From Mesorhizobium loti (GTDB taxonomy: Bacteria > Pseudomonadota > Alphaproteobacteria > Rhizobiales > Rhizobiaceae), in the NCBI GenBank assembly GCA_014189435.1, contig CP050293.1:4035001-4099000 (forward strand): a DNA stretch of 64,000 nt, given 5' to 3'. The translations under genes were made by a program, and so were the position numbers. Positions 1-64,000 of this stretch are shown here, in pieces; the stretch's first letter is position 1; each line of letters opens with the position of its first letter. The notes under the pieces were generated by a model that saw only the letters and a list, made by a program, of their open reading frames with translations, ran no database searches and was not told the DNA's origin.

Positions 1-377
1 CTGCCCTCCAGCCGCAGCGCCACGTTCGGTCGTCTGGCGCGCATCCACTCGACCCATGGCGAGGTGATGCGGTCCCACAGATAGGCAGGCGCGGTCAGCC
101 GCAGCAAGGTCTCGTAACCATCGGGAACGGCGATGTCCTGCCGCGATTGCTCCCATGTACGGGTGATCGACGAGGCATGCGGCAGGAACTGCCGGCCGGC
201 CGGCGTCAGCGTGACCCCATCGCGGTCGCGGACGAAAAGCCGGCGTCCCAACTGCTCCTCGAGCCCCCTGATCCGCGCGCTGACGGTGGACTGGGCGAGG
301 TTGAGCCGGCTGGCCGCGACAGTGAAGCTGCCATGGGTGGCGACTTCGAGAAAGCTGCGCAGATTTTCAGTGTCCAT
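1..377 (-). CDS. LysR-family transcriptional regulator, partial (N-terminal 125 residues)
   Basis: The reading frame starts at an ATG at 377 (minus strand) and runs off the left edge without a stop. The first residues, MDTENLRSFLEVATHGSFTV, followed by AASRLNLAQSTVSARI, are a typical LysR winged helix-turn-helix. The visible part reaches into the start of the effector domain. It is divergent from the binding-protein operon beginning at 491, with 113 bases between the starts, so control of that operon is likely by the usual LysR arrangement. The ligand cannot be told because the effector domain is cut off. Confidence 0.9.
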   Translation of the reverse strand, partial: MDTENLRSFLEVATHGSFTVAASRLNLAQSTVSARIRGLEEQLGRRLFVRDRDGVTLTPAGRQFLPHASSITRTWEQSRQDIAVPDGYETLLRLTAPAYLWDRITSPWVEWMRARRPNVALRLEG

Positions 378-490
378 GCCCACCTCTTGCATCGAAAATT
401 TCGATGACCCCTATCAAAAAATATCGCTTTCCGGCGGCAGTCAACAATGAACTAGATGGCCGAGCCCCAAGATAAGCGAGGAATCCAGCC

Positions 491-2146
491 ATGCCCAAGC
501 ATTTCAGGATGATCGACAACGCTCGCAGAATGCTCACCGCAATCGAAAATTCCGCTGTCGACGAATTGCTGGCCGGCAGGTTGGGCCGCCGCGACTTCCT
601 GCGCCATGGCAGCGTGCTTGGTCTTTCCTTGCCCTTTCTGGGCAGCCTTGTCGCGGCCGCCGGCCTCGGCACGCAGCAGGCTCGTGCCGAGGGCAAGCCG
701 GGCGGCACGGTGCGCGCCGGCGTGGCGACGCCGGGCGGCGCCATCGATCCCGTCACCTACTATGACAGCGGCAGCTACCAGCTGGTTTTCCAGACCGCCG
801 AATTTCTCTGCATCACGCAGCCGGACCTCACCTTGAAGCCGGTGCTGGCGGAGAGCTGGGCGCCGAACGAGGACGGCAGCGTGTGGACCTTCAAGCTGCG
901 CAAGGGCGTGAAATTCCACAATGGCGAGGACTTCAAGGCGGACGACGTCGTCGCGACGTTCGACCGGCTGGCCGACCCCAACGGTGCTTCCAATGCACTT
1001 TCCGTGTTCAAGGGGCTGCTGTCGAAGGGTGGCACCCAGAAGGTCGACGACCACACCGTCGCCTTCCACCTCGATGCGCCGAATGGCAGCTTTCCCTATT
1101 CGGTGTCGATCGACAATTACAACGCCGTCATCCTGCCGGCGAGCTACAAGGGCGACTACGAAAAGACGTTCGAAGGCACCGGGCCGTTCCGGCTGGAGAC
1201 CTACACGCCAAAGGTCGGCGCGACCTTCATCCGCAACCCCGACTATTGGGGTGAGAAGGCGCTGCCCGACCGGCTCGAGTTCAAGTTCTACGGCGACGTG
1301 CAGCCGCGCATCCTGGCGCTGCAGGCCGGCGAGGTCGACATTCTCGACGCGGTTCCGCTCGATGTCAGCCAGGTGGTGCTGAACAGCCCCGACATCACCG
1401 TGTTGCGTGTCGCCTCGACCGCGCACCGCCAGCTTCACATGCGCTGCGACACCGGCCCCTTCACCGACAAGCGCGTGCGCCAGGCGCTGGCGCTGTGCAT
1501 CGACCGTTCGAAGCTGGTCGACGGCCTGTGCCGTGGCATGGCGGCGACCGGCAATGACAGCCCGTTCGCGCCGGCCTTCCCCGCGACCGACAAGACGGTG
1601 CCGCAACGCGTCCAGGATATCGCCAAGGCAAAGCAATTGCTGGAGGCGGCGGGCCTCGCCGGCGGCTTCGACATCACGCTGACGACGCTGCGCTATTCCG
1701 ACATTCCCGGCTACGCGCAATTGTTCCAGAATTTCGCCAAGGAGATTGGCGCCCGCATTTCGCTCAACATCGAGGACCAGGACAAATATTACGGCAAGGC
1801 AGTGTTCGGCCAATCGGACTGGCTGGACAGCCCGCTCGGCATCACCGACTACGCGCATCGCAGCGTGCCCAACGTCTTCCTCAAGAGCCCGCTGGTCAGC
1901 GACGGCCCGTGGAACGCGGCGCATTTCAAGAGCCCGGCCTATGACGGCATGGTCACCAGCTATTTGAAGGCGCTCGATGTCGGCGCGCAGCGCGCTGCCG
2001 CCTCCGACATCCAGAAGCTGCTGCTCGACGCGACGCCTGTCATCTTCAGCTATTTCCCCGATCTGCTGGTGCCGGTGCGCAAGAATGTCAGCGGACTGCC
2101 GCCGATCGCCGCCGGGCTGCTGCTCGATCGCGTGTCATTGAGTTGA
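491..2146 (+). CDS. ABC transporter substrate-binding protein, family 5 (peptide/opine/nickel type)
   Basis: A 551-residue periplasmic solute-binding protein of the DppA/OppA class. An N-terminal twin-arginine-like segment (GRRDFLRHG, about residues 52-60) precedes a hydrophobic stretch and an AxA-type site (QARA), so Tat export is likely. The central SBP_bac_5 signature is visible: LKPVLAESWAPNEDGSVWTF and the KFHNGEDFKADDVV segment. No permease or ATPase gene follows; the next genes are a DUF427 protein and a dehydrogenase. The cognate permeases must therefore lie outside the window or be shared. It overlaps the next gene by four bases. Confidence 0.85.
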   Translation: MPKHFRMIDNARRMLTAIENSAVDELLAGRLGRRDFLRHGSVLGLSLPFLGSLVAAAGLGTQQARAEGKPGGTVRAGVATPGGAIDPVTYYDSGSYQLVFQTAEFLCITQPDLTLKPVLAESWAPNEDGSVWTFKLRKGVKFHNGEDFKADDVVATFDRLADPNGASNALSVFKGLLSKGGTQKVDDHTVAFHLDAPNGSFPYSVSIDNYNAVILPASYKGDYEKTFEGTGPFRLETYTPKVGATFIRNPDYWGEKALPDRLEFKFYGDVQPRILALQAGEVDILDAVPLDVSQVVLNSPDITVLRVASTAHRQLHMRCDTGPFTDKRVRQALALCIDRSKLVDGLCRGMAATGNDSPFAPAFPATDKTVPQRVQDIAKAKQLLEAAGLAGGFDITLTTLRYSDIPGYAQLFQNFAKEIGARISLNIEDQDKYYGKAVFGQSDWLDSPLGITDYAHRSVPNVFLKSPLVSDGPWNAAHFKSPAYDGMVTSYLKALDVGAQRAAASDIQKLLLDATPVIFSYFPDLLVPVRKNVSGLPPIAAGLLLDRVSLS

Positions 2147-3033
2147 TCGTGCGCCAGCGCCCGATCACGAAAGAAGAGAACCGGGAGACTACCATTCGCA
2201 AGCCCCATCTGCGCGGCCGTGGGCCGCATTTTCCCTTGCTCGATAACATCGTGCAGTACGATTTCGAGCCGGGCTACATAGCCTTCACCATGCCCACGCA
2301 GAAGCGCCTGCGTGTGCAGGTGGGGTCAATGACCGTGGCCGATACGACCAACGCCTTGGTGTTCTACGAATCCGATCACCTGCCGGTCTACTACTTCCCG
2401 ATCGGCGACGTTCGCGAGGAGTTCCTGCTGCCGAGCAAGACGACGACAGAGGACCCATTCAAGGGCATAGCCACCCACTATTCGCTTAACACCGGCATCA
2501 CGCTGGTCGAGGACGCGGCCTGGCGCTATCTCGATCCGGTCAAGGGCTGTCCCCCGATATCGGACTATATGTCGTTCACCTGGAGCAAGATGGGCCACTG
2601 GTTCGAGGAGGACGAAGAAATCTTCGTCCACGCCCGCGATCCGTTCCGCCGGGTCGACTGCCTGCCGTCGTCGCGACGCGTCCAGGTCATCCTCGACGGC
2701 GAACAGGTCGCCGATTCACGCCGCGGCGTGTTCCTGTTCGAGACCGGCCATCCGGTGCGCCACTATCTGCCGATCGCCGACACGCGGCTCGATATGTTCG
2801 CGCCCAGCCGCTACATCTCGCGCTGCCCCTACAAGGGCATCTCCAACTACTACCACGTGACGACCAAGGCCAAGCGCCATGAGAACCTGGTCTGGTATTA
2901 TCCTGAGCCGGTGCATGAGGCGGAGCGCATCAAGGGCCTGGTCTGTTTCCACCACGAGCTGGTCGACAAGATCCTGGTCGATGGCGTCGAAATCCCGAAG
3001 GAAGCCACGGCCGCCTCGAGCGGTTATTTCTGA
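2143..3033 (+). CDS. Protein with two DUF427 domains, function unknown
   Basis: A 296-residue soluble protein with two tandem DUF427 repeats. Both carry the same pattern: KRLRVQVGSMTVADTTNALV with PVYYFPIGDVREEF in the first, and RRVQVILDGEQVADSRRGVF with VRHYLPIADTRLDMF in the second. Each repeat is followed by a DPFKGIA or CPYKGIS motif. The start is TTG at 2143, overlapping the preceding stop (TTGAGTTGA context); GTG at 2149 is an alternative. Overlap with the binding-protein gene implies translational coupling, so it probably acts on the imported compound or its product. DUF427 has no firm biochemical role that I know of. Confidence 0.8.
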   Translation: MIVRQRPITKEENRETTIRKPHLRGRGPHFPLLDNIVQYDFEPGYIAFTMPTQKRLRVQVGSMTVADTTNALVFYESDHLPVYYFPIGDVREEFLLPSKTTTEDPFKGIATHYSLNTGITLVEDAAWRYLDPVKGCPPISDYMSFTWSKMGHWFEEDEEIFVHARDPFRRVDCLPSSRRVQVILDGEQVADSRRGVFLFETGHPVRHYLPIADTRLDMFAPSRYISRCPYKGISNYYHVTTKAKRHENLVWYYPEPVHEAERIKGLVCFHHELVDKILVDGVEIPKEATAASSGYF

Positions 3034-3113
3034 GCATCGACGCCGCTTGCGCGCGGGCGCTTGATCGAAGCACCGCTCAGCGCATACCCTCCCCTAGGCA
3101 GGGAGGGCTATCG

Positions 3114-3878
3114 ATGGATCTTTTCAAGCTGGACGGCGATGTCGCGTTGGTTACTGGCGCCGGCAGCGGCATCGGCCAGGCAATCGCGATCGGACTGGCC
3201 GAGGCGGGCGCCGACGTCGCCTGTTTCGGCCACGCGTCGAAGGGTGGGCTGGATGAAACCGCCCACCGGATCACGGCGCTCGGCCGCAAGGCGCTGGTGC
3301 TGACCGGCACGGTGACGTCGCAGAGCGATCTCGCGGCGGCGATCGATCGCATCGAGGCCGAACTCGGTGCGCTGACCGTCGCAGTCAACAATGCCGGCAT
3401 TGCCGGCTCCGAACCCGCCGAGACGATGCGGCTGGAGACATGGCAGAAGGTGCACGAGGTCAATGTCGCCGGCGTGTTCCTGTCCTGCCAGGCCGAGGCG
3501 CGCAAGATGCTGGCGCGAGGCAAAGGCTCGATCATCAACATCGCCTCGATGTCCGGCACCATCGTCAACCGGGGACTGACGCAGGCGCACTACAACTCTT
3601 CGAAGGCCGCCGTCATCCACATGTCGAAGAGCCTCGCCATGGAGTGGGCCGATCGCGGCCTGCGCGTCAATGTCGTCAGCCCGGGCTACACGCTGACGCC
3701 GATGAACAAGCGACCGGAGGTGGCCGAAGAGGTCAAGATCTTCAAGCGTGACACGCCGATGGGGCGCATGGCGGCGCCGGAAGAAATGGTCGGACCGACG
3801 GTGTTCCTTGCCAGCCGCGCCGCGAGCTTCGTCACCGGCCTCGACCTGATTGTCGATGGCGGCTACGTCTGCTGGTAG
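3114..3878 (+). CDS. SDR-family NAD(P)-dependent oxidoreductase
   Basis: A 254-residue classical short-chain dehydrogenase. The N-terminal nucleotide-binding motif TGAGSGIG lies at about residues 14-21 and NNAG at about 92. The catalytic Ser is in IASMSG, and the YNSSK motif (YxxxK) follows. The C-terminus ends in LDLIVDGGYVCW, typical of polyol or sugar dehydrogenases of this family. A good ribosome binding site (GGGAGGG) lies ahead of ATG 3114. It is 80 bases after the DUF427 gene and probably last in the LysR-linked operon. The substrate is not identifiable. Confidence 0.85.
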   Translation: MDLFKLDGDVALVTGAGSGIGQAIAIGLAEAGADVACFGHASKGGLDETAHRITALGRKALVLTGTVTSQSDLAAAIDRIEAELGALTVAVNNAGIAGSEPAETMRLETWQKVHEVNVAGVFLSCQAEARKMLARGKGSIINIASMSGTIVNRGLTQAHYNSSKAAVIHMSKSLAMEWADRGLRVNVVSPGYTLTPMNKRPEVAEEVKIFKRDTPMGRMAAPEEMVGPTVFLASRAASFVTGLDLIVDGGYVCW

Positions 3879-4297
3879 GGGTCCGACTTTGCCTGCAGTC
3901 TGAATTTATGCGTCCCGCGAGGCGTTAGTCGTTGCGCGACATGAACCTTGGTATATATAATTTCATCCTATGAAACGGCCTTGGCGAGATGGGGCTTGCC
4001 GGGTCGACAGCCGAGAATATGGGACCTTGATGGCTCGCACCTTGCAGGGCGCCGCAGGACTGGCAATCGATCCGCGGATGATCGCTCCCGCAGCGATCCG
4101 TCGGCAGCCATGACGCTGACACTCCAGTCCCATTCCATCATCACTAGAATTGAGCACCATCTTGCCTGCGCCGGCCAAAGCCGGGGCAACAATCTGGTGC
4201 CGACGGCCTTGCGCAAAGACCAGCCTTTCCAACACAATCAAGAAAAGCCGCAAGAAGGGAACGAACGATAATTTTCACAGCTTGAAGGAGAACAAGC
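3879..4297. promoter_or_regulatory. Intergenic promoter region of the TMAO transporter operon, with TTTCAT-N3-ATGAAA dyad
   Basis: 419 bases without a convincing gene. A perfect inverted repeat TTTCATCCTATGAAA sits at 3961-3975, directly after an AT-rich tract GGTATATATAA (3950-3960). TGAATTTATG (3901-3910) also recurs near 16245 and 19694. The dyad resembles the TTTCA-containing sites in front of tmm, the XRE-cupin gene, dmm, mgs and tdm, so it may be an operator. The remaining 320 bases before tmoX show no clear structure beyond the leader and its AAGGAG ribosome binding site. Confidence 0.5.
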
Positions 4298-5272
4298 ATG
4301 TCACTTCGCAGTGTGATTTCGAACTTAACAATGGGAGCCTTCGCACTCGCCGCGGCGAGTGCACTGACACCTTCCGCCCAAGCCGCCGCACCCGAATCCA
4401 ATGACCCGATCAAGATCGCGCTGTTCGACTGGACCAGCGTCAACCTGAACGCCAAGATCCTCGGCGGCATCCTGGAAAAGCTCGGCTACACCGTCGAGTA
4501 TCCCACGGCCGACTACCTCTCCAGCTTGACCACGGGTCTCACCAATGGCGATCTCGATGTCGGCCTGGAATTCTGGGACACGACCGCCGGCGAGGCCATG
4601 AAAGCCTCCGATGCCACCGGCCAGACCGAGCGGCTGGGCAAGCTTGGACCGAAGGCCAAGGAAGAATGGTGGTTTCCCGAATACATGAAGGAGAAATGCC
4701 CTGGCCTGCCCAATTGGGAAGCGCTGAAGGATCCGAAATGCGCCGAAGCCTTCTCGACGGCCGAGACCGCACCGAAGGGTCGCTATCTCGGCGGCCCAGT
4801 GACCTGGGAAGGCTTTGACGACGAGCGCGTCGAGGCGCTGAAACTGCCCTTCACCGTCATCCATGCCGGCACCGACGCGGCGATGTTCGCCGAGCTGGAC
4901 TCGGCCTATCAGCGCAAGGCGCCGATCATGCTGTGGATCTATTCGCCGCACTGGGCGCCGGCCAAGTACAAGGGCGAGTGGGTTGAATTCCCCGAATACA
5001 CGCCCGAGTGTTACAACGACCCGAAATGGGGCGTGAACCCCGACGCCAAATATGATTGCGGCAAGCCGCATGGCGAGATCTGGAAGTACTCCTGGTCCGG
5101 CATGAAGGACAAATGGCCGGTCGCCTACAAGGTGGCGAAGGCCTACACGATCGACACCGACGAGCTCAACAAGATGAGCGGCGAGATCGATCTCGGCGGC
5201 AAGACGCCGGAAGACGTCGCAGCCGCCTGGATCGCCGCCCATGAGGCAGACTGGAAAGCCTGGGCGCAGTGA
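4298..5272 (+). CDS. tmoX: TMAO/quaternary-amine ABC transporter, substrate-binding protein
   Basis: A 324-residue periplasmic protein of the OpuAC/ProX family with an N-terminal Sec signal (cleavage near SAQAAA). The first lobe begins IKIALFDWTSVNLNAKILGG. Many Trp/Tyr residues (EFWDTT, EEWWFPEY, WIYSPHWAPA) could form the aromatic cage that binds a methylated amine. Two Cys pairs (KCPGL with PKCAEA; ECYND with YDCGK) look like periplasmic disulfides. Start ATG 4298 is preceded by AAGGAG. It heads a three-gene transporter operon. Assignment as TmoX rather than a glycine-betaine protein is inferred from co-location with tmm, tdm and dmm and from the unusual fused permease downstream. Confidence 0.8.
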   Translation: MSLRSVISNLTMGAFALAAASALTPSAQAAAPESNDPIKIALFDWTSVNLNAKILGGILEKLGYTVEYPTADYLSSLTTGLTNGDLDVGLEFWDTTAGEAMKASDATGQTERLGKLGPKAKEEWWFPEYMKEKCPGLPNWEALKDPKCAEAFSTAETAPKGRYLGGPVTWEGFDDERVEALKLPFTVIHAGTDAAMFAELDSAYQRKAPIMLWIYSPHWAPAKYKGEWVEFPEYTPECYNDPKWGVNPDAKYDCGKPHGEIWKYSWSGMKDKWPVAYKVAKAYTIDTDELNKMSGEIDLGGKTPEDVAAAWIAAHEADWKAWAQ

Positions 5273-5289
5273 TCCTTCCGACTGGAAAA

Positions 5290-5320
5290 TGAGATCCGGC
5301 TGCTGACCAGCCGGGCCTCA
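5290..5320 (+). terminator. Stem-loop between tmoX and tmoW
   Basis: TGAG-AT-CCGGCTG pairs with CAGCCGG-GC-CTCA around a short CTGA-like loop. No T-run follows, so it is better read as an intercistronic hairpin protecting or attenuating the transcript. Such hairpins commonly let the binding protein be made in excess over ATPase and permease. Confidence 0.5.
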
Positions 5321-5348
5321 CTTGTTGATGTTCCAGAAGGACGTTTGA

Positions 5349-6434
5349 ATGACGGACAAGACTGAACAGGGGTCCAATGGGGCGGGCACGCCAAAGGATG
5401 CCCGCCCGATAAAGCTTGCCTGCCGCAATGTCTGGAAGCTGTTCGGATCGAATGCGGCGAACTTCATCCGCGAACGCGACGGCAAGGCCAGTATGGCGGA
5501 TGTTACTGCCGCCGGGCTTGTCGGCGCGGTGCGCGCCGTCGACCTCGAAATCCGCCAGGGCGAGATTTTTATCATCATGGGCCTGTCGGGCTCCGGCAAG
5601 TCGACACTGGTGCGCTGCATGTCGAGGCTGGTCGAGCCGACCCACGGCAAGGTCGAATTCGAGGGCAAGGATCTGCTCAAGATCTCGGATGCAGCTCTCA
5701 TCGAATTGCGCCGGCATCGCATGGGCATGGTGTTCCAGAATTTTGCCCTCCTGCCGCATCTCAATGTGCTGGAGAACATTGCCTTCCCGCTCAGCATCCA
5801 GGGGCAGGATCGGCCGACGCGCGAGGCACGGGCGCGCGAGGTCATCGAGCTAGTCGGCTTGAGGGGGCGCGAGCATTTCTATCCGCGCGAGCTGTCCGGC
5901 GGCCAGCAGCAGCGAGTCGGCATTGCCCGAAGCCTGGCGACCAAACCGGAAATCTGGTTCCTCGACGAGCCGTTCTCGGCGCTCGATCCGCTGATCCGCC
6001 GCGAAATGCAGGACGAGCTGATGCGGCTGCAAACCATGCTGCACAAGACCATCGTCTTCATCACCCATGATTTCGACGAGGCAATCCGGCTGGCCGATCG
6101 CATCGCCATCATGAAGGATGGCGAGGTCATTCAGACCGGCACGCCGGAGGAGCTGGTGGTCAACCCGGCGACCGACTATGTCGCCGAGTTCACCCGCGAC
6201 GTCGACCGCGCCAAGGTGATCTCGGCACGCAGCTTGATGCGCGCCTGCGATGGCTCGGAGCATGGCGGCACGGTGGCGCCGGATGCCAAGATCGCCAGCT
6301 TCTCGGCCGGTATCGTTGCCGCCAACAAGCCGTTCGCGGTGGTCAACGGCACCGGCAAGCCGATCGGCGAGGTGACGCCGCAAGCGGTGATCGATCTGCT
6401 GGCCGGCATCGATCGCTCAAGGACCGGCGCATGA
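5349..6434 (+). CDS. tmoW: TMAO/quaternary-amine ABC transporter, ATP-binding protein
   Basis: A 361-residue ATPase of the ProV/OpuAA class. Walker A GLSGSGKST lies near residues 78-86, the signature is LSGGQQQRVGIARSL, and Walker B is IWFLDEPFSALDP. A long N-terminal insert (about residues 30-60, with NFIRERDGKASMADV) precedes the ABC domain. The C-terminal 80 residues resemble a degenerate CBS region. A ribosome binding site (AGAAGG) precedes ATG 5349. Its stop overlaps the permease start by four bases (ATGA), so the two subunits are coupled. The role is energising import of TMAO or a related betaine. Confidence 0.82.
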   Translation: MTDKTEQGSNGAGTPKDARPIKLACRNVWKLFGSNAANFIRERDGKASMADVTAAGLVGAVRAVDLEIRQGEIFIIMGLSGSGKSTLVRCMSRLVEPTHGKVEFEGKDLLKISDAALIELRRHRMGMVFQNFALLPHLNVLENIAFPLSIQGQDRPTREARAREVIELVGLRGREHFYPRELSGGQQQRVGIARSLATKPEIWFLDEPFSALDPLIRREMQDELMRLQTMLHKTIVFITHDFDEAIRLADRIAIMKDGEVIQTGTPEELVVNPATDYVAEFTRDVDRAKVISARSLMRACDGSEHGGTVAPDAKIASFSAGIVAANKPFAVVNGTGKPIGEVTPQAVIDLLAGIDRSRTGA

Positions 6435-8413
6435 CGGTGACGGCAAGCGCCAGCGAGGCAAGGTCGCGGCCGATTCAGATCTGGCTGCTGATTTGGGCGT
6501 TCGCGCTTGCCGCCGTGCTTGTCGTGTTCCTGTTGCAGGACCGCCTGCCCTGGGCCGTCAACTATCCGGCCAGCGCCGTCGTGCCGGTCGCCGACTGGGT
6601 CAGCGCGCTGATGCGCTGGATCAAGTCCAACCTGTCATGGCTGACCCGCTCGATCACCGCGGTGCTCGGTGTTCCCCTCGATTTCGCGCTCAATCTCCTG
6701 GCCAAGAATTTCAAGATCGGTCACGGCACTGAGGCCTATGTCCTGCCGCGCCTGTCCTGGGTCGGCGTCTGCGCCGCCGCCTTCCTCGCCGGTCATGCCG
6801 TTGGCGGCAGAAAACTCAGCCTGCTGGTTGGTGGCTGCTTCCTCTACATCGCCCTGTTCGGCCAATGGACCAGTGCCATGCTGACGCTGGCGCTGATCTC
6901 CATCGCCGTGCCGTTCTGCATGGTCACTGGGCTGTTCGCCGGCATCTGGGCGTGGCGCAAGCCATGGGCCGAAAGGCTCATCGTCTCCCCTGCCCTTGAC
7001 CTGATGCAGACGATCCCGACCTTCGCCTACCTGATCCCGATGCTGCTGCTGTTCGGCAACAGCCCGGTGTCGGCGATGATCGCGACCGCCATCTTCGCCA
7101 CCCCGCCGATGGTGCGGGCGACGATGCTAGGCCTGTCGCGTGTGCCCTCCGAAATTGACGATTTCAGCGAGATGGCCGGCTGCACGGCCCGCCAAAAACT
7201 GTGGCGGGTGCTGCTGCCATCGGCGCGGCCGACACTGATGGTCGGCGTCAACCAGGTGATCATGCTGGCGCTGAACATGGTCATCATCGCTTCGATGATC
7301 GGCGCCGGCGGCCTCGGCTACGACGTGCTTCTGGCACTGCGCGCGCTGAAGGTCGGCGAGGCGATGGAAGCCGGCCTTGCCATCGTGGCGCTCGCCATCG
7401 CGCTCGACCGGCTGAGCCAGGCTATCGCGCACAAACAGGCAAAGGGCCATGTCCATCAGGAGATGAGCCCAAGCCTCTGGCGGCGCTACCCCAACCTGAC
7501 GCTGGCCATCGCCATCCTTGTCGTGACAACACTGCTCGGCCTGTTCGTGCCGGCCTTGGCAGTGGTGCCGAAAGCGATCACCTTCACCACCGCGCCGCTG
7601 TGGAAAGCGGCGGTGAACTGGGTGACGATCAACTTCTTCGATACGATCGAAGCGTTCCGCGTGGCGCTGATCCTCAATCTGCTGAACCCGCTGCGCGCCT
7701 TTTGCGAAGGCTTTCCGTGGCTGGGCGCGGTCTTCCTGCTCGGCCTCGCGGGCTATCAGCTCAGCGGCTTGCGCCTCGCTGTATTGGTCGCCGCATTAAC
7801 CGCCTTCTGCGCCGTAACCGGTCTGTGGGAGAAGACCATGGCGACCGTCTATCTCTGCGGCATCTCGGCTTTTATCGCCTGCCTGATCGGCATTCCCATC
7901 GGTTTGATGGCCGCGCGCAGCGACCGTTTCGAGAAGATCGTCACGCCGATCATCGACACGCTGCAGGTGCTGCCGTCGTTCTGCTTCATCATCCCGGTGG
8001 TGATGCTGTTCCGTGTCGGCGACGTCACCGCAATGATCGCAACGATAGCCTTCGCCGTGGTGCCGGCGATCCGTTACACCAATCACGGCATCAGGCAGGT
8101 GCCGCCGGCGCTGATCGAGGCGGCCAAGGTGTCGGGCTGCACGCCGCGCCAGACCTTCTTTCGCGTGCAACTGCCGCTGGCGCTGCCGGAGATCATGCTG
8201 GGCGTCAACCAGACGATCCTGATGGCGCTCGCCATGATCATCATCTGCGCCATGGTCGGCACGCGCGATCTCGGCCAGGAAGTGTTCATCGCGCTGTCCA
8301 AGGCCGATTCCGGCCGCGGCATCGTCGCGGGTCTGGCCATCGCCTTCATCGGCATCGTCGCCGATCGGCTGTTCAGCGCCTGGACGGCGAAGGCCAGGGC
8401 AAGGCTGGGATAA
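6431..8413 (+). CDS. tmoV: TMAO/quaternary-amine ABC transporter, tandem permease
   Basis: A 660-residue inner-membrane protein made of two ProW-like permease halves. Each half ends in an EAA-type loop: SEMAGCTARQKLWRVLLPSA (near residues 240-260) and AAKVSGCTPRQTFFRVQLPL (near 560-580). Ordinary ProW-type permeases are a single half of about 280-350 residues. The duplicated form is what the TMAO transporter TmoV of marine alphaproteobacteria has, as I recall the family. At least ten hydrophobic segments are visible. It is translationally coupled to tmoW. Confidence 0.82.
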   Translation: MTVTASASEARSRPIQIWLLIWAFALAAVLVVFLLQDRLPWAVNYPASAVVPVADWVSALMRWIKSNLSWLTRSITAVLGVPLDFALNLLAKNFKIGHGTEAYVLPRLSWVGVCAAAFLAGHAVGGRKLSLLVGGCFLYIALFGQWTSAMLTLALISIAVPFCMVTGLFAGIWAWRKPWAERLIVSPALDLMQTIPTFAYLIPMLLLFGNSPVSAMIATAIFATPPMVRATMLGLSRVPSEIDDFSEMAGCTARQKLWRVLLPSARPTLMVGVNQVIMLALNMVIIASMIGAGGLGYDVLLALRALKVGEAMEAGLAIVALAIALDRLSQAIAHKQAKGHVHQEMSPSLWRRYPNLTLAIAILVVTTLLGLFVPALAVVPKAITFTTAPLWKAAVNWVTINFFDTIEAFRVALILNLLNPLRAFCEGFPWLGAVFLLGLAGYQLSGLRLAVLVAALTAFCAVTGLWEKTMATVYLCGISAFIACLIGIPIGLMAARSDRFEKIVTPIIDTLQVLPSFCFIIPVVMLFRVGDVTAMIATIAFAVVPAIRYTNHGIRQVPPALIEAAKVSGCTPRQTFFRVQLPLALPEIMLGVNQTILMALAMIIICAMVGTRDLGQEVFIALSKADSGRGIVAGLAIAFIGIVADRLFSAWTAKARARLG

Positions 8414-8420
8414 CAGCCGG

Positions 8421-9221
8421 ATGTCCGAGCCGGGCGAGCCACCCTTCGCTGTCCTCGTTTTCGATATGGCCAGAACCGGCGAGCCGGACGGCGAGCACCT
8501 GATATCAGGCTTCGGCACGCTGGAGGCGGCGACGAACTATGCGATCGCGCGGGTCCGCGCCTCGGTGGAGGAACTGCGAAAGCCCGGCATCGCGGCAGCG
8601 GAGTTGCGAAAGCTCTGGCACCTCTACGGCGAAGACTGCTCGGTATTGAGCAGCCCGGTGCGCGGCAGCGATCTTCTCGACGACTTCATCGCGACACCGG
8701 CGACACCTGCCGAATGCGATTGGCCGGCGCTGGCGCCAAGGCTGCGCCGTTTTCGCGCCACTCTGCTGATCTTCAACGACATCAACGAATCCGTCTGGTG
8801 CGGCGGGGTTTTCCGCGCTACCTATAGGCTGTCGGGGCAAGGCCTGCTCGAGCGGTTCCATGACGACGCCGCTGCCGCCTTCAAAGCCAAGGGCATCACG
8901 CCTGATGTGCCGACGAAGATCATGGTCGCCAACCACTTCGAGCTTCCCGATCCTCCCTACCCACCGCCAGGCGCGACGCTGCGATCCTGGAAGGTCGAGG
9001 TCGGTTTCGTCTGCCACGATGTGAAGTTCGGCGGCGACGCCGCCGGCGTCTTCGCCTGGCCGGAGGAGCCGACCGGCTGGGCGCTCAGAACCATGCAGTT
9101 CCTGCTGATGGCCGACATGCTGGCCATGCGCGGCGATAGCCCCGACTATGCCAACGAGAGCGACGTTATCTCAGTCAAGGTGACGGAGACGGATGCTGCT
9201 CCCGACTATCCACCGGATTGA
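8421..9221 (+). CDS. Conserved-looking hypothetical protein
   Basis: A 266-residue soluble protein I do not recognise, starting seven bases after the tmoV stop and so probably co-transcribed. Residues 1-95 form a compact N-terminal part (AVLVFDMARTGEPDGEHLIS, then ARVRASVEELRKPG). This reads like a small stress- or sensor-type module often seen as a stand-alone protein of about 100 residues. The rest is rich in aromatic residues (NDINESVWCGGVFRATYRL). No signal peptide, membrane segment or catalytic motif is evident. Position suggests a link with TMAO or amine metabolism, but no function can be named. Confidence 0.6.
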   Translation: MSEPGEPPFAVLVFDMARTGEPDGEHLISGFGTLEAATNYAIARVRASVEELRKPGIAAAELRKLWHLYGEDCSVLSSPVRGSDLLDDFIATPATPAECDWPALAPRLRRFRATLLIFNDINESVWCGGVFRATYRLSGQGLLERFHDDAAAAFKAKGITPDVPTKIMVANHFELPDPPYPPPGATLRSWKVEVGFVCHDVKFGGDAAGVFAWPEEPTGWALRTMQFLLMADMLAMRGDSPDYANESDVISVKVTETDAAPDYPPD

Positions 9222-9259
9222 GTAACGTTCAACCGCCGAACCCTGCAAAGGAGAGAGTG

Positions 9260-9637
9260 ATGACAGGCCGGACAGCTCGCTGCACCTGCGGCCAATTGCA
9301 GATCCGATGTCCGCAAGAGCCAGCCAAGGTCTCGCTTTGCCATTGCCTGGACTGTCAGCGACGGACCGGCAGTCCGTTCGGGATCGCCGCCTTCTTCGAT
9401 GCCGCCGCGATCGAGATCAGCGGCTCATTCCAGACTTACCAGCGCGATTCCGACAGCGGCTTTCCCGTCACCTTCCATTTCTGCGGAACGTGCGGCTCGA
9501 CGGTCTTCTGGTATCCGTCGCGGAGACCGGCAGCGGTGGCAGTCGCCGTCGGCTGTTTCGGAGACCCGTCATTCCCGGCGCCGACGCAGTCTGTCTACGG
9601 CAAGAGTCGCCACGGCTGGGTCGCGGCGCCGGCCTGA
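9260..9637 (+). CDS. GFA-family (glutathione-dependent formaldehyde-activating/CENP-V fold) protein
   Basis: A 125-residue zinc protein. The zinc-binding cysteines are all present: C8 and C10 (RCTCG), C27, C29 and C32 (LCHCLDC), and C75 and C78 (FCGTCG). ATG 9260 is preferred over an upstream start at 9218 because AAAGGAGAG lies just ahead of it and the alignment begins there. Family members bind glutathione and some accelerate S-hydroxymethylglutathione formation. In this neighbourhood, where three enzymes release formaldehyde, a formaldehyde-handling role is plausible but not proven. It converges on tmm. Confidence 0.75.
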   Translation: MTGRTARCTCGQLQIRCPQEPAKVSLCHCLDCQRRTGSPFGIAAFFDAAAIEISGSFQTYQRDSDSGFPVTFHFCGTCGSTVFWYPSRRPAAVAVAVGCFGDPSFPAPTQSVYGKSRHGWVAAPA

Positions 9638-9652
9638 CGGCAAGCCCGCCGG

Positions 9653-11011
9653 TTACTCCGCCGCCACGCCCTTCACCTCAAGATAGCTCTCCATCGAATC
9701 GTCCAGCGCCTGCAGCCAGGGCGTATGATGCAGCGGCGCCATGGTGCCGGTCATCAGTGAACGGTAGGCATGGTCGCGGAAGCTCATAATGTCTTCGCCC
9801 TTGTGATGCTCCCACTCCATGAAAGTCTGGTTGACCGCCTCGACGTCGAAGCCGGGGTAGTCGGTCTGGTCCATCAATTCCTTGGTGTAGTCGCCCTGGA
9901 ACCAGATCATCTGCTCTGCGTCTTCCAGCGTCTCCTCACGTGCGCGCCATTTCGCGCCGTGCTCCGCCATCGCCTCGGCCGACGGCAGCTTGATGCGGCC
10001 CATGATGACGTCGCGGGCGAACCAGGCCTGCGCGTCGAACATGTTGAAGGTGTAGAACTGGTCCTGCATGCCGATATAGGAGAGCTGCGGATTCTTCTCC
10101 CAGACGACGCCTTCATAGAGATCGAGCGGCCACATGCGGTTGGCGGTCTTGAGCTTCAAATCGTCGGTCAGGAAGGGGAAGGAATGCAGGTAGCCGGTGC
10201 ACAGGATGATGGCGTCGACGTCCTTGGTGGTGCCATCCTTGAAATGCGCGGTCTTGCCGACGACCTTCTGCAGCAGCGGCACCTCTTTCCAATTGTCAGG
10301 CCATTTGAAGCCCATCGGCTTCGAGCGGTAGCTGGAGGTGATCGATTTGGCGCCGTATTTGTAGCACTGCGAGCCGATGTCCTCGGCCGAATAGGAGCGG
10401 CCGATAATCAGGATGTCCTTGCCCTTGAACTCCATCGCGTCGCGGAAATCATGGCTGTGCAGGATGCGGCCGTTGAAGGTCGAGAAGCCCTCGAAATAGG
10501 GCACATTGGGCACCGAGAAATGGCCGGAAGCGACGACGACATTGTCGAACTCTTCAGAGTAGGTGACGTCGTTGGTGCGGTCATGCGCGGTGACAGTGAA
10601 TTTCTTCGTCTCGTCGGAAAACGTCACCATGCGCACCGGGCTGTTGAAGCGCACCCATTTGCGCAGGCCTGACTTCTCGACGCGGCCCTTGATGTAGTCC
10701 CACAGCACGGCGCGCGGCGGATAGGAGCCGATTGGCCGGCCGAAATGCTCCTCGAATGTGTAGTCGGCGAATTCCAGGCATTCCTTCGGTCCGTTCGACC
10801 AGAGGTAGCGGTACATCGAGCCGTGCACCGGATCGCCATGCTCGTCGAGGCCGGTGCGCCAGGTGTAGTTCCACAGGCCGCCCCAATCCGACTGCTTTTC
10901 GAAGCAGACGATTTCAGGAATGTCGGCGCCCTTGTCGGCGGCCGATTTGAAGGCCCTGAGCTGTGCCAGGCCGGAGGGTCCGGCTCCGATGACGGCAACG
11001 CGACTTTTCAT
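9653..11011 (-). CDS. tmm: Trimethylamine monooxygenase (flavin-dependent)
   Basis: A 452-residue flavin-containing monooxygenase that oxidises trimethylamine to TMAO with NADPH and O2. The FAD motif GAGPSG lies at residues 9-14. The FMO fingerprint variant [12 protein letters not shown] is at about 179-190 and the NADPH-binding segment [12 protein letters not shown] at about 204-215. The WSNGPKE motif carries the Asn (N73) expected near the flavin. The HSHD and SYSAED variants and the length near 450 are characteristic of Tmm rather than generic FMOs. ATG 11011, with GGGAGG upstream, is chosen over an upstream start at 11053. Its promoter carries a TTTCAC motif and an interspersed repeat. 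Confidence 0.9.
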
Positions 11012-11040
11012 GGCAGGCCTCCCGATCTGAATTCGACTTT

Positions 11041-11096
11041 TGTTTTGACGCAACTCCGGACGGAAAACCGTTTCACACTTTTCCTGGAATTGCTCT
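11041..11096. repeat. Interspersed palindromic repeat, family A, copy 1
   Basis: A 56-base element running from TGTTTTGACGCAACTCC to TTCCTGGAATTGCTCT. The same unit occurs inverted at 36276-36332 and, with changes, at 63706-63790. Its ends GACGCAA-TCCGG and CTGGAATTGC are partly self-complementary. It lies in the tmm leader. Confidence 0.8.
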
Positions 11097-11098
11097 TA

Positions 11099-11122
11099 CG
11101 AAACAAATTTCACTCACAGGGA
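11099..11122. promoter_or_regulatory. Candidate operator upstream of tmm
   Basis: Contains GAAACAAATTTCACTC (11100-11115), which matches GAAAAAAATTTCACTC at 16254-16269 with one mismatch. The half-site TTTCAC is followed by TCACAGG, as at tdm (TTTCACGTACAGG). It lies about 90 bases upstream of the tmm start. Confidence 0.5.
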
Positions 11123-11286
11123 CAGTAATTCGCCCTTTCGCGCTGTCAACAGTCCGCTGCTGAAACTGGGTTCCGCCACGGTGGATTTCCTGAGAAAAAC
11201 CGGACGCGGCCAAACGCCGGATCGTGCGCATGCGCTTTCAGGCGACTTGCCGTCGCGGTTGCGCTGCTGTATCGGCACCTGACATG

Positions 11287-11301
11287 TTCACCTAGAGTGA
11301 A
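11287..11301. promoter_or_regulatory. Candidate autoregulatory operator of the XRE-cupin regulator
   Basis: TTCACCTAGAGTGAA is an inverted repeat with perfect five-base arms, 27 bases ahead of the regulator's start codon. Read on the opposite strand it continues as ATTTATTTCACTC, similar to the tmm and dmm sites. Confidence 0.5.
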
Positions 11302-11328
11302 ATAAATCCGCAGAGTCCCGGGGGCGAC

Positions 11329-12045
11329 ATGGCGAAGAAAACTTCCGATTCCAAGGCTGGTCCCGCGGCCGCGAAAGCCAAGCCGCTGCCAAAGGTCTCG
11401 GCCGACGGGAAAACCATTCGCGCGCCGCTGACGCAGAACCCGCATGCCATTCGCGACACCCGCGAAAAAGTGCTGGAGGTGGCGATCGGCCGCGAGGTGC
11501 GGGCCTTCCGCAAGAAGCTCGGCATCACCGTCGCTGATCTCGCGGTCGCCACCGACATTTCGCTGGGAATGCTGTCGAAGATCGAGAACGGTATCACCTC
11601 GCCGTCGCTGACCACCTTGCAGGCGCTGTCGCGGGCGCTCGGCGTTCCGGTGACGGCCTTCTTCCGCCGCTTCGAGGAAGAGCGCAGCGCCGTCTTCGTC
11701 AAGGCCGGCCAAGGTCTCGATGTCGAGCGCCGCGGCACGCGCGCCGGCCACCAGTACAATCTGCTCGGCCATATCGGCTCCAACACCAGCGGCGTCGTCG
11801 TCGAACCCTATCTGATCACGCTGACCGAGGATTCCGACGTGTTTCCAACCTTCCAGCATGAGGGCATGGAGTTCCTCTATATGCTCGAAGGCGAGGTCGT
11901 TTACCGGCATGGCAGCAACCTCTACCCGATGAAGCCCGGCGACAGCCTGTTCTTCGACGCCGACGCGCCGCACGGGCCGGAGCAGCTGACCAAGCTGCCG
12001 ATGCGGTATTTGTCGATTATTTGCTATCCGCAGAGCGCGGGGTGA
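11329..12045 (+). CDS. XRE-family regulator with C-terminal cupin sensor domain
   Basis: A 238-residue regulator. A basic, alanine-rich N-terminal tail (1-48) precedes an HTH_3 domain (about 53-110, with SLGMLSKIENG and ITSPSLTTLQALSRAL). A cupin_2 domain (about 150-235) shows HEGMEFLYMLEGEVVYRHG and PGDSLFFDADAPHGPE. This PuuR/SutR-like layout is common for regulators of amine and amino-acid catabolism, with the cupin binding the effector. It is divergent from tmm and sits centrally in the methylated-amine island. It is the best local candidate to bind the repeated TTTCAY motif, including the dyad in its own promoter. Effector identity (TMA, TMAO or a downstream amine) is unknown. Confidence 0.82.
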   Translation: MAKKTSDSKAGPAAAKAKPLPKVSADGKTIRAPLTQNPHAIRDTREKVLEVAIGREVRAFRKKLGITVADLAVATDISLGMLSKIENGITSPSLTTLQALSRALGVPVTAFFRRFEEERSAVFVKAGQGLDVERRGTRAGHQYNLLGHIGSNTSGVVVEPYLITLTEDSDVFPTFQHEGMEFLYMLEGEVVYRHGSNLYPMKPGDSLFFDADAPHGPEQLTKLPMRYLSIICYPQSAG

Positions 12046-12052
12046 GTTTTGC

Positions 12053-12243
12053 CAATCTCCCCCCGTGTGGGGGAGATGTCCGGCAGGACAGAGGGGGGCG
12101 CCGTAGAGCACCTGCTTCTCAATCGATTGGATCTGCAACCTTAGGGCGTTGTTGGTCTTGCGCGGGCACGGGAAAGGTTTGCGTTCCTTCGCGCCCCCCT
12201 CTGCCCTGCCGGGCATCTCCCCCACGAGGGGGGAGATCGGCAG
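12053..12243. repeat. Inverted pair of rhizobial intergenic repeats, family B
   Basis: Two roughly 50-base units in opposite orientation at 12053-12101 and 12191-12241. Each contains GGGGGAGATGTCCGGCAGG or its complement (CTGCCGGGCATCTCCCCC). They lie between the converging ends of the XRE-cupin gene and dmmC and fill the 214-base gap. A very similar inverted pair is at 37927-38083. They could fold as a large hairpin and serve as a two-way terminator. Confidence 0.8.
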
Positions 12244-12259
12244 CTTCGCGGGCGGCGCT

Positions 12260-13300
12260 TCAATCCGGCCCAAACCCCGGACTTGTCGCGCTTCCATCAT
12301 CCAGCTTCGACAGCCACTCGACCAGCGCCGGGCGATAGCGCGTCAGACCCTTGTAGTTGGCGAGTTCGTCGGGCAGGTCGCGGATGACGCGGTGCAGGCG
12401 CCGGGCCCATTTCGGCTGCGTCACCAGTTCGTCCATCTTGATCAGGTAGCAGCGGATCGGGAAGACGATGCCGTTCGAGCGCGGCAGGCGCCAGAAGCTC
12501 TGCAGTTCGACCCGCAGATGCACCTTGTCGCCGACATTCGCCGGCGTCACCGTCGCCCGGTCCGGTCCCCATTTGTGGTAATTTTCTGGGCTGGTGTCGA
12601 GGCGTGGATTGATCGTCATCGTCCAATTCAGGCGCCGCGCCGGCTTGCCCTGCTGGATGTTGGTGAGGAACTTCAGCGCCCTGACGAAAATCCCCTTCTC
12701 ATGCGCCAGTGGTACCGGCGCGTGCCATTCGAAGAAGTTCATGCCGATGTCGAAATCGAGCGACCAGTCGGCCTGGGTGGTGACCATGCCGGCATCCATC
12801 CATAAATTTCCGTCGCGCTGGTCGAGGATGCAGAAATCGCCCTGGCTCTGCCGGGTGATGTATTCCATCGGCCCGTAGGGCAGCGTCGAGGTGTCGCCGA
12901 AGGTGAAGGTGTCGTCGATGCCGAGCGGCCGGTTGATCCAGCGCCAGCGATCGCCGTCGCGGGTCAGCATGAAATGCTCGGGATAGCCCAGCGCCTGCTG
13001 CTCCATCAACAGTTCCAGCAGGTCCCAACCGGCCAGCGTCATGTGCGGCAGCGACTGGCAGCGCAGCGGATCCTCGGCCAGCACCAGCGCACGGTCCTGC
13101 ATCTCGGCGACATAGTGCTCGTCGACGTCGATCAGGTTTTCCAGCACGCTGCCCTTCGGGCCGACGACATGCGGCTCGATGTTGACCGCATACATGTAGG
13201 CGTCTTCGTGGAACGGAAACGGGAAGCGCCTGATGTGCTCCGGGCTGTTCTTGAAGGTGAAGTCGTCGCGGAACGTTTCCTTGCGAAAGGTGATGCCCAT
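12260..13300 (-). CDS. dmmC: Dimethylamine monooxygenase, heme-dependent oxidative N-demethylase subunit (DUF3445)
   Basis: A 346-residue DUF3445 protein, the PAS-fold heme subunit of heme-dependent oxidative N-demethylases. Visible segments include FKNSPEHIRRFPFPFHEDAY near the start, AEDPLRCQSLPHMTLAGWDL in the middle, and the FFEWHAPVPLAHEKGIFVRA segment. It would carry out the O2-dependent oxidation of dimethylamine to methylamine and formaldehyde. Last gene of the minus-strand dmmDABC operon, nine bases after dmmB. Family and operon order make the assignment strong; subunit letters follow the DmmDABC scheme as I recall it. Confidence 0.85.
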   Translation of the reverse strand: MGITFRKETFRDDFTFKNSPEHIRRFPFPFHEDAYMYAVNIEPHVVGPKGSVLENLIDVDEHYVAEMQDRALVLAEDPLRCQSLPHMTLAGWDLLELLMEQQALGYPEHFMLTRDGDRWRWINRPLGIDDTFTFGDTSTLPYGPMEYITRQSQGDFCILDQRDGNLWMDAGMVTTQADWSLDFDIGMNFFEWHAPVPLAHEKGIFVRALKFLTNIQQGKPARRLNWTMTINPRLDTSPENYHKWGPDRATVTPANVGDKVHLRVELQSFWRLPRSNGIVFPIRCYLIKMDELVTQPKWARRLHRVIRDLPDELANYKGLTRYRPALVEWLSKLDDGSATSPGFGPD

Positions 13301-13309
13301 GATTCTCTC

Positions 13310-14275
13310 CTACCGTTCCAGGACCAACGACCGGCCTTCGAAGCGCGACACACAGGGCATGATCTTCTTGCCCGAACGGTGCTCTTCCTCACTCAGCCAG
13401 TGGTCGTTGTGGATGAACTTGCCGTCGCAAGAAATGACGTTGGTCTCGCACTGGCCGCAAACGCCGCCGCGGCAGAGATAGGGCGGATCGACGCCGGCCG
13501 CCTCGATCGCCTCCAGAAGACTCTGCTGCTCATCCACGCGGATCGTCTTGCCGCTGACGGCAAGCGTCACATCGAAAGGCAGTCCGGGCTGGGGCGCCGC
13601 GAAATGTTCGAAATGCACGGTTTCCGCTGGCCAGCCAAGGCTTGCCGCGCGATCGCGCACCCAGTTGATCATCCCGGCCGGGCCGCAGACATAGAGATGC
13701 GTGCCGAGCGGCTGCGTCGACAGCAACCGGTCGAGTTCGATACGCTCGTCAAGGTCGTCATGATAGAGCCTGACCCGGCGGTCGTAGCGCTCGCGCAGCA
13801 CATCGGCATAGGTGCCGAGCGATGCGGTGCGGCAGGTGTAGTGCAGTTCGAAATTGCCGCCTTCCGCCGCCAGTTGCGCGGTCTGCGCCATGAACGGCGT
13901 GATGCCGATTCCGCCCGCCAGCATCAGATGCTTCTTGGCGCGCAGGTCGAGCGAGAACAGGTTGACCGGGTAGCTGACCACCATCTCAAGGCCGGGCCGG
14001 ACATTCCGGTGCATGAACAGCGAGCCGCCGCGGCCGACATCGTCGCGGCGCACGCTGATCGTGTATTCGCGCGTGTCGAGCGGCGAGCCCATCAGCGAAT
14101 AGGGATTGAGCCGGGTCCGCTCGCCGTCGCGCATCTCGACCACGACATGGGCGCCGCCGGAAAAGGTCGGCAAAAGCTCGCCGTCGCGCCGGCGAAAATG
14201 GAAACGGGTGACCAGGTCGTTGACCGGAACGACATCGCTGACCACGACATCGAGTTTTGTTGTTCCAGTGCTCAT
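13310..14275 (-). CDS. dmmB: Dimethylamine monooxygenase reductase subunit (PDR/VanB-type, FMN and 2Fe-2S)
   Basis: A 321-residue phthalate-dioxygenase-reductase-like protein. It has an FMN-binding barrel (RLNPYSLMGSPLDTREYTIS), an NAD(P)H domain (LMLAGGIGITPFMAQ, YVCGPAGMINW) and a C-terminal plant-type ferredoxin domain with CRGGVCGQCETN and a distant Cys (IMPCVSRFEG). It passes electrons from NAD(P)H to the heme subunit. ATG 14275 overlaps the dmmA stop (ATGA); the longer frame starting at 14452 is rejected because it would read through dmmA. Second-last in the dmm operon. Confidence 0.87.
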   Translation of the reverse strand: MSTGTTKLDVVVSDVVPVNDLVTRFHFRRRDGELLPTFSGGAHVVVEMRDGERTRLNPYSLMGSPLDTREYTISVRRDDVGRGGSLFMHRNVRPGLEMVVSYPVNLFSLDLRAKKHLMLAGGIGITPFMAQTAQLAAEGGNFELHYTCRTASLGTYADVLRERYDRRVRLYHDDLDERIELDRLLSTQPLGTHLYVCGPAGMINWVRDRAASLGWPAETVHFEHFAAPQPGLPFDVTLAVSGKTIRVDEQQSLLEAIEAAGVDPPYLCRGGVCGQCETNVISCDGKFIHNDHWLSEEEHRSGKKIMPCVSRFEGRSLVLER

Positions 14276-14868
14276 CGAAAAATCTCCTCCATTGGAGGGA
14301 CCTCCGAGCGATCTTCCGCATTGATGCAGACGCCCTGGAAGGCGGCGATGCGCCTGGAATAGTGATCGCGCACCAAAAGCAGCAGGCCGCAATGCGCGCA
14401 GGTCGCCGGCTGCGTCGTCACATTCTCGGTGATGCCCTTGCAGTGGACGCACTGCATGCGCCGCGCCAGCGAGCCACGGTGCTCGGTCTGGATCGAGGTG
14501 TGGTCGATGCCGGCCTCCAGCGCCACCTGCATCGCCTGGCCGATCAGGCCCTCGGTGCCCGAGAGATAGAGGCGCAAGCCCATATGCGCGTTGGCGAGTG
14601 TCTGCCTGAGCCGAGGCAGCAGGCTGGCGAAGGACGGCGCCTGATGAAACTGTGCCGGTTTAAGCGCTTTGAGGGCGGCGATGTGTTTGCCGTCAGGGCC
14701 GGGAATGAAGACGATTTCGGCGTCGTCGAAAAATCCGGGCGGCGCCCTCTCGGCCATCTCCGCCATCGCCAGCGCGCCTTCTGCATCCGCGATAAAAAGA
14801 TGATGCTTGCCGGGCTGCGGAGACAAGGTTCCGTAAACGGGCCGGCTGATGATACTTTTGGCTGCCAT
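14272..14868 (-). CDS. dmmA: Dimethylamine monooxygenase subunit DmmA family protein
   Basis: A 198-residue protein between the folate-binding and reductase subunits. It has a C-terminal four-cysteine zinc-ribbon-like motif, CVHCKG followed by CAHCGLLLLVRDHYS, near residues 145-175. The N-terminal part (GKHHLFIADAEGALAMAEMA, YLSGTEGLIGQAMQVALEAG) resembles a reductase nucleotide-binding fold. It is the small subunit of the heterotetrameric N-demethylase. Overlap of its stop with dmmB implies tight stoichiometry. The exact biochemical role is not established to my knowledge. Confidence 0.8.
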   Translation of the reverse strand: MAAKSIISRPVYGTLSPQPGKHHLFIADAEGALAMAEMAERAPPGFFDDAEIVFIPGPDGKHIAALKALKPAQFHQAPSFASLLPRLRQTLANAHMGLRLYLSGTEGLIGQAMQVALEAGIDHTSIQTEHRGSLARRMQCVHCKGITENVTTQPATCAHCGLLLLVRDHYSRRIAAFQGVCINAEDRSEVPPMEEIFR

Positions 14869-14909
14869 TTAAGTCTTCGTGCCTCGAACCCCTCGCTGTT
14901 GACTATGCC

Positions 14910-16043
14910 TCAACCTTTCGCCGTGCGCTTGGTCTTCTTGGGATCGTCGAATGGCAATGGCTGGGCGGTGGCCTTGATGGCACCGCTCTTGTTGCGGATT
15001 TCGAGCTTGGTGTCCTTGACCGCGCAGTCGACGTCGAGGCGGGCGATGCCCATCGATTTCTTGACCAGCGGCGAATACATGGCGCAGGTCACCACGCCGA
15101 CTTGCCTGCCGTCGCGATAGACCGGAGCGCCCTCATCGGCCGGCTCCTTGCCGTCGAGCAGAACACCATAGATCTTGAAGCGTTCCTTGCCTTTCAGGCG
15201 GTAATGCTCCTCGGCGCCCCGGAAACCCGTCTTGCCGGGGCTGACGGTGAAGTCGAGGCCGAGTTCCCACAGCGTGTCGCCGGGGCCTTCATTCTCGAAC
15301 GGATACTTTTGGGAATTGTCGTAGGGATAAAAAAGCAGATAACTTTCGACGCGCAGCATGTCGAGCGTGGTGAAGCGGCATGGAATGATGCCGGCGCTCT
15401 TGCCTTCGTCGAGGATCCTGTCCCAGATCGTGCCGGCATCCTGGCCGCGGCAGAAGATCTCGTAGCCGCGCTCGCCGGTATAGCCGGTGCGCGAGATCAT
15501 GACGGGCAAGCCGAACAGCTGCGTCTGCATGTGATGGAAATAGTTGAGGTCGCGAATACCCGGCACGTGCTTGGCGAGGTAGTCGACTGATGTCGGACCC
15601 TGCAGCGACAAATCGTGCAGATTGTCATCGAAGCGCAGAGAGACATCTCGTCCTACCGAAGCACGCTGCAACTCCTCATGGCCGGTGCCGGAGCCATGCA
15701 CGACCATCCATGCGTTGGGACCGGTGCGGTAGAGGATGCAATCGTCGGTGAATTTTCCCGCTTCGTTCAGCATGCAGGCATAGGCCGACTTGCCGGGGTA
15801 GATCTTTTCGACATCGCGCGTCGTCGCCAGGTCGATCAGGTGTGAGGCATGCGGTCCAGTGATGTGGACCTTCTTGAGGCCGGAGACATCCATCAGGCCG
15901 GCCTTGGTGCGGATGGCGATGTACTCCTCGTCGGCATCCTTGTCGTAGGTCCAGGCGGTTCCCATGCCGCTCCAGTCTTCGAGCTTCGAACCGAGCGCGC
16001 GATGGCGATCCGCCAGGGTCGAAAATCTCCAGGATGCCGTCAT
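14910..16043 (-). CDS. dmmD: Dimethylamine monooxygenase folate-binding (GcvT-like) subunit
   Basis: A 377-residue aminomethyltransferase-family protein and first gene of the dmm operon. GcvT features are clear: LMDVSGLKKVHITGPHASHL, SLQGPTSVDYLAKHV, SRTGYTGERGYEIFC and, at the C-terminus, VGVVTCAMYSPLVKKSMGIA. It probably captures formaldehyde released by demethylation onto tetrahydrofolate, as proposed for the delta subunit of heme-dependent oxidative N-demethylase. It starts divergently from the small-membrane-protein operon, with a 287-base shared control region. Confidence 0.83.
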   Translation of the reverse strand: MTASWRFSTLADRHRALGSKLEDWSGMGTAWTYDKDADEEYIAIRTKAGLMDVSGLKKVHITGPHASHLIDLATTRDVEKIYPGKSAYACMLNEAGKFTDDCILYRTGPNAWMVVHGSGTGHEELQRASVGRDVSLRFDDNLHDLSLQGPTSVDYLAKHVPGIRDLNYFHHMQTQLFGLPVMISRTGYTGERGYEIFCRGQDAGTIWDRILDEGKSAGIIPCRFTTLDMLRVESYLLFYPYDNSQKYPFENEGPGDTLWELGLDFTVSPGKTGFRGAEEHYRLKGKERFKIYGVLLDGKEPADEGAPVYRDGRQVGVVTCAMYSPLVKKSMGIARLDVDCAVKDTKLEIRNKSGAIKATAQPLPFDDPKKTKRTAKG

Positions 16044-16330
16044 CCGCTCGTCCTCCGTTTCGAAAATTCTTTAGCTGTTCCCTGCCCCCTGCGCAGCGGC
16101 GGGAGCTTTGGCCGAATATTGACCGCAAACCTCAGGGCGCCGCAATACCCATAAGCAATTAATTTCATTGTCAGGCAAAATTCATCTCGCGAAGCAAACG
16201 GTTAACCCGACGTAAATCGCGCTTGACAATTGCGAAATTCGGACTGAATTTATGAAAAAAATTTCACTCTCTTGAAAGAGGGCAGCGAGCGGCCAATTCG
16301 GGGTCGAGCGTTGGAAAAAGGGGAAAACCG
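16044..16330. promoter_or_regulatory. Divergent control region of dmm and the permease operon
   Basis: An AT-rich core follows TTGACA (16223-16228). It contains TGAATTTATG (16245-16254) and GAAAAAAATTTCACTC (16254-16269), which runs into an inverted repeat TTTCACTCTCTTGAAA (16262-16277; TTTCA-N6-TGAAA). The site shares 15 of 16 bases with the tmm promoter site. The rightward leader ends in an AAGGGG ribosome binding site before 16331. Confidence 0.55.
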
Positions 16331-16618
16331 ATGTCAGACATGCAGCAGCGCATCGAAGCGCTGTACCGTTCCGACGTGCGCGGATCCGCGCTCCTGATCG
16401 TCTGCCTGTGGGCGACGATCCTCTTCGTTCTCCTCATGACATGGCCCTACATCCCGCACGGCGGCATCAAGGCCGTGGTCGCGATCGCCGCCGCCGCCGT
16501 GCTGATCTTCAACACGGCCGCGATCCTGGCGATGGTCAAGCACTACAAGGAAGACAAGGAATTCATCTACGGGCTCGATATCAAGAACGCCGACGCGTTC
16601 CGCAACCGCAAGTCCTGA
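16331..16618 (+). CDS. Small two-helix membrane protein, unknown
   Basis: A 95-residue protein with two predicted membrane helices, about residues 20-42 (ALLIVCLWATILFVLLMTW) and 47-68 (IKAVVAIAAAAVLIFNTAAI). A charged C-terminal tail (KHYKEDKEFIYGLDIKNADA) follows. Good ribosome binding site (AAGGGG). It is the first of three tiny membrane-protein genes ahead of an APC permease, all with the same orientation and short gaps. No family recognised. An accessory role in amine transport is inferred only from position. Confidence 0.7.
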   Translation: MSDMQQRIEALYRSDVRGSALLIVCLWATILFVLLMTWPYIPHGGIKAVVAIAAAAVLIFNTAAILAMVKHYKEDKEFIYGLDIKNADAFRNRKS

Positions 16619-16630
16619 GGGGTAGAAGAG

Positions 16631-17008
16631 ATGTCCCGCTACACGCCACCGGAGCAGAGCAAGGCCGGGCAGGTTTTCGACATCGCCGTCGTCGTGGTCG
16701 CCATTTTCGTGGCGCTGTGGCTGCCGCTGAAGCTCGGCCTTGCCGGTGCGGCGAAATCCATCGACGCGCTCGACGCCAAGACGTGGGAAGCGCTCGGCCA
16801 GAACCCGACAATGGCGTCGATCTGGGAAAAGCTCGGCTACACGCCCGAGACCGCACACGACATCATCCAGAACCGCTTCCACTATGTCATCGACTGGCCG
16901 ACGCTGATCATCATGGCCGCGGTGCTGATCGGCTATTTCGTCTTCCTGTTTCGCGCATCCGACCGTGAATATCGCGACGTCATCAACGAAAAATTCGACG
17001 ACAAGTAA
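16631..17008 (+). CDS. Small membrane protein, unknown
   Basis: A 125-residue protein with one helix near residues 17-38 (VFDIAVVVVAIFVALWLPLK) and a second near 89-108 (TLIIMAAVLIGYFVFLF). They are separated by about 50 polar residues, probably exposed on one face of the membrane. The C-terminus is acidic and basic mixed (DREYRDVINEKFDDK). Twelve bases downstream of the preceding small gene, with GGGG/AGAAG ahead of the start. Not recognised. Confidence 0.7.
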   Translation: MSRYTPPEQSKAGQVFDIAVVVVAIFVALWLPLKLGLAGAAKSIDALDAKTWEALGQNPTMASIWEKLGYTPETAHDIIQNRFHYVIDWPTLIIMAAVLIGYFVFLFRASDREYRDVINEKFDDK

Positions 17009-17041
17009 AGTTTTGACGACAAGCAGTTGGGGGACACGATC

Positions 17042-17203
17042 ATGTGGGTGGCACTCTCTTACGCATGCTGGGGCATCTCGATCGTGCTCGCTTTGTGGAT
17101 GCTCTACGACTGGTTCAAGGTCGACACGACCTTCTCCGAAGAGGTGCTGACCTCGTCGCGCGAAGGCGAGCTTGAAGCCGCTTCCGAAAAACACCGGATC
17201 TGA
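17042..17203 (+). CDS. Very small membrane protein (53 residues)
   Basis: ATG 17042 to TGA 17201-17203 encodes 53 residues. A single helix (MWVALSYACWGISIVLALWM, residues 1-20) is followed by LYDWFKVDTTFSEE and a polar tail. A GGGGGA ribosome binding site lies about eight bases upstream. It is the third in a run of three short membrane-protein genes, 33 bases after the second and 14 before the permease. Short spacing and consistent codon style argue it is real, and it is easily missed by length cut-offs. Confidence 0.65.
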   Translation: MWVALSYACWGISIVLALWMLYDWFKVDTTFSEEVLTSSREGELEAASEKHRI

Positions 17204-17217
17204 GTGGGGATTGAACA

Positions 17218-18612
17218 ATGACGGTCACACTTGAACCGGCAGTTCACGGGGACAGGGTTTCACTGCTCCGCGTGCTTGGCCCCGCCCATGTCTGGGCGCT
17301 CGGCGTCGGCATCGTTCTGGTCGGCGAATTCACCGGCTGGAATTTTGCCGCCGACAAGGGCGGCGCGCTGGCAGCACTTATCGTCTGCTGGGTCGTCGGA
17401 TTGCTCTACACCTCGGTCGCGATGATCGATTCAGAGGTCACATCGACCGTCGCCGCCGCCGGCGGCCAGTATGCGCAGGCCAAGCACATCGTCGGACCGC
17501 TCATGGCGTTCAATGTCGCGCTGTTCCTGGTCTTTGCCTACACGATGCTCGAAGTGTCCGACGCCATCCTGCTTGGCGACACCATTGTCGCCAAGGCGGG
17601 GGTCGAAGGGCTCACCCACAATTCCTTCATCGCCGCAACCATCGTCGTTCTGGCGTGGCTGAACTATCGCGGCGTGCTGATGACGCTCAACGTCAACTTC
17701 GTCATCACCGCGATCGCCTATGTCTCGATCGTCATCCTGTTCTTTTCGGTCAGCCCGTGGACGCAAGGCGCGGTGCTGAAGCTGAACGAACTGGTCACTC
17801 CCGGCAATGCGCTCCCCTATGGCTGGATCGGCGTCATCGCCGCCTTCCAGTTCGGCATCTGGTATTATCTCGGCATCGAGGGCACCACGCAGGCCGCCGA
17901 GGAAGTGCGCTCGCCGGCGCGTTCGCTGCCCTACGGCACCATGGCCGGCATGATCACGCTTTTGATCGCCGCCGCCATGACCTGGTACGTCTGCGCCTCG
18001 ATGATGCCATGGGAATATCTCGGCATCACCTATTATCCGCTGTGGGACGCGGGCAAGCTGACCGGCAGCCCGCTACTCGAGAACCTGCTGTTCGTCGCGA
18101 CGCTGCTTGCCGCGCTGGCGTCGGCTAATGGCTGCATCAACGATGCGGCGCGCGCCTGGTTCTCGCTCGGCCGTGACCGCTATCTGCCGACATGGTTCTC
18201 GGCCGTGCATCCGAAGTATCGCACGCCGTATCGCTCGATCCTGTTCCTGTTGCCGATCGCGCTGGCCTTCGCCTTCATCGCCGACCTCAACCAGGCGATC
18301 ACCTTCTCGATCCTGTCGGGCGTGCTGCAATACACGTTCATGAGCATCAACATCATCATGTTCCGCAAGAAGTGGCCGCTGGGTTCGATTCGGCGAGGCT
18401 ACACGCACCCCTTCCATCCGATCCCGGCCATCGTGCTGTTTTGCCTGTGCGTGGTGACCTTCTTCGCCATCTTCCTCGGCTTCGGCTCGCAGCTGATCGC
18501 CATGGTCGCCTTCTATTTCCTGATTTCGCTGTGGTTCCATTTCTATCGCTACAAATTCGTGCGGCGCGGCGACCAGTTCACCATGCCGTGGCCGAAGCCG
18601 CAGGGTTATTGA
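17218..18612 (+). CDS. APC-superfamily permease (ethanolamine/amine-permease-like)
   Basis: A 464-residue integral membrane transporter with about 12 helices. Typical APC features are RVLGPAHVWALGVGIVLVGE at the start of helix 1, AAAGGQYAQAKHIVGP, and a conserved GIEGTTQAAEEVRSPARSLP loop after helix 6 (compare the EAxEEV(K/R)NPxR(T/S)IP pattern). It sits between methylamine genes and downstream of three tiny membrane proteins, so uptake of methylamine, dimethylamine or another amine is the likely job. A GC-rich stem (AGGCCCG with CGGGCCT) lies just after the stop. Ethanolamine or amino-acid transport cannot be excluded. Confidence 0.78.
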   Translation: MTVTLEPAVHGDRVSLLRVLGPAHVWALGVGIVLVGEFTGWNFAADKGGALAALIVCWVVGLLYTSVAMIDSEVTSTVAAAGGQYAQAKHIVGPLMAFNVALFLVFAYTMLEVSDAILLGDTIVAKAGVEGLTHNSFIAATIVVLAWLNYRGVLMTLNVNFVITAIAYVSIVILFFSVSPWTQGAVLKLNELVTPGNALPYGWIGVIAAFQFGIWYYLGIEGTTQAAEEVRSPARSLPYGTMAGMITLLIAAAMTWYVCASMMPWEYLGITYYPLWDAGKLTGSPLLENLLFVATLLAALASANGCINDAARAWFSLGRDRYLPTWFSAVHPKYRTPYRSILFLLPIALAFAFIADLNQAITFSILSGVLQYTFMSINIIMFRKKWPLGSIRRGYTHPFHPIPAIVLFCLCVVTFFAIFLGFGSQLIAMVAFYFLISLWFHFYRYKFVRRGDQFTMPWPKPQGY

Positions 18613-18657
18613 TGGGAGTAGGCCCGTCCGGATCCCTGGCGGGCCTGGCATGAGAAA

Positions 18658-19347
18658 ATGTCCGAGGTGACATCAGCACTGCTGGCCGGGGCCATTGTCC
18701 TGGCTCTCGTCCTCCACCTTGCCTGGCAGGCGCGTGCCAGTCGCAACAGGGCATCGATGGCGCTCGCCGTCGAGCAGGGCCGCATCCGCACAGTCGTCGC
18801 CAACGCAGCCAATGTTTCGGACGGCACCGCCGGCGTCATCACCTGGGAAGGATCCTGGAACAGCCAACGCGTCCAGGTGCGCACCATCGTCGATACGCTG
18901 GCGACGCGGAAACTGCCGGCGCGCTGGCTCAGTGTTTCGATCATCGAAGAGGTCGCGGTGCCAGCGACGTTCGACATGATGATGCGGCCGGGCTCGCCGA
19001 CGACCTTCTCCAATTTCGATCATCTTGAGCATACGCTGCCCAAGGCGCCGGGATTTCCTGCCGAGGCCGTGCTGCGCACCGACCGCAGGGCGGCGCGCTT
19101 TCCACAAGGCCTCATCGCCAGCCATATCGAGATCTTCTCCGAAGGGCGCGCCAAGGAACTGCTGATCACGCCCAAGGGTATACGCATCGTCTGGCTGCTG
19201 GCCGAAGCCGAGCGGGCGCGCTATGGCGTGTTCCGGCAGGCCGAATTTGGCGACGCCACACTCGACCCCGCGCTGATCGAAAGACTGCTGGTGTCGGTGT
19301 CGGCGCTTCGCGACGCGATCAACAAAAGCGAACGGCAGGCCGCATGA
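18658..19347 (+). CDS. Membrane-anchored hypothetical protein
   Basis: A 229-residue protein with one N-terminal helix (LLAGAIVLALVLHLAWQA, about residues 8-25) and a soluble domain of about 200 residues (GVITWEGSWNSQRVQVRTIV, ELLITPKGIRIVWLLAEAER). No family recognised. It overlaps the next gene by four bases, so the two are translationally coupled. It lies between the APC permease and mgs operon, inside the methylamine island. A role in sensing or assembly is only a guess. Confidence 0.65.
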   Translation: MSEVTSALLAGAIVLALVLHLAWQARASRNRASMALAVEQGRIRTVVANAANVSDGTAGVITWEGSWNSQRVQVRTIVDTLATRKLPARWLSVSIIEEVAVPATFDMMMRPGSPTTFSNFDHLEHTLPKAPGFPAEAVLRTDRRAARFPQGLIASHIEIFSEGRAKELLITPKGIRIVWLLAEAERARYGVFRQAEFGDATLDPALIERLLVSVSALRDAINKSERQAA

Positions 19348-19667
19348 CCAATTCCATCACTGCGCCCACCAACCCCTATCTGGTTCTCGGCGCTGCAATC
19401 GTGCTGCCGGCAAGCGGCCACGTCATTCTCGGCGTGCCGGTGCGCGGCCTGCAGTTCCTTTTCTTCATGGTGATCCTGGCATGGGTGACAGCCAAGATCG
19501 CACCGCCGGACGCCAGCTTTGTCGGCCGTCACGCCGGCGGGTTCCTGATCTATGCCTTGTCGATCCTCGACGCCTACAAGATCGCCCGCATTCGCACCGC
19601 CAAATGGGTTCACAATGCCCGGCGAGACGGTGACAGTGCGCAGAGCGGCATTGGGCCGCATACGTAA
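19344..19667 (+). CDS. Small membrane protein, hypothetical
   Basis: A 107-residue protein with two or three hydrophobic segments (LVLGAAIVLPASGHVILG, GLQFLFFMVILAWVTAKIA, GGFLIYALSILDAYKIARI). The gene start overlaps the previous stop by four bases. I do not recognise it. The fixed partnership with the 18658-19347 protein suggests the two work as a pair at the membrane. Confidence 0.65.
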   Translation: MTNSITAPTNPYLVLGAAIVLPASGHVILGVPVRGLQFLFFMVILAWVTAKIAPPDASFVGRHAGGFLIYALSILDAYKIARIRTAKWVHNARRDGDSAQSGIGPHT

Positions 19668-19682
19668 CTAGAGGAAAATTTT

Positions 19683-19698
19683 TTTCATATGATTGAAT
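19683..19698. promoter_or_regulatory. Candidate operator upstream of mgsABC-gmaS-mgdABCD
   Basis: TTTCATATGATTGAAT is an inverted repeat of the form TTTCA-N6-TGAA, in an AT-rich tract (19674-19702) 74 bases ahead of mgsA. It has the same spacing as the 16262 site, and TGAATTTATG follows immediately as at 3901 and 16245. Confidence 0.5.
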
Positions 19699-19771
19699 TT
19701 ATGGGACTCATTCGATACATCATCTCTTAGCTGCAAACGATCTCTTCGCTACAAAACACCGGGAGGCTGAC

Positions 19772-20668
19772 ATGTGTGGAATTGTCGGACTGTTTTTGAA
19801 GGACAAGTCGCTGGAACCCCAGCTTGGTGCGATGCTGTCGCAGATGCTGATCTCGCTCAGCGATCGCGGTCCCGACAGCGCCGGCATCGCCATCTATGGC
19901 GCGCCCTCCAAAAATGAGGCCAAGATCACCATCCAGTCGGCCAAGCCCGACCGCGATTTCCGCGGCCTCGAGGCTGAGCTCGCGACGGCCATCGGCACGC
20001 CGGTGACGATCGCGGTGAAATCCACCCATGCGGTCGTCAGGACCACGCCCGCCAAGATCGACGAGGCGCGCGAAACCATCCAGGCGCTGCGCCCCGACAT
20101 CCGCATCATGGGCGCCGGCGACGTGGTCGAGATCTACAAGGAAGTCGGCCTGCCCGAGGCGGTGGTCGATCGCTTCGATGTCCGCAAGATGACCGGCACG
20201 CATGGCATCGGCCATACCCGCATGGCGACGGAATCGGCGGTGACGACGATGGGCGCGCATCCGTTCTCGACCGGCGCCGACCAGTGCCTGGTGCACAATG
20301 GCTCGCTGTCGAACCACAACAATGTCCGCCGCGAGCTGATCCGCGAAGGCATGAAATTCGAGACCGAGAACGACACCGAAGTGGCGGCCGCCTATCTCTC
20401 GTCGCAGATGGCGCATGGCAAGAATCTCGGCGAGGCGCTGGAAGGTACGCTCTCCGACCTCGATGGCTTCTTCACCTTCGTCGTCGGCACCAAGAACGGC
20501 TTCGGCGTGGTGCGCGATCCGATCGCCTGCAAGCCCGCCGTGATGGCCGAGACCGACCAGTATGTCGCCTTCGGCTCGGAATATCGCGCGCTCACCAAAC
20601 TGCCCGGCATAGACAATGCGAGGGTCTGGGAACCCGAGCCCGCAACCGTCTATTTCTGGGAGCATTGA
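19772..20668 (+). CDS. mgsA: N-methylglutamate synthase subunit A (class II glutamine amidotransferase-like)
   Basis: A 298-residue class II glutamine amidotransferase domain protein. Catalytic Cys2 is present (MCGIVGLFLKD), with the SDRGPDSAGIAIYG and THGIGHTRMATESAV motifs expected of the GATase_6 fold. In methylamine users this subunit, homologous to GlxB, joins MgsB and MgsC to make N-methylglutamate from methylamine (via gamma-glutamylmethylamide) and 2-oxoglutarate. First gene of an eight-gene operon reaching 29292; a TTTCA dyad lies upstream. It ends four bases before mgsB. Confidence 0.88.
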   Translation: MCGIVGLFLKDKSLEPQLGAMLSQMLISLSDRGPDSAGIAIYGAPSKNEAKITIQSAKPDRDFRGLEAELATAIGTPVTIAVKSTHAVVRTTPAKIDEARETIQALRPDIRIMGAGDVVEIYKEVGLPEAVVDRFDVRKMTGTHGIGHTRMATESAVTTMGAHPFSTGADQCLVHNGSLSNHNNVRRELIREGMKFETENDTEVAAAYLSSQMAHGKNLGEALEGTLSDLDGFFTFVVGTKNGFGVVRDPIACKPAVMAETDQYVAFGSEYRALTKLPGIDNARVWEPEPATVYFWEH

Positions 20669-20672
20669 GTTC

Positions 20673-21401
20673 ATGCCGGCAACCAAGCTTTCAAAGACGG
20701 CGCACGACCACGCCTCCCGGGTCTTCGATCTCGATGTGTCGTCGTTGCGCGAACTCAACCAGGCACTGCACAACCTGGCTTCCGGCTCGAATGAAACGGC
20801 ATGGGAAGTGTTGAACCCGAAAGGCAGCCATTCGGTCGCCGTCGGCGTCGACCAGCCTGTTGCCATCGATGTGCGCGGCAGCGTTGGCTATTACTGCGGC
20901 GGCATGAACTCGGGCAGCACGATTACCGTGCATGGTTCGGCAGGCCCCGGCGTCGGCGAGAACATGATGTCGGGCTCGATCACCATCAAAGGCGACGCCA
21001 GCCAATATGCCGGCGCCACCGGCAAGGGCGGCCTGCTGGTCATCGAAGGCAACGCCTCGTCGCGCTGCGGCATTTCGATGAAGGGCATCGACATCGTCGT
21101 ACACGGCAATATCGGCCACATGTCGGCCTTCATGGCGCAGTCGGGCAATCTGGTGGTGCTGGGCGATGCCGGCGACGCGCTGGGCGACTCCATCTACGAG
21201 GCACGGCTGTTCGTGCGCGGCAAGGTCGACAGCCTGGGTGCCGACTGCATCGCCAAGGAGATGCGGACCGAGCATCTGGAATTGCTGCAAGGCCTGCTCG
21301 ACCGCGCCGGCGTGACCGGCGTCAAGCCGTCGGAGTTCAAGCGCTATGGCTCGGCGCGTACCCTCTACAATTTCAATATCGACAACGCCGACGCGTATTG
21401 A
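20673..21401 (+). CDS. mgsB: N-methylglutamate synthase subunit B (GltB3/GlxC-like)
   Basis: A 242-residue protein with the right-handed beta-helix GXGXG repeats of the glutamate synthase C-terminal domain. Repeating turns are visible: GSITIKGDASQYAGATGKGG, VVHGNIGHMSAFMAQSGNLV, LVVLGDAGDALGDSIYEARL. ATG 20673 is chosen because it follows the mgsA stop directly; the upstream 20616 start would overlap mgsA by over 50 bases. Structural subunit of N-methylglutamate synthase. Confidence 0.86.
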   Translation: MPATKLSKTAHDHASRVFDLDVSSLRELNQALHNLASGSNETAWEVLNPKGSHSVAVGVDQPVAIDVRGSVGYYCGGMNSGSTITVHGSAGPGVGENMMSGSITIKGDASQYAGATGKGGLLVIEGNASSRCGISMKGIDIVVHGNIGHMSAFMAQSGNLVVLGDAGDALGDSIYEARLFVRGKVDSLGADCIAKEMRTEHLELLQGLLDRAGVTGVKPSEFKRYGSARTLYNFNIDNADAY

Positions 21402-21407
21402 GGCAGC

Positions 21408-22736
21408 ATGACCTATCGCAACCCGCCGACGACGCCGCGCAAATCCGCGACCTTCGACGACTACACGCTTTCCGAGATCCGCCGCGCCGCGGCGACCGGC
21501 ATCTATGATATCCGCGGCGCCGGCGCCAAGCGCAAGCTGCCGCATTTCGATGACCTTCTGTTCCTCGGCGCCTCGATCTCGCGCTATCCGCTCGAAGGCT
21601 ATCGCGAGCGCTGCGACACATCAGTCGTGCTGGGCTCTCGCCATGCCAAGAAGCCGATCGAGCTGAAGATCCCGATCACCATCGCCGGCATGAGCTTCGG
21701 CTCGCTGTCGGGCCCGGCCAAGGAAGCCCTCGGACGTGGCGCGACCCTGTCGGGCACCTCGACCACCACCGGCGACGGCGGCATGACCGAGGAAGAGCGC
21801 GGCCATTCCAAGCAACTGGTCTATCAATATCTGCCGTCGCGCTATGGCATGAACCTGCGCGATTTGCGCCGCGCCGATGCGATCGAAGTCGTCGTCGGCC
21901 AGGGCGCCAAGCCGGGCGGCGGCGGCATGCTGCTTGGCCAGAAGATTTCCGACCGTGTCGCTGAAATGCGCACGCTGCCAAAGGGCATCGACCAGCGCTC
22001 GGCCTCGCGCCATCCCGACTGGACCGGACCCGACGATCTCGAGATCAAGATCCTCGAACTGCGCGAAATCACCGACTGGGAAAAGCCGATCTACGTCAAG
22101 GTCGGCGGCGCCCGCCCCTATTATGACACAGCGCTTGCCGTGAAGGCCGGCGCCGATGTCGTCGTCGTCGACGGCATGCAGGGCGGCACCGCGGCAACCC
22201 AGGAAGTGTTCATCGAAAATGTCGGTATGCCGACGCTTGCCTGCATCAGGCCGGCGGTGCAGGCGCTGCAAGACTTGGGCATGCACCGCAAGGTGCAGCT
22301 GATCGTCTCCGGCGGTATCCGCAACGGCGCCGATGTCGCCAAGGCGCTGGCGCTCGGCGTCGACGCGGTCTCGATCGGCACGGCCGCCCTCGTCGCGCTC
22401 GGCGACAACGATCCCCGCTGGGAGGCGGAGTATAACGAGCTCGGCACCACGGCCGGCGCCTATGACGACTGGCACGAGGGCCGCGATCCGGCCGGCATCA
22501 CCACGCAGGACCCCGAATTGATGAAGCGGGTCGACCCGGTGGCCGCCGGACGCCGGCTGGCGAACTACCTCAAGGTGATGACGCTGGAAGCGCAAACCAT
22601 AGCGCGTGCCTGCGGCAAGAACAGCCTGCACAATCTCGAACCCGAGGACCTCGTCGCGCTGACGATCGAGGCAGCCGCCATGGCCGGCGTGCCGCTGGCC
22701 GGCACCAACTGGATACCGGGGAAGAACGGCTTCTAA
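21408..22736 (+). CDS. mgsC: N-methylglutamate synthase subunit C (FMN-binding glutamate synthase-like)
   Basis: A 442-residue protein of the GltB2/GlxD family. FMN-barrel motifs include ITIAGMSFGSLSGPAKEALG, GQGAKPGGGGMLLGQKIS, DVVVVDGMQGGTAATQEVF and LIVSGGIRNGADVAKALALG. This is the catalytic, FMN-containing part that reduces the 2-oxoglutarate imine to N-methylglutamate. Six bases downstream of mgsB. The glutamate synthase Fe-S cysteine cluster is not evident in the C-terminal region, where only one Cys (ARACGKN) is seen, so electrons may be supplied differently. Confidence 0.86.
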   Translation: MTYRNPPTTPRKSATFDDYTLSEIRRAAATGIYDIRGAGAKRKLPHFDDLLFLGASISRYPLEGYRERCDTSVVLGSRHAKKPIELKIPITIAGMSFGSLSGPAKEALGRGATLSGTSTTTGDGGMTEEERGHSKQLVYQYLPSRYGMNLRDLRRADAIEVVVGQGAKPGGGGMLLGQKISDRVAEMRTLPKGIDQRSASRHPDWTGPDDLEIKILELREITDWEKPIYVKVGGARPYYDTALAVKAGADVVVVDGMQGGTAATQEVFIENVGMPTLACIRPAVQALQDLGMHRKVQLIVSGGIRNGADVAKALALGVDAVSIGTAALVALGDNDPRWEAEYNELGTTAGAYDDWHEGRDPAGITTQDPELMKRVDPVAAGRRLANYLKVMTLEAQTIARACGKNSLHNLEPEDLVALTIEAAAMAGVPLAGTNWIPGKNGF

Positions 22737-22798
22737 TCAACGAAGGGCCGAAGCCCACACGCTCTGGGGCCACAATCGACAAAAAATGGGGAACTTCC

Positions 22799-24106
22799 GT
22801 GACAGTTGATCTTGCAGAATTCGCAAGGGCGAAAAACGTCAAATATTTCATGATTTCCTACACTGACCTGTTCAGTGGCCAGCGTGCCAAGCTGGTGCCG
22901 GCACAGGCAATCGCCGACATGCAGAAGGACGGTGCCGGTTTTGCCGGTTTCGCCACCTGGCTGGATCTGACGCCGGCACATCCCGACATGCTGGCGGTGC
23001 CGGATCCGGATTCGGTGATCCAGCTGCCGTGGAAACCGGAAGTGGCCTGGGTGGCCGCCAACTGCATCATGGACGACAAGGAGGTCGACCAGGCGCCGCG
23101 CAACACGCTGAAGCGGCTGATCGCGGAAGCCGCCAGCGACGGCATGCACGTCAAGACCGGCGTCGAGGCCGAGTTCTTCCTGATCTCGCCGGACGGCAAG
23201 ACGATTTCCGACGAATACGACACGGCCTCGAAGCCCTGCTACGATCAGCAAGCGGTGATGCGGCGCTACGACGTCATCGCCGAGATCTGCGACCACATGC
23301 TGGCGCTCGGCTGGGGCGCCTACCAGAACGACCACGAGGACGCCAACGGCCAGTTCGAGATGAACTGGGCCTTCGACGACGCGCTGGCGACCGCCGACAA
23401 GCACTCCTTCTTCAAGTTCATGGTCAAGTCGATCGCCGAGAAGCATGGCCTGCGCGCGACCTTCATGCCCAAACCCTTCCAGGGCCTGACCGGCAATGGC
23501 TGCCATGCCCATATCTCGGTGTGGGACAAGGCCGGCGAGACCAACGTCTTCGCCGACAATGCGATGGAACTCGGCCTCTCGGCCAAGGGCAGGAATTTCC
23601 TCGGCGGCATCATGAAGCATGCCTCCGCGCTGGCCGCCATCACCAACCCGACGGTCAATTCCTACAAGCGCATCAATGCGCCGCGCACCATTTCGGGCGC
23701 GACCTGGGCGCCGAACACGGTGACCTGGACCGGCAACAACCGCACCCACATGGTGCGCGTGCCCGGCCCCGGCCGCTTCGAGCTGCGCCTGCCGGATGGT
23801 GCTGCCAACCCCTATCTCCTTCAGGCGGTCATCATCGCGGCCGGGCTCGACGGCATCCGCTCGAAGGCCGATCCCGGCAAGCGCTATGACATCGACATGT
23901 ACCAGCATGGCCATACGGTGAAGGGCGCGCCCAAGCTGCCGCTCAACCTGCTCGACGCCTTGCGCGAGTTCGACAAGGACAAATCGCTCAAGGCGGCGCT
24001 TGGTGAGGAATTCTCGTCGGCCTACCTAAAGCTGAAGCACCAGGAATGGAATTCCTATGCTTCGCACTTCACGCAATGGGAGCGCGACCACACGCTGGAT
24101 ATCTGA
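22799..24106 (+). CDS. gmaS: Gamma-glutamylmethylamide synthetase (glutamine synthetase family)
   Basis: A 435-residue glutamine-synthetase fold protein (GlnT/type III-like) that ligates methylamine to glutamate using ATP. Metal and substrate motifs are visible: TGVEAEFFLISPDG, NDHEDANGQFEMNWAF, GNGCHAHISVWDK, NSYKRINAPRTISGATWAPN and FELRLPDGAANPYLLQA. GTG 22799 starts the protein MTVDLAEFARAKNVKYFMIS, the only sensible N-terminus. It lies between mgsC and mgdA in the same operon, the usual partner set of the N-methylglutamate pathway. Confidence 0.88.
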   Translation: MTVDLAEFARAKNVKYFMISYTDLFSGQRAKLVPAQAIADMQKDGAGFAGFATWLDLTPAHPDMLAVPDPDSVIQLPWKPEVAWVAANCIMDDKEVDQAPRNTLKRLIAEAASDGMHVKTGVEAEFFLISPDGKTISDEYDTASKPCYDQQAVMRRYDVIAEICDHMLALGWGAYQNDHEDANGQFEMNWAFDDALATADKHSFFKFMVKSIAEKHGLRATFMPKPFQGLTGNGCHAHISVWDKAGETNVFADNAMELGLSAKGRNFLGGIMKHASALAAITNPTVNSYKRINAPRTISGATWAPNTVTWTGNNRTHMVRVPGPGRFELRLPDGAANPYLLQAVIIAAGLDGIRSKADPGKRYDIDMYQHGHTVKGAPKLPLNLLDALREFDKDKSLKAALGEEFSSAYLKLKHQEWNSYASHFTQWERDHTLDI

Positions 24107-24142
24107 CCACCAGCGCGACGCGAGCGACCTCGGAATGAACTG

Positions 24143-25396
24143 ATGAAATATTCTATCTTCTCGCTCGCCCGCGCCGCCCTGTCCGGCCACAAGAACTGGC
24201 AGCGCACTTGGCGCGACGCCACGCCGAAGGATCGCTACGACGTGGTGATCATCGGCGGCGGCGGCCACGGGCTTGCCACCGCATGGTTCCTCGCCAGCGA
24301 GTACGGCATCAAGAATGTCGCCGTGCTCGAAAAAGGCTGGATCGGCTCCGGCAATGCCGGCCGCAACACCACCATCATCCGCTCCAATTACGGCTTGCCC
24401 GGCAACACCGGCTTCTACGAATTGTCGATGAAGCTGTGGGAGCGGATGGAGCAGGACCTCAACTACAATGCGATGGTCAGCCAGCGCGGCGTCATCAACC
24501 TCTACCACTCCGACGCACAGCGCGACGCCTATGCGCGGCGCGGCAACACCATGCGGATCAACGGCATCGACGCCGAACTGCTCGACCTCGCCGCGGTCAG
24601 GAAAATGATACCGTTCCTGAATTTCGACAATGCGCGCTTTCCCGTGCAAGGCGGGCTCTTGCAGCGGCGCGGCGGCACGGCGCGTCACGATGCGGTGGTC
24701 TGGGGCTACGCGCACGCAGCGAGCGCGCTCGGCGTCGACATCATCCAGAATTGTGAAGTCACCGGCTTCGTCAGGGAGGCCAATGGCAAGGTGACCGGCG
24801 TCGAGACCTCGCGCGGCAAGATCGGCGCCGGCAAGGTCGGCATGGCGGTCGCCGGCAGTTCGTCGCGCGTGGCGGCGATGGCCGGTCTGCGCCTGCCGAT
24901 AGAAAGCCATGTGCTGCAGGCCTTTGTTTCCGAGGCGATCAAGCCGCTCATCCCTGGTGTCATGACCTTCGGCGCCGGTCATTTCTACGTTAGCCAGTCC
25001 GACAAGGGCGGCCTGGTCTTCGGCGGCGACATAGACGGCTACAATTCCTATGCCCAGCGCGGCAACATGCCTGTGATGGAAGACGTCTGCGAGGGCGGCA
25101 TGGCGCTGATGCCGATGATCGGCCGCGTGCGGCTGCTGCGCCAGTGGGGTGGCATCATGGACATGTCGATGGACGGTTCGCCGATCATCGACAAGACGCC
25201 GGTCGACGGGCTCTATCTCAACGCCGGCTGGTGCTATGGCGGCTTCAAGGCGACGCCGGGCTCCGGTTTCGTGTTTGCCCATCTTCTGGCCCGCGATGTC
25301 CCGCACGAAGAGGCGGCACGGTTCCGCCTCGACCGCTTCCGGACTGGCGCCATGATCGACGAAAAGGGCCAGGGCGCCCAACCGAACCTGCATTGA
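24143..25396 (+). CDS. mgdA: N-methylglutamate dehydrogenase subunit A (sarcosine oxidase beta-like)
   Basis: A 417-residue FAD-dependent oxidoreductase of the DAO/SoxB family. The N-terminal FAD motif VVIIGGGGHGLATAWFLASE lies near residues 35-54, followed by GSGNAGRNTTIIRSNYG. The C-terminal LYLNAGWCYGGFKATPGSG and FAHLLAR segments are typical of SoxB. It oxidises N-methylglutamate to glutamate, releasing the methyl carbon as methylene-THF or formaldehyde. The gene order beta-delta-alpha-gamma downstream mirrors soxBDAG, here read as mgdABCD because of gmaS and mgsABC upstream. Confidence 0.87.
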   Translation: MKYSIFSLARAALSGHKNWQRTWRDATPKDRYDVVIIGGGGHGLATAWFLASEYGIKNVAVLEKGWIGSGNAGRNTTIIRSNYGLPGNTGFYELSMKLWERMEQDLNYNAMVSQRGVINLYHSDAQRDAYARRGNTMRINGIDAELLDLAAVRKMIPFLNFDNARFPVQGGLLQRRGGTARHDAVVWGYAHAASALGVDIIQNCEVTGFVREANGKVTGVETSRGKIGAGKVGMAVAGSSSRVAAMAGLRLPIESHVLQAFVSEAIKPLIPGVMTFGAGHFYVSQSDKGGLVFGGDIDGYNSYAQRGNMPVMEDVCEGGMALMPMIGRVRLLRQWGGIMDMSMDGSPIIDKTPVDGLYLNAGWCYGGFKATPGSGFVFAHLLARDVPHEEAARFRLDRFRTGAMIDEKGQGAQPNLH

Positions 25397-25413
25397 AGGC
25401 GGTCTAGAACAGC

Positions 25414-25689
25414 ATGCGCATTGTCTGTCCCTTCTGCGGTGAACGCGAACTCGGCGAATTCACCTATCTCGGCGACGCCAAGCCGGTGCGGCCCGAAGCC
25501 GGCGCCTCGGAAGACGAGGTCTTCGACTATGTCTATCTGCGCGACAACGTTGCCGGGCAGACCAGCGAATACTGGTACCATGGCGGCGGTTGCCGAGCCT
25601 GGCTGAAGGTCACCCGCAACACGCTGACGCACGAAATTTCGTCGGTTGAGCCGGCGGCGGGCGCCGGCGCTACGAAGGTTGGTGCGTGA
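25414..25689 (+). CDS. mgdB: N-methylglutamate dehydrogenase subunit B (sarcosine oxidase delta-like)
   Basis: A 91-residue zinc-binding small subunit. MRIVCPFCGERELGEFTYLG carries the CxxC pair, and EYWYHGGGCRAWLKVTRNT supplies the His and Cys of the zinc site, as in SoxD. Its TGA overlaps the mgdC ATG (TGATG), indicating coupled translation and fixed stoichiometry. Confidence 0.86.
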   Translation: MRIVCPFCGERELGEFTYLGDAKPVRPEAGASEDEVFDYVYLRDNVAGQTSEYWYHGGGCRAWLKVTRNTLTHEISSVEPAAGAGATKVGA

Positions 25690-28670
25690 TGGCCGGCGCG
25701 CAGACACACCGGCTCGGCAATGGCGGCCTTGTCGACCGCTCGGCACCGCTGAACTTCCGTTTCGACGGCAAGGCTTTCTCCGGCTTCCAGGGCGACACGC
25801 TCGCCTCGGCGCTGATCGCCAATGGCGTCAAGCTGGTCGGCCGCTCGTTCAAATACCATCGCCCGCGCGGCATCCTGACATCCGGTTCGGAAGAACCCAA
25901 CGCGCTGGTCGAGTTGCGCAGCGGCGCAAGGCGCGAACCGAACACCAAGGCGACGACGGCGGAGCTCTATGAAGGGCTGGAGGCCGCCAGCCAGAACCGC
26001 TGGCCGTCGCTGCGCCATGACGTGATGTCGGTCAACCAGCTGTTCGCGCCGATCTTCGTTGCCGGCTTCTACTACAAGACCTTTATGTGGCCGGCGAAAT
26101 TCTGGGAAGCGATCTACGAGCCGGCGATACGCCGCGCCGCCGGCCTTGGCCGCGCCGCCGGCGTCGCTGATCCCGACCACTACGACAAGGCATGGGCGCA
26201 TTGCGATGTGCTGATCGCCGGCTCCGGCCCGGCCGGGCTGGCGGCAGCATTGGCGGCCGGCCGCGCTGGCGGCCGCGTCATCCTGTGCGAGGAAGATTTC
26301 ACGCTCGGTGGCCGCTTGCTGTCGGATGGCGGCATGATCGATGGTGTGCCGGCAGCCGAATGGCTGTCGCGGACGCTGGCTGAACTGGCTGACATGCCCG
26401 ACGTCCGCATCATGACCCGCACGACGCTGTTCGGCGTCTACGATGGCGGCACCTATGGCGCGATTGAGCGGGTCAGCGACCATCTGCCCTCACCGCCCGA
26501 GCATCAGGTACGCCAGCGGCTGTGGCGGATCGTGGCCAAACGTTGTGTGGTCGCGGCCGGCGCCATCGAACGGCCTATCGTCTTTGCCGGCAACGACACA
26601 CCCGGCGTGATGATGGCCTCCGCCATGCGGACCTATGTCGCGCGCTATGCAGCGACACCGGCAAAGCGCCTCGCGCTGTTCACCAACAATGAGGATGGCT
26701 GGCGCACGGTCGAGACCGCACTCAGTGCCGGCTTGCAGATCGCGGCGGTCATCGATGCACGGCCTGACGTGTCGCCGGCGCATCGTTCGCTGGCCTCCAA
26801 GGGCGGCTTCCCGGTGCTGCACGGTTCCGTCAGCGGTGTCGACGGCGGCAAGGACGGTGTCAGGAAAATCGCGGTGTCGCTGACCGGCGGCGCACGCGCC
26901 GAGGTCGAAGCGGACGGCCTCGCCGTTTCCGGCGGTTGGAACCCGGCCGTCGGACTGACCTCCTTCCATCGTGGCCGGCCGAAATGGCGTGACGACATTG
27001 CTGCCTTCGTGCCGGATGGCGCCCCTCCAGGCATGGTTGCCGCGGGTGCCGCCAATGGCGATTTCGGGCTCGGCGCCTGCCTGAGCCAGGGATTTGCCGC
27101 CGGCACGGCCGCCGCGCGTGACGCGGGGCACAATGGCACTGTGGGCACAGCACCTGTCGCCGACGACGAGGCTTTTTCGCTGACGCCGCTCTGGCATGTC
27201 GCCGGCAAGGGAAAAGCCTTTGTCGATTACCAGCACGATGTCACCGCCTCCGACATCGAACTGGCGCAGCGCGAAGGCTTTGAATCGGTCGAGCATCTGA
27301 AGCGTTACACGACGCTCGGCATGGCCACCGACCAGGGCAAGACCTCGAATGTCGCCGGCCTCGCCATCATGGCGGCGGTGAGCGGCCGGTCGATCCCTGA
27401 GACCGGCACGACGATCTACCGGCCTCCTTACGTGCCCGTCGCCATCGGCGCCTTCGCCGGCCATCATCGCGACGAGACTTTCCATGCGACCAGGCTGACG
27501 CCATCGCACCACTGGGCTGTGGAACAGGGTGCGATCTTCGTCGACACAGGCCTGTGGAAACGGGCGCAATGGTATCCGCGCGCCGGCGAGAAGGACTGGC
27601 TGGAATCAGTGACCCGCGAGGTCAAGGCGGTGCGCGGCGGCGTCGGCTTCTGCGATGTCTCGACGCTCGGCAAGATCGACGTGCACGGCCCCGATGCCGG
27701 CGCCTTCCTCGACCGCGTCTACATCAACACCTTCTCCGGTCTTGCTGTCGGCAAGGCGCGATATGGGCTGATGCTGCGCGAGGACGGCATCGTCTATGAC
27801 GACGGCACGACGTCGCGGCTGGCCGAGGATCATTATTTTCTGACCACCACCACGGCCAAGGCCGGGCTGGTGATGCAGCATCTCGAATTCTGCCGGCAGG
27901 TTCTGTTCCCGGAGCTCGACGTGCAGTTGACTTCTGTCTCCGACCAGTGGGCACAATTCTCGATTGCCGGCCCGAAAACGCGAGACCTGCTCAGGGAAAT
28001 CGTCGATCCGGCGGAGGACCTGTCGAACGAAGGTTTTCCGTTCATGGGCGCGCGCGAAGTGACGTTGCGCGGCGGCCTCAAGGCGCGGCTGTTCCGCATC
28101 TCATTCTCCGGCGAAATGGCCTTCGAGATTTCAGTGCCGGCGCGCTTTGGCGACGCCATGGCGCGCAATCTGATGCTGGCTGGGGCGCCATTCGGCGTGA
28201 CACCTTACGGCACCGAGGCGCTCGGCGTCATGCGCGTCGAAAAGGGCCACATCGCCGGACCGGAACTGAGCGGCACGACGACGGCGGCCGATCTTGGCCT
28301 GGGCAAAATGATGTCGACCAAGAAGGATTATATCGGCCGCGTCATGGCCGGCCGCGAGGCGCTGGTCGCGCCGAATCGCCAGGTCGTTGTCGGCATCAAG
28401 CCGGTCGACAAGGCGCGCCGCCTGCGCTCCGGCGCGCACATCATTCCGAAGGGGCAGACACCCGGCCCAGGCAATGACCAGGGCTATGTCACTTCGGTCT
28501 GCTTCTCGCCGACGTTGGATCAGTGGATCGGGTTGGCGCTGGTCGAACACGGCCGCGAACGCATCGGCGAGATCGTCCATGCGCATGATCCATTGCGCGG
28601 CGAAGACTATGACGTCGAACTCTGCAATCCCGTCTTCTACGATCCGGATGGAGGGCGCCAGCGTGGTTGA
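25689..28670 (+). CDS. mgdC: N-methylglutamate dehydrogenase subunit C (sarcosine oxidase alpha-like)
   Basis: A 993-residue subunit with an N-terminal 2Fe-2S-like/SoxA N domain (FRFDGKAFSGFQGDTLASAL, SFKYHRPRGILTSGSEEP). An NAD(P)-binding pyridine nucleotide region (VLIAGSGPAGLAAALAAGRA, about residues 176-195) follows. The C-terminal half is a GcvT-like folate domain (GGVGFCDVSTLGKIDVHGPD, AQFSIAGPKTRDLLREIV, GTEALGVMRVEKGHIAGPEL). The folate domain takes the C1 unit to tetrahydrofolate. ATG 25689 is chosen over GTG 25686 because it forms the usual TGATG overlap. Confidence 0.87.
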   Translation: MAGAQTHRLGNGGLVDRSAPLNFRFDGKAFSGFQGDTLASALIANGVKLVGRSFKYHRPRGILTSGSEEPNALVELRSGARREPNTKATTAELYEGLEAASQNRWPSLRHDVMSVNQLFAPIFVAGFYYKTFMWPAKFWEAIYEPAIRRAAGLGRAAGVADPDHYDKAWAHCDVLIAGSGPAGLAAALAAGRAGGRVILCEEDFTLGGRLLSDGGMIDGVPAAEWLSRTLAELADMPDVRIMTRTTLFGVYDGGTYGAIERVSDHLPSPPEHQVRQRLWRIVAKRCVVAAGAIERPIVFAGNDTPGVMMASAMRTYVARYAATPAKRLALFTNNEDGWRTVETALSAGLQIAAVIDARPDVSPAHRSLASKGGFPVLHGSVSGVDGGKDGVRKIAVSLTGGARAEVEADGLAVSGGWNPAVGLTSFHRGRPKWRDDIAAFVPDGAPPGMVAAGAANGDFGLGACLSQGFAAGTAAARDAGHNGTVGTAPVADDEAFSLTPLWHVAGKGKAFVDYQHDVTASDIELAQREGFESVEHLKRYTTLGMATDQGKTSNVAGLAIMAAVSGRSIPETGTTIYRPPYVPVAIGAFAGHHRDETFHATRLTPSHHWAVEQGAIFVDTGLWKRAQWYPRAGEKDWLESVTREVKAVRGGVGFCDVSTLGKIDVHGPDAGAFLDRVYINTFSGLAVGKARYGLMLREDGIVYDDGTTSRLAEDHYFLTTTTAKAGLVMQHLEFCRQVLFPELDVQLTSVSDQWAQFSIAGPKTRDLLREIVDPAEDLSNEGFPFMGAREVTLRGGLKARLFRISFSGEMAFEISVPARFGDAMARNLMLAGAPFGVTPYGTEALGVMRVEKGHIAGPELSGTTTAADLGLGKMMSTKKDYIGRVMAGREALVAPNRQVVVGIKPVDKARRLRSGAHIIPKGQTPGPGNDQGYVTSVCFSPTLDQWIGLALVEHGRERIGEIVHAHDPLRGEDYDVELCNPVFYDPDGGRQRG

Positions 28671-29292
28671 TTTTTCCTGGGTCCCTCGCAGTCCCCTTGA
28701 AAAGGCGCTGGTCACAGGCGCGCATGGTGCACGCGGTATCGAGGCCGGCGTCTCGCTGACCGAGATTCGCAATTTCGACCTCGTCCAGGTGATGGCGCGG
28801 CGCGGCAAAGCGGCCGAACTGGCAAAGGCGGCCAAGGCCCGTTTCGGCGTGGCGGCTCCGAATGCGCCGAAGGCGATCCTGGCCTCGGACGCTACCCTGA
28901 TCTGTTCGGGTCCGGACCAGTTCTTCGTCTTGTCGAAGGGCGGCAAGCACACGATGCCAACGCTGGTGCCGGCATTGTCCGGGCCTGCCTCACTGTCCGA
29001 TCAATCGCACGCGCGCGTGCTGATCAGCATTTCCGGAGCCAGGGCGCGGACGATCCTGGCCAAGCTGTCGTCGATCGATCTGCATGCCACAGCGTTCCCT
29101 ATCGGCGCTGCAGCCGCAACGTCGATGGATCACACCAGCGTCACGCTCTGGCGCGGCAGAGACAGACCGGACGGAAAGGCGGTGTTCAATCTTCTGGTAT
29201 TTGCGACCTTCGCCGAAAGCCTGTGGCACACGATGCTCGATGCGGCCGCCGAATACGGTGTCGACATCAGCCATTCCGAGGAACTGGGTTAG
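28663..29292 (+). CDS. mgdD: N-methylglutamate dehydrogenase subunit D (sarcosine oxidase gamma-like)
   Basis: A 209-residue SoxG-like subunit. It starts at GTG 28663 with GGAGGG (28649-28654) ahead of it, overlapping the mgdC stop by eight bases; ATG 28648 is an alternative. The body shows VSLTEIRNFDLVQVMARRGK, SHARVLISISGARARTILAK and FNLLVFATFAESLWHTMLDA, in the SoxG pattern. It completes the heterotetramer and ends the operon. Confidence 0.82.
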   Translation: MVDFSWVPRSPLEKALVTGAHGARGIEAGVSLTEIRNFDLVQVMARRGKAAELAKAAKARFGVAAPNAPKAILASDATLICSGPDQFFVLSKGGKHTMPTLVPALSGPASLSDQSHARVLISISGARARTILAKLSSIDLHATAFPIGAAAATSMDHTSVTLWRGRDRPDGKAVFNLLVFATFAESLWHTMLDAAAEYGVDISHSEELG

Positions 29293-29328
29293 TTTCGACG
29301 CTCACCGGAGAAGCCAATTTTGAATCTC

Positions 29329-29499
29329 GGCGCTGCCCCTCATTGCCCTGCCGGGCATTTCTCCCCGTAAACGGGGCGAAAGACGCTGGCCGCAATGCCG
29401 CGCCATCTCTTTAGCGTCGGCACTTGGCGAAATCGGCGACGAGCGTCCTTCGCCCCGTTTACGGGGAGAAGATGGCGGCAGCCAGATGAGGGGCAGCGC
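29329..29499. repeat. Large palindromic intergenic repeat, family B-like
   Basis: Outer arms CGCTGCCCCTCAT (from 29329) and ATGAGGGGCAGCG (to 29499) are perfectly complementary. Inside them CTCCCCGTAAACGGGGCGAA (29362 on) faces TTCGCCCCGTTTACGGGGAG. The whole segment could form a long hairpin. It fills about half of the 363-base gap between mgdD and tdm and may end the mgd operon transcript. Confidence 0.8.
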
Positions 29500-29604
29500 T
29501 GACGTTCGGAGACAAGGCTGATCGACGAAATTCAACCTGAAGCGACTGCGTCCGAAATGCCACCTTCGCCTTGCCAAACCCGACCGCACTGCTATTCTTG
29601 CTGC

Positions 29605-29625
29605 TAAAATAATTTCACGTACAGG
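29605..29625. promoter_or_regulatory. Candidate operator upstream of tdm
   Basis: TAAAATAATTTCACGTACAGG: the AATTTCAC half-site and trailing ACAGG match the tmm site (AATTTCACTCACAGG). It lies 31 bases before the tdm start. Confidence 0.45.
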
Positions 29626-29655
29626 CAAACTTGTTTCTCGAACCGCAAGGCTGAG

Positions 29656-31230
29656 ATGAGCCAGTCGCCCTACCCCGCAATTGCAGCCGGACCGCCCCGG
29701 CCGAGCCTCATCCTGAGGCCCGGCCAGATCGCGCTGCCGCCCGGCATGGAGCGCTACACGATCCAGGGCAACGGCGCGGTTCTCATCGAGATCGAGGCCG
29801 GCGACACGATCACCGTGCGCAATGTCGAGGGTGGTCAGGCCTGCGAAATTCTGGCCTGGGACAAGACCGGCGCGACCGATCCTGGCATCCTTGGTGAAAC
29901 ACCGAACAGCAATGCCGCCGGCATCAAGGCGCTGTTGGTCGAGGGCGACGACAGTCTCGCATCCCTGCGCCGCGGGCTCGCTCGGCGGCAGGTACAGCTT
30001 GACCATGCCAAGGCGGTGCGCGTCTTCGGCGGCGCGACGCCGGCCGGAACCGAGCAGGCTTTCACCGTCGCGCGAGATGGCGCGATGCTGATTGCGGCCC
30101 CCGGCGGACCGATGCTGGTTTACGGTCACGACACAGCGACGCCACTCACGATCATCGTTCGCCGCGCCACGATCCGCCCGGCGACGAAGTCGCAGTTGGC
30201 CGACCCGCTTGCCGACCCGGTGCTCGATTTGCGTGTTCACTCGGCGACGGCGGAATCCTATTTCGTTAGGGCGGGCGACTATCTGCAGATCATTGATGTC
30301 GACGGACGCCAGTGCACCGACTTCCAGTGCTTTTCGGCGCGCAAGCTGGACAAGGGCCGCGACCATCCGCTCGACGTGACGACGACCCGGACGCTGATGG
30401 GTGCGAGCTACCCGGTGCCCGGCTTGCATTCGAAATATTATGACCAGGACATGGAGCCACTGGTCGAGGTGGTACAGGATACCTGCGGCCGGCACGACGC
30501 CTTCGCGCTCGCTTGCGCCGCCAAATATTACGACGACATCGGCTATCCCGGCCACACCAACTGCTCGGAGAATTTCAACCGCGCGCTGGCCGACAAGGGC
30601 GTCACGCCACGCGCCGGCTGGATGGCGATCAACTTCTTTTTCAACACGGCGATCGACGCGCATGGCGTCATGGTGTCCGACGAGCCATGGTCGCGGCCGG
30701 GCGACTATGTGTTGCTCAGGGCACTCACCGACATCGTCTGCGTGTCCTCCGCCTGCCCCGACGACACGACGCCGGCCAATGGCTGGAACCCGACCGACAT
30801 CCATGTGCGGACCTATTCCGGCCAGCACAAATTCTCGCGAGCGATCGCCAGACGCATGACGCCCGATCTCGGAACCGAAAATGACCCGCGAGACTTCATT
30901 TCATTCGAGCTTTGCCAAGCACACCCGCAACTTCGCCGAGTACCGGGGCTATTGGCTCGCCAATGCCTTCGCCAAGGACGGGCCGATCGCCGAATATTGG
31001 GCCTGCCGGCAGGACGCCGTCATCATGGACCTGTCGCCGCTGCGCAAATTCGAGATCACCGGTCCGGATTCGGAAGCGCTGCTGCAGTACACGCTGACCC
31101 GCGACGTCAAGAAGCTCGGCGTCGGCCAGGTGGTCTATTCGGCCATGTGCTACGAGCATGGCGGCATGATCGACGACGGTACGCTGCTGCGGCTGGGCCA
31201 GGACAATTTCCGCTGGGTCGGCGGCGATGA
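29656..31230 (+). CDS. tdm: TMAO demethylase, N-terminal DUF1989 part (reading frame broken near 30880)
   Basis: The frame encodes a DUF1989 domain over about 408 residues: PSLILRPGQIALPPGMERYT at the start, then RAGDYLQIIDVDGRQCTDFQ, CGRHDAFALACAAKYYDD, GHTNCSENFNRALADKGVTP and NPTDIHVRTYSGQHKFSRAI. The Cys/His/Asp residues fit the metal-dependent Tdm active domain, which converts TMAO to dimethylamine plus formaldehyde. After residue 408 the frame continues for 116 low-complexity Arg/Gly/Ala residues that are only the shadow of the next frame. Tdm proteins are normally one chain of about 800 residues with a C-terminal folate domain. That domain is found here in the +1 frame. Confidence 0.78.
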   Translation: MSQSPYPAIAAGPPRPSLILRPGQIALPPGMERYTIQGNGAVLIEIEAGDTITVRNVEGGQACEILAWDKTGATDPGILGETPNSNAAGIKALLVEGDDSLASLRRGLARRQVQLDHAKAVRVFGGATPAGTEQAFTVARDGAMLIAAPGGPMLVYGHDTATPLTIIVRRATIRPATKSQLADPLADPVLDLRVHSATAESYFVRAGDYLQIIDVDGRQCTDFQCFSARKLDKGRDHPLDVTTTRTLMGASYPVPGLHSKYYDQDMEPLVEVVQDTCGRHDAFALACAAKYYDDIGYPGHTNCSENFNRALADKGVTPRAGWMAINFFFNTAIDAHGVMVSDEPWSRPGDYVLLRALTDIVCVSSACPDDTTPANGWNPTDIHVRTYSGQHKFSRAIARRMTPDLGTENDPRDFISFELCQAHPQLRRVPGLLARQCLRQGRADRRILGLPAGRRHHGPVAAAQIRDHRSGFGSAAAVHADPRRQEARRRPGGLFGHVLRAWRHDRRRYAAAAGPGQFPLGRRR

Positions 31231-32026
31231 TCTGTCCGGCGAATGGCTGCGCGAGACGGCAGCGAAACTCGGCCTCAACGTGCTGGTGCGTTCCTCCACC
31301 GACCAGATGCACAATGTCGCCGTGCAGGGACCAAAGAGCCGCGACATCCTCAGGGAAGTGATCTGGACCTCGCCGCTGCAGCCGTCGATCGATGAACTCG
31401 AATGGTTCCGCTTTGCGGTGGCGCGCATCGGCGGCGGCAACGGCATTCCGGTCGTCGTCTCGCGCACCGGCTATACCGGCGAACTCGGCTACGAGATCTG
31501 GTGCCATCCGCGCGACGCCGAAAAGGTGTTCGACGCCATCTGGGAAGCCGGCCAGCCGCATGGCCTGAAGCCGATGGGGCTGCAGGCGCTCGACATGGTG
31601 CGCATCGAGGCCGGGCTGATCTTCGCCGGTTACGAATTTTCCGACCAGACCGATCCGTTCGAGGCGGGTATCGGCTTCACCGTACCGTTGAAGACCAAGA
31701 CCGACGATTTCATCGGCCGCGCGGCGCTGATCCGGCGCAAGGAGCACCCGCAGACAAAGCTGGTCGGTCTCGACATCGACGCCAATGTCGCGGTCGACCA
31801 TGGCGACTGCGTCCATGTCGGCCGCGCCCAGATCGGCGTGGTCACATCAGGCATGCGCTCGCCAGCGCTGAACAAGACCATCGCGCTGGCCAGGCTCGAC
31901 GTCACCCACGCCGCTGTCGGTTCCGAGGTCGAGATCGGCAAGCTCGACGGCCATGCCAAGCGGCTGCCGGCGCGCGTCGTTGCGTTTGCGCATTACGATC
32001 CGCAGAAGACCAAACCGCGCTCCTGA
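30881..32026 (+). CDS. tdm: TMAO demethylase, C-terminal GcvT-like folate-binding part
   Basis: A 381-residue aminomethyltransferase-family module: EYRGYWLANAFAKDGPIAEY, MDLSPLRKFEITGPDSEALL, CYEHGGMIDDGTLLRLGQDN, SRTGYTGELGYEIWCHPRDA and VTSGMRSPALNKTIALARLD. In Tdm this domain captures formaldehyde on tetrahydrofolate. ATG 30881 lies inside the upstream frame, out of register by +1, at GAACCGAAAATGACC. A weak GGA-type ribosome binding site allows independent initiation. With the upstream part, the total span of 2371 bases equals 790 codons plus one base, close to intact Tdm. Confidence 0.8.
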   Translation: MTRETSFHSSFAKHTRNFAEYRGYWLANAFAKDGPIAEYWACRQDAVIMDLSPLRKFEITGPDSEALLQYTLTRDVKKLGVGQVVYSAMCYEHGGMIDDGTLLRLGQDNFRWVGGDDLSGEWLRETAAKLGLNVLVRSSTDQMHNVAVQGPKSRDILREVIWTSPLQPSIDELEWFRFAVARIGGGNGIPVVVSRTGYTGELGYEIWCHPRDAEKVFDAIWEAGQPHGLKPMGLQALDMVRIEAGLIFAGYEFSDQTDPFEAGIGFTVPLKTKTDDFIGRAALIRRKEHPQTKLVGLDIDANVAVDHGDCVHVGRAQIGVVTSGMRSPALNKTIALARLDVTHAAVGSEVEIGKLDGHAKRLPARVVAFAHYDPQKTKPRS

Positions 32027-32163
32027 TGGCCGTTTTCGCGACGAACAGACCGGTCGGTCGGCGACGTCGCCGAGTGTGTAAGTCGGTGCGCTCGCAAGCG
32101 TGATGTGCACGGCTTCACAAAACGCTTGACCTGAAAGCGCGCCGGATCAATCTTCACTGTTAA

Positions 32164-32187
32164 GAAAAAAATGCGACTGAGTGGAAA
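32164..32187. promoter_or_regulatory. Weak candidate operator upstream of the second APC permease
   Basis: GAAAAAAATGCGACTGAG followed by TGGAAA agrees with the dmm-region site (16254-16277) at 17 of 24 positions. The TTTCA half-site itself is not preserved, so this may be chance. The surrounding 255 bases (32027-32281) show nothing else of note. Confidence 0.25.
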
Positions 32188-32281
32188 CACCGGCAGCCGC
32201 TCAAAGCATGCGTCGATGATGAAGCCTCGCGAAGTCGCGGCCGTCACGAACGGGGAACATCAAAATGGGGAACAAAGACAC

Positions 32282-33991
32282 ATGAGCACAATAGCGACTG
32301 CACTGGAGCAGCCTGCCGAAAGCAAGCTGCACCGGAATATCGACTGGCGCGGCGCCTTCTGGGTGGCGAGCGGCGTTCCTGCCCTCGTCCTGTTTTCGAT
32401 CGGCGGCATTGCCGGCACGACCGGCACGCTGGCCTTCGGGATCTGGATCGCCTCCATGATCATGGGCTTCCTGCAATCCTTCACCTATGCCGAGATCGCC
32501 GGCCTGTTCCCGAACAAGTCGGGCGGCGCCTCGATCTACGGCGCCACCGCTTGGCTGCGTTATTCCAAGTTCATCGCGCCGCTGTCGGTGTGGTGCAACT
32601 GGTTCGCCTGGTCGCCGGTGCTGTCGCTCGGCTGCTCGATCGCCGCCGCCTATATCCTCAACGCGCTGGCGCCGGTGCCGCTGTTCACCGATGCCTCGCC
32701 GGATGTCGTCGCCTATATCGCCGCGCACGCCGGAACCAGTGCCGCCGACGCCATCACGGCGGTGACCGCCGCGGCAACGCCGGCGATCCGCAACTGGACG
32801 CTTTACAGCCACACGCTGGGACCGGTCTCGTTCACGTTCAACGCGACCTTCTTCATCGGCGCGGTGCTGATGCTGATCATCTTCGCCATCCAGCATCGCG
32901 GCATCCTCGGCACGGCCAATGTGCAGAAATATATCGGCCTGCTGGTCATCATCCCGATGCTGATCGTCGGCGTCGTGCCGATCATCACCGGCCAGATCAA
33001 CTGGGCGAATTTCTCGCCGCTGGTGCCGCTGGCCGCCGCCTACGCGCCTGAGCCCGGCGCCTGGAACATCGCCGGCTGGACACTGGTGCTTGGCGGCATG
33101 TTCATCGCCGCATGGTCGACCTACGGTTTCGAGACCGCCGTCTGCTACACCTCGGAGTTCAAGAACCCGGGCACCGACACGTTCAAGGCCATCTTCTATT
33201 CCGGCCTGCTGTGCATGCTGCTGTTCATCCTGGTGCCTTTCACCTTCCAGGGCGTGCTTGGCCTCAACGGCATGCTGGCGACGCCAATCGTCGACGGCTC
33301 CGGTGTCGCCGACGCACTGGCCGGCATGGTCGGCGGCGGCGCACTGATCCACAGCCTCTTGGTGATGCTGATGATCCTGGCCTTGGTGCTGTGCATCATG
33401 ACCGCCATGGCCGGTTCCTCGCGTACGCTCTACCAGGGCTCGGTCGATGGCTGGCTGCCGCGCTATCTCAGCCATGTCAACGAACATGGCGCGCCGACGC
33501 GGGCAATGTGGACCGATCTGGTCTTCAACCTGATCGTGCTGGCTATAGCCTCGGCCGACGCGACGAGCTTCTTCTTCATCCTCGCCGTGTCGAACTGCGG
33601 CTACATCATCTTCAACTTCCTCAACCTCAACGCCGGCTGGATCCACCGCATGGACAACGGCCATATCGCCCGGCCATGGAAGGCGCCGACCTGGCTGCTG
33701 GGGATCGGAGCGATCTTCGCCTATGTCAACGCCATCTTCATGGGCGCCGGCGCCAAGGTGTGGAACCCGATGGCGCTGTGGGCCGGGCTGATCACCGCGG
33801 CCTTGATCATCCCGGTGTTCTGCTTCCGCCATTACATCCAGGACAAGGGCAAGTTCCCCGACCATATGCTGGCCGATCTCGGCATGAGCTCGTCGGATCT
33901 GGCGGTCAAGAAGGCAGGCATGCTGCCCTACCTGACGCTGGTCGCCGGCGTCGTGGTGATGCTGCTCGCAAACTGGTTCTTCGTCATCTGA
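32282..33991 (+). CDS. APC-superfamily permease (amino acid/amine transporter)
   Basis: A 569-residue transporter with 12 or more helices. N-terminal NIDWRGAFWVASGVPALVLF and the IAGTTGTLAFGIWIASMIMG helix are APC-like, as are FGIWIAS and the helix 6 region (WSTYGFETAVCYTSEFKNPG). A large exposed loop of about 50 residues (SPDVVAYIAAHAGTSAADAI onward) lies between helices 4 and 5. ATG 32282 is preferred to the 32171 start because the N-terminal extension has no membrane or coding character. It follows tdm and is ended by a strong terminator, so it belongs to the amine island; the substrate is unknown. Confidence 0.75.
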   Translation: MSTIATALEQPAESKLHRNIDWRGAFWVASGVPALVLFSIGGIAGTTGTLAFGIWIASMIMGFLQSFTYAEIAGLFPNKSGGASIYGATAWLRYSKFIAPLSVWCNWFAWSPVLSLGCSIAAAYILNALAPVPLFTDASPDVVAYIAAHAGTSAADAITAVTAAATPAIRNWTLYSHTLGPVSFTFNATFFIGAVLMLIIFAIQHRGILGTANVQKYIGLLVIIPMLIVGVVPIITGQINWANFSPLVPLAAAYAPEPGAWNIAGWTLVLGGMFIAAWSTYGFETAVCYTSEFKNPGTDTFKAIFYSGLLCMLLFILVPFTFQGVLGLNGMLATPIVDGSGVADALAGMVGGGALIHSLLVMLMILALVLCIMTAMAGSSRTLYQGSVDGWLPRYLSHVNEHGAPTRAMWTDLVFNLIVLAIASADATSFFFILAVSNCGYIIFNFLNLNAGWIHRMDNGHIARPWKAPTWLLGIGAIFAYVNAIFMGAGAKVWNPMALWAGLITAALIIPVFCFRHYIQDKGKFPDHMLADLGMSSSDLAVKKAGMLPYLTLVAGVVVMLLANWFFVI

Positions 33992-34048
33992 CGGCAAACT
34001 GAAGGGGCCGAGCGCGTGTCGTCGCGCTCGACCCGAGCCTCCCGGCTG

Positions 34049-34082
34049 AAGCCCACTCCGATACTGTCGGGGTGGGCTTTTT
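34049..34082 (+). terminator. Rho-independent terminator after the APC permease
   Basis: AAGCCCACTCCGA (34049-34061) pairs with TCGGGGTGGGCTT (34067-34079; one T-G pair) around a TACTG loop, followed by a short T-run. It separates the methylated-amine island from the next transcription unit. Confidence 0.85.
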
Positions 34083-34123
34083 CGCTGCGGCCGGTGTCAG
34101 GTCCATTGCGTTCCGTCAGTCGT

Positions 34124-34165
34124 GCGAATATGCTTGTTGTACGATCGTTCAACAAGCATATTCGC
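34124..34165. promoter_or_regulatory. 42-base perfect palindrome abutting the flavoprotein start codon
   Basis: Sixteen-base arms GCGAATATGCTTGTTG and CAACAAGCATATTCGC flank TACGATCGTT. It ends nine bases before ATG 34175. The inner 24 bases recur at 46245-46284 with one central change. Probable TetR-type operator, and potentially an mRNA hairpin. Confidence 0.8.
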
Positions 34166-34174
34166 GAAGCTCCT

Positions 34175-36277
34175 ATGACCTGCAATCCTCGCTACGAAAT
34201 CCTGTTCGAGCCGATGCGGATCGGGCCGGTCACCGCGCCGAACCGCTTCTATCAAGTGCCGCACGCCAGCGGCATGACCAACGCCCTGCCACGGGTGCGC
34301 GCCGCCTTTCGCGAAGCCAAGGCCGAGGGTGGATGGGGGGTGATCTGCACCGGGGCCTGTTCGATCGACCCCAGTTCGGACGACGCGCCGCTGCCTTTCG
34401 CCACGCTGTGGGACGACAACGACATCCGCGCGCATGCGCTGATGACGGAGGCCGTGCACCGCCATGGCGCGCTGGCCGGCGTGGAACTGTGGCACGGCGG
34501 CGCGTCGGTGATGAACAGGACAAGCCGCCTGCCGCCGCTGTCGCCGTCCGGCATTCCCTGGATGGCCACGCATGTCGGCTTCATGGGCAATTTGCGGCCG
34601 AAGACCATGGACAAGGCCGATATACGCGAGGTCTTGAGATGCCAGGCCGAAGCGGCGCGCAAGGCGCGTACGGCGGGCTTCGACATCGTCTATGTCTATG
34701 CCGGCATGGGCTATCTCGGCTACGAGTTCCTGCTGCCCGAATACAATCATCGCGTCGACGAATACGGCGGATCGATCGCGAACCGGGTGCGCTTCGTGCG
34801 CGAGATGATCGAGGTCACCAAGGATGCCGTCGGCAAGGATTGCGGTGTCGCCTTGCGCGTCAGCCTCGAGGAACTGCGCGGCAGGCCCGGCCGCAATCAG
34901 CCCTCCGAGGCGCACGAACTGGTCGAGGTGCTGGCCGACCTGCCCGACCTGTTCGACGTCAAGATGGATTCCAGTCCGACCGACTGTTCGGCGTCGCGCT
35001 TCACCGGTGAAGGCAGCCATGAGCCGGTGATCGATTTCGTCAAGTCGCTAACGAAAAAGCCGGTGGTTGGTGTCGGGCGCTTCACCTCGCCCGACACCAT
35101 GGTCTCGCAGATCCGGCGCGGCGTTCTGGACTTCATCGGCGGCGCGCGGCCTTCGATCGCCGACCCCTTCCTGCCGAACAAGATCCGCGAGGGCCGCGAG
35201 GTCGAGATCCGCGAATGCATCGGCTGCAACATCTGCATTTCGAGCTGGCATGACGGCGTGCCGGTACGCTGCACCCAGAACCCGACCGCTGGCGAAGAGT
35301 GGCGGCGCGGCTGGCATCCCGAACGCGTCGAGCGTGCCGACAATCCCGAACGAATTCTGATTGTCGGCGGCGGACCGGCCGGGCTCGAATGCGCGCTGAC
35401 GCTTGGCCGCCGCGGCCATGAGGTCATGCTCGCCGATAGCAGCCGGAGTTTCGGCGGGCGGCTGACTTTCGAGAAGACGCTGCCCGGCCTTTCGGCCTGG
35501 AACCGCGTCGTCGACTACCGGCTCGGGCGCCTCGGCGAGATGAGCAACGTCTCGCTCTATCCGGAGAGTGCGCTGGGCGTGGACGAGATCATCGACCTGG
35601 CGCCGGATCGTGTCGTGCTGGCGACCGGCGCGCGCTGGAGCAACATGCTCTATTCCTCGCTGGAAATTCCGGTCGGCCGGCTCGACCATCCCGATGTGCT
35701 CACCCCGGACGACATCGCCGAAGGCCGGGTTCCCAAGGGGCCGACCCTGGTCTTCGATTTCGACAATTATTACATGGGCGGCGTTCTGACCGAACATCTG
35801 GCGGCACAGGGCATCCCGGTCAGTTACGTGACGCCGGCGGGCCAGGCTTCCGCCTGGACGGTCATGACCAACGAGCTGCCGCTGGTGCATCGCGCGCTGG
35901 CGCGGCGCAAGGTGCCGGTGACCACGCTGCACCTCCTGAAATCCTTCGACGGCGAGATGGCGACGCTGGCGCATCTGTTCACTGGCGAGGAGGTCCGCGT
36001 GGCCTGCCGCTCGGTGCTGATCGTCGGGCTGAGATTGCCGCGCGGCGAGCTGTTCGAGGCGCTGACGCAACGGGCGGAGGCGCTTGACGGTGCCGGCATC
36101 CGCAGCGTCGATCGTATCGGCGACACGCTGGCGCCGGGCGCCATCGCGCACGCGGTGCACAGCGGCCATAAGCTGGCTCAGGAGATCGGTGCGAAAATCC
36201 GCTGGCAACCCTACCGCCGCGACACGCCCATCGTCGACGCGGTGGCGGATTTCGATATGCGGACAGCTGCTGAATAG
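34175..36277 (+). CDS. TMADH/DgcA-family FMN and 4Fe-4S oxidoreductase
   Basis: A 700-residue flavoprotein. The N-terminal old-yellow-enzyme barrel (FEPMRIGPVTAPNRFYQVPH) is followed by a 4Fe-4S motif CIGCNICISSW with a fourth Cys in VRCTQNP (C348, C351, C354, C366). A C-terminal nucleotide-binding domain (RILIVGGGPAGLECALTLGR) completes the chain. Order, length and cluster spacing match trimethylamine/dimethylamine dehydrogenases and dimethylglycine or stachydrine demethylases. The Trp after the cluster corresponds to an aromatic-bowl residue of TMADH. It likely removes an N-methyl group oxidatively from an amine or betaine. ATG 34175 is chosen; the upstream 34016 start would run through the palindrome. 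Confidence 0.82.
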   Translation: MTCNPRYEILFEPMRIGPVTAPNRFYQVPHASGMTNALPRVRAAFREAKAEGGWGVICTGACSIDPSSDDAPLPFATLWDDNDIRAHALMTEAVHRHGALAGVELWHGGASVMNRTSRLPPLSPSGIPWMATHVGFMGNLRPKTMDKADIREVLRCQAEAARKARTAGFDIVYVYAGMGYLGYEFLLPEYNHRVDEYGGSIANRVRFVREMIEVTKDAVGKDCGVALRVSLEELRGRPGRNQPSEAHELVEVLADLPDLFDVKMDSSPTDCSASRFTGEGSHEPVIDFVKSLTKKPVVGVGRFTSPDTMVSQIRRGVLDFIGGARPSIADPFLPNKIREGREVEIRECIGCNICISSWHDGVPVRCTQNPTAGEEWRRGWHPERVERADNPERILIVGGGPAGLECALTLGRRGHEVMLADSSRSFGGRLTFEKTLPGLSAWNRVVDYRLGRLGEMSNVSLYPESALGVDEIIDLAPDRVVLATGARWSNMLYSSLEIPVGRLDHPDVLTPDDIAEGRVPKGPTLVFDFDNYYMGGVLTEHLAAQGIPVSYVTPAGQASAWTVMTNELPLVHRALARRKVPVTTLHLLKSFDGEMATLAHLFTGEEVRVACRSVLIVGLRLPRGELFEALTQRAEALDGAGIRSVDRIGDTLAPGAIAHAVHSGHKLAQEIGAKIRWQPYRRDTPIVDAVADFDMRTAAE

Positions 36278-36332
36278 AGCAATTCCAGGAAAAGTGTGAA
36301 CCGGTTTTCCGTCCGGAATTGCGTCAAAAAAG
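36276..36332. repeat. Interspersed palindromic repeat, family A, copy 2
   Basis: AGAGCAATTCCAGGAAAAG to TTGCGTCAAAAAA is the reverse complement of the 11041-11096 copy with few differences. It fills the gap between the flavoprotein and MttB genes. The mttB-like ribosome binding site (AGAAGG) comes just after it. Confidence 0.85.
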
Positions 36333-36347
36333 GAGTTCTAGAAGGCC

Positions 36348-37886
36348 ATGGAGCGCATCACGGCACGTCGCAGACCCGGCCGCCCGCAACGCGAGATCGG
36401 CGGCATCGAGCAGCGGCCGTGGAAGCAGCTGACGCGGCCTTACGCGCCGATCGAGATCCTGTCGGCCGATCAGGTGCAGACGATCCACGAAATGGGCCTG
36501 ACCATCCTCGAAGAGATCGGCATGCGGGTGCTGCAGCCGCAGGCGCGGCAATTCTACCGCTCGGCCGGCTGCGATGTCGACGACGGCGAGATGCGGGTGC
36601 GCTTCGACCGCGCCATGGTCATGGAGCGCGTCGCTATGGCGCCGTCATCTTTCGAACTGCGCGCCCGCAATCCGGCGAAGAACGTCAAGGTCGGCGGGCG
36701 GCACTGCATCCTGTCGTCGGTCGGCGGCCCGGCCTATGTCATGGACAATGATCGCGGCCGCCGGCCCGGCACCTATGCCGAGATGTGCGATTATCTGAAG
36801 CTGATCCAGTCGTTCAACGTGCTGCATCAAGAGGGCGGCGGGCCGTTCGAGCCGCTCGACCTGCACCAGAACACACGCCATCTCGACCTCTACTATGCCG
36901 AGATCACCTTGCTCGACAAGAACTGGCAGCCGCAGGCGCTCGGCCGCGGGCGGGCCATCGACGCACTGGAGATGGTGGCGATTTCACTGGGCACGACGCG
37001 CGAAAATCTGGCGCAGGAGATGCCGGTGTTCACCGGCATCATCAACACCAATTCGCCGCTGCAGCTTGACGAGCCGATGGCCGAAGGGTTGATCGCGCTG
37101 GCCGAACATGGCCAGGTCAATGTCATCACACCGTTCACGCTGGCAGGCGCGATGAGCCCGGTGACGCTGGCCGGCGCGCTGTCGCAACAACATGCCGAGG
37201 CGCTGGCCGGCATCGTGCTGACCCAGATCGTGCGCCCCGGCGTGCCGGTGATGTATGGCGGCTTCACTTCCAATGTCGACATGAAGACCGGCGCGCCGGC
37301 CTTCGGCACGCCGGAATACACGCAGGCCGCGCAGATCACCGGTCAGCTCTGCCGGTTGATCGGCGTGCCGTTCCGCTCCAGCAACGTCACCGCCGCCAAT
37401 TCGGTCGATGCGCAGGCCGCCTATGAGAGCGCCATGTCGCTGTGGGGCTGCCTGATGGGCGGGGCCAACCTGGTGCTGCACGCGGCCGGCTGGCTCGGCG
37501 GCGGGCTGACGGCATCGTTCGAGAAACTGGTCATCGACGCCGAGATGCTGCAGATGATGTGCGCCTATTTCGACCCGCCGGTGGTCGACATCGACACACT
37601 GGCGCTGGAAGCCGTGCGCGAGGTCGGCCCGGCCGGGCACTTCTTCGGCGCCGCGCACACCATGCAGCGCTACGAGCGGGCGTTCTACTCGCCGCTGGTC
37701 TCCAACTGGGACAATTACGACACCTGGATGGAGCGCGGCCAGATCACTGCGCGCGAACGCGCCAATGTCATCTGGAAACGCATGGTCGCCGAGTATGAGC
37801 AGCCGCCGATCGATCCCGGCATCGACGAGGCGCTGCGGGATTATATGGAGCGGCGGAAACGCGAGGGCGGTTGCCCGCTGAATTGA
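36348..37886 (+). CDS. Trimethylamine methyltransferase (MttB) family protein, non-pyrrolysine
   Basis: A 512-residue MttB-superfamily TIM-barrel protein: ILSADQVQTIHEMGLTILEE near the start, EGGGPFEPLDLHQNTRHLD, NVITPFTLAGAMSPVTLAGA, VPVMYGGFTSNVDMKTGAPA, and the C-terminal GPAGHFFGAAHTMQRYERAF. There is no in-frame amber codon where archaeal MttB carries pyrrolysine, so it belongs to the betaine-type branch (compare MtgB, MtpB, MtcB), which transfers a methyl group from a quaternary amine to a corrinoid. No corrinoid protein gene is in the window. It follows the flavoprotein gene and presumably shares its operator and substrate pathway. Confidence 0.83.
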   Translation: MERITARRRPGRPQREIGGIEQRPWKQLTRPYAPIEILSADQVQTIHEMGLTILEEIGMRVLQPQARQFYRSAGCDVDDGEMRVRFDRAMVMERVAMAPSSFELRARNPAKNVKVGGRHCILSSVGGPAYVMDNDRGRRPGTYAEMCDYLKLIQSFNVLHQEGGGPFEPLDLHQNTRHLDLYYAEITLLDKNWQPQALGRGRAIDALEMVAISLGTTRENLAQEMPVFTGIINTNSPLQLDEPMAEGLIALAEHGQVNVITPFTLAGAMSPVTLAGALSQQHAEALAGIVLTQIVRPGVPVMYGGFTSNVDMKTGAPAFGTPEYTQAAQITGQLCRLIGVPFRSSNVTAANSVDAQAAYESAMSLWGCLMGGANLVLHAAGWLGGGLTASFEKLVIDAEMLQMMCAYFDPPVVDIDTLALEAVREVGPAGHFFGAAHTMQRYERAFYSPLVSNWDNYDTWMERGQITARERANVIWKRMVAEYEQPPIDPGIDEALRDYMERRKREGGCPLN

Positions 37887-37926
37887 GATTATGGGGTGCG
37901 ATGCTGATTTGAGGGTAGCATCCGGT

Positions 37927-38083
37927 CGCCCCCTCTGTCCTGCCGGACATCTCCCCCTCAAGGGGGGAGATCGGATTTCACTTCGGCCTTCGCAAACCAT
38001 CGACGTTGAAGGAGAAGCGCCTTCATCGGAGCTGCCAATCTCCCCCCTTGAGGGGGAGATGTCCGGCAGGACAGAGGGGGGGT
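37927..38083. repeat. Inverted pair of rhizobial intergenic repeats, family B, second locus
   Basis: Units at about 37927-37975 (CCCCCTCTGTCCTGCCGGAC) and 38036-38083 (GAGATGTCCGGCAGGACAGA) are mutually inverted and close to those at 12053-12243. They sit between the converging mttB-like and tetR genes. Confidence 0.85.
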
Positions 38084-38104
38084 CATAGCGCCGACCTGAA
38101 ATAC

Positions 38105-38785
38105 TTACGCGTCCCGCAAAGGCCCAACCTGCCCCTCGAGCATCTCAAACCCCGCAGCCTCCGCGGCCTGCGGGGTCACGACGCTTTCATCAAGACACCA
38201 TTCGAGCCAGAGCCCATCGACCAGCGCGATGAAATTGCGCGCCAGCGTCGGAGCATCGACTTGCCTGCCGCGCGGCACGGCGACCGCGGCGATGTCCTCG
38301 GCGAGTTCCGCCCGGTAGGCGTCATAGAGTTCGCGATGCGCCGCCTTGAGGCGTGGGTTGACGGCGATCTCGCCCCACAGCGACAGCCAGATCAAGAGAT
38401 TGTCACGGCTGAAATAATCGGGCGAGAAATTCGAGTGCACCAGGGCGGCAAGTGCTGCCTGCGGCGACCAGTCTGACGTCTCGGCGCGGCGGCGCTTGGC
38501 TTCGGCGATCTGGTTGTTGACGCTGGCGTAGAGCGAGGATTTGTAGACTTCGACCAGCAAGCCATCGAGGCTTTCGAAGTGATGGTTGATGAGGCCGCGC
38601 GAGACGCCGGCCTCCTTGCAGATACGATCGATGGTGAAGGCGCCGATGCCGCCGACCGACAGGCATCGCGTCGCCGCCTCGATCAGCATGGAACGGCGCA
38701 CATCCGCCTGCTCGCGGCTGAAGCGCGGCGGCGATTTCTTGGCGCCGCGCTTGCGTTTTTCGGGTGCTGGTTCTCTGTCCGTCAT
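38105..38785 (-). CDS. TetR-family regulator, BetI-like
   Basis: A 226-residue regulator with a TetR N-terminal HTH (IGAFTIDRICKEAGVSRGLI followed by NHHFESLDGLL). The C-terminal region WLSLWGEIAVNPRLKAAHRE resembles BetI and relatives that respond to choline or other quaternary amines. ATG 38785 is chosen over TTG 38788. It is the last gene of the minus-strand hydrolase-ABC operon. Since two palindromes of the same core stand before this operon and the converging flavoprotein-MttB operon, it is the likely repressor of both. Confidence 0.82.
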   Translation of the reverse strand: MTDREPAPEKRKRGAKKSPPRFSREQADVRRSMLIEAATRCLSVGGIGAFTIDRICKEAGVSRGLINHHFESLDGLLVEVYKSSLYASVNNQIAEAKRRRAETSDWSPQAALAALVHSNFSPDYFSRDNLLIWLSLWGEIAVNPRLKAAHRELYDAYRAELAEDIAAVAVPRGRQVDAPTLARNFIALVDGLWLEWCLDESVVTPQAAEAAGFEMLEGQVGPLRDA

Positions 38786-38829
38786 CAAGCCCAGCTAAAC
38801 GATCACATCTTTGCTGTCCACGGAAGCGA

Positions 38830-40392
38830 TCATGCCTTCTTCTTGAACAGCACCGGATTGGGGTGGCCATCCGGATAGATAACGGGCTCGAAACTGGTCT
38901 TGTGGATGACCACCAGCGGCTGGTGGCAGATGAAGACGAAACCGCCGGATTGCTCCATCAGGTCCTCCATCCGGTTGGACAAGGCGATGCGCTTGGCCTC
39001 GTCGCTTTCCGCCACCAACTGCTGATAGCTGGTTTCGAACTCAGCACTGTCAAAGCCGGACCAGTTGTAGGCGCCGATCTGGTCGGGGCGGAACCAGACC
39101 AGGTTCTCGGACGGGTCGATGCCGCCGGCGAAATCCATCAGCGCCAGGTCGATGTTCTTGTAGCCCTCGCCTTGCGTCTTGTCGCCGACGCCCCAGAAGG
39201 CAGCCTCGTCATAGGGCTGGATTTCGACCTTGATGCCGGCCTGTTCGAGACTGGCCTGGATGATCTGCGCGGTCGCGGTGCGGATGGAATCATTCATCAC
39301 CGTCAAGGTCAGCGACAGGTCGCTGACACCGGCTTCGGCCAGAAGTGCCGCGGACTTCTCATAGTCCGGTGCGGCGATCAGATTGCTGGCGCGCGCGAAT
39401 TTGGTGCCGGGCTGGACGACGCCAGTGGAGCGCTTGGTGAGATCGTCATAGACGCCGGTCAGGATCTGCCCGACATCGACGCCATACTGTACGGCCTGGC
39501 GGACTTTCAGGTCCTTGAGGCGCGGGCTCAGCATGTTGATGGTCAGCCAGACATAACGGGTCGACTGCGCCTCAATCAGGTTCGTGTCGGCGGGTGGGCT
39601 GGCCTTGACCGCCTTCGTCGCCGAAATGGCGATCTTGGTGTAGTCGAAGGCGTCGGCCTCATAGGCCAGCTGTGCCGCCTGATCGTCGGCGACGACATAG
39701 ATCTCGACCTTGCCGAAATCCGGCTTCGGCCCCGGCCAGTCAGGGTTGGCGGTCAGCGTCACCTTCTGCTTCTGCTGCCAGTCGGAGAAGAGGTAGGGAC
39801 CGCAGGTCGCCGGCGGCTCGGTGGTGAACTTGCCGCCCGCCTTCTCGGTGCCGGCGCGGCTGATGATGTGGCCGCCATAGTAGGGCAGGCTGGTGACGAA
39901 AATCGGCTGGTAGGGTTCTTTGAGGTGGATGATGCCGTTTCTGGCATCGACGACCTCGACGCGGTCGAGTTTTTCGAACTGATAGGCCCAGGGCGACGAC
40001 AGGCTCTTGTCGGCGATGCGTTCGAACGAGAACTTCACGTCATCTGATGTGACCGCGCCAAAGCCATTTGACCATTTCAGCCCGTCGATCAAGGTGAAGG
40101 CGATGGTCTTCGGATCTTTCTGTTCGAGCTTTTCCGCGCCCCACAGCGACCACGGCGAGCCCTTCCTGATATCGTCGAAGTGGTTCAGCGAGACATAGAT
40201 GCCGCGCATCATGACATCCTCGATGCCGCCATTCATGAAGGCGGGATCGAGGCATTGCAGATCGCCCTCCATGCGGATGCGCAACGTGTCGCCGGCAGCC
40301 GACCAGGCGAAGCCCGGCTTCATCGCCAGGCCGGCGCCCAGCACGCCAGCCGCTTTCAGGAATGCACGTCTGTCCATGTTCCATTGCGTCAT
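38830..40392 (-). CDS. ABC transporter substrate-binding protein, family 5
   Basis: A 520-residue DppA/OppA-type binding protein with a Tat-like signal (MDRRAFLKAAGVLGAG, about residues 6-21, cleavage near SAA). SBP_bac_5 elements include IEDVMMRGIYVSLNHFDDI, NGFGAVTSDDVKFSFERIAD and LKDLKVRQAVQYGVDVGQIL. It delivers an oligopeptide-like or opine-like solute to the permease encoded upstream in the same operon. Two bases separate it from the ATPase gene. Confidence 0.85.
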   Translation of the reverse strand: MTQWNMDRRAFLKAAGVLGAGLAMKPGFAWSAAGDTLRIRMEGDLQCLDPAFMNGGIEDVMMRGIYVSLNHFDDIRKGSPWSLWGAEKLEQKDPKTIAFTLIDGLKWSNGFGAVTSDDVKFSFERIADKSLSSPWAYQFEKLDRVEVVDARNGIIHLKEPYQPIFVTSLPYYGGHIISRAGTEKAGGKFTTEPPATCGPYLFSDWQQKQKVTLTANPDWPGPKPDFGKVEIYVVADDQAAQLAYEADAFDYTKIAISATKAVKASPPADTNLIEAQSTRYVWLTINMLSPRLKDLKVRQAVQYGVDVGQILTGVYDDLTKRSTGVVQPGTKFARASNLIAAPDYEKSAALLAEAGVSDLSLTLTVMNDSIRTATAQIIQASLEQAGIKVEIQPYDEAAFWGVGDKTQGEGYKNIDLALMDFAGGIDPSENLVWFRPDQIGAYNWSGFDSAEFETSYQQLVAESDEAKRIALSNRMEDLMEQSGGFVFICHQPLVVIHKTSFEPVIYPDGHPNPVLFKKKA

Positions 40393-40393
40393 G

Positions 40394-41422
40394 TCAGTTT
40401 CCCCTTTGGTTTGCGGAAGCGCGTGAGAAGGCTTCCCGTTCTTGCCCGCCTGTCACCAGCGGGAAATGGCAGCGCACCATCCGGTCAGTGCCCATCGGTC
40501 GATAGGCCGGTGCCTCGGTCTTGCAGCGATCGCGGGCGATCGGACAGCGTGTGTGGAATTCGCAGCCCGATGGGCGACGGAACACGCTCGGAATCTCGCC
40601 GGTGACGGCAGGGTTCTGGCTGCGCCGGCGCGGATCGGGTATCGGCTCGGACTGGATCAGCGTCGCGGTGTAGGGATGCAGCGGCGCCGAAAACACATCC
40701 TGCGTCGGCCCGGTCTCGACCAGCCGGCCGAGATACATGATGGCCAGCCTATCGCTGACATGGCGGATCATGGCCAGATTGTGGGTGACGATCATGGCGG
40801 CGAAACCGAGTTCGCGCTTCAATTCACCGATCAGGTTGAGCACGTCGCCCTGCACGGAGACATCGAGCCCAGCCGTCGGCTCGTCTGCGAGCAGCAGATG
40901 CGGCTTCATCGCCAGCGCACGGGCAACACCAACACGGCGCGCCTGGCCACCCGACAGCTCATGCGGAAAGCGGTCGACGAAGGAGGCCGGCAGGCCGACC
41001 AACGCCAGCAGCGCTTTTGCCGCGGCACGGCGGTCCGGCATCGGCAGCCCCTGGATGATCTGCGGTTCGGTGAGCAGTGTGCCGATGCGCAGGCGCGGGC
41101 TGAGCGAGGCGACCGGATCCTGGAACATCATCGCCGAGCGCCTTCGCATGGCGCGGAAATCGGCTGGTGTCGCCACGTCCCTGCCCTCGAAAATGATGCG
41201 GCCGGCGGCGGCGCGCACGAGGCCAAGAATGGTGCGGGCAAGCGTCGTCTTGCCGGAACCGGACTCGCCGACCAGCCCAAGCGTCTCGCCCGGCATCAGC
41301 GACAGCGTCACCCCGTCGATGACGTTGAAGCTTGGCAAAGGAAACGGATTGATCAGGCGGCTGAGCAAGCCGCTGCGAGCGAAGGTCACCGACAGATCGT
41401 CGATGGCGAGCAGCGGGCTCAT
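40394..41422 (-). CDS. Oligopeptide-type ABC transporter ATP-binding protein (second ATPase)
   Basis: A 342-residue DppF/OppF-like ATPase. Walker A is GESGSGKTT, the signature is LSGGQARRVGVARALAMKPH, and Walker B is LLLADEPTAGLDV. The C-terminal oligopeptide-transporter motif has Cys residues (CEFHTRCPIARDRC) that suit a 4Fe-4S site. ATG 41422 overlaps the preceding stop (ATGA); the longer frame from 41533 lies inside the neighbour. Fourth transporter gene of the operon. Confidence 0.88.
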   Translation of the reverse strand: MSPLLAIDDLSVTFARSGLLSRLINPFPLPSFNVIDGVTLSLMPGETLGLVGESGSGKTTLARTILGLVRAAAGRIIFEGRDVATPADFRAMRRRSAMMFQDPVASLSPRLRIGTLLTEPQIIQGLPMPDRRAAAKALLALVGLPASFVDRFPHELSGGQARRVGVARALAMKPHLLLADEPTAGLDVSVQGDVLNLIGELKRELGFAAMIVTHNLAMIRHVSDRLAIMYLGRLVETGPTQDVFSAPLHPYTATLIQSEPIPDPRRRSQNPAVTGEIPSVFRRPSGCEFHTRCPIARDRCKTEAPAYRPMGTDRMVRCHFPLVTGGQEREAFSRASANQRGN

Positions 41423-42384
41423 GGCGTCACCGCGTGACAGCGCGCGACATGCGAGGCGGACAGTTTCACCAGTGGCGGCGCGACCGAAGCGCAAGGCGCG
41501 AAGGCGCGGTCGCAGCGCGGCGCGTAGACGCAACCCATTGGGGGCTGCGTCAAGTTGGGCAGTGAGCCGGGAATGGTCGGCAGCCTCTCCAGCCTTTCGT
41601 GGAAACGGGCCGGATCGCAGGCGAGCAGCGCTTGCGTATAGGGGTGCCGTGCGTCGTGGAAGATCGCGTCGACCTCGCCGCCCTCGACCACCTCGCCGGC
41701 ATACATGACATAGACCCGGTCGCAGAGCTCGGCGATGACGCCGAGATGGTGCGAGACGACGATGATGATTCCGTTGTAGTCGCGCCGGAGTTCGCGCAGC
41801 AGATGGATGATCTGCGCCTCCATGGTCACGTCGAGCGCCGTCGTCGGCTCGTCGGCGATGAGCAGGCCGGGATCGGTCAGCAGGGCTGCGGCGATGGCCA
41901 CGCGCTGGCGCATGCCGCCGGAGAGTTCGTGCGGATAGCAGGCCATCCGCCGTTCGGCATCCGCGATGCCGACGCGGCCGAGCATAGCGGCGATCCGCGC
42001 CCGCTTCTGCGCGCGGCCGAGATCCTTGCGGTGGTGCTGGAAGTCGACGAGTTGGTCGCCGATGGTCAGCACCGGGTTGAAGGCGGTCATCGGATCCTGG
42101 CCGACCAGCGCGATCTCGTCGCCGCGCAGCAGGCGCTGATGGTGTGCGTCGAGCTTCGCCAGGTCGACGCCATTGTAGCTGATCGACCCGTCGATGCGGG
42201 CATTGGCCGGCAACAGGTTGGCTAAAGCGGTGACCAGCGTGGACTTGCCGCAGCCGCTTTCGCCGACGATGCCGATCACCTCGCCGGGATGCGCCTCGAT
42301 GTCGACATGGCGCAGCGCATGCACTGCGCCATGCGGCGTCTCATAGCGGACGCTGAGATCGACGGCGGAAAGCGAGCCGGTCAT
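41419..42384 (-). CDS. Oligopeptide-type ABC transporter ATP-binding protein (first ATPase)
   Basis: A 321-residue DppD/OppD-like ATPase with Walker [10 protein letters not shown], signature [20 protein letters not shown], Walker [14 protein letters not shown] and C-terminal [14 protein letters not shown]. Four-base overlaps with both neighbours show tight coupling. It pairs with the second ATPase to energise import. Confidence 0.88.
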
Positions 42385-43268
42385 GCCGGCCTCCGCAATT
42401 GCAGGCGCGGGTCCAGATAGTCGCGCAGGCCCTCGCCGAGGAAGGTGAAGCCGAGCGTCGCCAGCACCAGCGGCAGCCCGCCGAAGATGACCATGAACGG
42501 TGCCGAGCGGATGCTGGTATAGCCATCATAGAGGATCGAGCCCCAGGACGGCGTCGGTGGGCGCACGCCGAGCCCGAGGAAGCTAAGGCCGGCCTCGACC
42601 ATGATGACGACCGGAATGTCCATCGACAGAAGGATGATCAGCGGGCCGACGACATTGGGCAGAAGGTGGATGAAGATGATGCGCGCGGCACTGGCGTCGA
42701 GCAGGCGCTCGGCGAGGATGTAGTCGCTGTTCTTCAGCGCCAGCGTCTGCGCTCGGATCAGCCTGGCATAGCTCGGGAACGAGGTCGCGGCGATGACGAT
42801 GATCAGCGTGCCGGTGCCGGCGCCGAGCACGGTGATGATGGCGAGCGCGAACATGATCATCGGCAGCGAGTTCAGGCTGTCGAAGCTCAGCACCAGAATG
42901 GCGTCGAGCCAGCGCGGCCCGTAGCCGGCGATAAGCCCGAGCATCAAACCGATGGCGCCTGCGATGGCGACGGAGACCATGGCAATGGTCAGCGCCGTGC
43001 GTGCGCCAAAAATGACGCGCGACAGCAGATCACGGCCGAGATGATCGGTGCCGAACCAGTGCGCGAGCGATGGCGGCTGCAGCTTGTGCAGCACGTCGAT
43101 CTTGATCGGCGAGTAGGGCGCCAGCCATGGTGCGAAAGCGGCGGTGACTAGGAAGCCGGTGACCAGGATCAGCGCTACGCAAGTGAACGGATCGGCGAGC
43201 AGCGCGCGCAGCAGCGGCAGCCTTTGTCGGTCCGGAAGGGAGAGCGAGGCGTCAGCCACGGAAGACAT
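42381..43268 (-). CDS. Oligopeptide-type ABC transporter permease (DppC-like)
   Basis: A 295-residue inner-membrane permease with six helices. It has the DppC N-terminal pattern (APWLAPYSPIKIDVLHKLQP, FGTDHLGRDLLSRVIFGART) and the EAA-type loop around LAERLLDASAARIIFIHLLP. ATG 43268 is preferred; it overlaps the DppB-like stop by 17 bases. Forms the pore with the DppB-like subunit. Confidence 0.85.
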   Translation of the reverse strand: MSSVADASLSLPDRQRLPLLRALLADPFTCVALILVTGFLVTAAFAPWLAPYSPIKIDVLHKLQPPSLAHWFGTDHLGRDLLSRVIFGARTALTIAMVSVAIAGAIGLMLGLIAGYGPRWLDAILVLSFDSLNSLPMIMFALAIITVLGAGTGTLIIVIAATSFPSYARLIRAQTLALKNSDYILAERLLDASAARIIFIHLLPNVVGPLIILLSMDIPVVIMVEAGLSFLGLGVRPPTPSWGSILYDGYTSIRSAPFMVIFGGLPLVLATLGFTFLGEGLRDYLDPRLQLRRPA

Positions 43269-44202
43269 CGCGCACCCTCGGGTCGAGCCGCGCAATCAGG
43301 AGATCGGCGGCGATGGTGATGGAGACGTAGATGGCGGTCATGATCAGCACCGTGCCCATGACGACCGGATAGTTGCGGGTGTTGACGGCGTCGGTGATGA
43401 GCTTGCCGATGCCGGGCCGGGCGAACACCGCCTCGACGAAGACGGCGCTGGACAGGATGCTGCCGAGGCCGACGGCGACCAGAGAGATGGTCGGGATGAT
43501 GGCGATGCGCAGCGCGTATTTGGAGACGATCTTCCACTCCGGCAGGCCGAACGAGCGCGCGGTGCGGATGTGCGGTTCACCCATCACCTCCATCATCGAG
43601 GCGCGGACCATGCGGGCGATGTAGCCGATCCAGCCGAGCGCGATGGCTGCCGCCGGCATGATCAGCGCCTTGGCCTGGCTGACGAAGTCACCGGCCTCGC
43701 CGGCGCCGATGGCCGGCAGCCAGCGCAGCGTCACAGCAAAAAGCAGCAGCGAATAGATGGCAACGACGAAGGACGGCACGGCGATGACGCCGACCGAGAG
43801 CACACCGATGATGGCATCGGCTGTTGTGCCGCGCCGCATCACAGACAGGCAGCCGAGCGGAACCCCGATGAGAAGCGCAACGGTAAGCGCGGTCAGCCCG
43901 AGGATCAGCGTGTTGGGCAGCGCTTCCAGGACCAGGGCGGAGACGGGCCGGTTCGACCAGACGTCGTAGCCGAGATTGCCGGTCAGCGCGTTGCGGAAGA
44001 ATTCGACGATCTGCCACCAGACCGGCTGGTCGAGGCCCATGCGCTCAATCAGCAGCCGCTTCAGTTCCGGCGTGGCGCGCGGACCGAGCGCCACGGTTGC
44101 CGGATCGCCCGGCACCAGGAAGACGGCCGCATACATGGCGACCATGACGAGGACGAGGATCAGGATCCCGAGACCGATGCGCTTCACTGCATATGCAAGC
44201 AT
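43252..44202 (-). CDS. Oligopeptide-type ABC transporter permease (DppB-like)
   Basis: A 316-residue permease starting MLAYAVKRIGLGILILVLVM, the usual DppB N-terminus. It carries the VFLVPGDPATVALGPRATPE periplasmic loop and the binding-protein-dependent permease loop (ARSFGLPEWKIVSKYALRIA). Nineteen bases downstream of the hydrolase gene. Confidence 0.87.
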   Translation of the reverse strand: MLAYAVKRIGLGILILVLVMVAMYAAVFLVPGDPATVALGPRATPELKRLLIERMGLDQPVWWQIVEFFRNALTGNLGYDVWSNRPVSALVLEALPNTLILGLTALTVALLIGVPLGCLSVMRRGTTADAIIGVLSVGVIAVPSFVVAIYSLLLFAVTLRWLPAIGAGEAGDFVSQAKALIMPAAAIALGWIGYIARMVRASMMEVMGEPHIRTARSFGLPEWKIVSKYALRIAIIPTISLVAVGLGSILSSAVFVEAVFARPGIGKLITDAVNTRNYPVVMGTVLIMTAIYVSITIAADLLIARLDPRVRDVFRG

Positions 44203-44221
44203 GGTCTCCTCTTCGCTCCTG

Positions 44222-46231
44222 TCAGGCGAAATCGCGCCTGATGCGCCGCGTTGCCGAGGCGCTGTGGACGAGCGTGCCCCGTTCTCGCGCCTCGATCCGC
44301 CAGCTCAGGCTGAAGTGCGTTTCGTCCGATGTCAGCTCGGTGACGGCAAACGCTTCGGTGTCGGCATCGCCGCTGGCAATCGCCCAGCGGTATTCGGTGA
44401 CGAGTTTCGCCGACAGCGGATCGTCACTGCTGATGCTCACCGTGTCGCTGTTGGCCGAGGACACGGTGATGGCGCGATCGTCGTAGCGCCTGCGTCCGTG
44501 GTCTGAACTCAGCGCGATGGTCTGCACGCCCGAGCCGACATCGTCGGTGACGATGCGGCGGTCGAATCCTTCTTCCAGCGTCGTCGTCGGCACCGGCGGC
44601 GAGGTTTCGGCGGGCTCGAAGCGCACGTCGCGGTCGCGAGCCGACGGCGGCCGCACCGGCAGCATCAGCGTGCTGTCGCCGGTCGCCACCGACAGCGTCG
44701 ACAGTTTCGGCTGCGGCCACAGGATCGGCCAGTGCTGGTTGGCCAGCGCCAGCCGGATGCGGTGGCCCTTGGGCACCGTGCGGGCGAAATCATTGAGCTT
44801 CAGCCGAACGCGGAACGGTGTTCCGATCGGACACGGGGTCGGATGCTCGTGGCTGTCTCTGTGGCTGAGGTTGAGCACGCCATAGGTCATCAGCGCCGAG
44901 GTGCCGTCGGGATAGACATCGCACAGCCGGGCGGCGAGGTTGACATGCGGCTGGTCGACAGTGACGAGCAGATCGAGCTCCGGCGCGCCGAGCAAGGTCA
45001 GGTCGTTGTCGAGCGGGGGCGTGTCGAAGCACAGCGCCAGACCGTCCTCACGACGCTGGTCGATGGCCATGTCCGGGCAGGAACCGCCATAGCCGCCCCA
45101 GCGGCCGCAGTCGCGCCCGGCCGTGGCCGGCGAGCACACGGAGAGCGTGGCGCCCGGCGCAGGTTCGCTGCCCAACCCGGCGGCGTTCAGGTGCAAGGCA
45201 CGGCGCTCGATACGCGGCGACGGCCACTGGTCCTCGGCGGCCCAGTTGCCGGCATGGTCGGGGAGATAAAAAGGTTGTGGCCGCTCCTCGCCGGTGATCC
45301 AGACGCGGTAGAGCGGTTCGTCCATGATGCCGGTGTCTTCGCCACACAGCCAATGCCGCCACCAGCGCAGCGCCTCCTGCAGGTAGCCGATCAGCGGCCC
45401 CGGCGCACCGCGACAGGGATAGGCATGCGACCAGGGGCCGACGATGCCGAGCTTCGGCCCCGGCAGATGTTCGAGCAGACGCGGGACGAAGTTGGAGTAG
45501 CTGTCCTCCCAGCCGCAGACGGCCATCACCGCGCATTCGATCGCGGCGTGGTCTTCGCAGACCGAGCCCTGCCGCCAGTAGTCGTCGCGACGCTGATGCG
45601 CGAGCCAGATTTCCGACAGCGAGCTTGTCGCCGCAAGACGGCTGGCCCACATGGCGCGCCAGGCCTCGCCGACGATCTGCGGATCGGGCGCCATCGCCTT
45701 CTTCACCAGCATGAAGTTCGACCACATCTCCTGCTCGGTCAGCAGCGCGCCGCCCATATAGTGGATGTCGTCGGCATAGCGGTCATCGGTGGCGCAGTTG
45801 GCGATGATCGCCTTCAAGGCCGGCGGCCGACGCGCCGCGACCTGCAGCGCGTTGAAGCCGCCCCAGGAAATGCCGGTCATGCCGACATTGCCGTTGCACC
45901 AGGGCTGTGCGGCGAGATGCGCGATGATCTCGCAGGCGTCCTCCTGCTCGCGCGGCAGATATTCATCGGCCAGATCGCCGTCGGAATCGCCGGAGCCCCT
46001 GATATCGATGCGGGCGCAGGCGATGCCGTGGCCGGCGAGCCAGGGGTGGATGTCGATGTCGCGCGCCACCGTGCCGTCGCGGCGGCGATAAGGCACCATT
46101 TCAACGACGACGGGCACCTTGGTATCGGTGCGCGGACGCCACAAAGTGGCGGCGATACGCGTGCCGTCGGCCAGCGTGATCCAGAGCGGATCGACGGTTT
46201 CGACGGCAAAGGGGAACTCGGTTCGTACCAC
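44222..46231 (-). CDS. CocE/NonD family alpha/beta hydrolase
   Basis: A 669-residue serine hydrolase of the X-Pro dipeptidyl-peptidase/cocaine-esterase class. The catalytic Ser122 lies in GISWGG, preceded by IDIRGSGDSDGDLADEYLP. The likely acid and base are in CGWEDSYSNF and GPWSHAYP. The C-terminal jelly-roll domain (about 400-580) shows LLGAPELDLLVTVDQPHVNL and KGHRIRLALANQHWP. No signal peptide is evident, so it acts in the cytoplasm on the imported compound, hydrolysing an ester, amide or X-Pro bond. The start is GTG 46231, 13 bases after a 40-base palindrome. First gene of a seven-gene operon. Confidence 0.85.
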   Translation of the reverse strand: MVRTEFPFAVETVDPLWITLADGTRIAATLWRPRTDTKVPVVVEMVPYRRRDGTVARDIDIHPWLAGHGIACARIDIRGSGDSDGDLADEYLPREQEDACEIIAHLAAQPWCNGNVGMTGISWGGFNALQVAARRPPALKAIIANCATDDRYADDIHYMGGALLTEQEMWSNFMLVKKAMAPDPQIVGEAWRAMWASRLAATSSLSEIWLAHQRRDDYWRQGSVCEDHAAIECAVMAVCGWEDSYSNFVPRLLEHLPGPKLGIVGPWSHAYPCRGAPGPLIGYLQEALRWWRHWLCGEDTGIMDEPLYRVWITGEERPQPFYLPDHAGNWAAEDQWPSPRIERRALHLNAAGLGSEPAPGATLSVCSPATAGRDCGRWGGYGGSCPDMAIDQRREDGLALCFDTPPLDNDLTLLGAPELDLLVTVDQPHVNLAARLCDVYPDGTSALMTYGVLNLSHRDSHEHPTPCPIGTPFRVRLKLNDFARTVPKGHRIRLALANQHWPILWPQPKLSTLSVATGDSTLMLPVRPPSARDRDVRFEPAETSPPVPTTTLEEGFDRRIVTDDVGSGVQTIALSSDHGRRRYDDRAITVSSANSDTVSISSDDPLSAKLVTEYRWAIASGDADTEAFAVTELTSDETHFSLSWRIEARERGTLVHSASATRRIRRDFA

Positions 46232-46244
46232 GGCAGGTACTCGT

Positions 46245-46284
46245 TAAATCGCCTTGTTGAACGTTCGTACAACAAGGCGATTTA
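46245..46284. promoter_or_regulatory. 40-base perfect palindrome abutting the hydrolase start codon
   Basis: Fifteen-base arms TAAATCGCCTTGTTG and CAACAAGGCGATTTA flank AACGTTCGTA. The inner 24 bases match the palindrome at 34124-34165 except at the central base. The outer arms differ in sequence but stay perfectly complementary. Candidate operator for the TetR regulator at 38105-38785. Confidence 0.8.
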
Positions 46285-46390
46285 CGGCGCAATCCCGCTT
46301 CGCGCTTTTTGGCGCCGAATGCCGTCAAGCGCACCGCCGATGGGGCAGCGCGGCGAGAGATTGTGAGGTTGGATGGTAGAAGCGAACCTT

Positions 46391-46418
46391 GTCGGCCGGG
46401 CGGCAACGCCCGGCCGAC
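46391..46418 (-). terminator. Strong hairpin after the RND permease gene
   Basis: A perfect 12-base stem GTCGGCCGGGCG / CGCCCGGCCGAC with a four-base loop, six bases beyond the RND permease stop. No T-run follows on the minus strand, so it may be a transcript-stabilising hairpin rather than a complete intrinsic terminator. Confidence 0.6.
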
Positions 46419-46423
46419 AGCCT

Positions 46424-49400
46424 CTATTCGGCGGCCAGCGCCAGTTGCGGCCGGTCGGCTTTCTGACTCAGTTCCAGATCGTCCGTCGGCTCGGCTGCGC
46501 CCCGCTTCTTGGGCTCGCGGCCGAAGAACAGGGCGTAGCCCGCCGGCAGCACCAGGATGGTCAGCACGGTGGCGACGACGATGCCGCCCATCATGGCGTA
46601 GGCGAGCGGCCCCCAGAACACGGCGCGCGAGATCGGGATCAGCGCCAGCACCGCCGTCATCGCCGTCAGCACGATCGGCCGGAAGCGGCGCACGGCCGAG
46701 CCGATGATCGCTTCGGAGCGGTCCATACCTCTCGCGATGTCTTGATCGATCTGGTCGACCAGGATGATCGAGTTGCGCATGATGATGCCGAGCAGCGCGA
46801 TGACGCCGAGGATGGCGACGAAACCGAACGGCGCGCCGCTGATCAAGAGGGCGGCGGCAGCGCCGATAATGCCGAGCGGACCGGTCGCCAGCACCAGCAT
46901 CGCCTTGCCGAAATGCTGCAGCTGGATCATCAAAAGCACGACGATGATGGCCAGCATGATCGGCGCCTTGGCGGCGATCGAAGCCTGGCTTTCCGCCGAA
47001 TCCTCCGCGCCGCCCTGGATCTCGACCTTGTAGCCGGGCGCCAACCCGTCACGCAGGCCCTGCATCTCCTTGTACAGCTTTGTGACGACATCATTCGACT
47101 GCACGCCGTCGGGCAGCGTTGCCCGCACGCTAATGGTCGGCAGGCGGTCGCGGCGCCACTCGATGCCTTGCTCCAGCACCGGCACAACCTTGGCCACCTG
47201 CGACAGCGGCACGAAGCCGCCGAAATCCGTCGGGATATAGACCGAGTCGACCGAGGACAGCAGGCTGCGGCTGGCATCCGGCTCGCGGGCGACGATGGAC
47301 ACCGTCTCCTCGCCGTCGCGGAAGTCGTCGAGCGGGGCGCCGGACATCGATGCCTGCAGCATCTGGCGGATGCGCTGCGAGGTGACCCCGAGCGCACGGG
47401 CGCGATCCTGGTCGATGACCAGCTTCATTGCCGGCACCGGCTCGAGCCAATCGTCATGGACGGCGCCAAGCAGCGGATCCTCGCGGAACTTCGCCTTCAC
47501 CTGATCGGCGATGCGGCGCACCTCCTGGCGATCCGGCCCCATGACACGCATCTGCACCGGCCAGCCGGTCGGCGGACCGAGGAACAGGCGATCGACCTTG
47601 GCGCGGACAGACGGGAAGTCCTCCGCCAGGACGGTGCGCAATTTGACGATCAGCCGTTCGCGGGCCGGTTCGTCATTGGCCATCACCAAGAGCTGGGCAA
47701 AATTCGGATTGCGCAGCTGCTGGTCGAGCGGCAGGAAGAAGCGCGGCGCGCCTTCGCCGATATAGGTGGCGATGAAGCGCTTGTCCTTGTCGTCCATCAT
47801 CTTGTTTTCAAGCGCTTTGGCCTGCGCCTCGACCTCCTTGATGCTGGTGCCTTCCGGCAGCCAGAGGTCGACGAGGATTTCCGGCCGCGACGATTGCGGG
47901 AAGAAGTTCTGCGGGATGAACTGGAACGCCCACAGGCTAGTGGCGAAAGTGCCCAGCGTCATGACAAGCACGACGATGCGGTGGCGCACCGCCCAGCCGA
48001 CGGTGGCACGAAGCCGGCGATAGAAGCGCGTGTCGAAGGCGTCGTGATGGCTGCCGGCGTGCTTGCGCTGCTTGAGGATCATGTTGCCTAGCCATGGCGT
48101 GAAATAGACCGCGACGAACCACGAGACGATCAGCGCGATGCCGACGACGTAGAACAGCGTGCGGACATATTCACCGGCCGTCGACGCGGCGAAGCCGACA
48201 GGGATGAAGCCGGCGGTGGTGATCAGCGTGCCGGTCAGCATCGGGAAGGCGGTCGAGGAATAAGCGAAGCTCGCCGCCTCGATCTTGACCAGCCCCTCCT
48301 CCAGCTTTCGCTCCATCATCTCGACGACGATCATGGCGTCGTCGACGAGCAGGCCGAGCGCGATGATCAGCGCGCCGAGCGAGATGCGCTGCAGGTCGAT
48401 GCCGAGCTCGTACATGATGGCGAAGGTGGCGGCGAGCACCAGCGGAATGGCGATGGCGATGACCAGGCCCGAGCGCCAGCCAATCGACAGGAACGAGACG
48501 ACGAGCACGATCAGCAGCGCTTCGCCGAGCGCATGCATGAATTCGGCCACCGCATCCGTGACGACGCCCGGCTGGTCGGAAATCTGGTCGACGGAAACGC
48601 CGTAGGGCAGCGCCTCCTCGAAGCGCTTGTAGGTTGCCTCGACATCCTTGCCGACATCGGTGACCTTGAAACCCTTGGCCATGACGACGCCGAGCTGCAC
48701 GCTGTCATGGCCGTTGAAGCGGTATTTGCGCTGGAAGGGATCTTCCAGCCCCGACGTGACCGTGGCGATGTCGCCCAGCCTTGTGACCTGGCCGCCGGCG
48801 CGCAGGCGCAGGTTCCTGATATCCTCGACCTTGCTGACGTCGCCTTCGACGGAAATGCGCACCGAATTGGTGCCGGTGTCGACGGAGCCGGCCGGGTCGA
48901 CATTGTTCTGTCCCTTGATCGCGTTCTGCAGATCGGTCAGCGTCAGGCCGCGTTCGGCCAGCGCCTTGGACGAAACGTCGATATAGAGCTTTTCCGGCTG
49001 GTCGCCGATGATGACCGCCTTCTCGACGCCCGGCGTCGTCAAAAGCATGTCGCGCGCCTGGATGGCGAACTTCTTCAGCTCGGGATAGCTGAAGCCATCG
49101 CCGCTGATCGAATGCAGGGTGATGAAGGTGTCGCCGAACTCATCGTTGAAATAGGGGCCGAGCAGGCCTTGCGGCAGGTCGCCCTGGATATCGCCGACCT
49201 TCTTGCGCACCTGGTAGAACGCGTCCGTCACTTCGGCGGCGTTGGTGTCGCCCTTGATCTGCACCGTGATGATGGCGCTGCCGGCGCGGGTGAAGGAGCG
49301 CACGAAGTCGAGATGCGGCGTTTCCTGCAGCTTGCGCTCGATCTTGTTGACGACCTGGTCTTCCATCTCCTTGATCGAGGAGCCCGGCCAGATTGCCTGG

Positions 49401-49570
49401 ACGACCATGACCCGGAAGGTGAAATCGGGATCTTCCTTCTGGCCCATGCGCATCAGGCCGAGCGCGCCGGAAATGATGATCAGGCCGAACAGGAACCGCG
49501 CAATGGACGGATGGCCGATTGCCCAGCGCGACAGGTTGAAGGGCCGCTTTTCTTCCGTGGAATTGGTCAT
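46424..49570 (-). CDS. RND-family efflux transporter permease
   Basis: A 1048-residue AcrB-like proton-driven pump. Helix 4 carries GLLVDDAMIVVEMMERKLEE with the paired Asp residues needed for proton relay. Other features are an N-terminal periplasmic loop (GSSIKEMEDQVVNKIERKLQ), GVEKAVIIGDQPEKLYIDVS, and late GIIMRNSIILVDQIDQDIAR. Substrates are unpredictable. Last gene of a TetR-adaptor-permease operon; no outer-membrane channel gene is present, so a TolC-like partner must be encoded elsewhere. Confidence 0.9.
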   Translation of the reverse strand: MTNSTEEKRPFNLSRWAIGHPSIARFLFGLIIISGALGLMRMGQKEDPDFTFRVMVVQAIWPGSSIKEMEDQVVNKIERKLQETPHLDFVRSFTRAGSAIITVQIKGDTNAAEVTDAFYQVRKKVGDIQGDLPQGLLGPYFNDEFGDTFITLHSISGDGFSYPELKKFAIQARDMLLTTPGVEKAVIIGDQPEKLYIDVSSKALAERGLTLTDLQNAIKGQNNVDPAGSVDTGTNSVRISVEGDVSKVEDIRNLRLRAGGQVTRLGDIATVTSGLEDPFQRKYRFNGHDSVQLGVVMAKGFKVTDVGKDVEATYKRFEEALPYGVSVDQISDQPGVVTDAVAEFMHALGEALLIVLVVSFLSIGWRSGLVIAIAIPLVLAATFAIMYELGIDLQRISLGALIIALGLLVDDAMIVVEMMERKLEEGLVKIEAASFAYSSTAFPMLTGTLITTAGFIPVGFAASTAGEYVRTLFYVVGIALIVSWFVAVYFTPWLGNMILKQRKHAGSHHDAFDTRFYRRLRATVGWAVRHRIVVLVMTLGTFATSLWAFQFIPQNFFPQSSRPEILVDLWLPEGTSIKEVEAQAKALENKMMDDKDKRFIATYIGEGAPRFFLPLDQQLRNPNFAQLLVMANDEPARERLIVKLRTVLAEDFPSVRAKVDRLFLGPPTGWPVQMRVMGPDRQEVRRIADQVKAKFREDPLLGAVHDDWLEPVPAMKLVIDQDRARALGVTSQRIRQMLQASMSGAPLDDFRDGEETVSIVAREPDASRSLLSSVDSVYIPTDFGGFVPLSQVAKVVPVLEQGIEWRRDRLPTISVRATLPDGVQSNDVVTKLYKEMQGLRDGLAPGYKVEIQGGAEDSAESQASIAAKAPIMLAIIVVLLMIQLQHFGKAMLVLATGPLGIIGAAAALLISGAPFGFVAILGVIALLGIIMRNSIILVDQIDQDIARGMDRSEAIIGSAVRRFRPIVLTAMTAVLALIPISRAVFWGPLAYAMMGGIVVATVLTILVLPAGYALFFGREPKKRGAAEPTDDLELSQKADRPQLALAAE

Positions 49571-49613
49571 GGATGCAGATCCATCTGTTCAGCAATCGAG
49601 GTTCGGTAGTGGC

Positions 49614-49725
49614 TTCCGGGCGGCGAGGCTCTCCGAGCGGAGAGACACTCATCGCGGTGGGACGCGGATCGATGTGGGGGTTACATCGGCCTGACGTCTC
49701 GACCTTCGGGCCACGCCGCCCGGAA
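49614..49725. repeat. Spaced inverted repeat between RND permease and adaptor genes
   Basis: TTCCGGGCGGCG (49614-49625) and CGCCGCCCGGAA (49714-49725) are perfectly complementary and 88 bases apart, with a small CTCTCCG/CGGAGAG hairpin inside. They fill most of the 193-base gap in the operon and may fold in the transcript. Confidence 0.55.
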
Positions 49726-49763
49726 ACCAGCGGCTGCGGGAACGCGCAGCCGGTTGTCTGTCG

Positions 49764-50906
49764 TCAGCGCACCTGCTTGGCGTCGCCGTCTGCCGCGGAT
49801 GCGGACTGCAGTGCCGCATCGCCAGCGAGTTTCACCTTGAGGTTCTCGGTCATGAACTGTGTGCCGGCAGCGACCACGACGTCGCCGGGCTTCAGTCCCT
49901 CGGCAACACGCACGCCATCGGCGGCGAACGCGGCGACCTTGACCGGGCGAGCGTGAACGGTGTCGGCGCCGCGATCGACGGTCCAGACGATCGACTGCTT
50001 GCCTTGCTCGGCCAGTGCGCTCAGCGGGATCGACACGAGCTGCCGCTCATTGGCCGCCGAGGCTTCAATGCTGGCGGTCATGCCGAGAAGCACGCGCGGA
50101 TCGTTGGGCAGGCTGACGCGGACGGCAAAGGTGCGCGACTGCGGATCGGCGCTGCCGGCTACCTCACGGACCTTGCCATCGAGCGCCAGCGCGTCGTCGG
50201 ACCAGAAGCCCGCCTTGACGATCTTGCCCGGTTTGAATTCGGCGATCTCCATCTCCGGCACGGCAATCAGCACTTCCTTTTCACCGTCGACGGCAACGGT
50301 GACCACCGGCGCGCCGGAGCCGACAACCTGGCCGACATCGGCGCTGACCGCGGTGACGATGCCGTCCCTGTCGGCCTTGAGATCGGTATAGCCGACCTGG
50401 TTCCTGGCCTGGGCAAGCGTCGAGCGAGCGGAATCGCGGGTGGCGACAGCCTGGTCGTAGCTCAGCGTCGCCTGCTCGAGCTGCGCTTTCGGCGCGAACT
50501 TCTTGTCAAACAGCTGCTCGGCGCGCTTGCGGGCAAGCTCTGATGTCTCGACCTGCCGATCGGCGGCATCAAGTGATGCCTGCGCACTCTTGACCGACAG
50601 GTCGTAGTCGATGGGATCGATGCGGGCCAGCACATCGCCCGAGGCCACATGCTGGCCGATGTCGACGAGGCGCTCGGTGATCTTGCCGTTGACGCGGAAA
50701 GCCAGTGCGCTTTCGGTGCGGGCCCGCACCGAGCCGGAATAGGAGAGCGTGCGGGTGTCATGCGCCTGGGCGATCTCGACGACCTTGACCGGGCGGATGA
50801 TGTCCTTGACTTCGGCTTTCTCTTGGCTGCAGCCCGCGAGCCCGAGCGCCGCGACCATCAGGCCGGCAACAGGCAGCTTGCGGAGGATGGAACTGGACAA
50901 AGACAT
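49764..50906 (-). CDS. RND efflux periplasmic adaptor subunit (lipoprotein)
   Basis: A 380-residue membrane-fusion protein. A lipoprotein signal with lipobox LAGC puts the lipidated Cys at residue 26. The barrel-sandwich halves (FRVNGKITERLVDIGQHVAS and LKADRDGIVTAVSADVGQVV) flank a coiled-coil hairpin of about 60 residues. A C-terminal beta-barrel and membrane-proximal domain (GLKPGDVVVAAGTQFMTENL) follows. It bridges the pump and an outer-membrane channel. Confidence 0.9.
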   Translation of the reverse strand: MSLSSSILRKLPVAGLMVAALGLAGCSQEKAEVKDIIRPVKVVEIAQAHDTRTLSYSGSVRARTESALAFRVNGKITERLVDIGQHVASGDVLARIDPIDYDLSVKSAQASLDAADRQVETSELARKRAEQLFDKKFAPKAQLEQATLSYDQAVATRDSARSTLAQARNQVGYTDLKADRDGIVTAVSADVGQVVGSGAPVVTVAVDGEKEVLIAVPEMEIAEFKPGKIVKAGFWSDDALALDGKVREVAGSADPQSRTFAVRVSLPNDPRVLLGMTASIEASAANERQLVSIPLSALAEQGKQSIVWTVDRGADTVHARPVKVAAFAADGVRVAEGLKPGDVVVAAGTQFMTENLKVKLAGDAALQSASAADGDAKQVR

Positions 50907-50957
50907 CTTGGTACTCCCGACTGGAGATAAACGGTCGACACCGGCGTTCGGCGGCTA

Positions 50958-51563
50958 TTACTTCAGAGCTCTGACCGCATAGTCGATCAGATCGTCGGGC
51001 ATCGCCCGGTTGGTCTTGGCCAGGCACTGCGCCACCATCTGCGGATGGCACAGGATGACAGTGGCGGCGCCGAAGCAGCGCGACGCGGTCACCGGGTCCT
51101 GTTGCCTGAACTCACCGGCCTCGATGCCGTCGCGGATCACTTCCGCAAACAGGTCATGAATGCTGTCGACATGCTTGTCGATCACGCCCCAGTCGCGTTC
51201 GAGGGCGACGATGACCATCTCGTGGACCTTCTGGTCGTCAAGCATGACCTCCATCGTCATCTTGTATTGCGCATGGACGTAGCGCCGAAGCCGCTCCTCG
51301 GCGCTGATCGGCAGGCGCGAAATCTCGTAGGCCATCTTGTAGCTGGCGCCGAGCATCCGGCCGCAGACCGCCTGGTGGATTTCGACCTTGGAGGCGAAGA
51401 ACCGGTAAATGTTGGCCGGCGACATGCCGAGTTCGCGGGCGATGTCGGCGACATTGGTCTTGCCATAGCCATAGTGCCGGAACAGGCGCTCGGCGCAGTC
51501 GAGAATGCGGGTCACATTTTCCTGTCGAGCGGCGTCGGCGACTATGGTGGCGGCTTCGGACAT
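50958..51563 (-). CDS. TetR-family regulator of the RND efflux operon
   Basis: A 201-residue TetR regulator: RLFRHYGYGKTNVADIAREL followed by GMSPANIYRFFASK is the N-terminal HTH. The C-terminal domain (residues 80-195) is of the AcrR-like TetR_C_7/PsrA-type length. First gene of the operon, 51 bases before the adaptor. A large inverted repeat lies directly upstream of its start and is the likely autoregulatory operator. Confidence 0.87.
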   Translation of the reverse strand: MSEAATIVADAARQENVTRILDCAERLFRHYGYGKTNVADIARELGMSPANIYRFFASKVEIHQAVCGRMLGASYKMAYEISRLPISAEERLRRYVHAQYKMTMEVMLDDQKVHEMVIVALERDWGVIDKHVDSIHDLFAEVIRDGIEAGEFRQQDPVTASRCFGAATVILCHPQMVAQCLAKTNRAMPDDLIDYAVRALK

Positions 51564-51575
51564 GATCCTCTGTCA

Positions 51576-51615
51576 ATTTACGAGTGACGAATTTCAACTT
51601 TCGTCAGTCGTAAAT
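51576..51615. promoter_or_regulatory. Inverted repeat upstream of the RND-linked tetR gene
   Basis: ATTTACGAGTGACGAA (51576-51591) and TTCGTCAGTCGTAAAT (51600-51615) are inverted with one mismatch around an eight-base centre. It lies 13 bases from the tetR start codon. Size and position fit one extended or two adjoining TetR operators. Confidence 0.7.
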
Positions 51616-51705
51616 CGAAATGAGCGACCTGTCAACGCGAAATCGACGTACGCGTACAAGATAGTGACAGATGGTGACAGGGACTGGGCGATCGGCCACC
51701 ACGCG

Positions 51706-51768
51706 CTTCGTCATCCTAGGGCGAAGCAAGGAGCGGAGCGACGCGGCGCAGACCCTAGGATGACGAAG
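51706..51768. repeat. Palindromic element, family C (CTAGGATGACG type)
   Basis: Sixteen-base arms CTTCGTCATCCTAGGG and CCCTAGGATGACGAAG flank a 31-base GC-rich loop region. The right arm overlaps the last codons and stop of the acyl-CoA synthetase gene. Resembles widespread rhizobial repeat hairpins and may act as its terminator. Confidence 0.75.
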
Positions 51769-53404
51769 TTACCTTCGCCATCTCGCGCAGCCGGAACTTC
51801 TGGATCTTCCCAGTGGACGTCTTCGGGATTTCGGCGAAGATCACCGCCTTCGGCACCTTGAAGCGGGCGAGCAGCGCACGGCAGTGTTCGATGATCTCGG
51901 CCTCGGTCGCCGTCTTGCCGGGCTTCAGCTCGACATAGGCGACAGGCACCTCGCCCCATTTGTCGTCGGGCCTGGCGACGACGCCGCAAGAAGCAACGGA
52001 CGGGTGCTTGTAGAGCGCGTCCTCGACCTCAATCGAGGAGATGTTCTCGCCGCCTGAGATGATGATGTCCTTGGAGCGGTCCTTGAGCTGGATGTAGCCG
52101 TCGGGATGCATGACGCCGAGATCGCCGGAATGGAACCAGCCGCCGGCAAAGGCTTCGTCGCTCGCCTTGCGGTTCTTCAGATAGCCTTTCATGACGATGT
52201 TGCCGCGGAACATGACCTCGCCAATGGTCTCGCCGTCGGCCGGCGTTATCAGCATCGTCTCGGGATCCATGACGGTCAGGCCTTCGAGCGCTGCATAGCG
52301 CACGCCCTGGCGTGCCTTCTTGGCGCTGCGCTCGCCCTTTTCGAGACGGTCCCAGGCGCCATGCCATTCGTTGACGACCGCCGGGCCGTAGGTCTCGGTC
52401 AGCCCGTAGAGATGGGTGACGGCAAAGCCGGCATCGGCCATCCCGGACAGCACGGCTTCCGGTGGCGGCGCCGCGGCCGTGTTGAAGGTAACCGTCTGCG
52501 GGAATTCGCGTTTGTCTTCGTCCCTGGCGTTGATCAGCACCGACATGACGACCGGCGCGCCGCACAGATGGGTGACGCCGTGATCGGCGATGGCGTCATA
52601 GATCGGCTTCGGCCGCACCCAGCGCAGGCAGATATGGGTGCCGGCCTGGACGGCGAGCGTCCAGGGAAAACACCAGCCATTGCAGTGGAACATCGGCAGC
52701 GTCCACAGATAGACCGCGTGCTTGGCCATGCCGGCATGGATGGTGTTGGTGTAGGCCATCAGGGCAGCACCACGATGGTGATAGACGACGCCCTTCGGGT
52801 TGCCTGTCGTTCCGGAGGTGTAGTTGAGCGAAATGGCGTCCCATTCGTCTTCGGGCATCGACCAGGTGAAATCCTCGTCGCCGCCAGCAACAAACGCCTC
52901 ATAGTCCAGAGTGCCAATCCGCTTGCCTTTCGGATACGGCGCGTCGGCGGCGTATTCGGGATCGTCATAGTCGATGACCAGCGGCTTGACCTTGGCCAGC
53001 TCCAGGGCCTGCTTGACGACGCTGGAGAATTCGCGGTCGACGATCAGCACCTTGGTCTCGGCGTGGTCGAGCTGGAAGGCGACGACCGCCGCGTCCAGGC
53101 GGGTGTTGAGCGAATGCAGCACCGCCTTGGTCATCGGCACGCCGAAATGCGCCTCCAGCATCGGCGGCGTGTTGGACAGCATGACGGTGACGGTGTCGCC
53201 CTTGCCGATACCGCGCTTGTCGAGCGCCGACGCGAACTTCAGCGACCGCTGCCAGAAGTTGCGATAGTCGATGCGCTGGCGGCCATGGATGATGGCGATC
53301 TGGTCGGGATAGGTCTTGGCCGCGCGCTCCAGATAGGTAAGCGGCGTCAGCGGTTGATGGTTGGCCGCGTTCTTGTCGAGATCCTGTTCGTAAGGATTGC
53401 CCAT
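51755..53404 (-). CDS. AMP-dependent acyl-CoA synthetase (DmdB-like)
   Basis: A 549-residue ANL-superfamily ligase activating a carboxylic acid with ATP and CoA. The P-loop motif is LNYTSGTTGNPKGVVYHH. Core motifs are HLYGLTETYGP and GWFHSGDLGVMHPDGYIQLK, then DRSKDIIISGGENISSIEVE. The catalytic Lys is near the C-terminus (KTSTGKIQKFRLREMAK). The N-terminal layout resembles fatty-acyl and 3-methylthiopropionyl-CoA ligases (DmdB), but substrate cannot be set from sequence. It is divergent from the SorC regulator (190-base gap). Its C-terminal TSSS tail lies in a repeat element. Confidence 0.83.
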   Translation of the reverse strand: MGNPYEQDLDKNAANHQPLTPLTYLERAAKTYPDQIAIIHGRQRIDYRNFWQRSLKFASALDKRGIGKGDTVTVMLSNTPPMLEAHFGVPMTKAVLHSLNTRLDAAVVAFQLDHAETKVLIVDREFSSVVKQALELAKVKPLVIDYDDPEYAADAPYPKGKRIGTLDYEAFVAGGDEDFTWSMPEDEWDAISLNYTSGTTGNPKGVVYHHRGAALMAYTNTIHAGMAKHAVYLWTLPMFHCNGWCFPWTLAVQAGTHICLRWVRPKPIYDAIADHGVTHLCGAPVVMSVLINARDEDKREFPQTVTFNTAAAPPPEAVLSGMADAGFAVTHLYGLTETYGPAVVNEWHGAWDRLEKGERSAKKARQGVRYAALEGLTVMDPETMLITPADGETIGEVMFRGNIVMKGYLKNRKASDEAFAGGWFHSGDLGVMHPDGYIQLKDRSKDIIISGGENISSIEVEDALYKHPSVASCGVVARPDDKWGEVPVAYVELKPGKTATEAEIIEHCRALLARFKVPKAVIFAEIPKTSTGKIQKFRLREMAKVTSSS

Positions 53405-53594
53405 CCCATGCTCCCCGCGCTTTCTTTCAGAACCTTCTAATCACAGGCTCGGGCCGCGTCACCATCAACGATGCCACGATAGAGCCCATTTGGCACAATG
53501 ATGATCCAGATTCGCTGGACGCAGGGGAATCGCATACCCTTCCCCAGTTTGACTTTTGTCGAGAGCCGTGAATAATGTCAGCCGAGGAGACGGC

Positions 53595-54560
53595 ATGGCG
53601 ATCCGACCGGCAGAACAGCTCATCCACAAGGCCGCCTGGCTTTATTATGCCCATGGCCTGCGGCAGGACCAGGTGGCGAGCCAGCTTAACATTTCCCGTG
53701 CCTCGGTCGCCATGTATCTGCGCAAGGCGCGCGAGACCGGCATCGTCAACATTTCGACCTCGACCCAGCTTTTCACCGACGACGTGCTGGCGCGCAAGCT
53801 CGAGGATACGTTGGGCCTCGATGCCGTCTGGATCGCGCCCGAAAATGACCATATCGCCGACCCGTCGACGGAAATCGCCGTGCTGGCGGCAAGCGTCTTT
53901 CTCGAACTGGTCAAGAAGGGCGACCGCATCGGCGTCGCCTGGGGCCGCACCGTCTACATGATCGCCGACATCATGTCCTATGCCGACCTGCAGGATGTCA
54001 CGGTGGTGCAGCTCTGCGGCAATCTCGGCGCTCCCTATTCCTACCGGCCAGACCAATGCACGATGGAGATCGCGCGGCGGCTCAACGCCAAGGGGCTGAA
54101 CTTCTACGCGCCACTGGTGCTGTCGACGGAAGAGCTGGCGCGGGCGCTGCGCGCCGAGCCGGTGATCCGCGAACAGCTGTCAGGGGTCGGTGAATGCGAT
54201 CTGGCGCTGTACTCGGTCGGCGCGGTCGACGCCGACAGCCATCTGGTCAAATGCGGCGCGCTCACTCCTGACGAAATGGCTGACCTGCGCCAACAAGGCG
54301 CTGCCGGCGTGATTGCCGGGCAGATCATCGACGCCGAGGGCAAGGTGCTCGACTGCAGTTATAACCGTCGGGTGATCTCCGCCGAACTGTCCTCGCTGCG
54401 CGCCATCGCCAGGCGGCTGATGGTGGTGCAGGAGGACAGCAAGTTCGAACCGCTGCTCGCGGCGATCGCCGGCGGCCTTTGCACGCATCTGGTGGTCGGC
54501 GCGCGCATGGCGCAGCGGCTTCTGGATCATGCGGCTGCCACGACAGAAAAGGCCTCCTAG
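53595..54560 (+). CDS. SorC/DeoR-type sugar-binding transcriptional regulator
   Basis: A 321-residue regulator with an N-terminal HTH (AWLYYAHGLRQDQVASQLNI followed by SRASVAMYLRKARETG) and a SorC-type sugar-phosphate domain (GDRIGVAWGRTVYMIADIMS, GAAGVIAGQIIDAEGKVLDC, RRLMVVQEDSKFEPLLAAIA). ATG 53595 is chosen because GAGGAGA lies seven bases upstream; a longer frame from 53556 lacks one. It precedes the aldolase-dehydrogenase gene and probably controls it together with the ABC importer and mtnKA, whose shared control region holds a 29-base palindrome. Confidence 0.85.
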   Translation: MAIRPAEQLIHKAAWLYYAHGLRQDQVASQLNISRASVAMYLRKARETGIVNISTSTQLFTDDVLARKLEDTLGLDAVWIAPENDHIADPSTEIAVLAASVFLELVKKGDRIGVAWGRTVYMIADIMSYADLQDVTVVQLCGNLGAPYSYRPDQCTMEIARRLNAKGLNFYAPLVLSTEELARALRAEPVIREQLSGVGECDLALYSVGAVDADSHLVKCGALTPDEMADLRQQGAAGVIAGQIIDAEGKVLDCSYNRRVISAELSSLRAIARRLMVVQEDSKFEPLLAAIAGGLCTHLVVGARMAQRLLDHAAATTEKAS

Positions 54561-54653
54561 GAAATCCTCCTCTCCGCCGCTGGCGCGTTGTCATCAAAGC
54601 GTCGCGGCATTCCTGTTTCTCACCATCAAAGACAGCAACCGGACGAAGCGAAC

Positions 54654-56708
54654 ATGAAGAATTTGTGGAATGACGATGCAGCCGAAAAGCTCGTTGCCGA
54701 CTATGCGAAAAAGGGTGTCGGCCGCGACCTGGCGCTGCGCGTCTACACGACCCGGCTGCTCGGCGGCGAACCACGGCTGGTCCTGCATGGCGGTGGCAAC
54801 ACCTCCTGCAAGACGACGGCGACCGATCTGGTCGGCGACGAGTGGGACGTGCTGTGCGTCAAGGGCAGCGGCTGGGACATGGGCGTCATCGAGCCGCAGG
54901 GCCTGCCGGCGGTCAAGCTCAAGCCGTTGCTCAAGGCGCGCGCGCTGAACAGGCTGGCCGACGAGGACATGGTCGCGCTGCAGCGCGTCAACCTCATCGA
55001 TCCGTCGTCGCCCAACCCCTCGGTCGAAACGCTGCTGCACGCCTTCCTGCCGCATAAATTCGTCGACCACACGCACTCGACCGCCATCCTGGCAATCGTC
55101 GACCAGGAAGACTCGAAGCCGTTGGTGAAGACGGTGTTCGGCAGCAAGATGGGTTATGTGCCCTACATCATGCCCGGCTTCGACCTCGCCAAGGCGGCCG
55201 CCGATATTTTTGATGCCGCCCCTGATGTCGAAGGATTGATCCTCGACAAGCATGGCATCTTCACCTTCGGCGACGATGCCAAACAAGCCTACGACCGGAT
55301 GATCCACTATGTGAATGTCGCAGAGGACTACATTGCCAATCACGGCAAGCCTCAGGCTGCAAAGGCGGCCTTGCCGGCAAAGCTCGCGACACCCGCGTCC
55401 ATTGCGCCGTCGTTGCGCGGCGCGGTGGCGGTGGCGCGCGGCGAAGGCCGCTTCGACCGCATGATCAGCGATTTCCGCACTTCGCCGGCAATCGTCGATT
55501 TCATCAATTCATCCGGGATTGCCGACTATGCCGGACGCGGCGTGTCGACACCCGATCTGTCGATCCGCATCAAGACCGGGCCGATGGCGCTGCCGGCGCC
55601 CGATGCGGACAAGACCGGTGACTACAAATCCGTGATCAAGAGCCATGTCGACGCCTTCGCCAAGGATTACCGCGCCTATTTCGAGACCAATGATGCGCTG
55701 GACGAGGTCAAGCGCACCATGCTCGACCAGATGCCGCGGCTGACGCTGGTGCCGGGCCTCGGCATGTTCGGCCATGGTCGCACGCTGAAGGACGCGAAGA
55801 TCGCGTCCGATGTCGGCGAAATGTGGATCGAGGCGGTGCGCGGCGCCGAGGCGGTCGGCCGTTTCCATCCGCTCGCAAAGTCCGATCTTTTCCCGCTGGA
55901 ATACTGGTCGCTGGAACAAGCCAAGCTCGCCTCCAACAAGCCGAAGCCGCTGACCGGCCAGGTGGTGCTGATCACCGGCGGCGCCGGCGCGATTGGCGCG
56001 GCGACGGCAAAACTGTTCGCCGACAATGGCGCCCATGCCGTCGTCGTCGATCTCGACGCTGAAAAGGCCGCTGAAGCCGCCAAAAAGGCCGGCAACAATT
56101 CGATCGGTGTCGCCGCAGACATCACCGACCCGGCACAGGTGCGTGCCGCCTTCGACAGGGCGGTCGCCGTGTTCGGCGGCGTCGACATTCTGGTCTCCAA
56201 TGCTGGGGCTGCCTGGGAAGGCCGGATCGGCGAGCTCGACGATGCACTTTTGCGCAAGAGTTTCGAACTCAACTTCTTCGCCCATCAGTCGGTGGCGCAG
56301 AACGCAGTGCGCATCATGCTCGAACAGGGCACCGGCGGCGTGCTTTTGTTCAACACCTCCAAGCAGGCGGTCAACCCCGGCCCGAAATTCGGCGCCTATG
56401 GCGTGCCGAAGGCGGCGACGCTGTTCCTGTCCCGGCAATACGCGCTCGACTATGGCGCGCACGGCATTCGCTCGAACGCGGTCAATGCCGACCGCATCCG
56501 CTCAGGGCTTCTGACCGACGCCATGATCGCCAGCCGTTCGGGCGCACGCGGCGTGTCGGAAAAGGACTACATGTCCGGCAATCTGCTAGGCCAGGAAGTG
56601 ACGGCGCAGGATGTGGCGCAGGCCTTCCTGCACCACGCGCTGGCCGACCGGACCACCGCCGATGTGACGACGGTCGATGGCGGCAATATCGCGGCAGCGC
56701 TGCGGTAG
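54654..56708 (+). CDS. Bifunctional class II aldolase / short-chain dehydrogenase (RhaD-like)
   Basis: A 684-residue fusion. Residues 1-430 form a class II (AraD/FucA-type) aldolase with LVLHGGGNTSCK (about 42-53), the zinc histidines in FVDHTHSTAIL and LILDKHGIFTFGDDA. Residues 435-684 form an SDR with TGGAGAIG, SNAGAAWEG and a YGVPK (YxxxK, Y582). Rhizobial RhaD of the same layout cleaves rhamnulose-1-phosphate to DHAP and lactaldehyde and oxidises the aldehyde. Here no rhamnose isomerase or kinase is present, but mtnK and mtnA are. It may instead cleave 5-methylthioribulose-1-phosphate or 5-deoxyribulose-1-phosphate. ATG 54654 is chosen by homology to the family N-terminus. Confidence 0.8.
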   Translation: MKNLWNDDAAEKLVADYAKKGVGRDLALRVYTTRLLGGEPRLVLHGGGNTSCKTTATDLVGDEWDVLCVKGSGWDMGVIEPQGLPAVKLKPLLKARALNRLADEDMVALQRVNLIDPSSPNPSVETLLHAFLPHKFVDHTHSTAILAIVDQEDSKPLVKTVFGSKMGYVPYIMPGFDLAKAAADIFDAAPDVEGLILDKHGIFTFGDDAKQAYDRMIHYVNVAEDYIANHGKPQAAKAALPAKLATPASIAPSLRGAVAVARGEGRFDRMISDFRTSPAIVDFINSSGIADYAGRGVSTPDLSIRIKTGPMALPAPDADKTGDYKSVIKSHVDAFAKDYRAYFETNDALDEVKRTMLDQMPRLTLVPGLGMFGHGRTLKDAKIASDVGEMWIEAVRGAEAVGRFHPLAKSDLFPLEYWSLEQAKLASNKPKPLTGQVVLITGGAGAIGAATAKLFADNGAHAVVVDLDAEKAAEAAKKAGNNSIGVAADITDPAQVRAAFDRAVAVFGGVDILVSNAGAAWEGRIGELDDALLRKSFELNFFAHQSVAQNAVRIMLEQGTGGVLLFNTSKQAVNPGPKFGAYGVPKAATLFLSRQYALDYGAHGIRSNAVNADRIRSGLLTDAMIASRSGARGVSEKDYMSGNLLGQEVTAQDVAQAFLHHALADRTTADVTTVDGGNIAAALR

Positions 56709-56823
56709 TGGCAATTGATCGGCAGTCGTGACAACACGCTGCCGATCGTACGCACCACGGGAGTCGGACTTTCGCGAATGAGTTTGCGAGAGAACCAACC
56801 GGCTTGAAAAGCCAGCCATCTGT

Positions 56824-56838
56824 AGCTACATTGTAGCT
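56824..56838. promoter_or_regulatory. Toxin-antitoxin autoregulatory operator
   Basis: AGCTACATTGTAGCT is a palindrome with seven-base arms and a one-base centre, 18 bases before the antitoxin start. A CAGGAG ribosome binding site follows. RelB-type antitoxins usually bind such sites with their ribbon-helix-helix domain. Confidence 0.65.
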
Positions 56839-56855
56839 CAGTCAGGAGTTATGAT

Positions 56856-57113
56856 ATGGCAACGGATAGCGTGGTTCGCGCTCGGATCGATACGGCGACA
56901 AAGGATCAGGCAACGGAAGCCCTGGCGGCGATGGGATTGTCCGTTTCCGACGCCATCCGCCTGCTACTGGTGCGCGTGGCTGCCGACAAGGAATTTCCCT
57001 TCCCGGTGAAAGTGCCTAACGCAATCACGCGAAAGGCCATGGCCGAGTTGGAAAAAGGTGAAGGCAAGCGCTTCGCCTCGGCTGATGAATTGTTCAAGAA
57101 TCTGGGGCTCTAA
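56856..57113 (+). CDS. RelB/DinJ-family antitoxin
   Basis: An 85-residue protein with an N-terminal ribbon-helix-helix (DSVVRARIDTATKDQATEAL, MGLSVSDAIRLLLVRVAADK) and a C-terminal toxin-wrapping segment (AMAELEKGEGKRFASADELF). Two bases separate it from the toxin gene. It neutralises the toxin and represses the operon. The pair interrupts an otherwise metabolic locus. Confidence 0.87.
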   Translation: MATDSVVRARIDTATKDQATEALAAMGLSVSDAIRLLLVRVAADKEFPFPVKVPNAITRKAMAELEKGEGKRFASADELFKNLGL

Positions 57114-57115
57114 GC

Positions 57116-57388
57116 ATGCCGGCGCCCATTCACTCCGGGCAATTTCGCCGGGATGTGAAGCGTATGGAAAAGCGTGGCAAGAACCTTGGGAAATTGCGCG
57201 ATCTGCTAGGCCTGCTCATCGCCGGGCATGAACTGCCGGTGACGTATAAAGATCATCCTCTGAAAGGTGACTGGAAGGGCTTTCGAGACGCGCATATCGA
57301 ACCGGACTGGCTCCTGATCTACCGCGTCGTCGGTGATGAGCTACAGCTCGCCCGCACCGGCTCCCATTCCGACCTGTTTCAGGAGTAG
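57116..57388 (+). CDS. YafQ-family (RelE-like) mRNA interferase toxin
   Basis: A 90-residue toxin. The YafQ pattern is clear: FRRDVKRMEKRGKNLGKLRD, LPVTYKDHPLKGDWKGFRDA and HIEPDWLLIYRV, ending in LARTGSHSDLFQE with the His near the C-terminus that takes part in ribosome-dependent mRNA cleavage. Both genes appear intact. Ended by a shared terminator. Confidence 0.87.
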   Translation: MPAPIHSGQFRRDVKRMEKRGKNLGKLRDLLGLLIAGHELPVTYKDHPLKGDWKGFRDAHIEPDWLLIYRVVGDELQLARTGSHSDLFQE

Positions 57389-57405
57389 CCGAGGCATGAT
57401 CGCTG

Positions 57406-57442
57406 AAAAGCCGCCTGCAACAAGATGCTGCAAGCGGCTTTT
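57406..57442. terminator. Bidirectional terminator between the toxin gene and the sugar ABC operon
   Basis: AAAAGCCGC and GCGGCTTTT form the stem with inner TGCA pairs. The A-run and T-run on the two sides allow it to terminate both the plus-strand toxin transcript and the minus-strand binding-protein transcript. Confidence 0.8.
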
Positions 57443-57456
57443 GGGTAGCGGATAAA

Positions 57457-58509
57457 TTACTTCGCGTTCGGGTTCGGCATCCAGGCCGGCATCGCGACGT
57501 CGGCATGGGCGAACTGCGGCAGCTTGGCCGACAGGTCTTCCATATTCTTGATGTCCTTGTCGATGAGGTCCTTCTGGGTGATCAGCGTCGGCGGCACGAC
57601 GACGTTGTGGCCGGGGTCTTCGCCGGCCAACAGCTGCGCCAGCGCGCGCACCGAGACCTGGCCGACGACGGCCGGGTTGGTCGCGGCGGTGGCAGCCCAG
57701 GCGCTGTCGGGCTCGCGCATCGCGGCAATATCCGAAGTCGAGATGTCGGCCGAATAGATCTTGATGCCCTTGTTCAGGCCCGCCTCGTCGACGGCGATCT
57801 TCACGCCCTTGGCGAATTCGTCATAGGGGGCGAACATCACCTTGATGTCGGGATGAGCGGAGAGCACCGAGCGCGCCTGGTTGGCGACGGAGTTGGCGAT
57901 CGGATTGTCGAGCGTGCCGAACATCGCGACTTCCTTGATGCCGGCATACTTCTTCTTCACGTCGACCCAGGTCTCGTTGCGGCGGTCGAGCGGCGCGATG
58001 CCGGCGACATAGACATAGCCGGCATTCCAGCTCTCGCCATTGTCCTTGACCGCCTGCTCGAGCGCGAGGCGCGCCAGGTCGCGGTCGGACTGTTCAACCT
58101 GCGGGATCTTAGGGTTTTCGACATTGACGTCGAAGGCCACCACCTTGATGCCGGCGTCGACCGCGCGCTGGGCGGCGTCCTTCATCGATTCCGTCAGGCC
58201 GTGCTGGATGATGATGCCCTGCACGCCGAGCGCGATGGCCTGATCGACCATGTCGGACTGAAGGGCGGCATCCTGGCGGCTGTCGAGGACGCGCAGGTCG
58301 ATGCCGAGCGCCTTCGACTGCGCCTCGACGCCCGAGAGATAGGCCTGGAAGAAGTCGCCGGTCGAGAGATAACGCACCAGCGCGATCTTGACGCCGGGTT
58401 TGTCGAAAGGCGCCGGCTTGTCCGCGGCCAGCGCCGGGAACTGCATCAGCACGGTTGCGCCGGCCAATCCGAGCGCCACCTTCCCCAGAAGTCTTCTTGT
58501 AATGCTCAC
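57457..58509 (-). CDS. Sugar ABC transporter substrate-binding protein
   Basis: A 350-residue periplasmic-binding protein of the ribose/AI-2/rhamnose class (Peripla_BP_4). A Sec signal (SITRRLLGKVALGLAGATVL, cleavage near ALAA) precedes GVKIALVRYLSTGDFFQAYL, AIALGVQGIIIQHGLTESMK and VVAFDVNVENPKIPQVEQSD. GTG 58509 with TGGAGG upstream is chosen over 58539. Transcribed last in the ATPase-permease-binding-protein operon. The likely ligand is a 5-substituted pentose given the linked mtnKA, but rhamnose or another deoxysugar is possible. Confidence 0.84.
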   Translation of the reverse strand: MSITRRLLGKVALGLAGATVLMQFPALAADKPAPFDKPGVKIALVRYLSTGDFFQAYLSGVEAQSKALGIDLRVLDSRQDAALQSDMVDQAIALGVQGIIIQHGLTESMKDAAQRAVDAGIKVVAFDVNVENPKIPQVEQSDRDLARLALEQAVKDNGESWNAGYVYVAGIAPLDRRNETWVDVKKKYAGIKEVAMFGTLDNPIANSVANQARSVLSAHPDIKVMFAPYDEFAKGVKIAVDEAGLNKGIKIYSADISTSDIAAMREPDSAWAATAATNPAVVGQVSVRALAQLLAGEDPGHNVVVPPTLITQKDLIDKDIKNMEDLSAKLPQFAHADVAMPAWMPNPNAK

Positions 58510-58559
58510 TTTGTTTTCCTCCACTCTTGTTGAACCCAAAATCCTGTTCCGGCCGAAAG

Positions 58560-59555
58560 TTACCTCCTGCCTCTGCCCGAAAGGGCGAAGGTGAAGACAA
58601 GGGCGACGACCAGAACCACGCCCTTGACGAAATCCTGCGTGTAGTAAGGCGCGTTCATCATCGTCAGGCCTTGCAGCAAGATGCCGACGAACAGCGCGCC
58701 GACCGCGGTGCCAAAGGCGTTCGGCTTGGCGGCGCCAAGCACCGCGTAGCCGATCAGCGCCGCGGCAACCGCATCGAGCAGCAGATTATTACCCGAGGCG
58801 ATGTCGCCGCGTCCAAGCCGGGCAGCGAGCAAAATGCCGCCGATCGAGGCAAAAACTCCTGAAATAACGTAGGCCCAGATCTTGTATGCCTTGACAGGCG
58901 CACCGGCGAGTTCGGCGGCGCGCTCATTGCTGCCGACCGCATACATCATGCGGCCGAAGCGGGTGTATTCGAGGAAGAACCAGATCAGCACGGCGAGCAC
59001 GAGCAGCACCACGACCGACACCGGAATGAGGTTCGGGATGAAGAAATCGAAGCGGTGGCGCCCGAGCGCCAGGAAGGCGTCAGAGAATTTGCCGTTGGCG
59101 ACCGAACCGTCGGGCATGGTCATGCCGGTGGCGATCGAGCGCCCTTCGGTCGGAATACGTTGCAAGCCGACGAGCAGGAACATCATGCCGAGCGTCGCCA
59201 GCAGATCGGGCACGCGCATGTAGACGATCAGCCAGCCGTTGATCAGGCCGACAATGGCGCCGATCAGCAGGCAAACGACCACCGCGACGAGAGCGTTCTG
59301 CTCCAGCACCACCATCACATAGGCCGCCGCCATCATGGCTGAGGTGGCGACCGAGCCGATCGACAGGTCAAAGCCGCCGACGACGAGCGTGGCGGTGACG
59401 CCGAGCGCCAGCACGCCGGTGATGGCGACCGACTGGAAGATGAAAACGGCACTTTGCGGCGAAACGAAACCGTCGGCGGCGATCGAGAAATAGGCGACGA
59501 GCCCGAACAAGAGCACGATGAACCCGTAGCGGATGGCGTGATCGCGCAGCGTCAT
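58560..59555 (-). CDS. Sugar ABC transporter permease (RbsC-like)
   Basis: A 331-residue membrane protein of the BPD_transp_2 family with 8-10 helices. The first helix is FIVLLFGLVAYFSIAADGFV, followed by VTATLVVGGFDLSIGSVATS, GAIVGLINGWLIVYMRVPDL and the coupling-loop segment GRMMYAVGSNERAAELAGAP. Fifty bases separate it from the binding-protein gene. Confidence 0.87.
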   Translation of the reverse strand: MTLRDHAIRYGFIVLLFGLVAYFSIAADGFVSPQSAVFIFQSVAITGVLALGVTATLVVGGFDLSIGSVATSAMMAAAYVMVVLEQNALVAVVVCLLIGAIVGLINGWLIVYMRVPDLLATLGMMFLLVGLQRIPTEGRSIATGMTMPDGSVANGKFSDAFLALGRHRFDFFIPNLIPVSVVVLLVLAVLIWFFLEYTRFGRMMYAVGSNERAAELAGAPVKAYKIWAYVISGVFASIGGILLAARLGRGDIASGNNLLLDAVAAALIGYAVLGAAKPNAFGTAVGALFVGILLQGLTMMNAPYYTQDFVKGVVLVVALVFTFALSGRGRR

Positions 59556-59637
59556 TCAGCGCTCCCGCGCACTGCTGCCGTCTTTACCCAACTCGAACCC
59601 ATAGTCTCTCCATTCCAATTCCTGTTAGCCACGCCCT

Positions 59638-61149
59638 TCAGGCCGCGCTGTGCAACGGCCCGCCGGCGACCTCGGCCAGCAGGCGATCGAGATCGACGTC
59701 GGCATTGCGGTGTTCGCCAACGATGGTCTGCTCCGACATGACCAGGATGCGGTCGGCGGTCTCCAGCGCCTCGTCGAGCTCGGTGACGAACAACAGCGTG
59801 GCGCGGCCGTTTGCACTGGCTCTCAGCTTGGCGGCGATGTCGCGCCGGGCCGAAATATCGACGCCCTGAAACGGCTCATCCAGAATGAACAGTCTTGCAT
59901 CCTGGGCCATCCAGCGGGCGACCATCACCTTCTGCTGGTTGCCGCCGGACAGCTCCGACATCTCGTCCTTCTCGGAACGGCAGACGATGCCCAGCTCCTC
60001 GATCTGCCGGCGGGCCGTGGTGCGTTCGAGGCGGCGCCTCAGGATGCCGAAGCGCGACATACGCTTGTGAAACGGCAGGCTGATATTTTCCTGGATGTTG
60101 AAGCCGCCAACGATGCCGTTCTCGCCGCGGTCCTTGGCGACGAGGAACACGCCGGCAGCGATCGCCTCGCCGGCTGTTCCAGGTGCATAGGGTTTGCCGT
60201 TCATCGTCATGGTGCCGGACAATGGCTGGCGCACGCCAAACAGCGTCTCGGCAAGCGCCGTCTTGCCGACACCGACGAGGCCGGTGATGGCAACGACCTC
60301 GCCGTCGCCAAGCGTCAGCGAAATCGGCCGGGCGCCTGGCGCAATGCGTAGACCTTCGATCGTCAGGACCGCCTTGGCCGAATTCCTGACGACGATCTGG
60401 TCGAGATGGATCTTGCGGCCGAGCATGGCGTTGACCGCGCCCTCATAGTCGAGCGGTTTCTTGTCGAAAATGCCCGAGATGATCCCGTCACGCATAGAGA
60501 TGATGCGATCGGCCAACCGCCTGATGTCCGACATGCGGTGCGAGATGTACAGGATCGCCACGCTCTGCTCGCGGAGCCTGTCGATCAGCGCAAACAGCCG
60601 ATCAGCCTCGGCGCTCGAAAGCGACGAGGTCGGCTCATCGAGGATCAACACTTTCGGCTGGTGCGCCAGCGCGCGGGCAATCGCCACCATCTGGCGATCG
60701 GCCAGCGAAAGATCGCTCACCCGCGCCTTCAAATCGATGGCCAGCCCCATGCGGTCGGCGACCGCTTCGGCCTCCCGGCGCACGCGGACCGGATTGAACA
60801 GGGTCGGCGCGCCTTTGCCGCTCAACCTGTCGAGGGTCAGATTGGTGGCGACGTCGAGATCGGCGACGACACCATCATTGATGTTCTGATGCACGGTGAC
60901 GACGCCGGCGCGGATCGCCTCGGCCGGGGTCTTTGGCGCGAAATCCTGGTCGGCGAGCGCCATGGTGCCGCCGCCGCGCTCATAGACGCCAGAGATGATC
61001 TTGACGAGGGTGGATTTGCCGGCGCCGTTGGCGCCCATCAGCACGGTCAGTTCACCGGCATGCAATTCGAGCGAGACGCCGCCAAGCACCTCGTTGTGGC
61101 CAAAGGATTTCCTCAGTCCCTCTACGCGGAACACGGCATTGCCGACCAT
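59638..61149 (-). CDS. Sugar ABC transporter ATP-binding protein (duplicated, RbsA-like)
   Basis: A 503-residue tandem ATPase. The N-terminal half has Walker A GANGAGKST, signature LSLADRQMVAIARALAHQPK and Walker B LILDEPTSSL. The C-terminal half has GLVGVGKTALAE, signature LSGGNQQKVMVARWMAQDAR and LFILDEPFQGVD. The second half has a degenerate Walker A, as usual in the RbsA/MglA class. First gene of the import operon, divergent from mtnK across a palindromic control region. Confidence 0.88.
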   Translation of the reverse strand: MVGNAVFRVEGLRKSFGHNEVLGGVSLELHAGELTVLMGANGAGKSTLVKIISGVYERGGGTMALADQDFAPKTPAEAIRAGVVTVHQNINDGVVADLDVATNLTLDRLSGKGAPTLFNPVRVRREAEAVADRMGLAIDLKARVSDLSLADRQMVAIARALAHQPKVLILDEPTSSLSSAEADRLFALIDRLREQSVAILYISHRMSDIRRLADRIISMRDGIISGIFDKKPLDYEGAVNAMLGRKIHLDQIVVRNSAKAVLTIEGLRIAPGARPISLTLGDGEVVAITGLVGVGKTALAETLFGVRQPLSGTMTMNGKPYAPGTAGEAIAAGVFLVAKDRGENGIVGGFNIQENISLPFHKRMSRFGILRRRLERTTARRQIEELGIVCRSEKDEMSELSGGNQQKVMVARWMAQDARLFILDEPFQGVDISARRDIAAKLRASANGRATLLFVTELDEALETADRILVMSEQTIVGEHRNADVDLDRLLAEVAGGPLHSAA

Positions 61150-61184
61150 GCGTTCCTCCCTGACATGACGCTATGGGCTGCATC

Positions 61185-61213
61185 GGCAATTGTCAACACG
61201 ATTGACAATTGCC
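61185..61213. promoter_or_regulatory. 29-base palindrome controlling divergent ABC and mtnKA operons
   Basis: GGCAATTGTCAA and TTGACAATTGCC are perfect 12-base arms around CACGA. Each arm contains a TTGACA -35-like hexamer. With a 17-base spacer a TAGCTT (toward mtnK) or TAGCGT (toward the ATPase gene) -10-like hexamer follows. A bound regulator, probably the SorC-type protein, would block both promoters at once. Confidence 0.7.
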
Positions 61214-61284
61214 AGATCGCTTCCTAGCTTGGCCCGGCCGCCATGCCTCCGTTATGTTCGGAGCGCATATGCGGGAGGATGACC

Positions 61285-62559
61285 ATGACTGAAGAATTGC
61301 CGTTCGAAGCCCTGTCGGTCGAGACCCTGGCTGCCCGCCTTGGCGACAACGAGGCGCTGTGCGCGAAGATCGGCAAGGACACTGGCGCCTGGAAGGTCCG
61401 CGAGGTCGGTGACGGCAATCTCAACCTGGTGTTCATCGTCGAGGGCACCAGCGGTGCGGCCGTGGTCAAGCAGGCCCTGCCCTATGTCCGCCTGGTCGGC
61501 GACAGTTGGCCGCTGCCGCTGAAACGCTCCTTCTTCGAATATCACGCGCTGACAAGGCAAGAAGCACGCGCACCGGGATCGGTGCCGGCGATCCATTATT
61601 TCGATGAACGCCAGGCGCTGATCATCATGGAATATCTTGCGCCGCCGCACATCATCCTGCGCCGCGCCCTGATCGACGGCCGGCAGCTGCCGAACATTGC
61701 CCGGGATATCGGCCTGTTCATGGCCCGCACGCTGTTTCGCGGCTCCGATCTGCACATGACGGCCAAGGACCGCAAGGCCGATCTGGCGCTGTTCGCCGAC
61801 AATGTCGAGCTTTGCGACATCACCGAGAGCCTGGTGTTTTCCGACCCCTATTTCGACGCCAAGATGAACCGCCACACCTCACCGCAGCTCGACGGCCTCG
61901 TCGCCGAACTGCGCGCCGACCGCGACCTCAAGGTCGAGGCGCAGCGGCTCAAGCACATCTTCGCCGCCAATGCCGAAACGCTGTTGCATGGCGACCTGCA
62001 TTCCGGCTCGATCATGGTCACCGACACGGAAACCCGGATGATCGATCCGGAGTTCGCCTTCTACGGCCCGATGGCCTTCGATGTCGGCATGCTGCTCGCC
62101 AATTTCTGGATGTCGTTCTTCTCGCAGCGCGGCCATGAGCAGACTGGCAAGCGCGACGCCATGCGTGCCTATCTGCTTGAGGTGACAGTCGAGACCTGGT
62201 CGGTGTTCCGCGCCGAGTTCTCCCTGATGTGGCGCACCGAGCGCACCGGCATGCTCTATCAGAAGAGCCTGTTCGAGGATCAGGGCGACAGGCTCGGCGC
62301 CGAGCAGGCGCTCGACCATGTGCTGCACCAGATCTGGACCGACCTGCTCGGCTTTGCCGGCATCGAGGTTCACCGGCGCATCCTCGGCCTTGCCCACAAT
62401 GCCGATTTCGAGACCATTGCCGATGAGGATCTGCGCGCCAGTTGTGAAGCAAAGGCGCTGAGATTCGGCCGTCACATTGCCGTCAACCGGCGCCATATCC
62501 ACAGCATCGACGAGGTCAACAAATTGGCCGCGCTGATCGAACAGGAGAGCAGCATTTGA
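61285..62559 (+). CDS. mtnK: S-methyl-5-thioribose kinase
   Basis: A 424-residue APH-fold kinase that phosphorylates 5-methylthioribose at C1. Visible motifs are [14 protein letters not shown] near the N-terminus, ADYLAPPH-like [20 protein letters not shown], the catalytic [17 protein letters not shown] and the metal-binding [20 protein letters not shown] 61285 is chosen because the GGGAGG ribosome binding site (61273-61278) gives a six-base spacing; earlier in-frame starts abut or precede it. Its stop overlaps the mtnA start. Confidence 0.92.
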
Positions 62560-63650
62560 ACGTCGGCGACCGCCACTATCGCACCATCTGGCTGAGCGAC
62601 GACGGGCGTTCGGTTGATATTATCGACCAGCGCTGGCTGCCGCATGATTTCCGCATCGAGACCATCGGCACGGTTGCCGGCATCGCCACCGCCATCCGCG
62701 ACATGTGGGTGCGCGGCGCACCTCTCATTGGCGTCACCGCAGCCTATGGCGTCGCCATGCAGATGGCTGACGATCCATCGGATGCAGCGCTCGACGCCGT
62801 GTGGGAGACCCTGCACGAAACACGGCCGACCGCGATCAATCTGCGCTGGGCGCTGGACGAAATGCGGCGCTTCCTGCGGCCCCTGCCAACGGAACAACGC
62901 GCCGCGGCCGCCTATCGGCGCGCCAGTGAGATCGCCGACGAGGATGTCGAGCTGAACCGCGCCATTGGCGAGAACGGTCTCGCCATCATCAAGGCGATCG
63001 CGGCGCGCAAGCAGAAGGGCGAGCCGGTCAACATCCTGACCCACTGCAATGCCGGCTGGCTGGCGACGGTCGACTATGGCACCGCCACCGCGCCGATCTA
63101 TCTGGCTACGGAGGCCGGCATTTCGGTCCATGTCTATGTCGATGAAACACGGCCACGCAACCAGGGCGCCCAGCTGACCGCATGGGAGATGGCCGGCCAT
63201 GGCGTGCCGCACACGCTGATCGTCGACAATGCCGGCGGCCATTTGATGCAGCGCGGCGAGATCGACATGGTCATCGTCGGAACCGACCGCACCACCGCCG
63301 ACGGCGATGTCTGCAACAAGATCGGCACCTATCTGAAGGCGCTCGCGGCCGCCGACAATGATGTGCCGTTCTATGTCGCGCTACCCTCGCCGACCATCGA
63401 CTGGACGGTGCATGACGGACTGGCCGAAATCCCGATCGAGCAGCGCTCGGCCGACGAGGTGTCGCTGGTCTGGGGCAAGACCGCTGCCGGCGAGATTGCC
63501 CAGGTGCGCATTTCGCCGGAGACGACGCCGGCGGCAAACCCGGCCTTCGATGTGACGCCGGCGCGGCTGGTGACCGGCCTGATCACTGAGCGCGGCGTTG
63601 CCAAGGCATCGCGCGAGGGCCTGAAGGCGATGTTTCCCGAGCGCGCGTAG
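62556..63650 (+). CDS. mtnA: S-methyl-5-thioribose-1-phosphate isomerase
   Basis: A 364-residue member of the eIF2B-related isomerase family converting methylthioribose-1-phosphate to methylthioribulose-1-phosphate. Signature segments are [36 protein letters not shown] with the active-site Cys, [19 protein letters not shown] and [20 protein letters not shown] with the catalytic Asp. The start is TTG 62556 in a TTGA overlap with mtnK, with AGGAG upstream. The rest of the classical methionine salvage pathway (mtnB, C, D) is absent, favouring an aldolase-type shunt. Confidence 0.92.
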
Positions 63651-63705
63651 TTCCGCGCGTCTGGAGCAGTTCACCGATTCACGGAAACGGCTAACCGCTC
63701 TAACT

Positions 63706-63790
63706 CTTTGTTTTGACGCAATTCCCAAGGGAAAGCGCCATGCGCTTTTCCCGGGAAAACCGCTTCACACTTTTCCTAGAATTGCTCTAG
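63706..63790. repeat. Interspersed palindromic repeat, family A, divergent copy 3
   Basis: Starts CTTTGTTTTGACGCAATTCC and ends ACACTTTTCCTAGAATTGCT, like the 11041 copy. It has an inserted GGGAAAGCGCCATGCGCTTTTCCC stretch forming an extra hairpin. The right end overlaps the stop of the AsnC-type gene. Confidence 0.75.
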
Positions 63791-64000
63791 TACAGAGGCT
63801 CGGCCATATGCTTCGGGGTCGGCCATGTCTCGGTAATGCCCGGCTGCACCGGCCGCTCCAGATAGGTCGATAAAACCACATAGCTGCGCGTCGAGGTGAC
63901 GCCCGGCGTTTCGTACAGGCGCGCCAAAAGGCCTTCGAGTGCTCTGGTGTCTTCCGTGCGGACCTTCAGCAGCATGCAGGTATCACCGGCGACGGTATGG
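63787..64000 (-). CDS. Lrp/AsnC-family regulator, partial (C-terminal part)
   Basis: The frame is open from the right edge and ends at 63787, giving the last 70 residues of an Lrp/AsnC regulator. YTVAGDTCMLLKVRTEDTRA, LEGLLARLYETPGVTSTRSY and VVLSTYLERPVQPG are the RAM (AsnC effector) domain. The N-terminal HTH lies outside the window. Its target is unknown. Confidence 0.88.
   Translation of the reverse strand, partial: HTVAGDTCMLLKVRTEDTRALEGLLARLYETPGVTSTRSYVVLSTYLERPVQPGITETWPTPKHMAEPLY

What the first reader, a model, noticed from the sequence alone, without database searches (positions are those of the whole stretch)
34124..46284. Two long palindromes with one core define a two-operon regulon of an uncharacterised amine-conjugate pathway
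The flavoprotein-MttB operon (plus) and the hydrolase-ABC-TetR operon (minus) converge. Each begins with a perfect 40-42 base palindrome carrying the same core (GTTGTACGAWCGTTCAAC). The regulon combines an importer for a peptide- or opine-like solute, a cytoplasmic CocE/NonD hydrolase, a TMADH/DgcA-type demethylase, a non-pyrrolysine MttB protein and a BetI-like repressor. A consistent reading is uptake of an ester- or amide-linked N-methylated compound, its hydrolysis, then demethylation of the released betaine or amine. I know of no described pathway with this set.
Basis: partly seen in the sequence, partly recalled or inferred. Interest (0 to 1): 0.85.

Follow-up and report, generated by a model that had tools for sequence, protein, structure and literature searches.

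The report
TetR regulon for methylated-amine catabolism
Two gene sets in a soil bacterium, which together look able to import, cut and strip methyl groups from an unknown nitrogen compound, carry the same DNA switch, and that switch goes with these genes in related bacteria while the nutrient itself is still unidentified.

Summary
Two near-perfect palindromes (42 nt, 20 of 21 pairs; 40 nt, 18 of 20 pairs) share a 24-bp core, CTTGTTGWACGNNCGTWCAACAAG, just upstream of two convergent operons. In 61 genomes of the genus the core (up to 2 mismatches) occurs in exactly the 17 that carry this mttB and in none of the other 44. A matrix built from Mesorhizobium-group sites ranks promoters of the same genes first in 12 of 17 distant loci; the other five carry neither flavoprotein nor mttB. 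This is a dedicated regulon, most likely of its own TetR protein.

The likely role is uptake, cleavage and stepwise N-demethylation of a betaine-type conjugate, with a methyl group passed to MtgC/MtgD-type proteins encoded elsewhere. Substrate and reactions are inferred. TetR, MttB and flavoprotein are the steadier part; the S15/CocE hydrolase and Opp importer are a cassette that also occurs alone. The palindrome arms beyond the 24 bp look like by-products of template switching: two lineages became symmetric in opposite directions, and the outer pairing is often weak. Searches of open-licence papers found no description of this gene set.

The parts
34124..34165 (.). Site 1: 42-nt near-perfect palindrome; the 24-bp operator is 34133-34156; the right arm ends 9 nt before the flavoprotein ATG
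34175..36277 (+). TMADH/histamine-dehydrogenase-family flavoprotein, 700 aa; 4Fe-4S cysteines kept, several TMADH active-site positions changed
36348..37886 (+). MttB-superfamily methyltransferase without pyrrolysine, 512 aa
38105..38788 (-). TetR-family regulator with a BetI-type C-terminal domain, last gene of the minus operon
38830..40392 (-). Opp-type (SBP_bac_5) solute-binding protein; Tat-signal match below the Pfam cut-off
40394..41425 (-). Opp-type ABC ATPase (oppF-like)
41419..42384 (-). Opp-type ABC ATPase (oppD-like)
42381..43277 (-). Opp-type permease (oppC-like)
43252..44202 (-). Opp-type permease (oppB-like)
44222..46231 (-). S15 / CocE-NonD hydrolase with the CocE Tyr/Ser/Asp/His positions kept
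46245..46284 (.). Site 2: 40-nt near-perfect palindrome; the 24-bp operator is 46253-46276; the arm ends 13 nt before the hydrolase GTG (46231)

Best explanation
This is a self-contained catabolic regulon. SHOWN BY SEQUENCE: one 24-bp operator type sits about 30 nt upstream (centre to start codon) of the flavoprotein-mttB operon and of the hydrolase-Opp-TetR operon, is nearly confined to this locus genome-wide, and follows these genes through Alphaproteobacteria in several arrangements. INFERRED: the TetR protein encoded in the minus operon binds it as a dimer, blocks transcription, represses itself, and is released by a metabolite of the pathway. INFERRED: the Opp importer takes up a conjugate and the S15/CocE-type hydrolase splits it in the cytoplasm. 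INFERRED: MttB takes one methyl group from the quaternary amine and gives it to a stand-alone corrinoid protein (MtgC type) encoded elsewhere, then to folate by an MtgD/MetF2-like pair. INFERRED: the TMADH-family flavoprotein removes further N-methyl groups oxidatively. The outer arms of the palindromes are probably made by template switching at the operator and are not needed for regulation.
For: Operator and mttB occur in the same 17 of 61 genomes of the genus, 0 of 44 without mttB, reversed-pattern control 0. In Mesorhizobium-group loci 55 of 57 examined promoters carry the site with at most 4 mismatches. A matrix from those sites ranks promoters of the module genes first in 12 of 17 distant loci (best score per locus 12.2-28.8; highest of ten shuffles at most 6.6 in these 12). 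In the other five, which have neither flavoprotein nor mttB at E 1e-20, no score exceeds the locus's own shuffle maximum. In L085, which lacks the flavoprotein, an operator (12.2) lies before sarcosine-oxidase-type and dimethylglycine-dehydrogenase-type genes; in L091 a second one (14.4) lies before the likely start of an SBP_bac_5 gene. In a fourth arrangement flavoprotein, hydrolase, Opp, SBP and mttB lie in one run beside a divergent TetR gene. In 151 family genomes the eight best hydrolases (56% identity or more) lie in the same eight genomes and on the same contigs as the eight best mttB matches. The genome encodes a stand-alone corrinoid protein, DUF1638, a pterin-binding protein and an MTHFR-like protein together at C1 about 1.913-1.921 Mb, families as in the MtgBCD system of Ruegeria pomeroyi (PMC12478193; abstract, passages and Results part 1 of 2 read).
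Against: No substrate, binding or expression data exist. The hydrolase-Opp block is missing upstream of the TetR gene in L053, L057 and L062, and the hydrolase in L075, L084, L085, L087, L089 and L091 (L084 and L089 do have Opp-type genes at 31-45% identity). Among 22 mttB loci fetched at class level (53-65% identity by the genome search) none has the hydrolase and 5 have a flavoprotein (48-50%); several contigs are short. Beside mttB only L109 has a site scoring 10 or more (10.6); L123 and L125 have weak ones (6.3, 6.4), and L129 has two identical 14.1 hits about 5 kb from mttB, so scores of 12-15 alone are not decisive. Of 20 hydrolase relatives chosen (44-52% identity), 10 have Opp genes beside them and none a close mttB (L142 has one at 26%), so the hydrolase-importer pair also serves other pathways. 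The flavoprotein differs at the positions of TMADH Tyr60 and His172 and at the flavin-cysteine position.
Confidence: 0.72

Rival explanations
1. Two independent pathways share a regulator: MttB plus flavoprotein handle a free quaternary amine, while the hydrolase-Opp cassette handles a different solute and was placed under the same TetR protein by chance or as general scavenging.
For: Hydrolase-Opp pairs occur without a close MttB (10 of 20 fetched hydrolase loci), and the MttB-flavoprotein pair occurs without the hydrolase (L053, L057, L084, L087; L111, L112, L115, L117).
Against: The hydrolase stays linked to the flavoprotein in four arrangements and to mttB in three of them, including one run flavoprotein-hydrolase-Opp-SBP-mttB; L091 has an operator-like site before an SBP gene; three loci without the hydrolase carry an M19 dipeptidase nearby (L084, L087, L089; L084 by sequence clustering only).
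Confidence: 0.25
2. The long palindromes act as RNA hairpins in the leaders, or as cruciforms, and this structure is what selection keeps.
For: Both fold strongly as RNA (-27.0 and -31.1 kcal/mol, z -6.9 and -5.3), and outer arms differ between sites and species while staying complementary (outer-arm pairing above all 5000 permutations at each site).
Against: Outer pairing is weak in many loci that keep the operator (8 or more of 10 outer pairs in only 15 of 28 hydrolase sites and 19 of 31 flavoprotein sites), and no palindrome of 40 nt was found upstream of these genes in the distant loci scanned. The arms changed in opposite directions in two lineages and the flavoprotein-site core is inverted in L052 and L068, as template switching predicts (PMC8604942; passages read). 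Relatedness was not modelled in the permutations.
Confidence: 0.1
3. The pathway is ordinary glycine betaine degradation: MttB is an MtgB and the flavoprotein a dimethylglycine demethylase.
For: MttB-superfamily proteins demethylate betaines, R. pomeroyi uses an MtgBCD system (PMC12478193), and Asn, Arg and His proposed for MtgB in a docking study (PMC6855144, passages read) align with N233, R343 and H378 (read by hand).
Against: The Tyr94 position is Gly126 in the window and in all module orthologs examined, whereas a paralog 39% identical that lies beside the corrinoid-protein cluster has Tyr. The Asn/Arg/His set is found in most paralogs too, so it does not single out glycine betaine, and the Phe353 position is Gly in every row, that paralog included, so it does not discriminate either. 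An Opp importer and S15 hydrolase are not needed for free glycine betaine.
Confidence: 0.12
4. Another regulator, not the TetR protein of this operon, owns the operator.
For: No binding data; all 50 loci were found through the TetR protein, so the sample cannot show the operator without it; L076, L077, L079 and L092 encode TetR relatives (31-48% identity) without a site above their shuffle range.
Against: Among the loci, each one with a flavoprotein or mttB on the stretch has a site of this type, and in the distant loci with the divergent arrangement the TetR gene begins at or near it.
Confidence: 0.06

Closest known systems
MtgBCD glycine betaine demethylation of Ruegeria pomeroyi DSS-3 (PMC12478193)
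   Same: Aerobic alphaproteobacterium with PF06253 methyltransferases, stand-alone corrinoid protein, pterin-binding protein, MetF paralog and DUF1638; genes of these families are in this genome.
   Different: The window's MttB lies about 2 Mb from that cluster, differs at the Tyr94 position, and comes with a TetR operator, Opp importer, S15 hydrolase and TMADH-family flavoprotein. Sequences of the Ruegeria proteins were not compared.
Eubacterium limosum MttB-superfamily enzymes MtpB, MtcB, MtyB (PMC8604678)
   Same: Several substrate-specific MttB proteins share one corrinoid protein encoded apart (passages read).
   Different: Anaerobic acetogen; free quaternary amines; no linked hydrolase or Opp importer appears in the passages read.
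Trimethylamine dehydrogenase and histamine dehydrogenase (1djn, 3k30) and 6l6j
   Same: Long homology (E 1.1e-145 to 6.2e-185) and the 4Fe-4S cysteines.
   Different: Positions of TMADH Tyr60, Trp264 and His172 differ, and the flavin-cysteine position (Cys in both histamine dehydrogenases) is Ala, as in 6l6j; Trp355 and Asp267 positions kept (TMADH numbering and roles recalled; the TMADH chain shown carries Ala at position 30).
BetI, choline-binding TetR repressor
   Same: TetR_C_6 (BetI-type) C-terminal domain.
   Different: 93.8 bits against a BetI equivalog cut-off of 201.3; no bet genes in either operon.
Template switching between inverted repeats (PMC8604942)
   Same: Arm homogenisation and inversion of the centre, both patterns seen here.
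   Different: Described in that paper for yeast coding genes (passages read); here in a bacterial operator; the mechanism was not observed directly.

Membership tests
MttB superfamily (PF06253) | Match over the Pfam cut-off | tested here: met
   645.7 bits, cut-off 25
Trimethylamine:corrinoid methyltransferase MttB (TIGR02369) | Score over the equivalog cut-off | tested here: not met
   276.7 bits, cut-off 525
Trimethylamine:corrinoid methyltransferase MttB (TIGR02369) | In-frame amber codon for pyrrolysine | tested here: not met
   512-aa frame with no internal stop
Glycine betaine methyltransferase MtgB | Tyr94 of the docked betaine pocket (PMC6855144) | tested here: not met
   Aligned position is Gly126 (mapped by hand, docking-based). 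The Phe353 position is Gly386 but is Gly in all rows and does not discriminate
Glycine betaine methyltransferase MtgB | Methylates cob(I)alamin with glycine betaine | not testable with these tools
   needs purified protein
MtgBCD-type system | Stand-alone corrinoid protein and pterin-binding partner in the genome | tested here: met
   L096:14913-15650 and 8244-9275; 12 of 12 genomes checked, eight with the module and four without, have a PF02607 match in a frame of 233-305 aa, so it does not discriminate
TMADH/histamine dehydrogenase family | Homology over the flavoprotein length and 4Fe-4S Cys motif | tested here: met
Trimethylamine dehydrogenase | Flavin-linking Cys, Tyr60 and His172 positions | tested here: not met
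   Ala, Ala, Met in the window and in the orthologs of 61% identity or more (one row partial; roles recalled)
CocE/NonD (S15) hydrolase | TIGR00976 cut-off and catalytic Tyr/Ser/Asp/His | tested here: met
   210.8 bits, cut-off 66.3; YSDH in 38 of 39 rows, the other row partial; residue roles recalled
Opp/Dpp ABC importer | SBP_bac_5, two BPD_transp_1 permeases, two oligo_HPY ATPases | tested here: met
   ligand unknown
BetI | Score over the BetI equivalog cut-off | tested here: not met
   93.8 against 201.3 bits
TetR-operator regulon | Conserved operator at the transcription units of the locus and scarce elsewhere | tested here: met
TetR-operator regulon | Regulator binds the operator and ligand releases it | not testable with these tools
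   needs protein and DNA

The most novel reading that the evidence does not exclude
The regulon degrades a conjugated quaternary amine (a betaine joined by an amide or ester bond, for instance a betaine-containing dipeptide) that has not been recognised as a bacterial nutrient, through a pathway that joins an Opp importer and an S15 hydrolase to corrinoid-dependent and flavin-dependent N-demethylation; unrelated amide hydrolases (M19 dipeptidase, AstE/AspA type) may stand in for or work beside the S15 hydrolase in relatives.
Probability: 0.35. Interest if true: 0.75.

Novelty: new variant of a known kind. Interest (0 to 1): 0.6.

Why it matters
MttB-superfamily proteins are common in the window's family (109 of 151 genomes have a match at E 1e-100), but the substrate of this group is unknown; a Mesorhizobium salt-stress study calls mttB function in Mesorhizobium 'still unknown' (PMC4302635, passages read; not shown to be this mttB). 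A dedicated regulator with a sharp operator gives a direct handle: the inducer can be screened with a reporter and should be the pathway's substrate or product. The operator also lets the regulon be read out of other genomes, which may already add a sarcosine-oxidase-type cluster and a solute-binding protein in relatives. Separately, the operators look like a natural case in which a regulatory site was made into long palindromes by mutation, in opposite directions in two lineages.

Tried and rejected
Rejected: palindromes as dispersed repeats. Rejected: Rfam elements in the window (no match at gathering threshold). A consensus scan at the two sites and at the junction between the operons found no sigma-70 consensus match, so the promoter position is unknown; by eye, some distant loci have -35/-10-like hexamers overlapping the operator (sequences), which I do not count as evidence. 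The weak third site at C1:4477963 scores -0.3 with the 24-bp matrix (L100) and was set aside. An mttB identity of 53-58% does not by itself mark the module. The mttB of the Aestuariivirga-type loci (39-40% identity) is a different paralog.

Rows dropped and limits: L093 (46-residue match) was not scanned. In one search, loci whose stretch lacks the gene or its upstream part gave no promoter row, and the window itself was not among the 57. L053, L057, L062 and L074 are not in the tree, which was rooted on L073 and L075. Outer-arm permutations ignore relatedness. Shuffles keep base composition only, ten per locus. The 20 hydrolase relatives were chosen by me from the lists, and several are short contigs. 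Residue mapping to MtgB and TMADH was read from pairwise alignments; TMADH numbering and roles and the CocE triad are recalled. What I say of papers rests on abstracts and passages, for PMC12478193 also on Results part 1 of 2.

Not in print: the searches listed no paper that describes this gene set; one search listed 0 papers. Only open-licence PMC papers are held.
Full report
OBSERVATION. The two palindromes exist at the stated places. Site 1 (34124-34165) pairs at 20 of 21 positions and site 2 (46245-46284) at 18 of 20, so neither is perfect. Each holds the 24-bp sequence CTTGTTGWACGNNCGTWCAACAAG. In the window the 18-bp core is far above chance (4 matches against 0.01 expected). The plus operon is flavoprotein-mttB, the minus operon is hydrolase-oppB-oppC-oppD-oppF-SBP-TetR, and they converge near 38 kb.

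SPECIFICITY. The mttB ortholog (E 1e-180 or better) is present in 17 of 61 genomes of the window's genus (Mesorhizobium, judged from the named relatives). The 24-bp pattern with up to 2 mismatches is present in 17 of 61, and the two lists name the same genomes: 0 of 44 genomes without mttB have it, and the reversed control pattern has no hit. Fourteen of the 17 genomes have two places and three (G154, G167, G193) have one. All places lie on the contig of mttB except one of the two of the fragmented genome G173, whose sites have 2 mismatches. This is what a dedicated local operator predicts and what a dispersed repeat does not.

CONSERVATION. A search with the TetR protein gave 50 named loci: L044-L075 from Mesorhizobium and near relatives, L076-L093 more distant. 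In L044-L075 the order hydrolase-Opp-SBP-TetR / mttB-flavoprotein is mostly kept. Of 57 promoters examined there, 55 carry the site with at most 4 mismatches; the two flavoprotein promoters of L070 and L071 have 6. Its centre lies 27-35 nt upstream of the start, 21 in one locus. A matrix made from these sites alone was then used on 17 distant loci. In 12 the best-scoring places lie at promoters of module or linked genes (best score per locus 12.2-28.8; highest of ten composition shuffles at most 6.6 in these 12). In the other five (L076, L077, L079, L090, L092) no score exceeds the locus's shuffle maximum, and they have neither flavoprotein nor mttB at E 1e-20. L090 begins inside what looks like half an operator. 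The lower scores deserve care, because one unrelated place (L129) reached 14.1.

ARRANGEMENTS. Four were seen: convergent operons (Mesorhizobium group); flavoprotein-mttB divergent from hydrolase-TetR (L078, L080) or from TetR alone (L084, L087, L089); flavoprotein divergent from hydrolase-Opp-SBP-TetR without a close mttB (Aestuariivirga-type, L081-L083, L086, L088); and one run flavoprotein-hydrolase-Opp-SBP-mttB beside a divergent TetR gene about 33% identical, with a weaker related palindrome (scores 11.8, 12.3, 16.3) between them in three of four (L102-L105 with L039-L042). In L085 the flavoprotein is absent and an operator (score 12.2) lies before genes of sarcosine-oxidase and dimethylglycine-dehydrogenase type; in L091 a second operator (14.4) lies before the likely start of an SBP_bac_5 gene. 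These fit a pathway of uptake plus serial N-demethylation.

HOW FAR THE MODULE GOES. In the 151 family genomes the eight best hydrolase matches (56-100%) and the eight best mttB matches are in the same eight genomes and on the same contigs. Against this, 22 further mttB loci at class level have 0 hydrolases and 5 flavoproteins, several on short contigs; beside mttB only L109 (64% by local alignment) has a site of 10 or more (10.6), L123 and L125 have weak ones (6.3, 6.4). Of 20 hydrolase relatives that I chose (44-52%), 10 have Opp genes next to them, including two in the window's own genome, and none has a close mttB. So the hydrolase-Opp pair is a cassette that also occurs alone, and TetR-MttB-flavoprotein is the steadier part.

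ENZYMES. The hydrolase keeps the CocE Tyr/Ser/Asp/His positions and by eye has no signal-like start. MttB keeps Asn, Arg and His that a docking study proposed for MtgB but has Gly at the Tyr94 position (PMC6855144). That Gly is constant in the module orthologs, while a paralog beside the corrinoid-protein genes has Tyr. The Phe353 position is Gly in all rows and says nothing. The flavoprotein comes in two kinds. The window's kind has Ala/Ala/Tyr/Met/Asp/Trp at TMADH positions 30/60/169/172/267/355, the other Ala/Tyr/Tyr/His/Asp/Asn, and L058, L064, L070 and L071 carry the second kind (53% identity) in an otherwise Mesorhizobium-type locus. The same place is thus filled by enzymes with different pockets.

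METHYL ACCEPTOR. The genome has two PF02607 places, neither near the window's mttB. One is a protein of MtgC size at C1 about 1.920 Mb, with DUF1638, pterin-binding and MTHFR-like genes and an MttB paralog around it. In Ruegeria pomeroyi, mtgC and mtgD mutants do not grow on glycine betaine (PMC12478193), and E. limosum MttB proteins share a corrinoid protein encoded apart (PMC8604678, passages). All 12 genomes checked, eight with the module and four without, have such a PF02607 frame, so this allows the mechanism but does not prove it.

PALINDROME ARMS. Beyond the 24 bp the arms differ between sites and species yet often pair. Outer-arm pairing exceeds all 5000 permutations at both sites (relatedness not modelled). 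On a tree of five locus genes, at the hydrolase site the L050-L068 group has a right arm that copies the left, while the window's group has a left arm that copies the right, each compared by eye with the unpaired arms of L069; L056, inside the window's group, has unpaired arms there. L052 and L068 carry the flavoprotein-site core inverted. Arm homogenisation and inversion of the centre are both reported for template switching between inverted repeats (PMC8604942, passages). Many loci lack strong outer pairing (8 or more of 10 pairs in 15 of 28 and 19 of 31 sites), so I read the long arms as mutational by-products. An RNA-hairpin role is not excluded.

SETTING. Directly upstream lie a TMAO permease (893 bits, cut-off 690), TMAO-demethylase-like sequence (its C-terminal part 726 bits, below the full-length cut-off of 1100) and N-methylglutamate-pathway-type genes including a GmaS-like protein (675 bits for type III glutamate-ammonia ligase, cut-off 469.6), and further off a haem-dependent N-demethylase subunit. 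This neighbourhood is not constant: the TMAO genes were found beside the module in 10 of the 32 loci L044-L075, some of which are cut short.

VERDICT. The regulon is real and sharply defined. The pathway reading is plausible but its substrate and reactions are untested. I rate it a new variant of MttB-type quaternary-amine catabolism; the searches listed no paper that describes it.

Noticed in passing
window 29656-32026: TMAO-demethylase-like sequence lies in two overlapping frames, while in relatives (for example L044-L046) its two parts lie in one frame by the match coordinates; the window's copy looks frameshifted, and intact copies exist.
   Followed up: partly
window 12260-33991: A methylated-amine island: haem-dependent N-demethylase subunit, GcvT-like proteins, N-methylglutamate-pathway-type genes and TMAO permease, next to the regulon.
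   Followed up: partly
window 37929-38080: An inverted repeat with 46-nt arms, 98% complementary, 60 nt apart, lies at the junction of the two convergent operons; its role (terminator or mobile repeat) was not tested.
   Followed up: no
L145 and L146 (window genome C1 about 4.21 and 5.70 Mb): Two further S15 hydrolases with Opp-type transporter genes, so hydrolase-Opp cassettes are multiple in this genome.
   Followed up: no
L097:12423-18577 and L099:2330-11659: Other MttB paralogs: one beside a dimethylglycine-dehydrogenase-like gene and an M24 peptidase, one beside Opp transporter genes and a gene whose start resembles that dehydrogenase (the last not scanned).
   Followed up: no
L084, L087, L089; L080:10659-11804: M19 dipeptidase near flavoprotein-mttB where the S15 hydrolase is missing (L084 by clustering only), and an AstE/AspA-type gene in L080, which has the hydrolase; BKACE and histone-deacetylase-like genes in L089.
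   Followed up: partly
L058, L064, L070, L071: The flavoprotein is replaced by a second kind (53% identity) in an otherwise Mesorhizobium-type locus.
   Followed up: partly
L053, L057, L062: The hydrolase-Opp-SBP block is missing upstream of the TetR gene in these Mesorhizobium-group loci.
   Followed up: no
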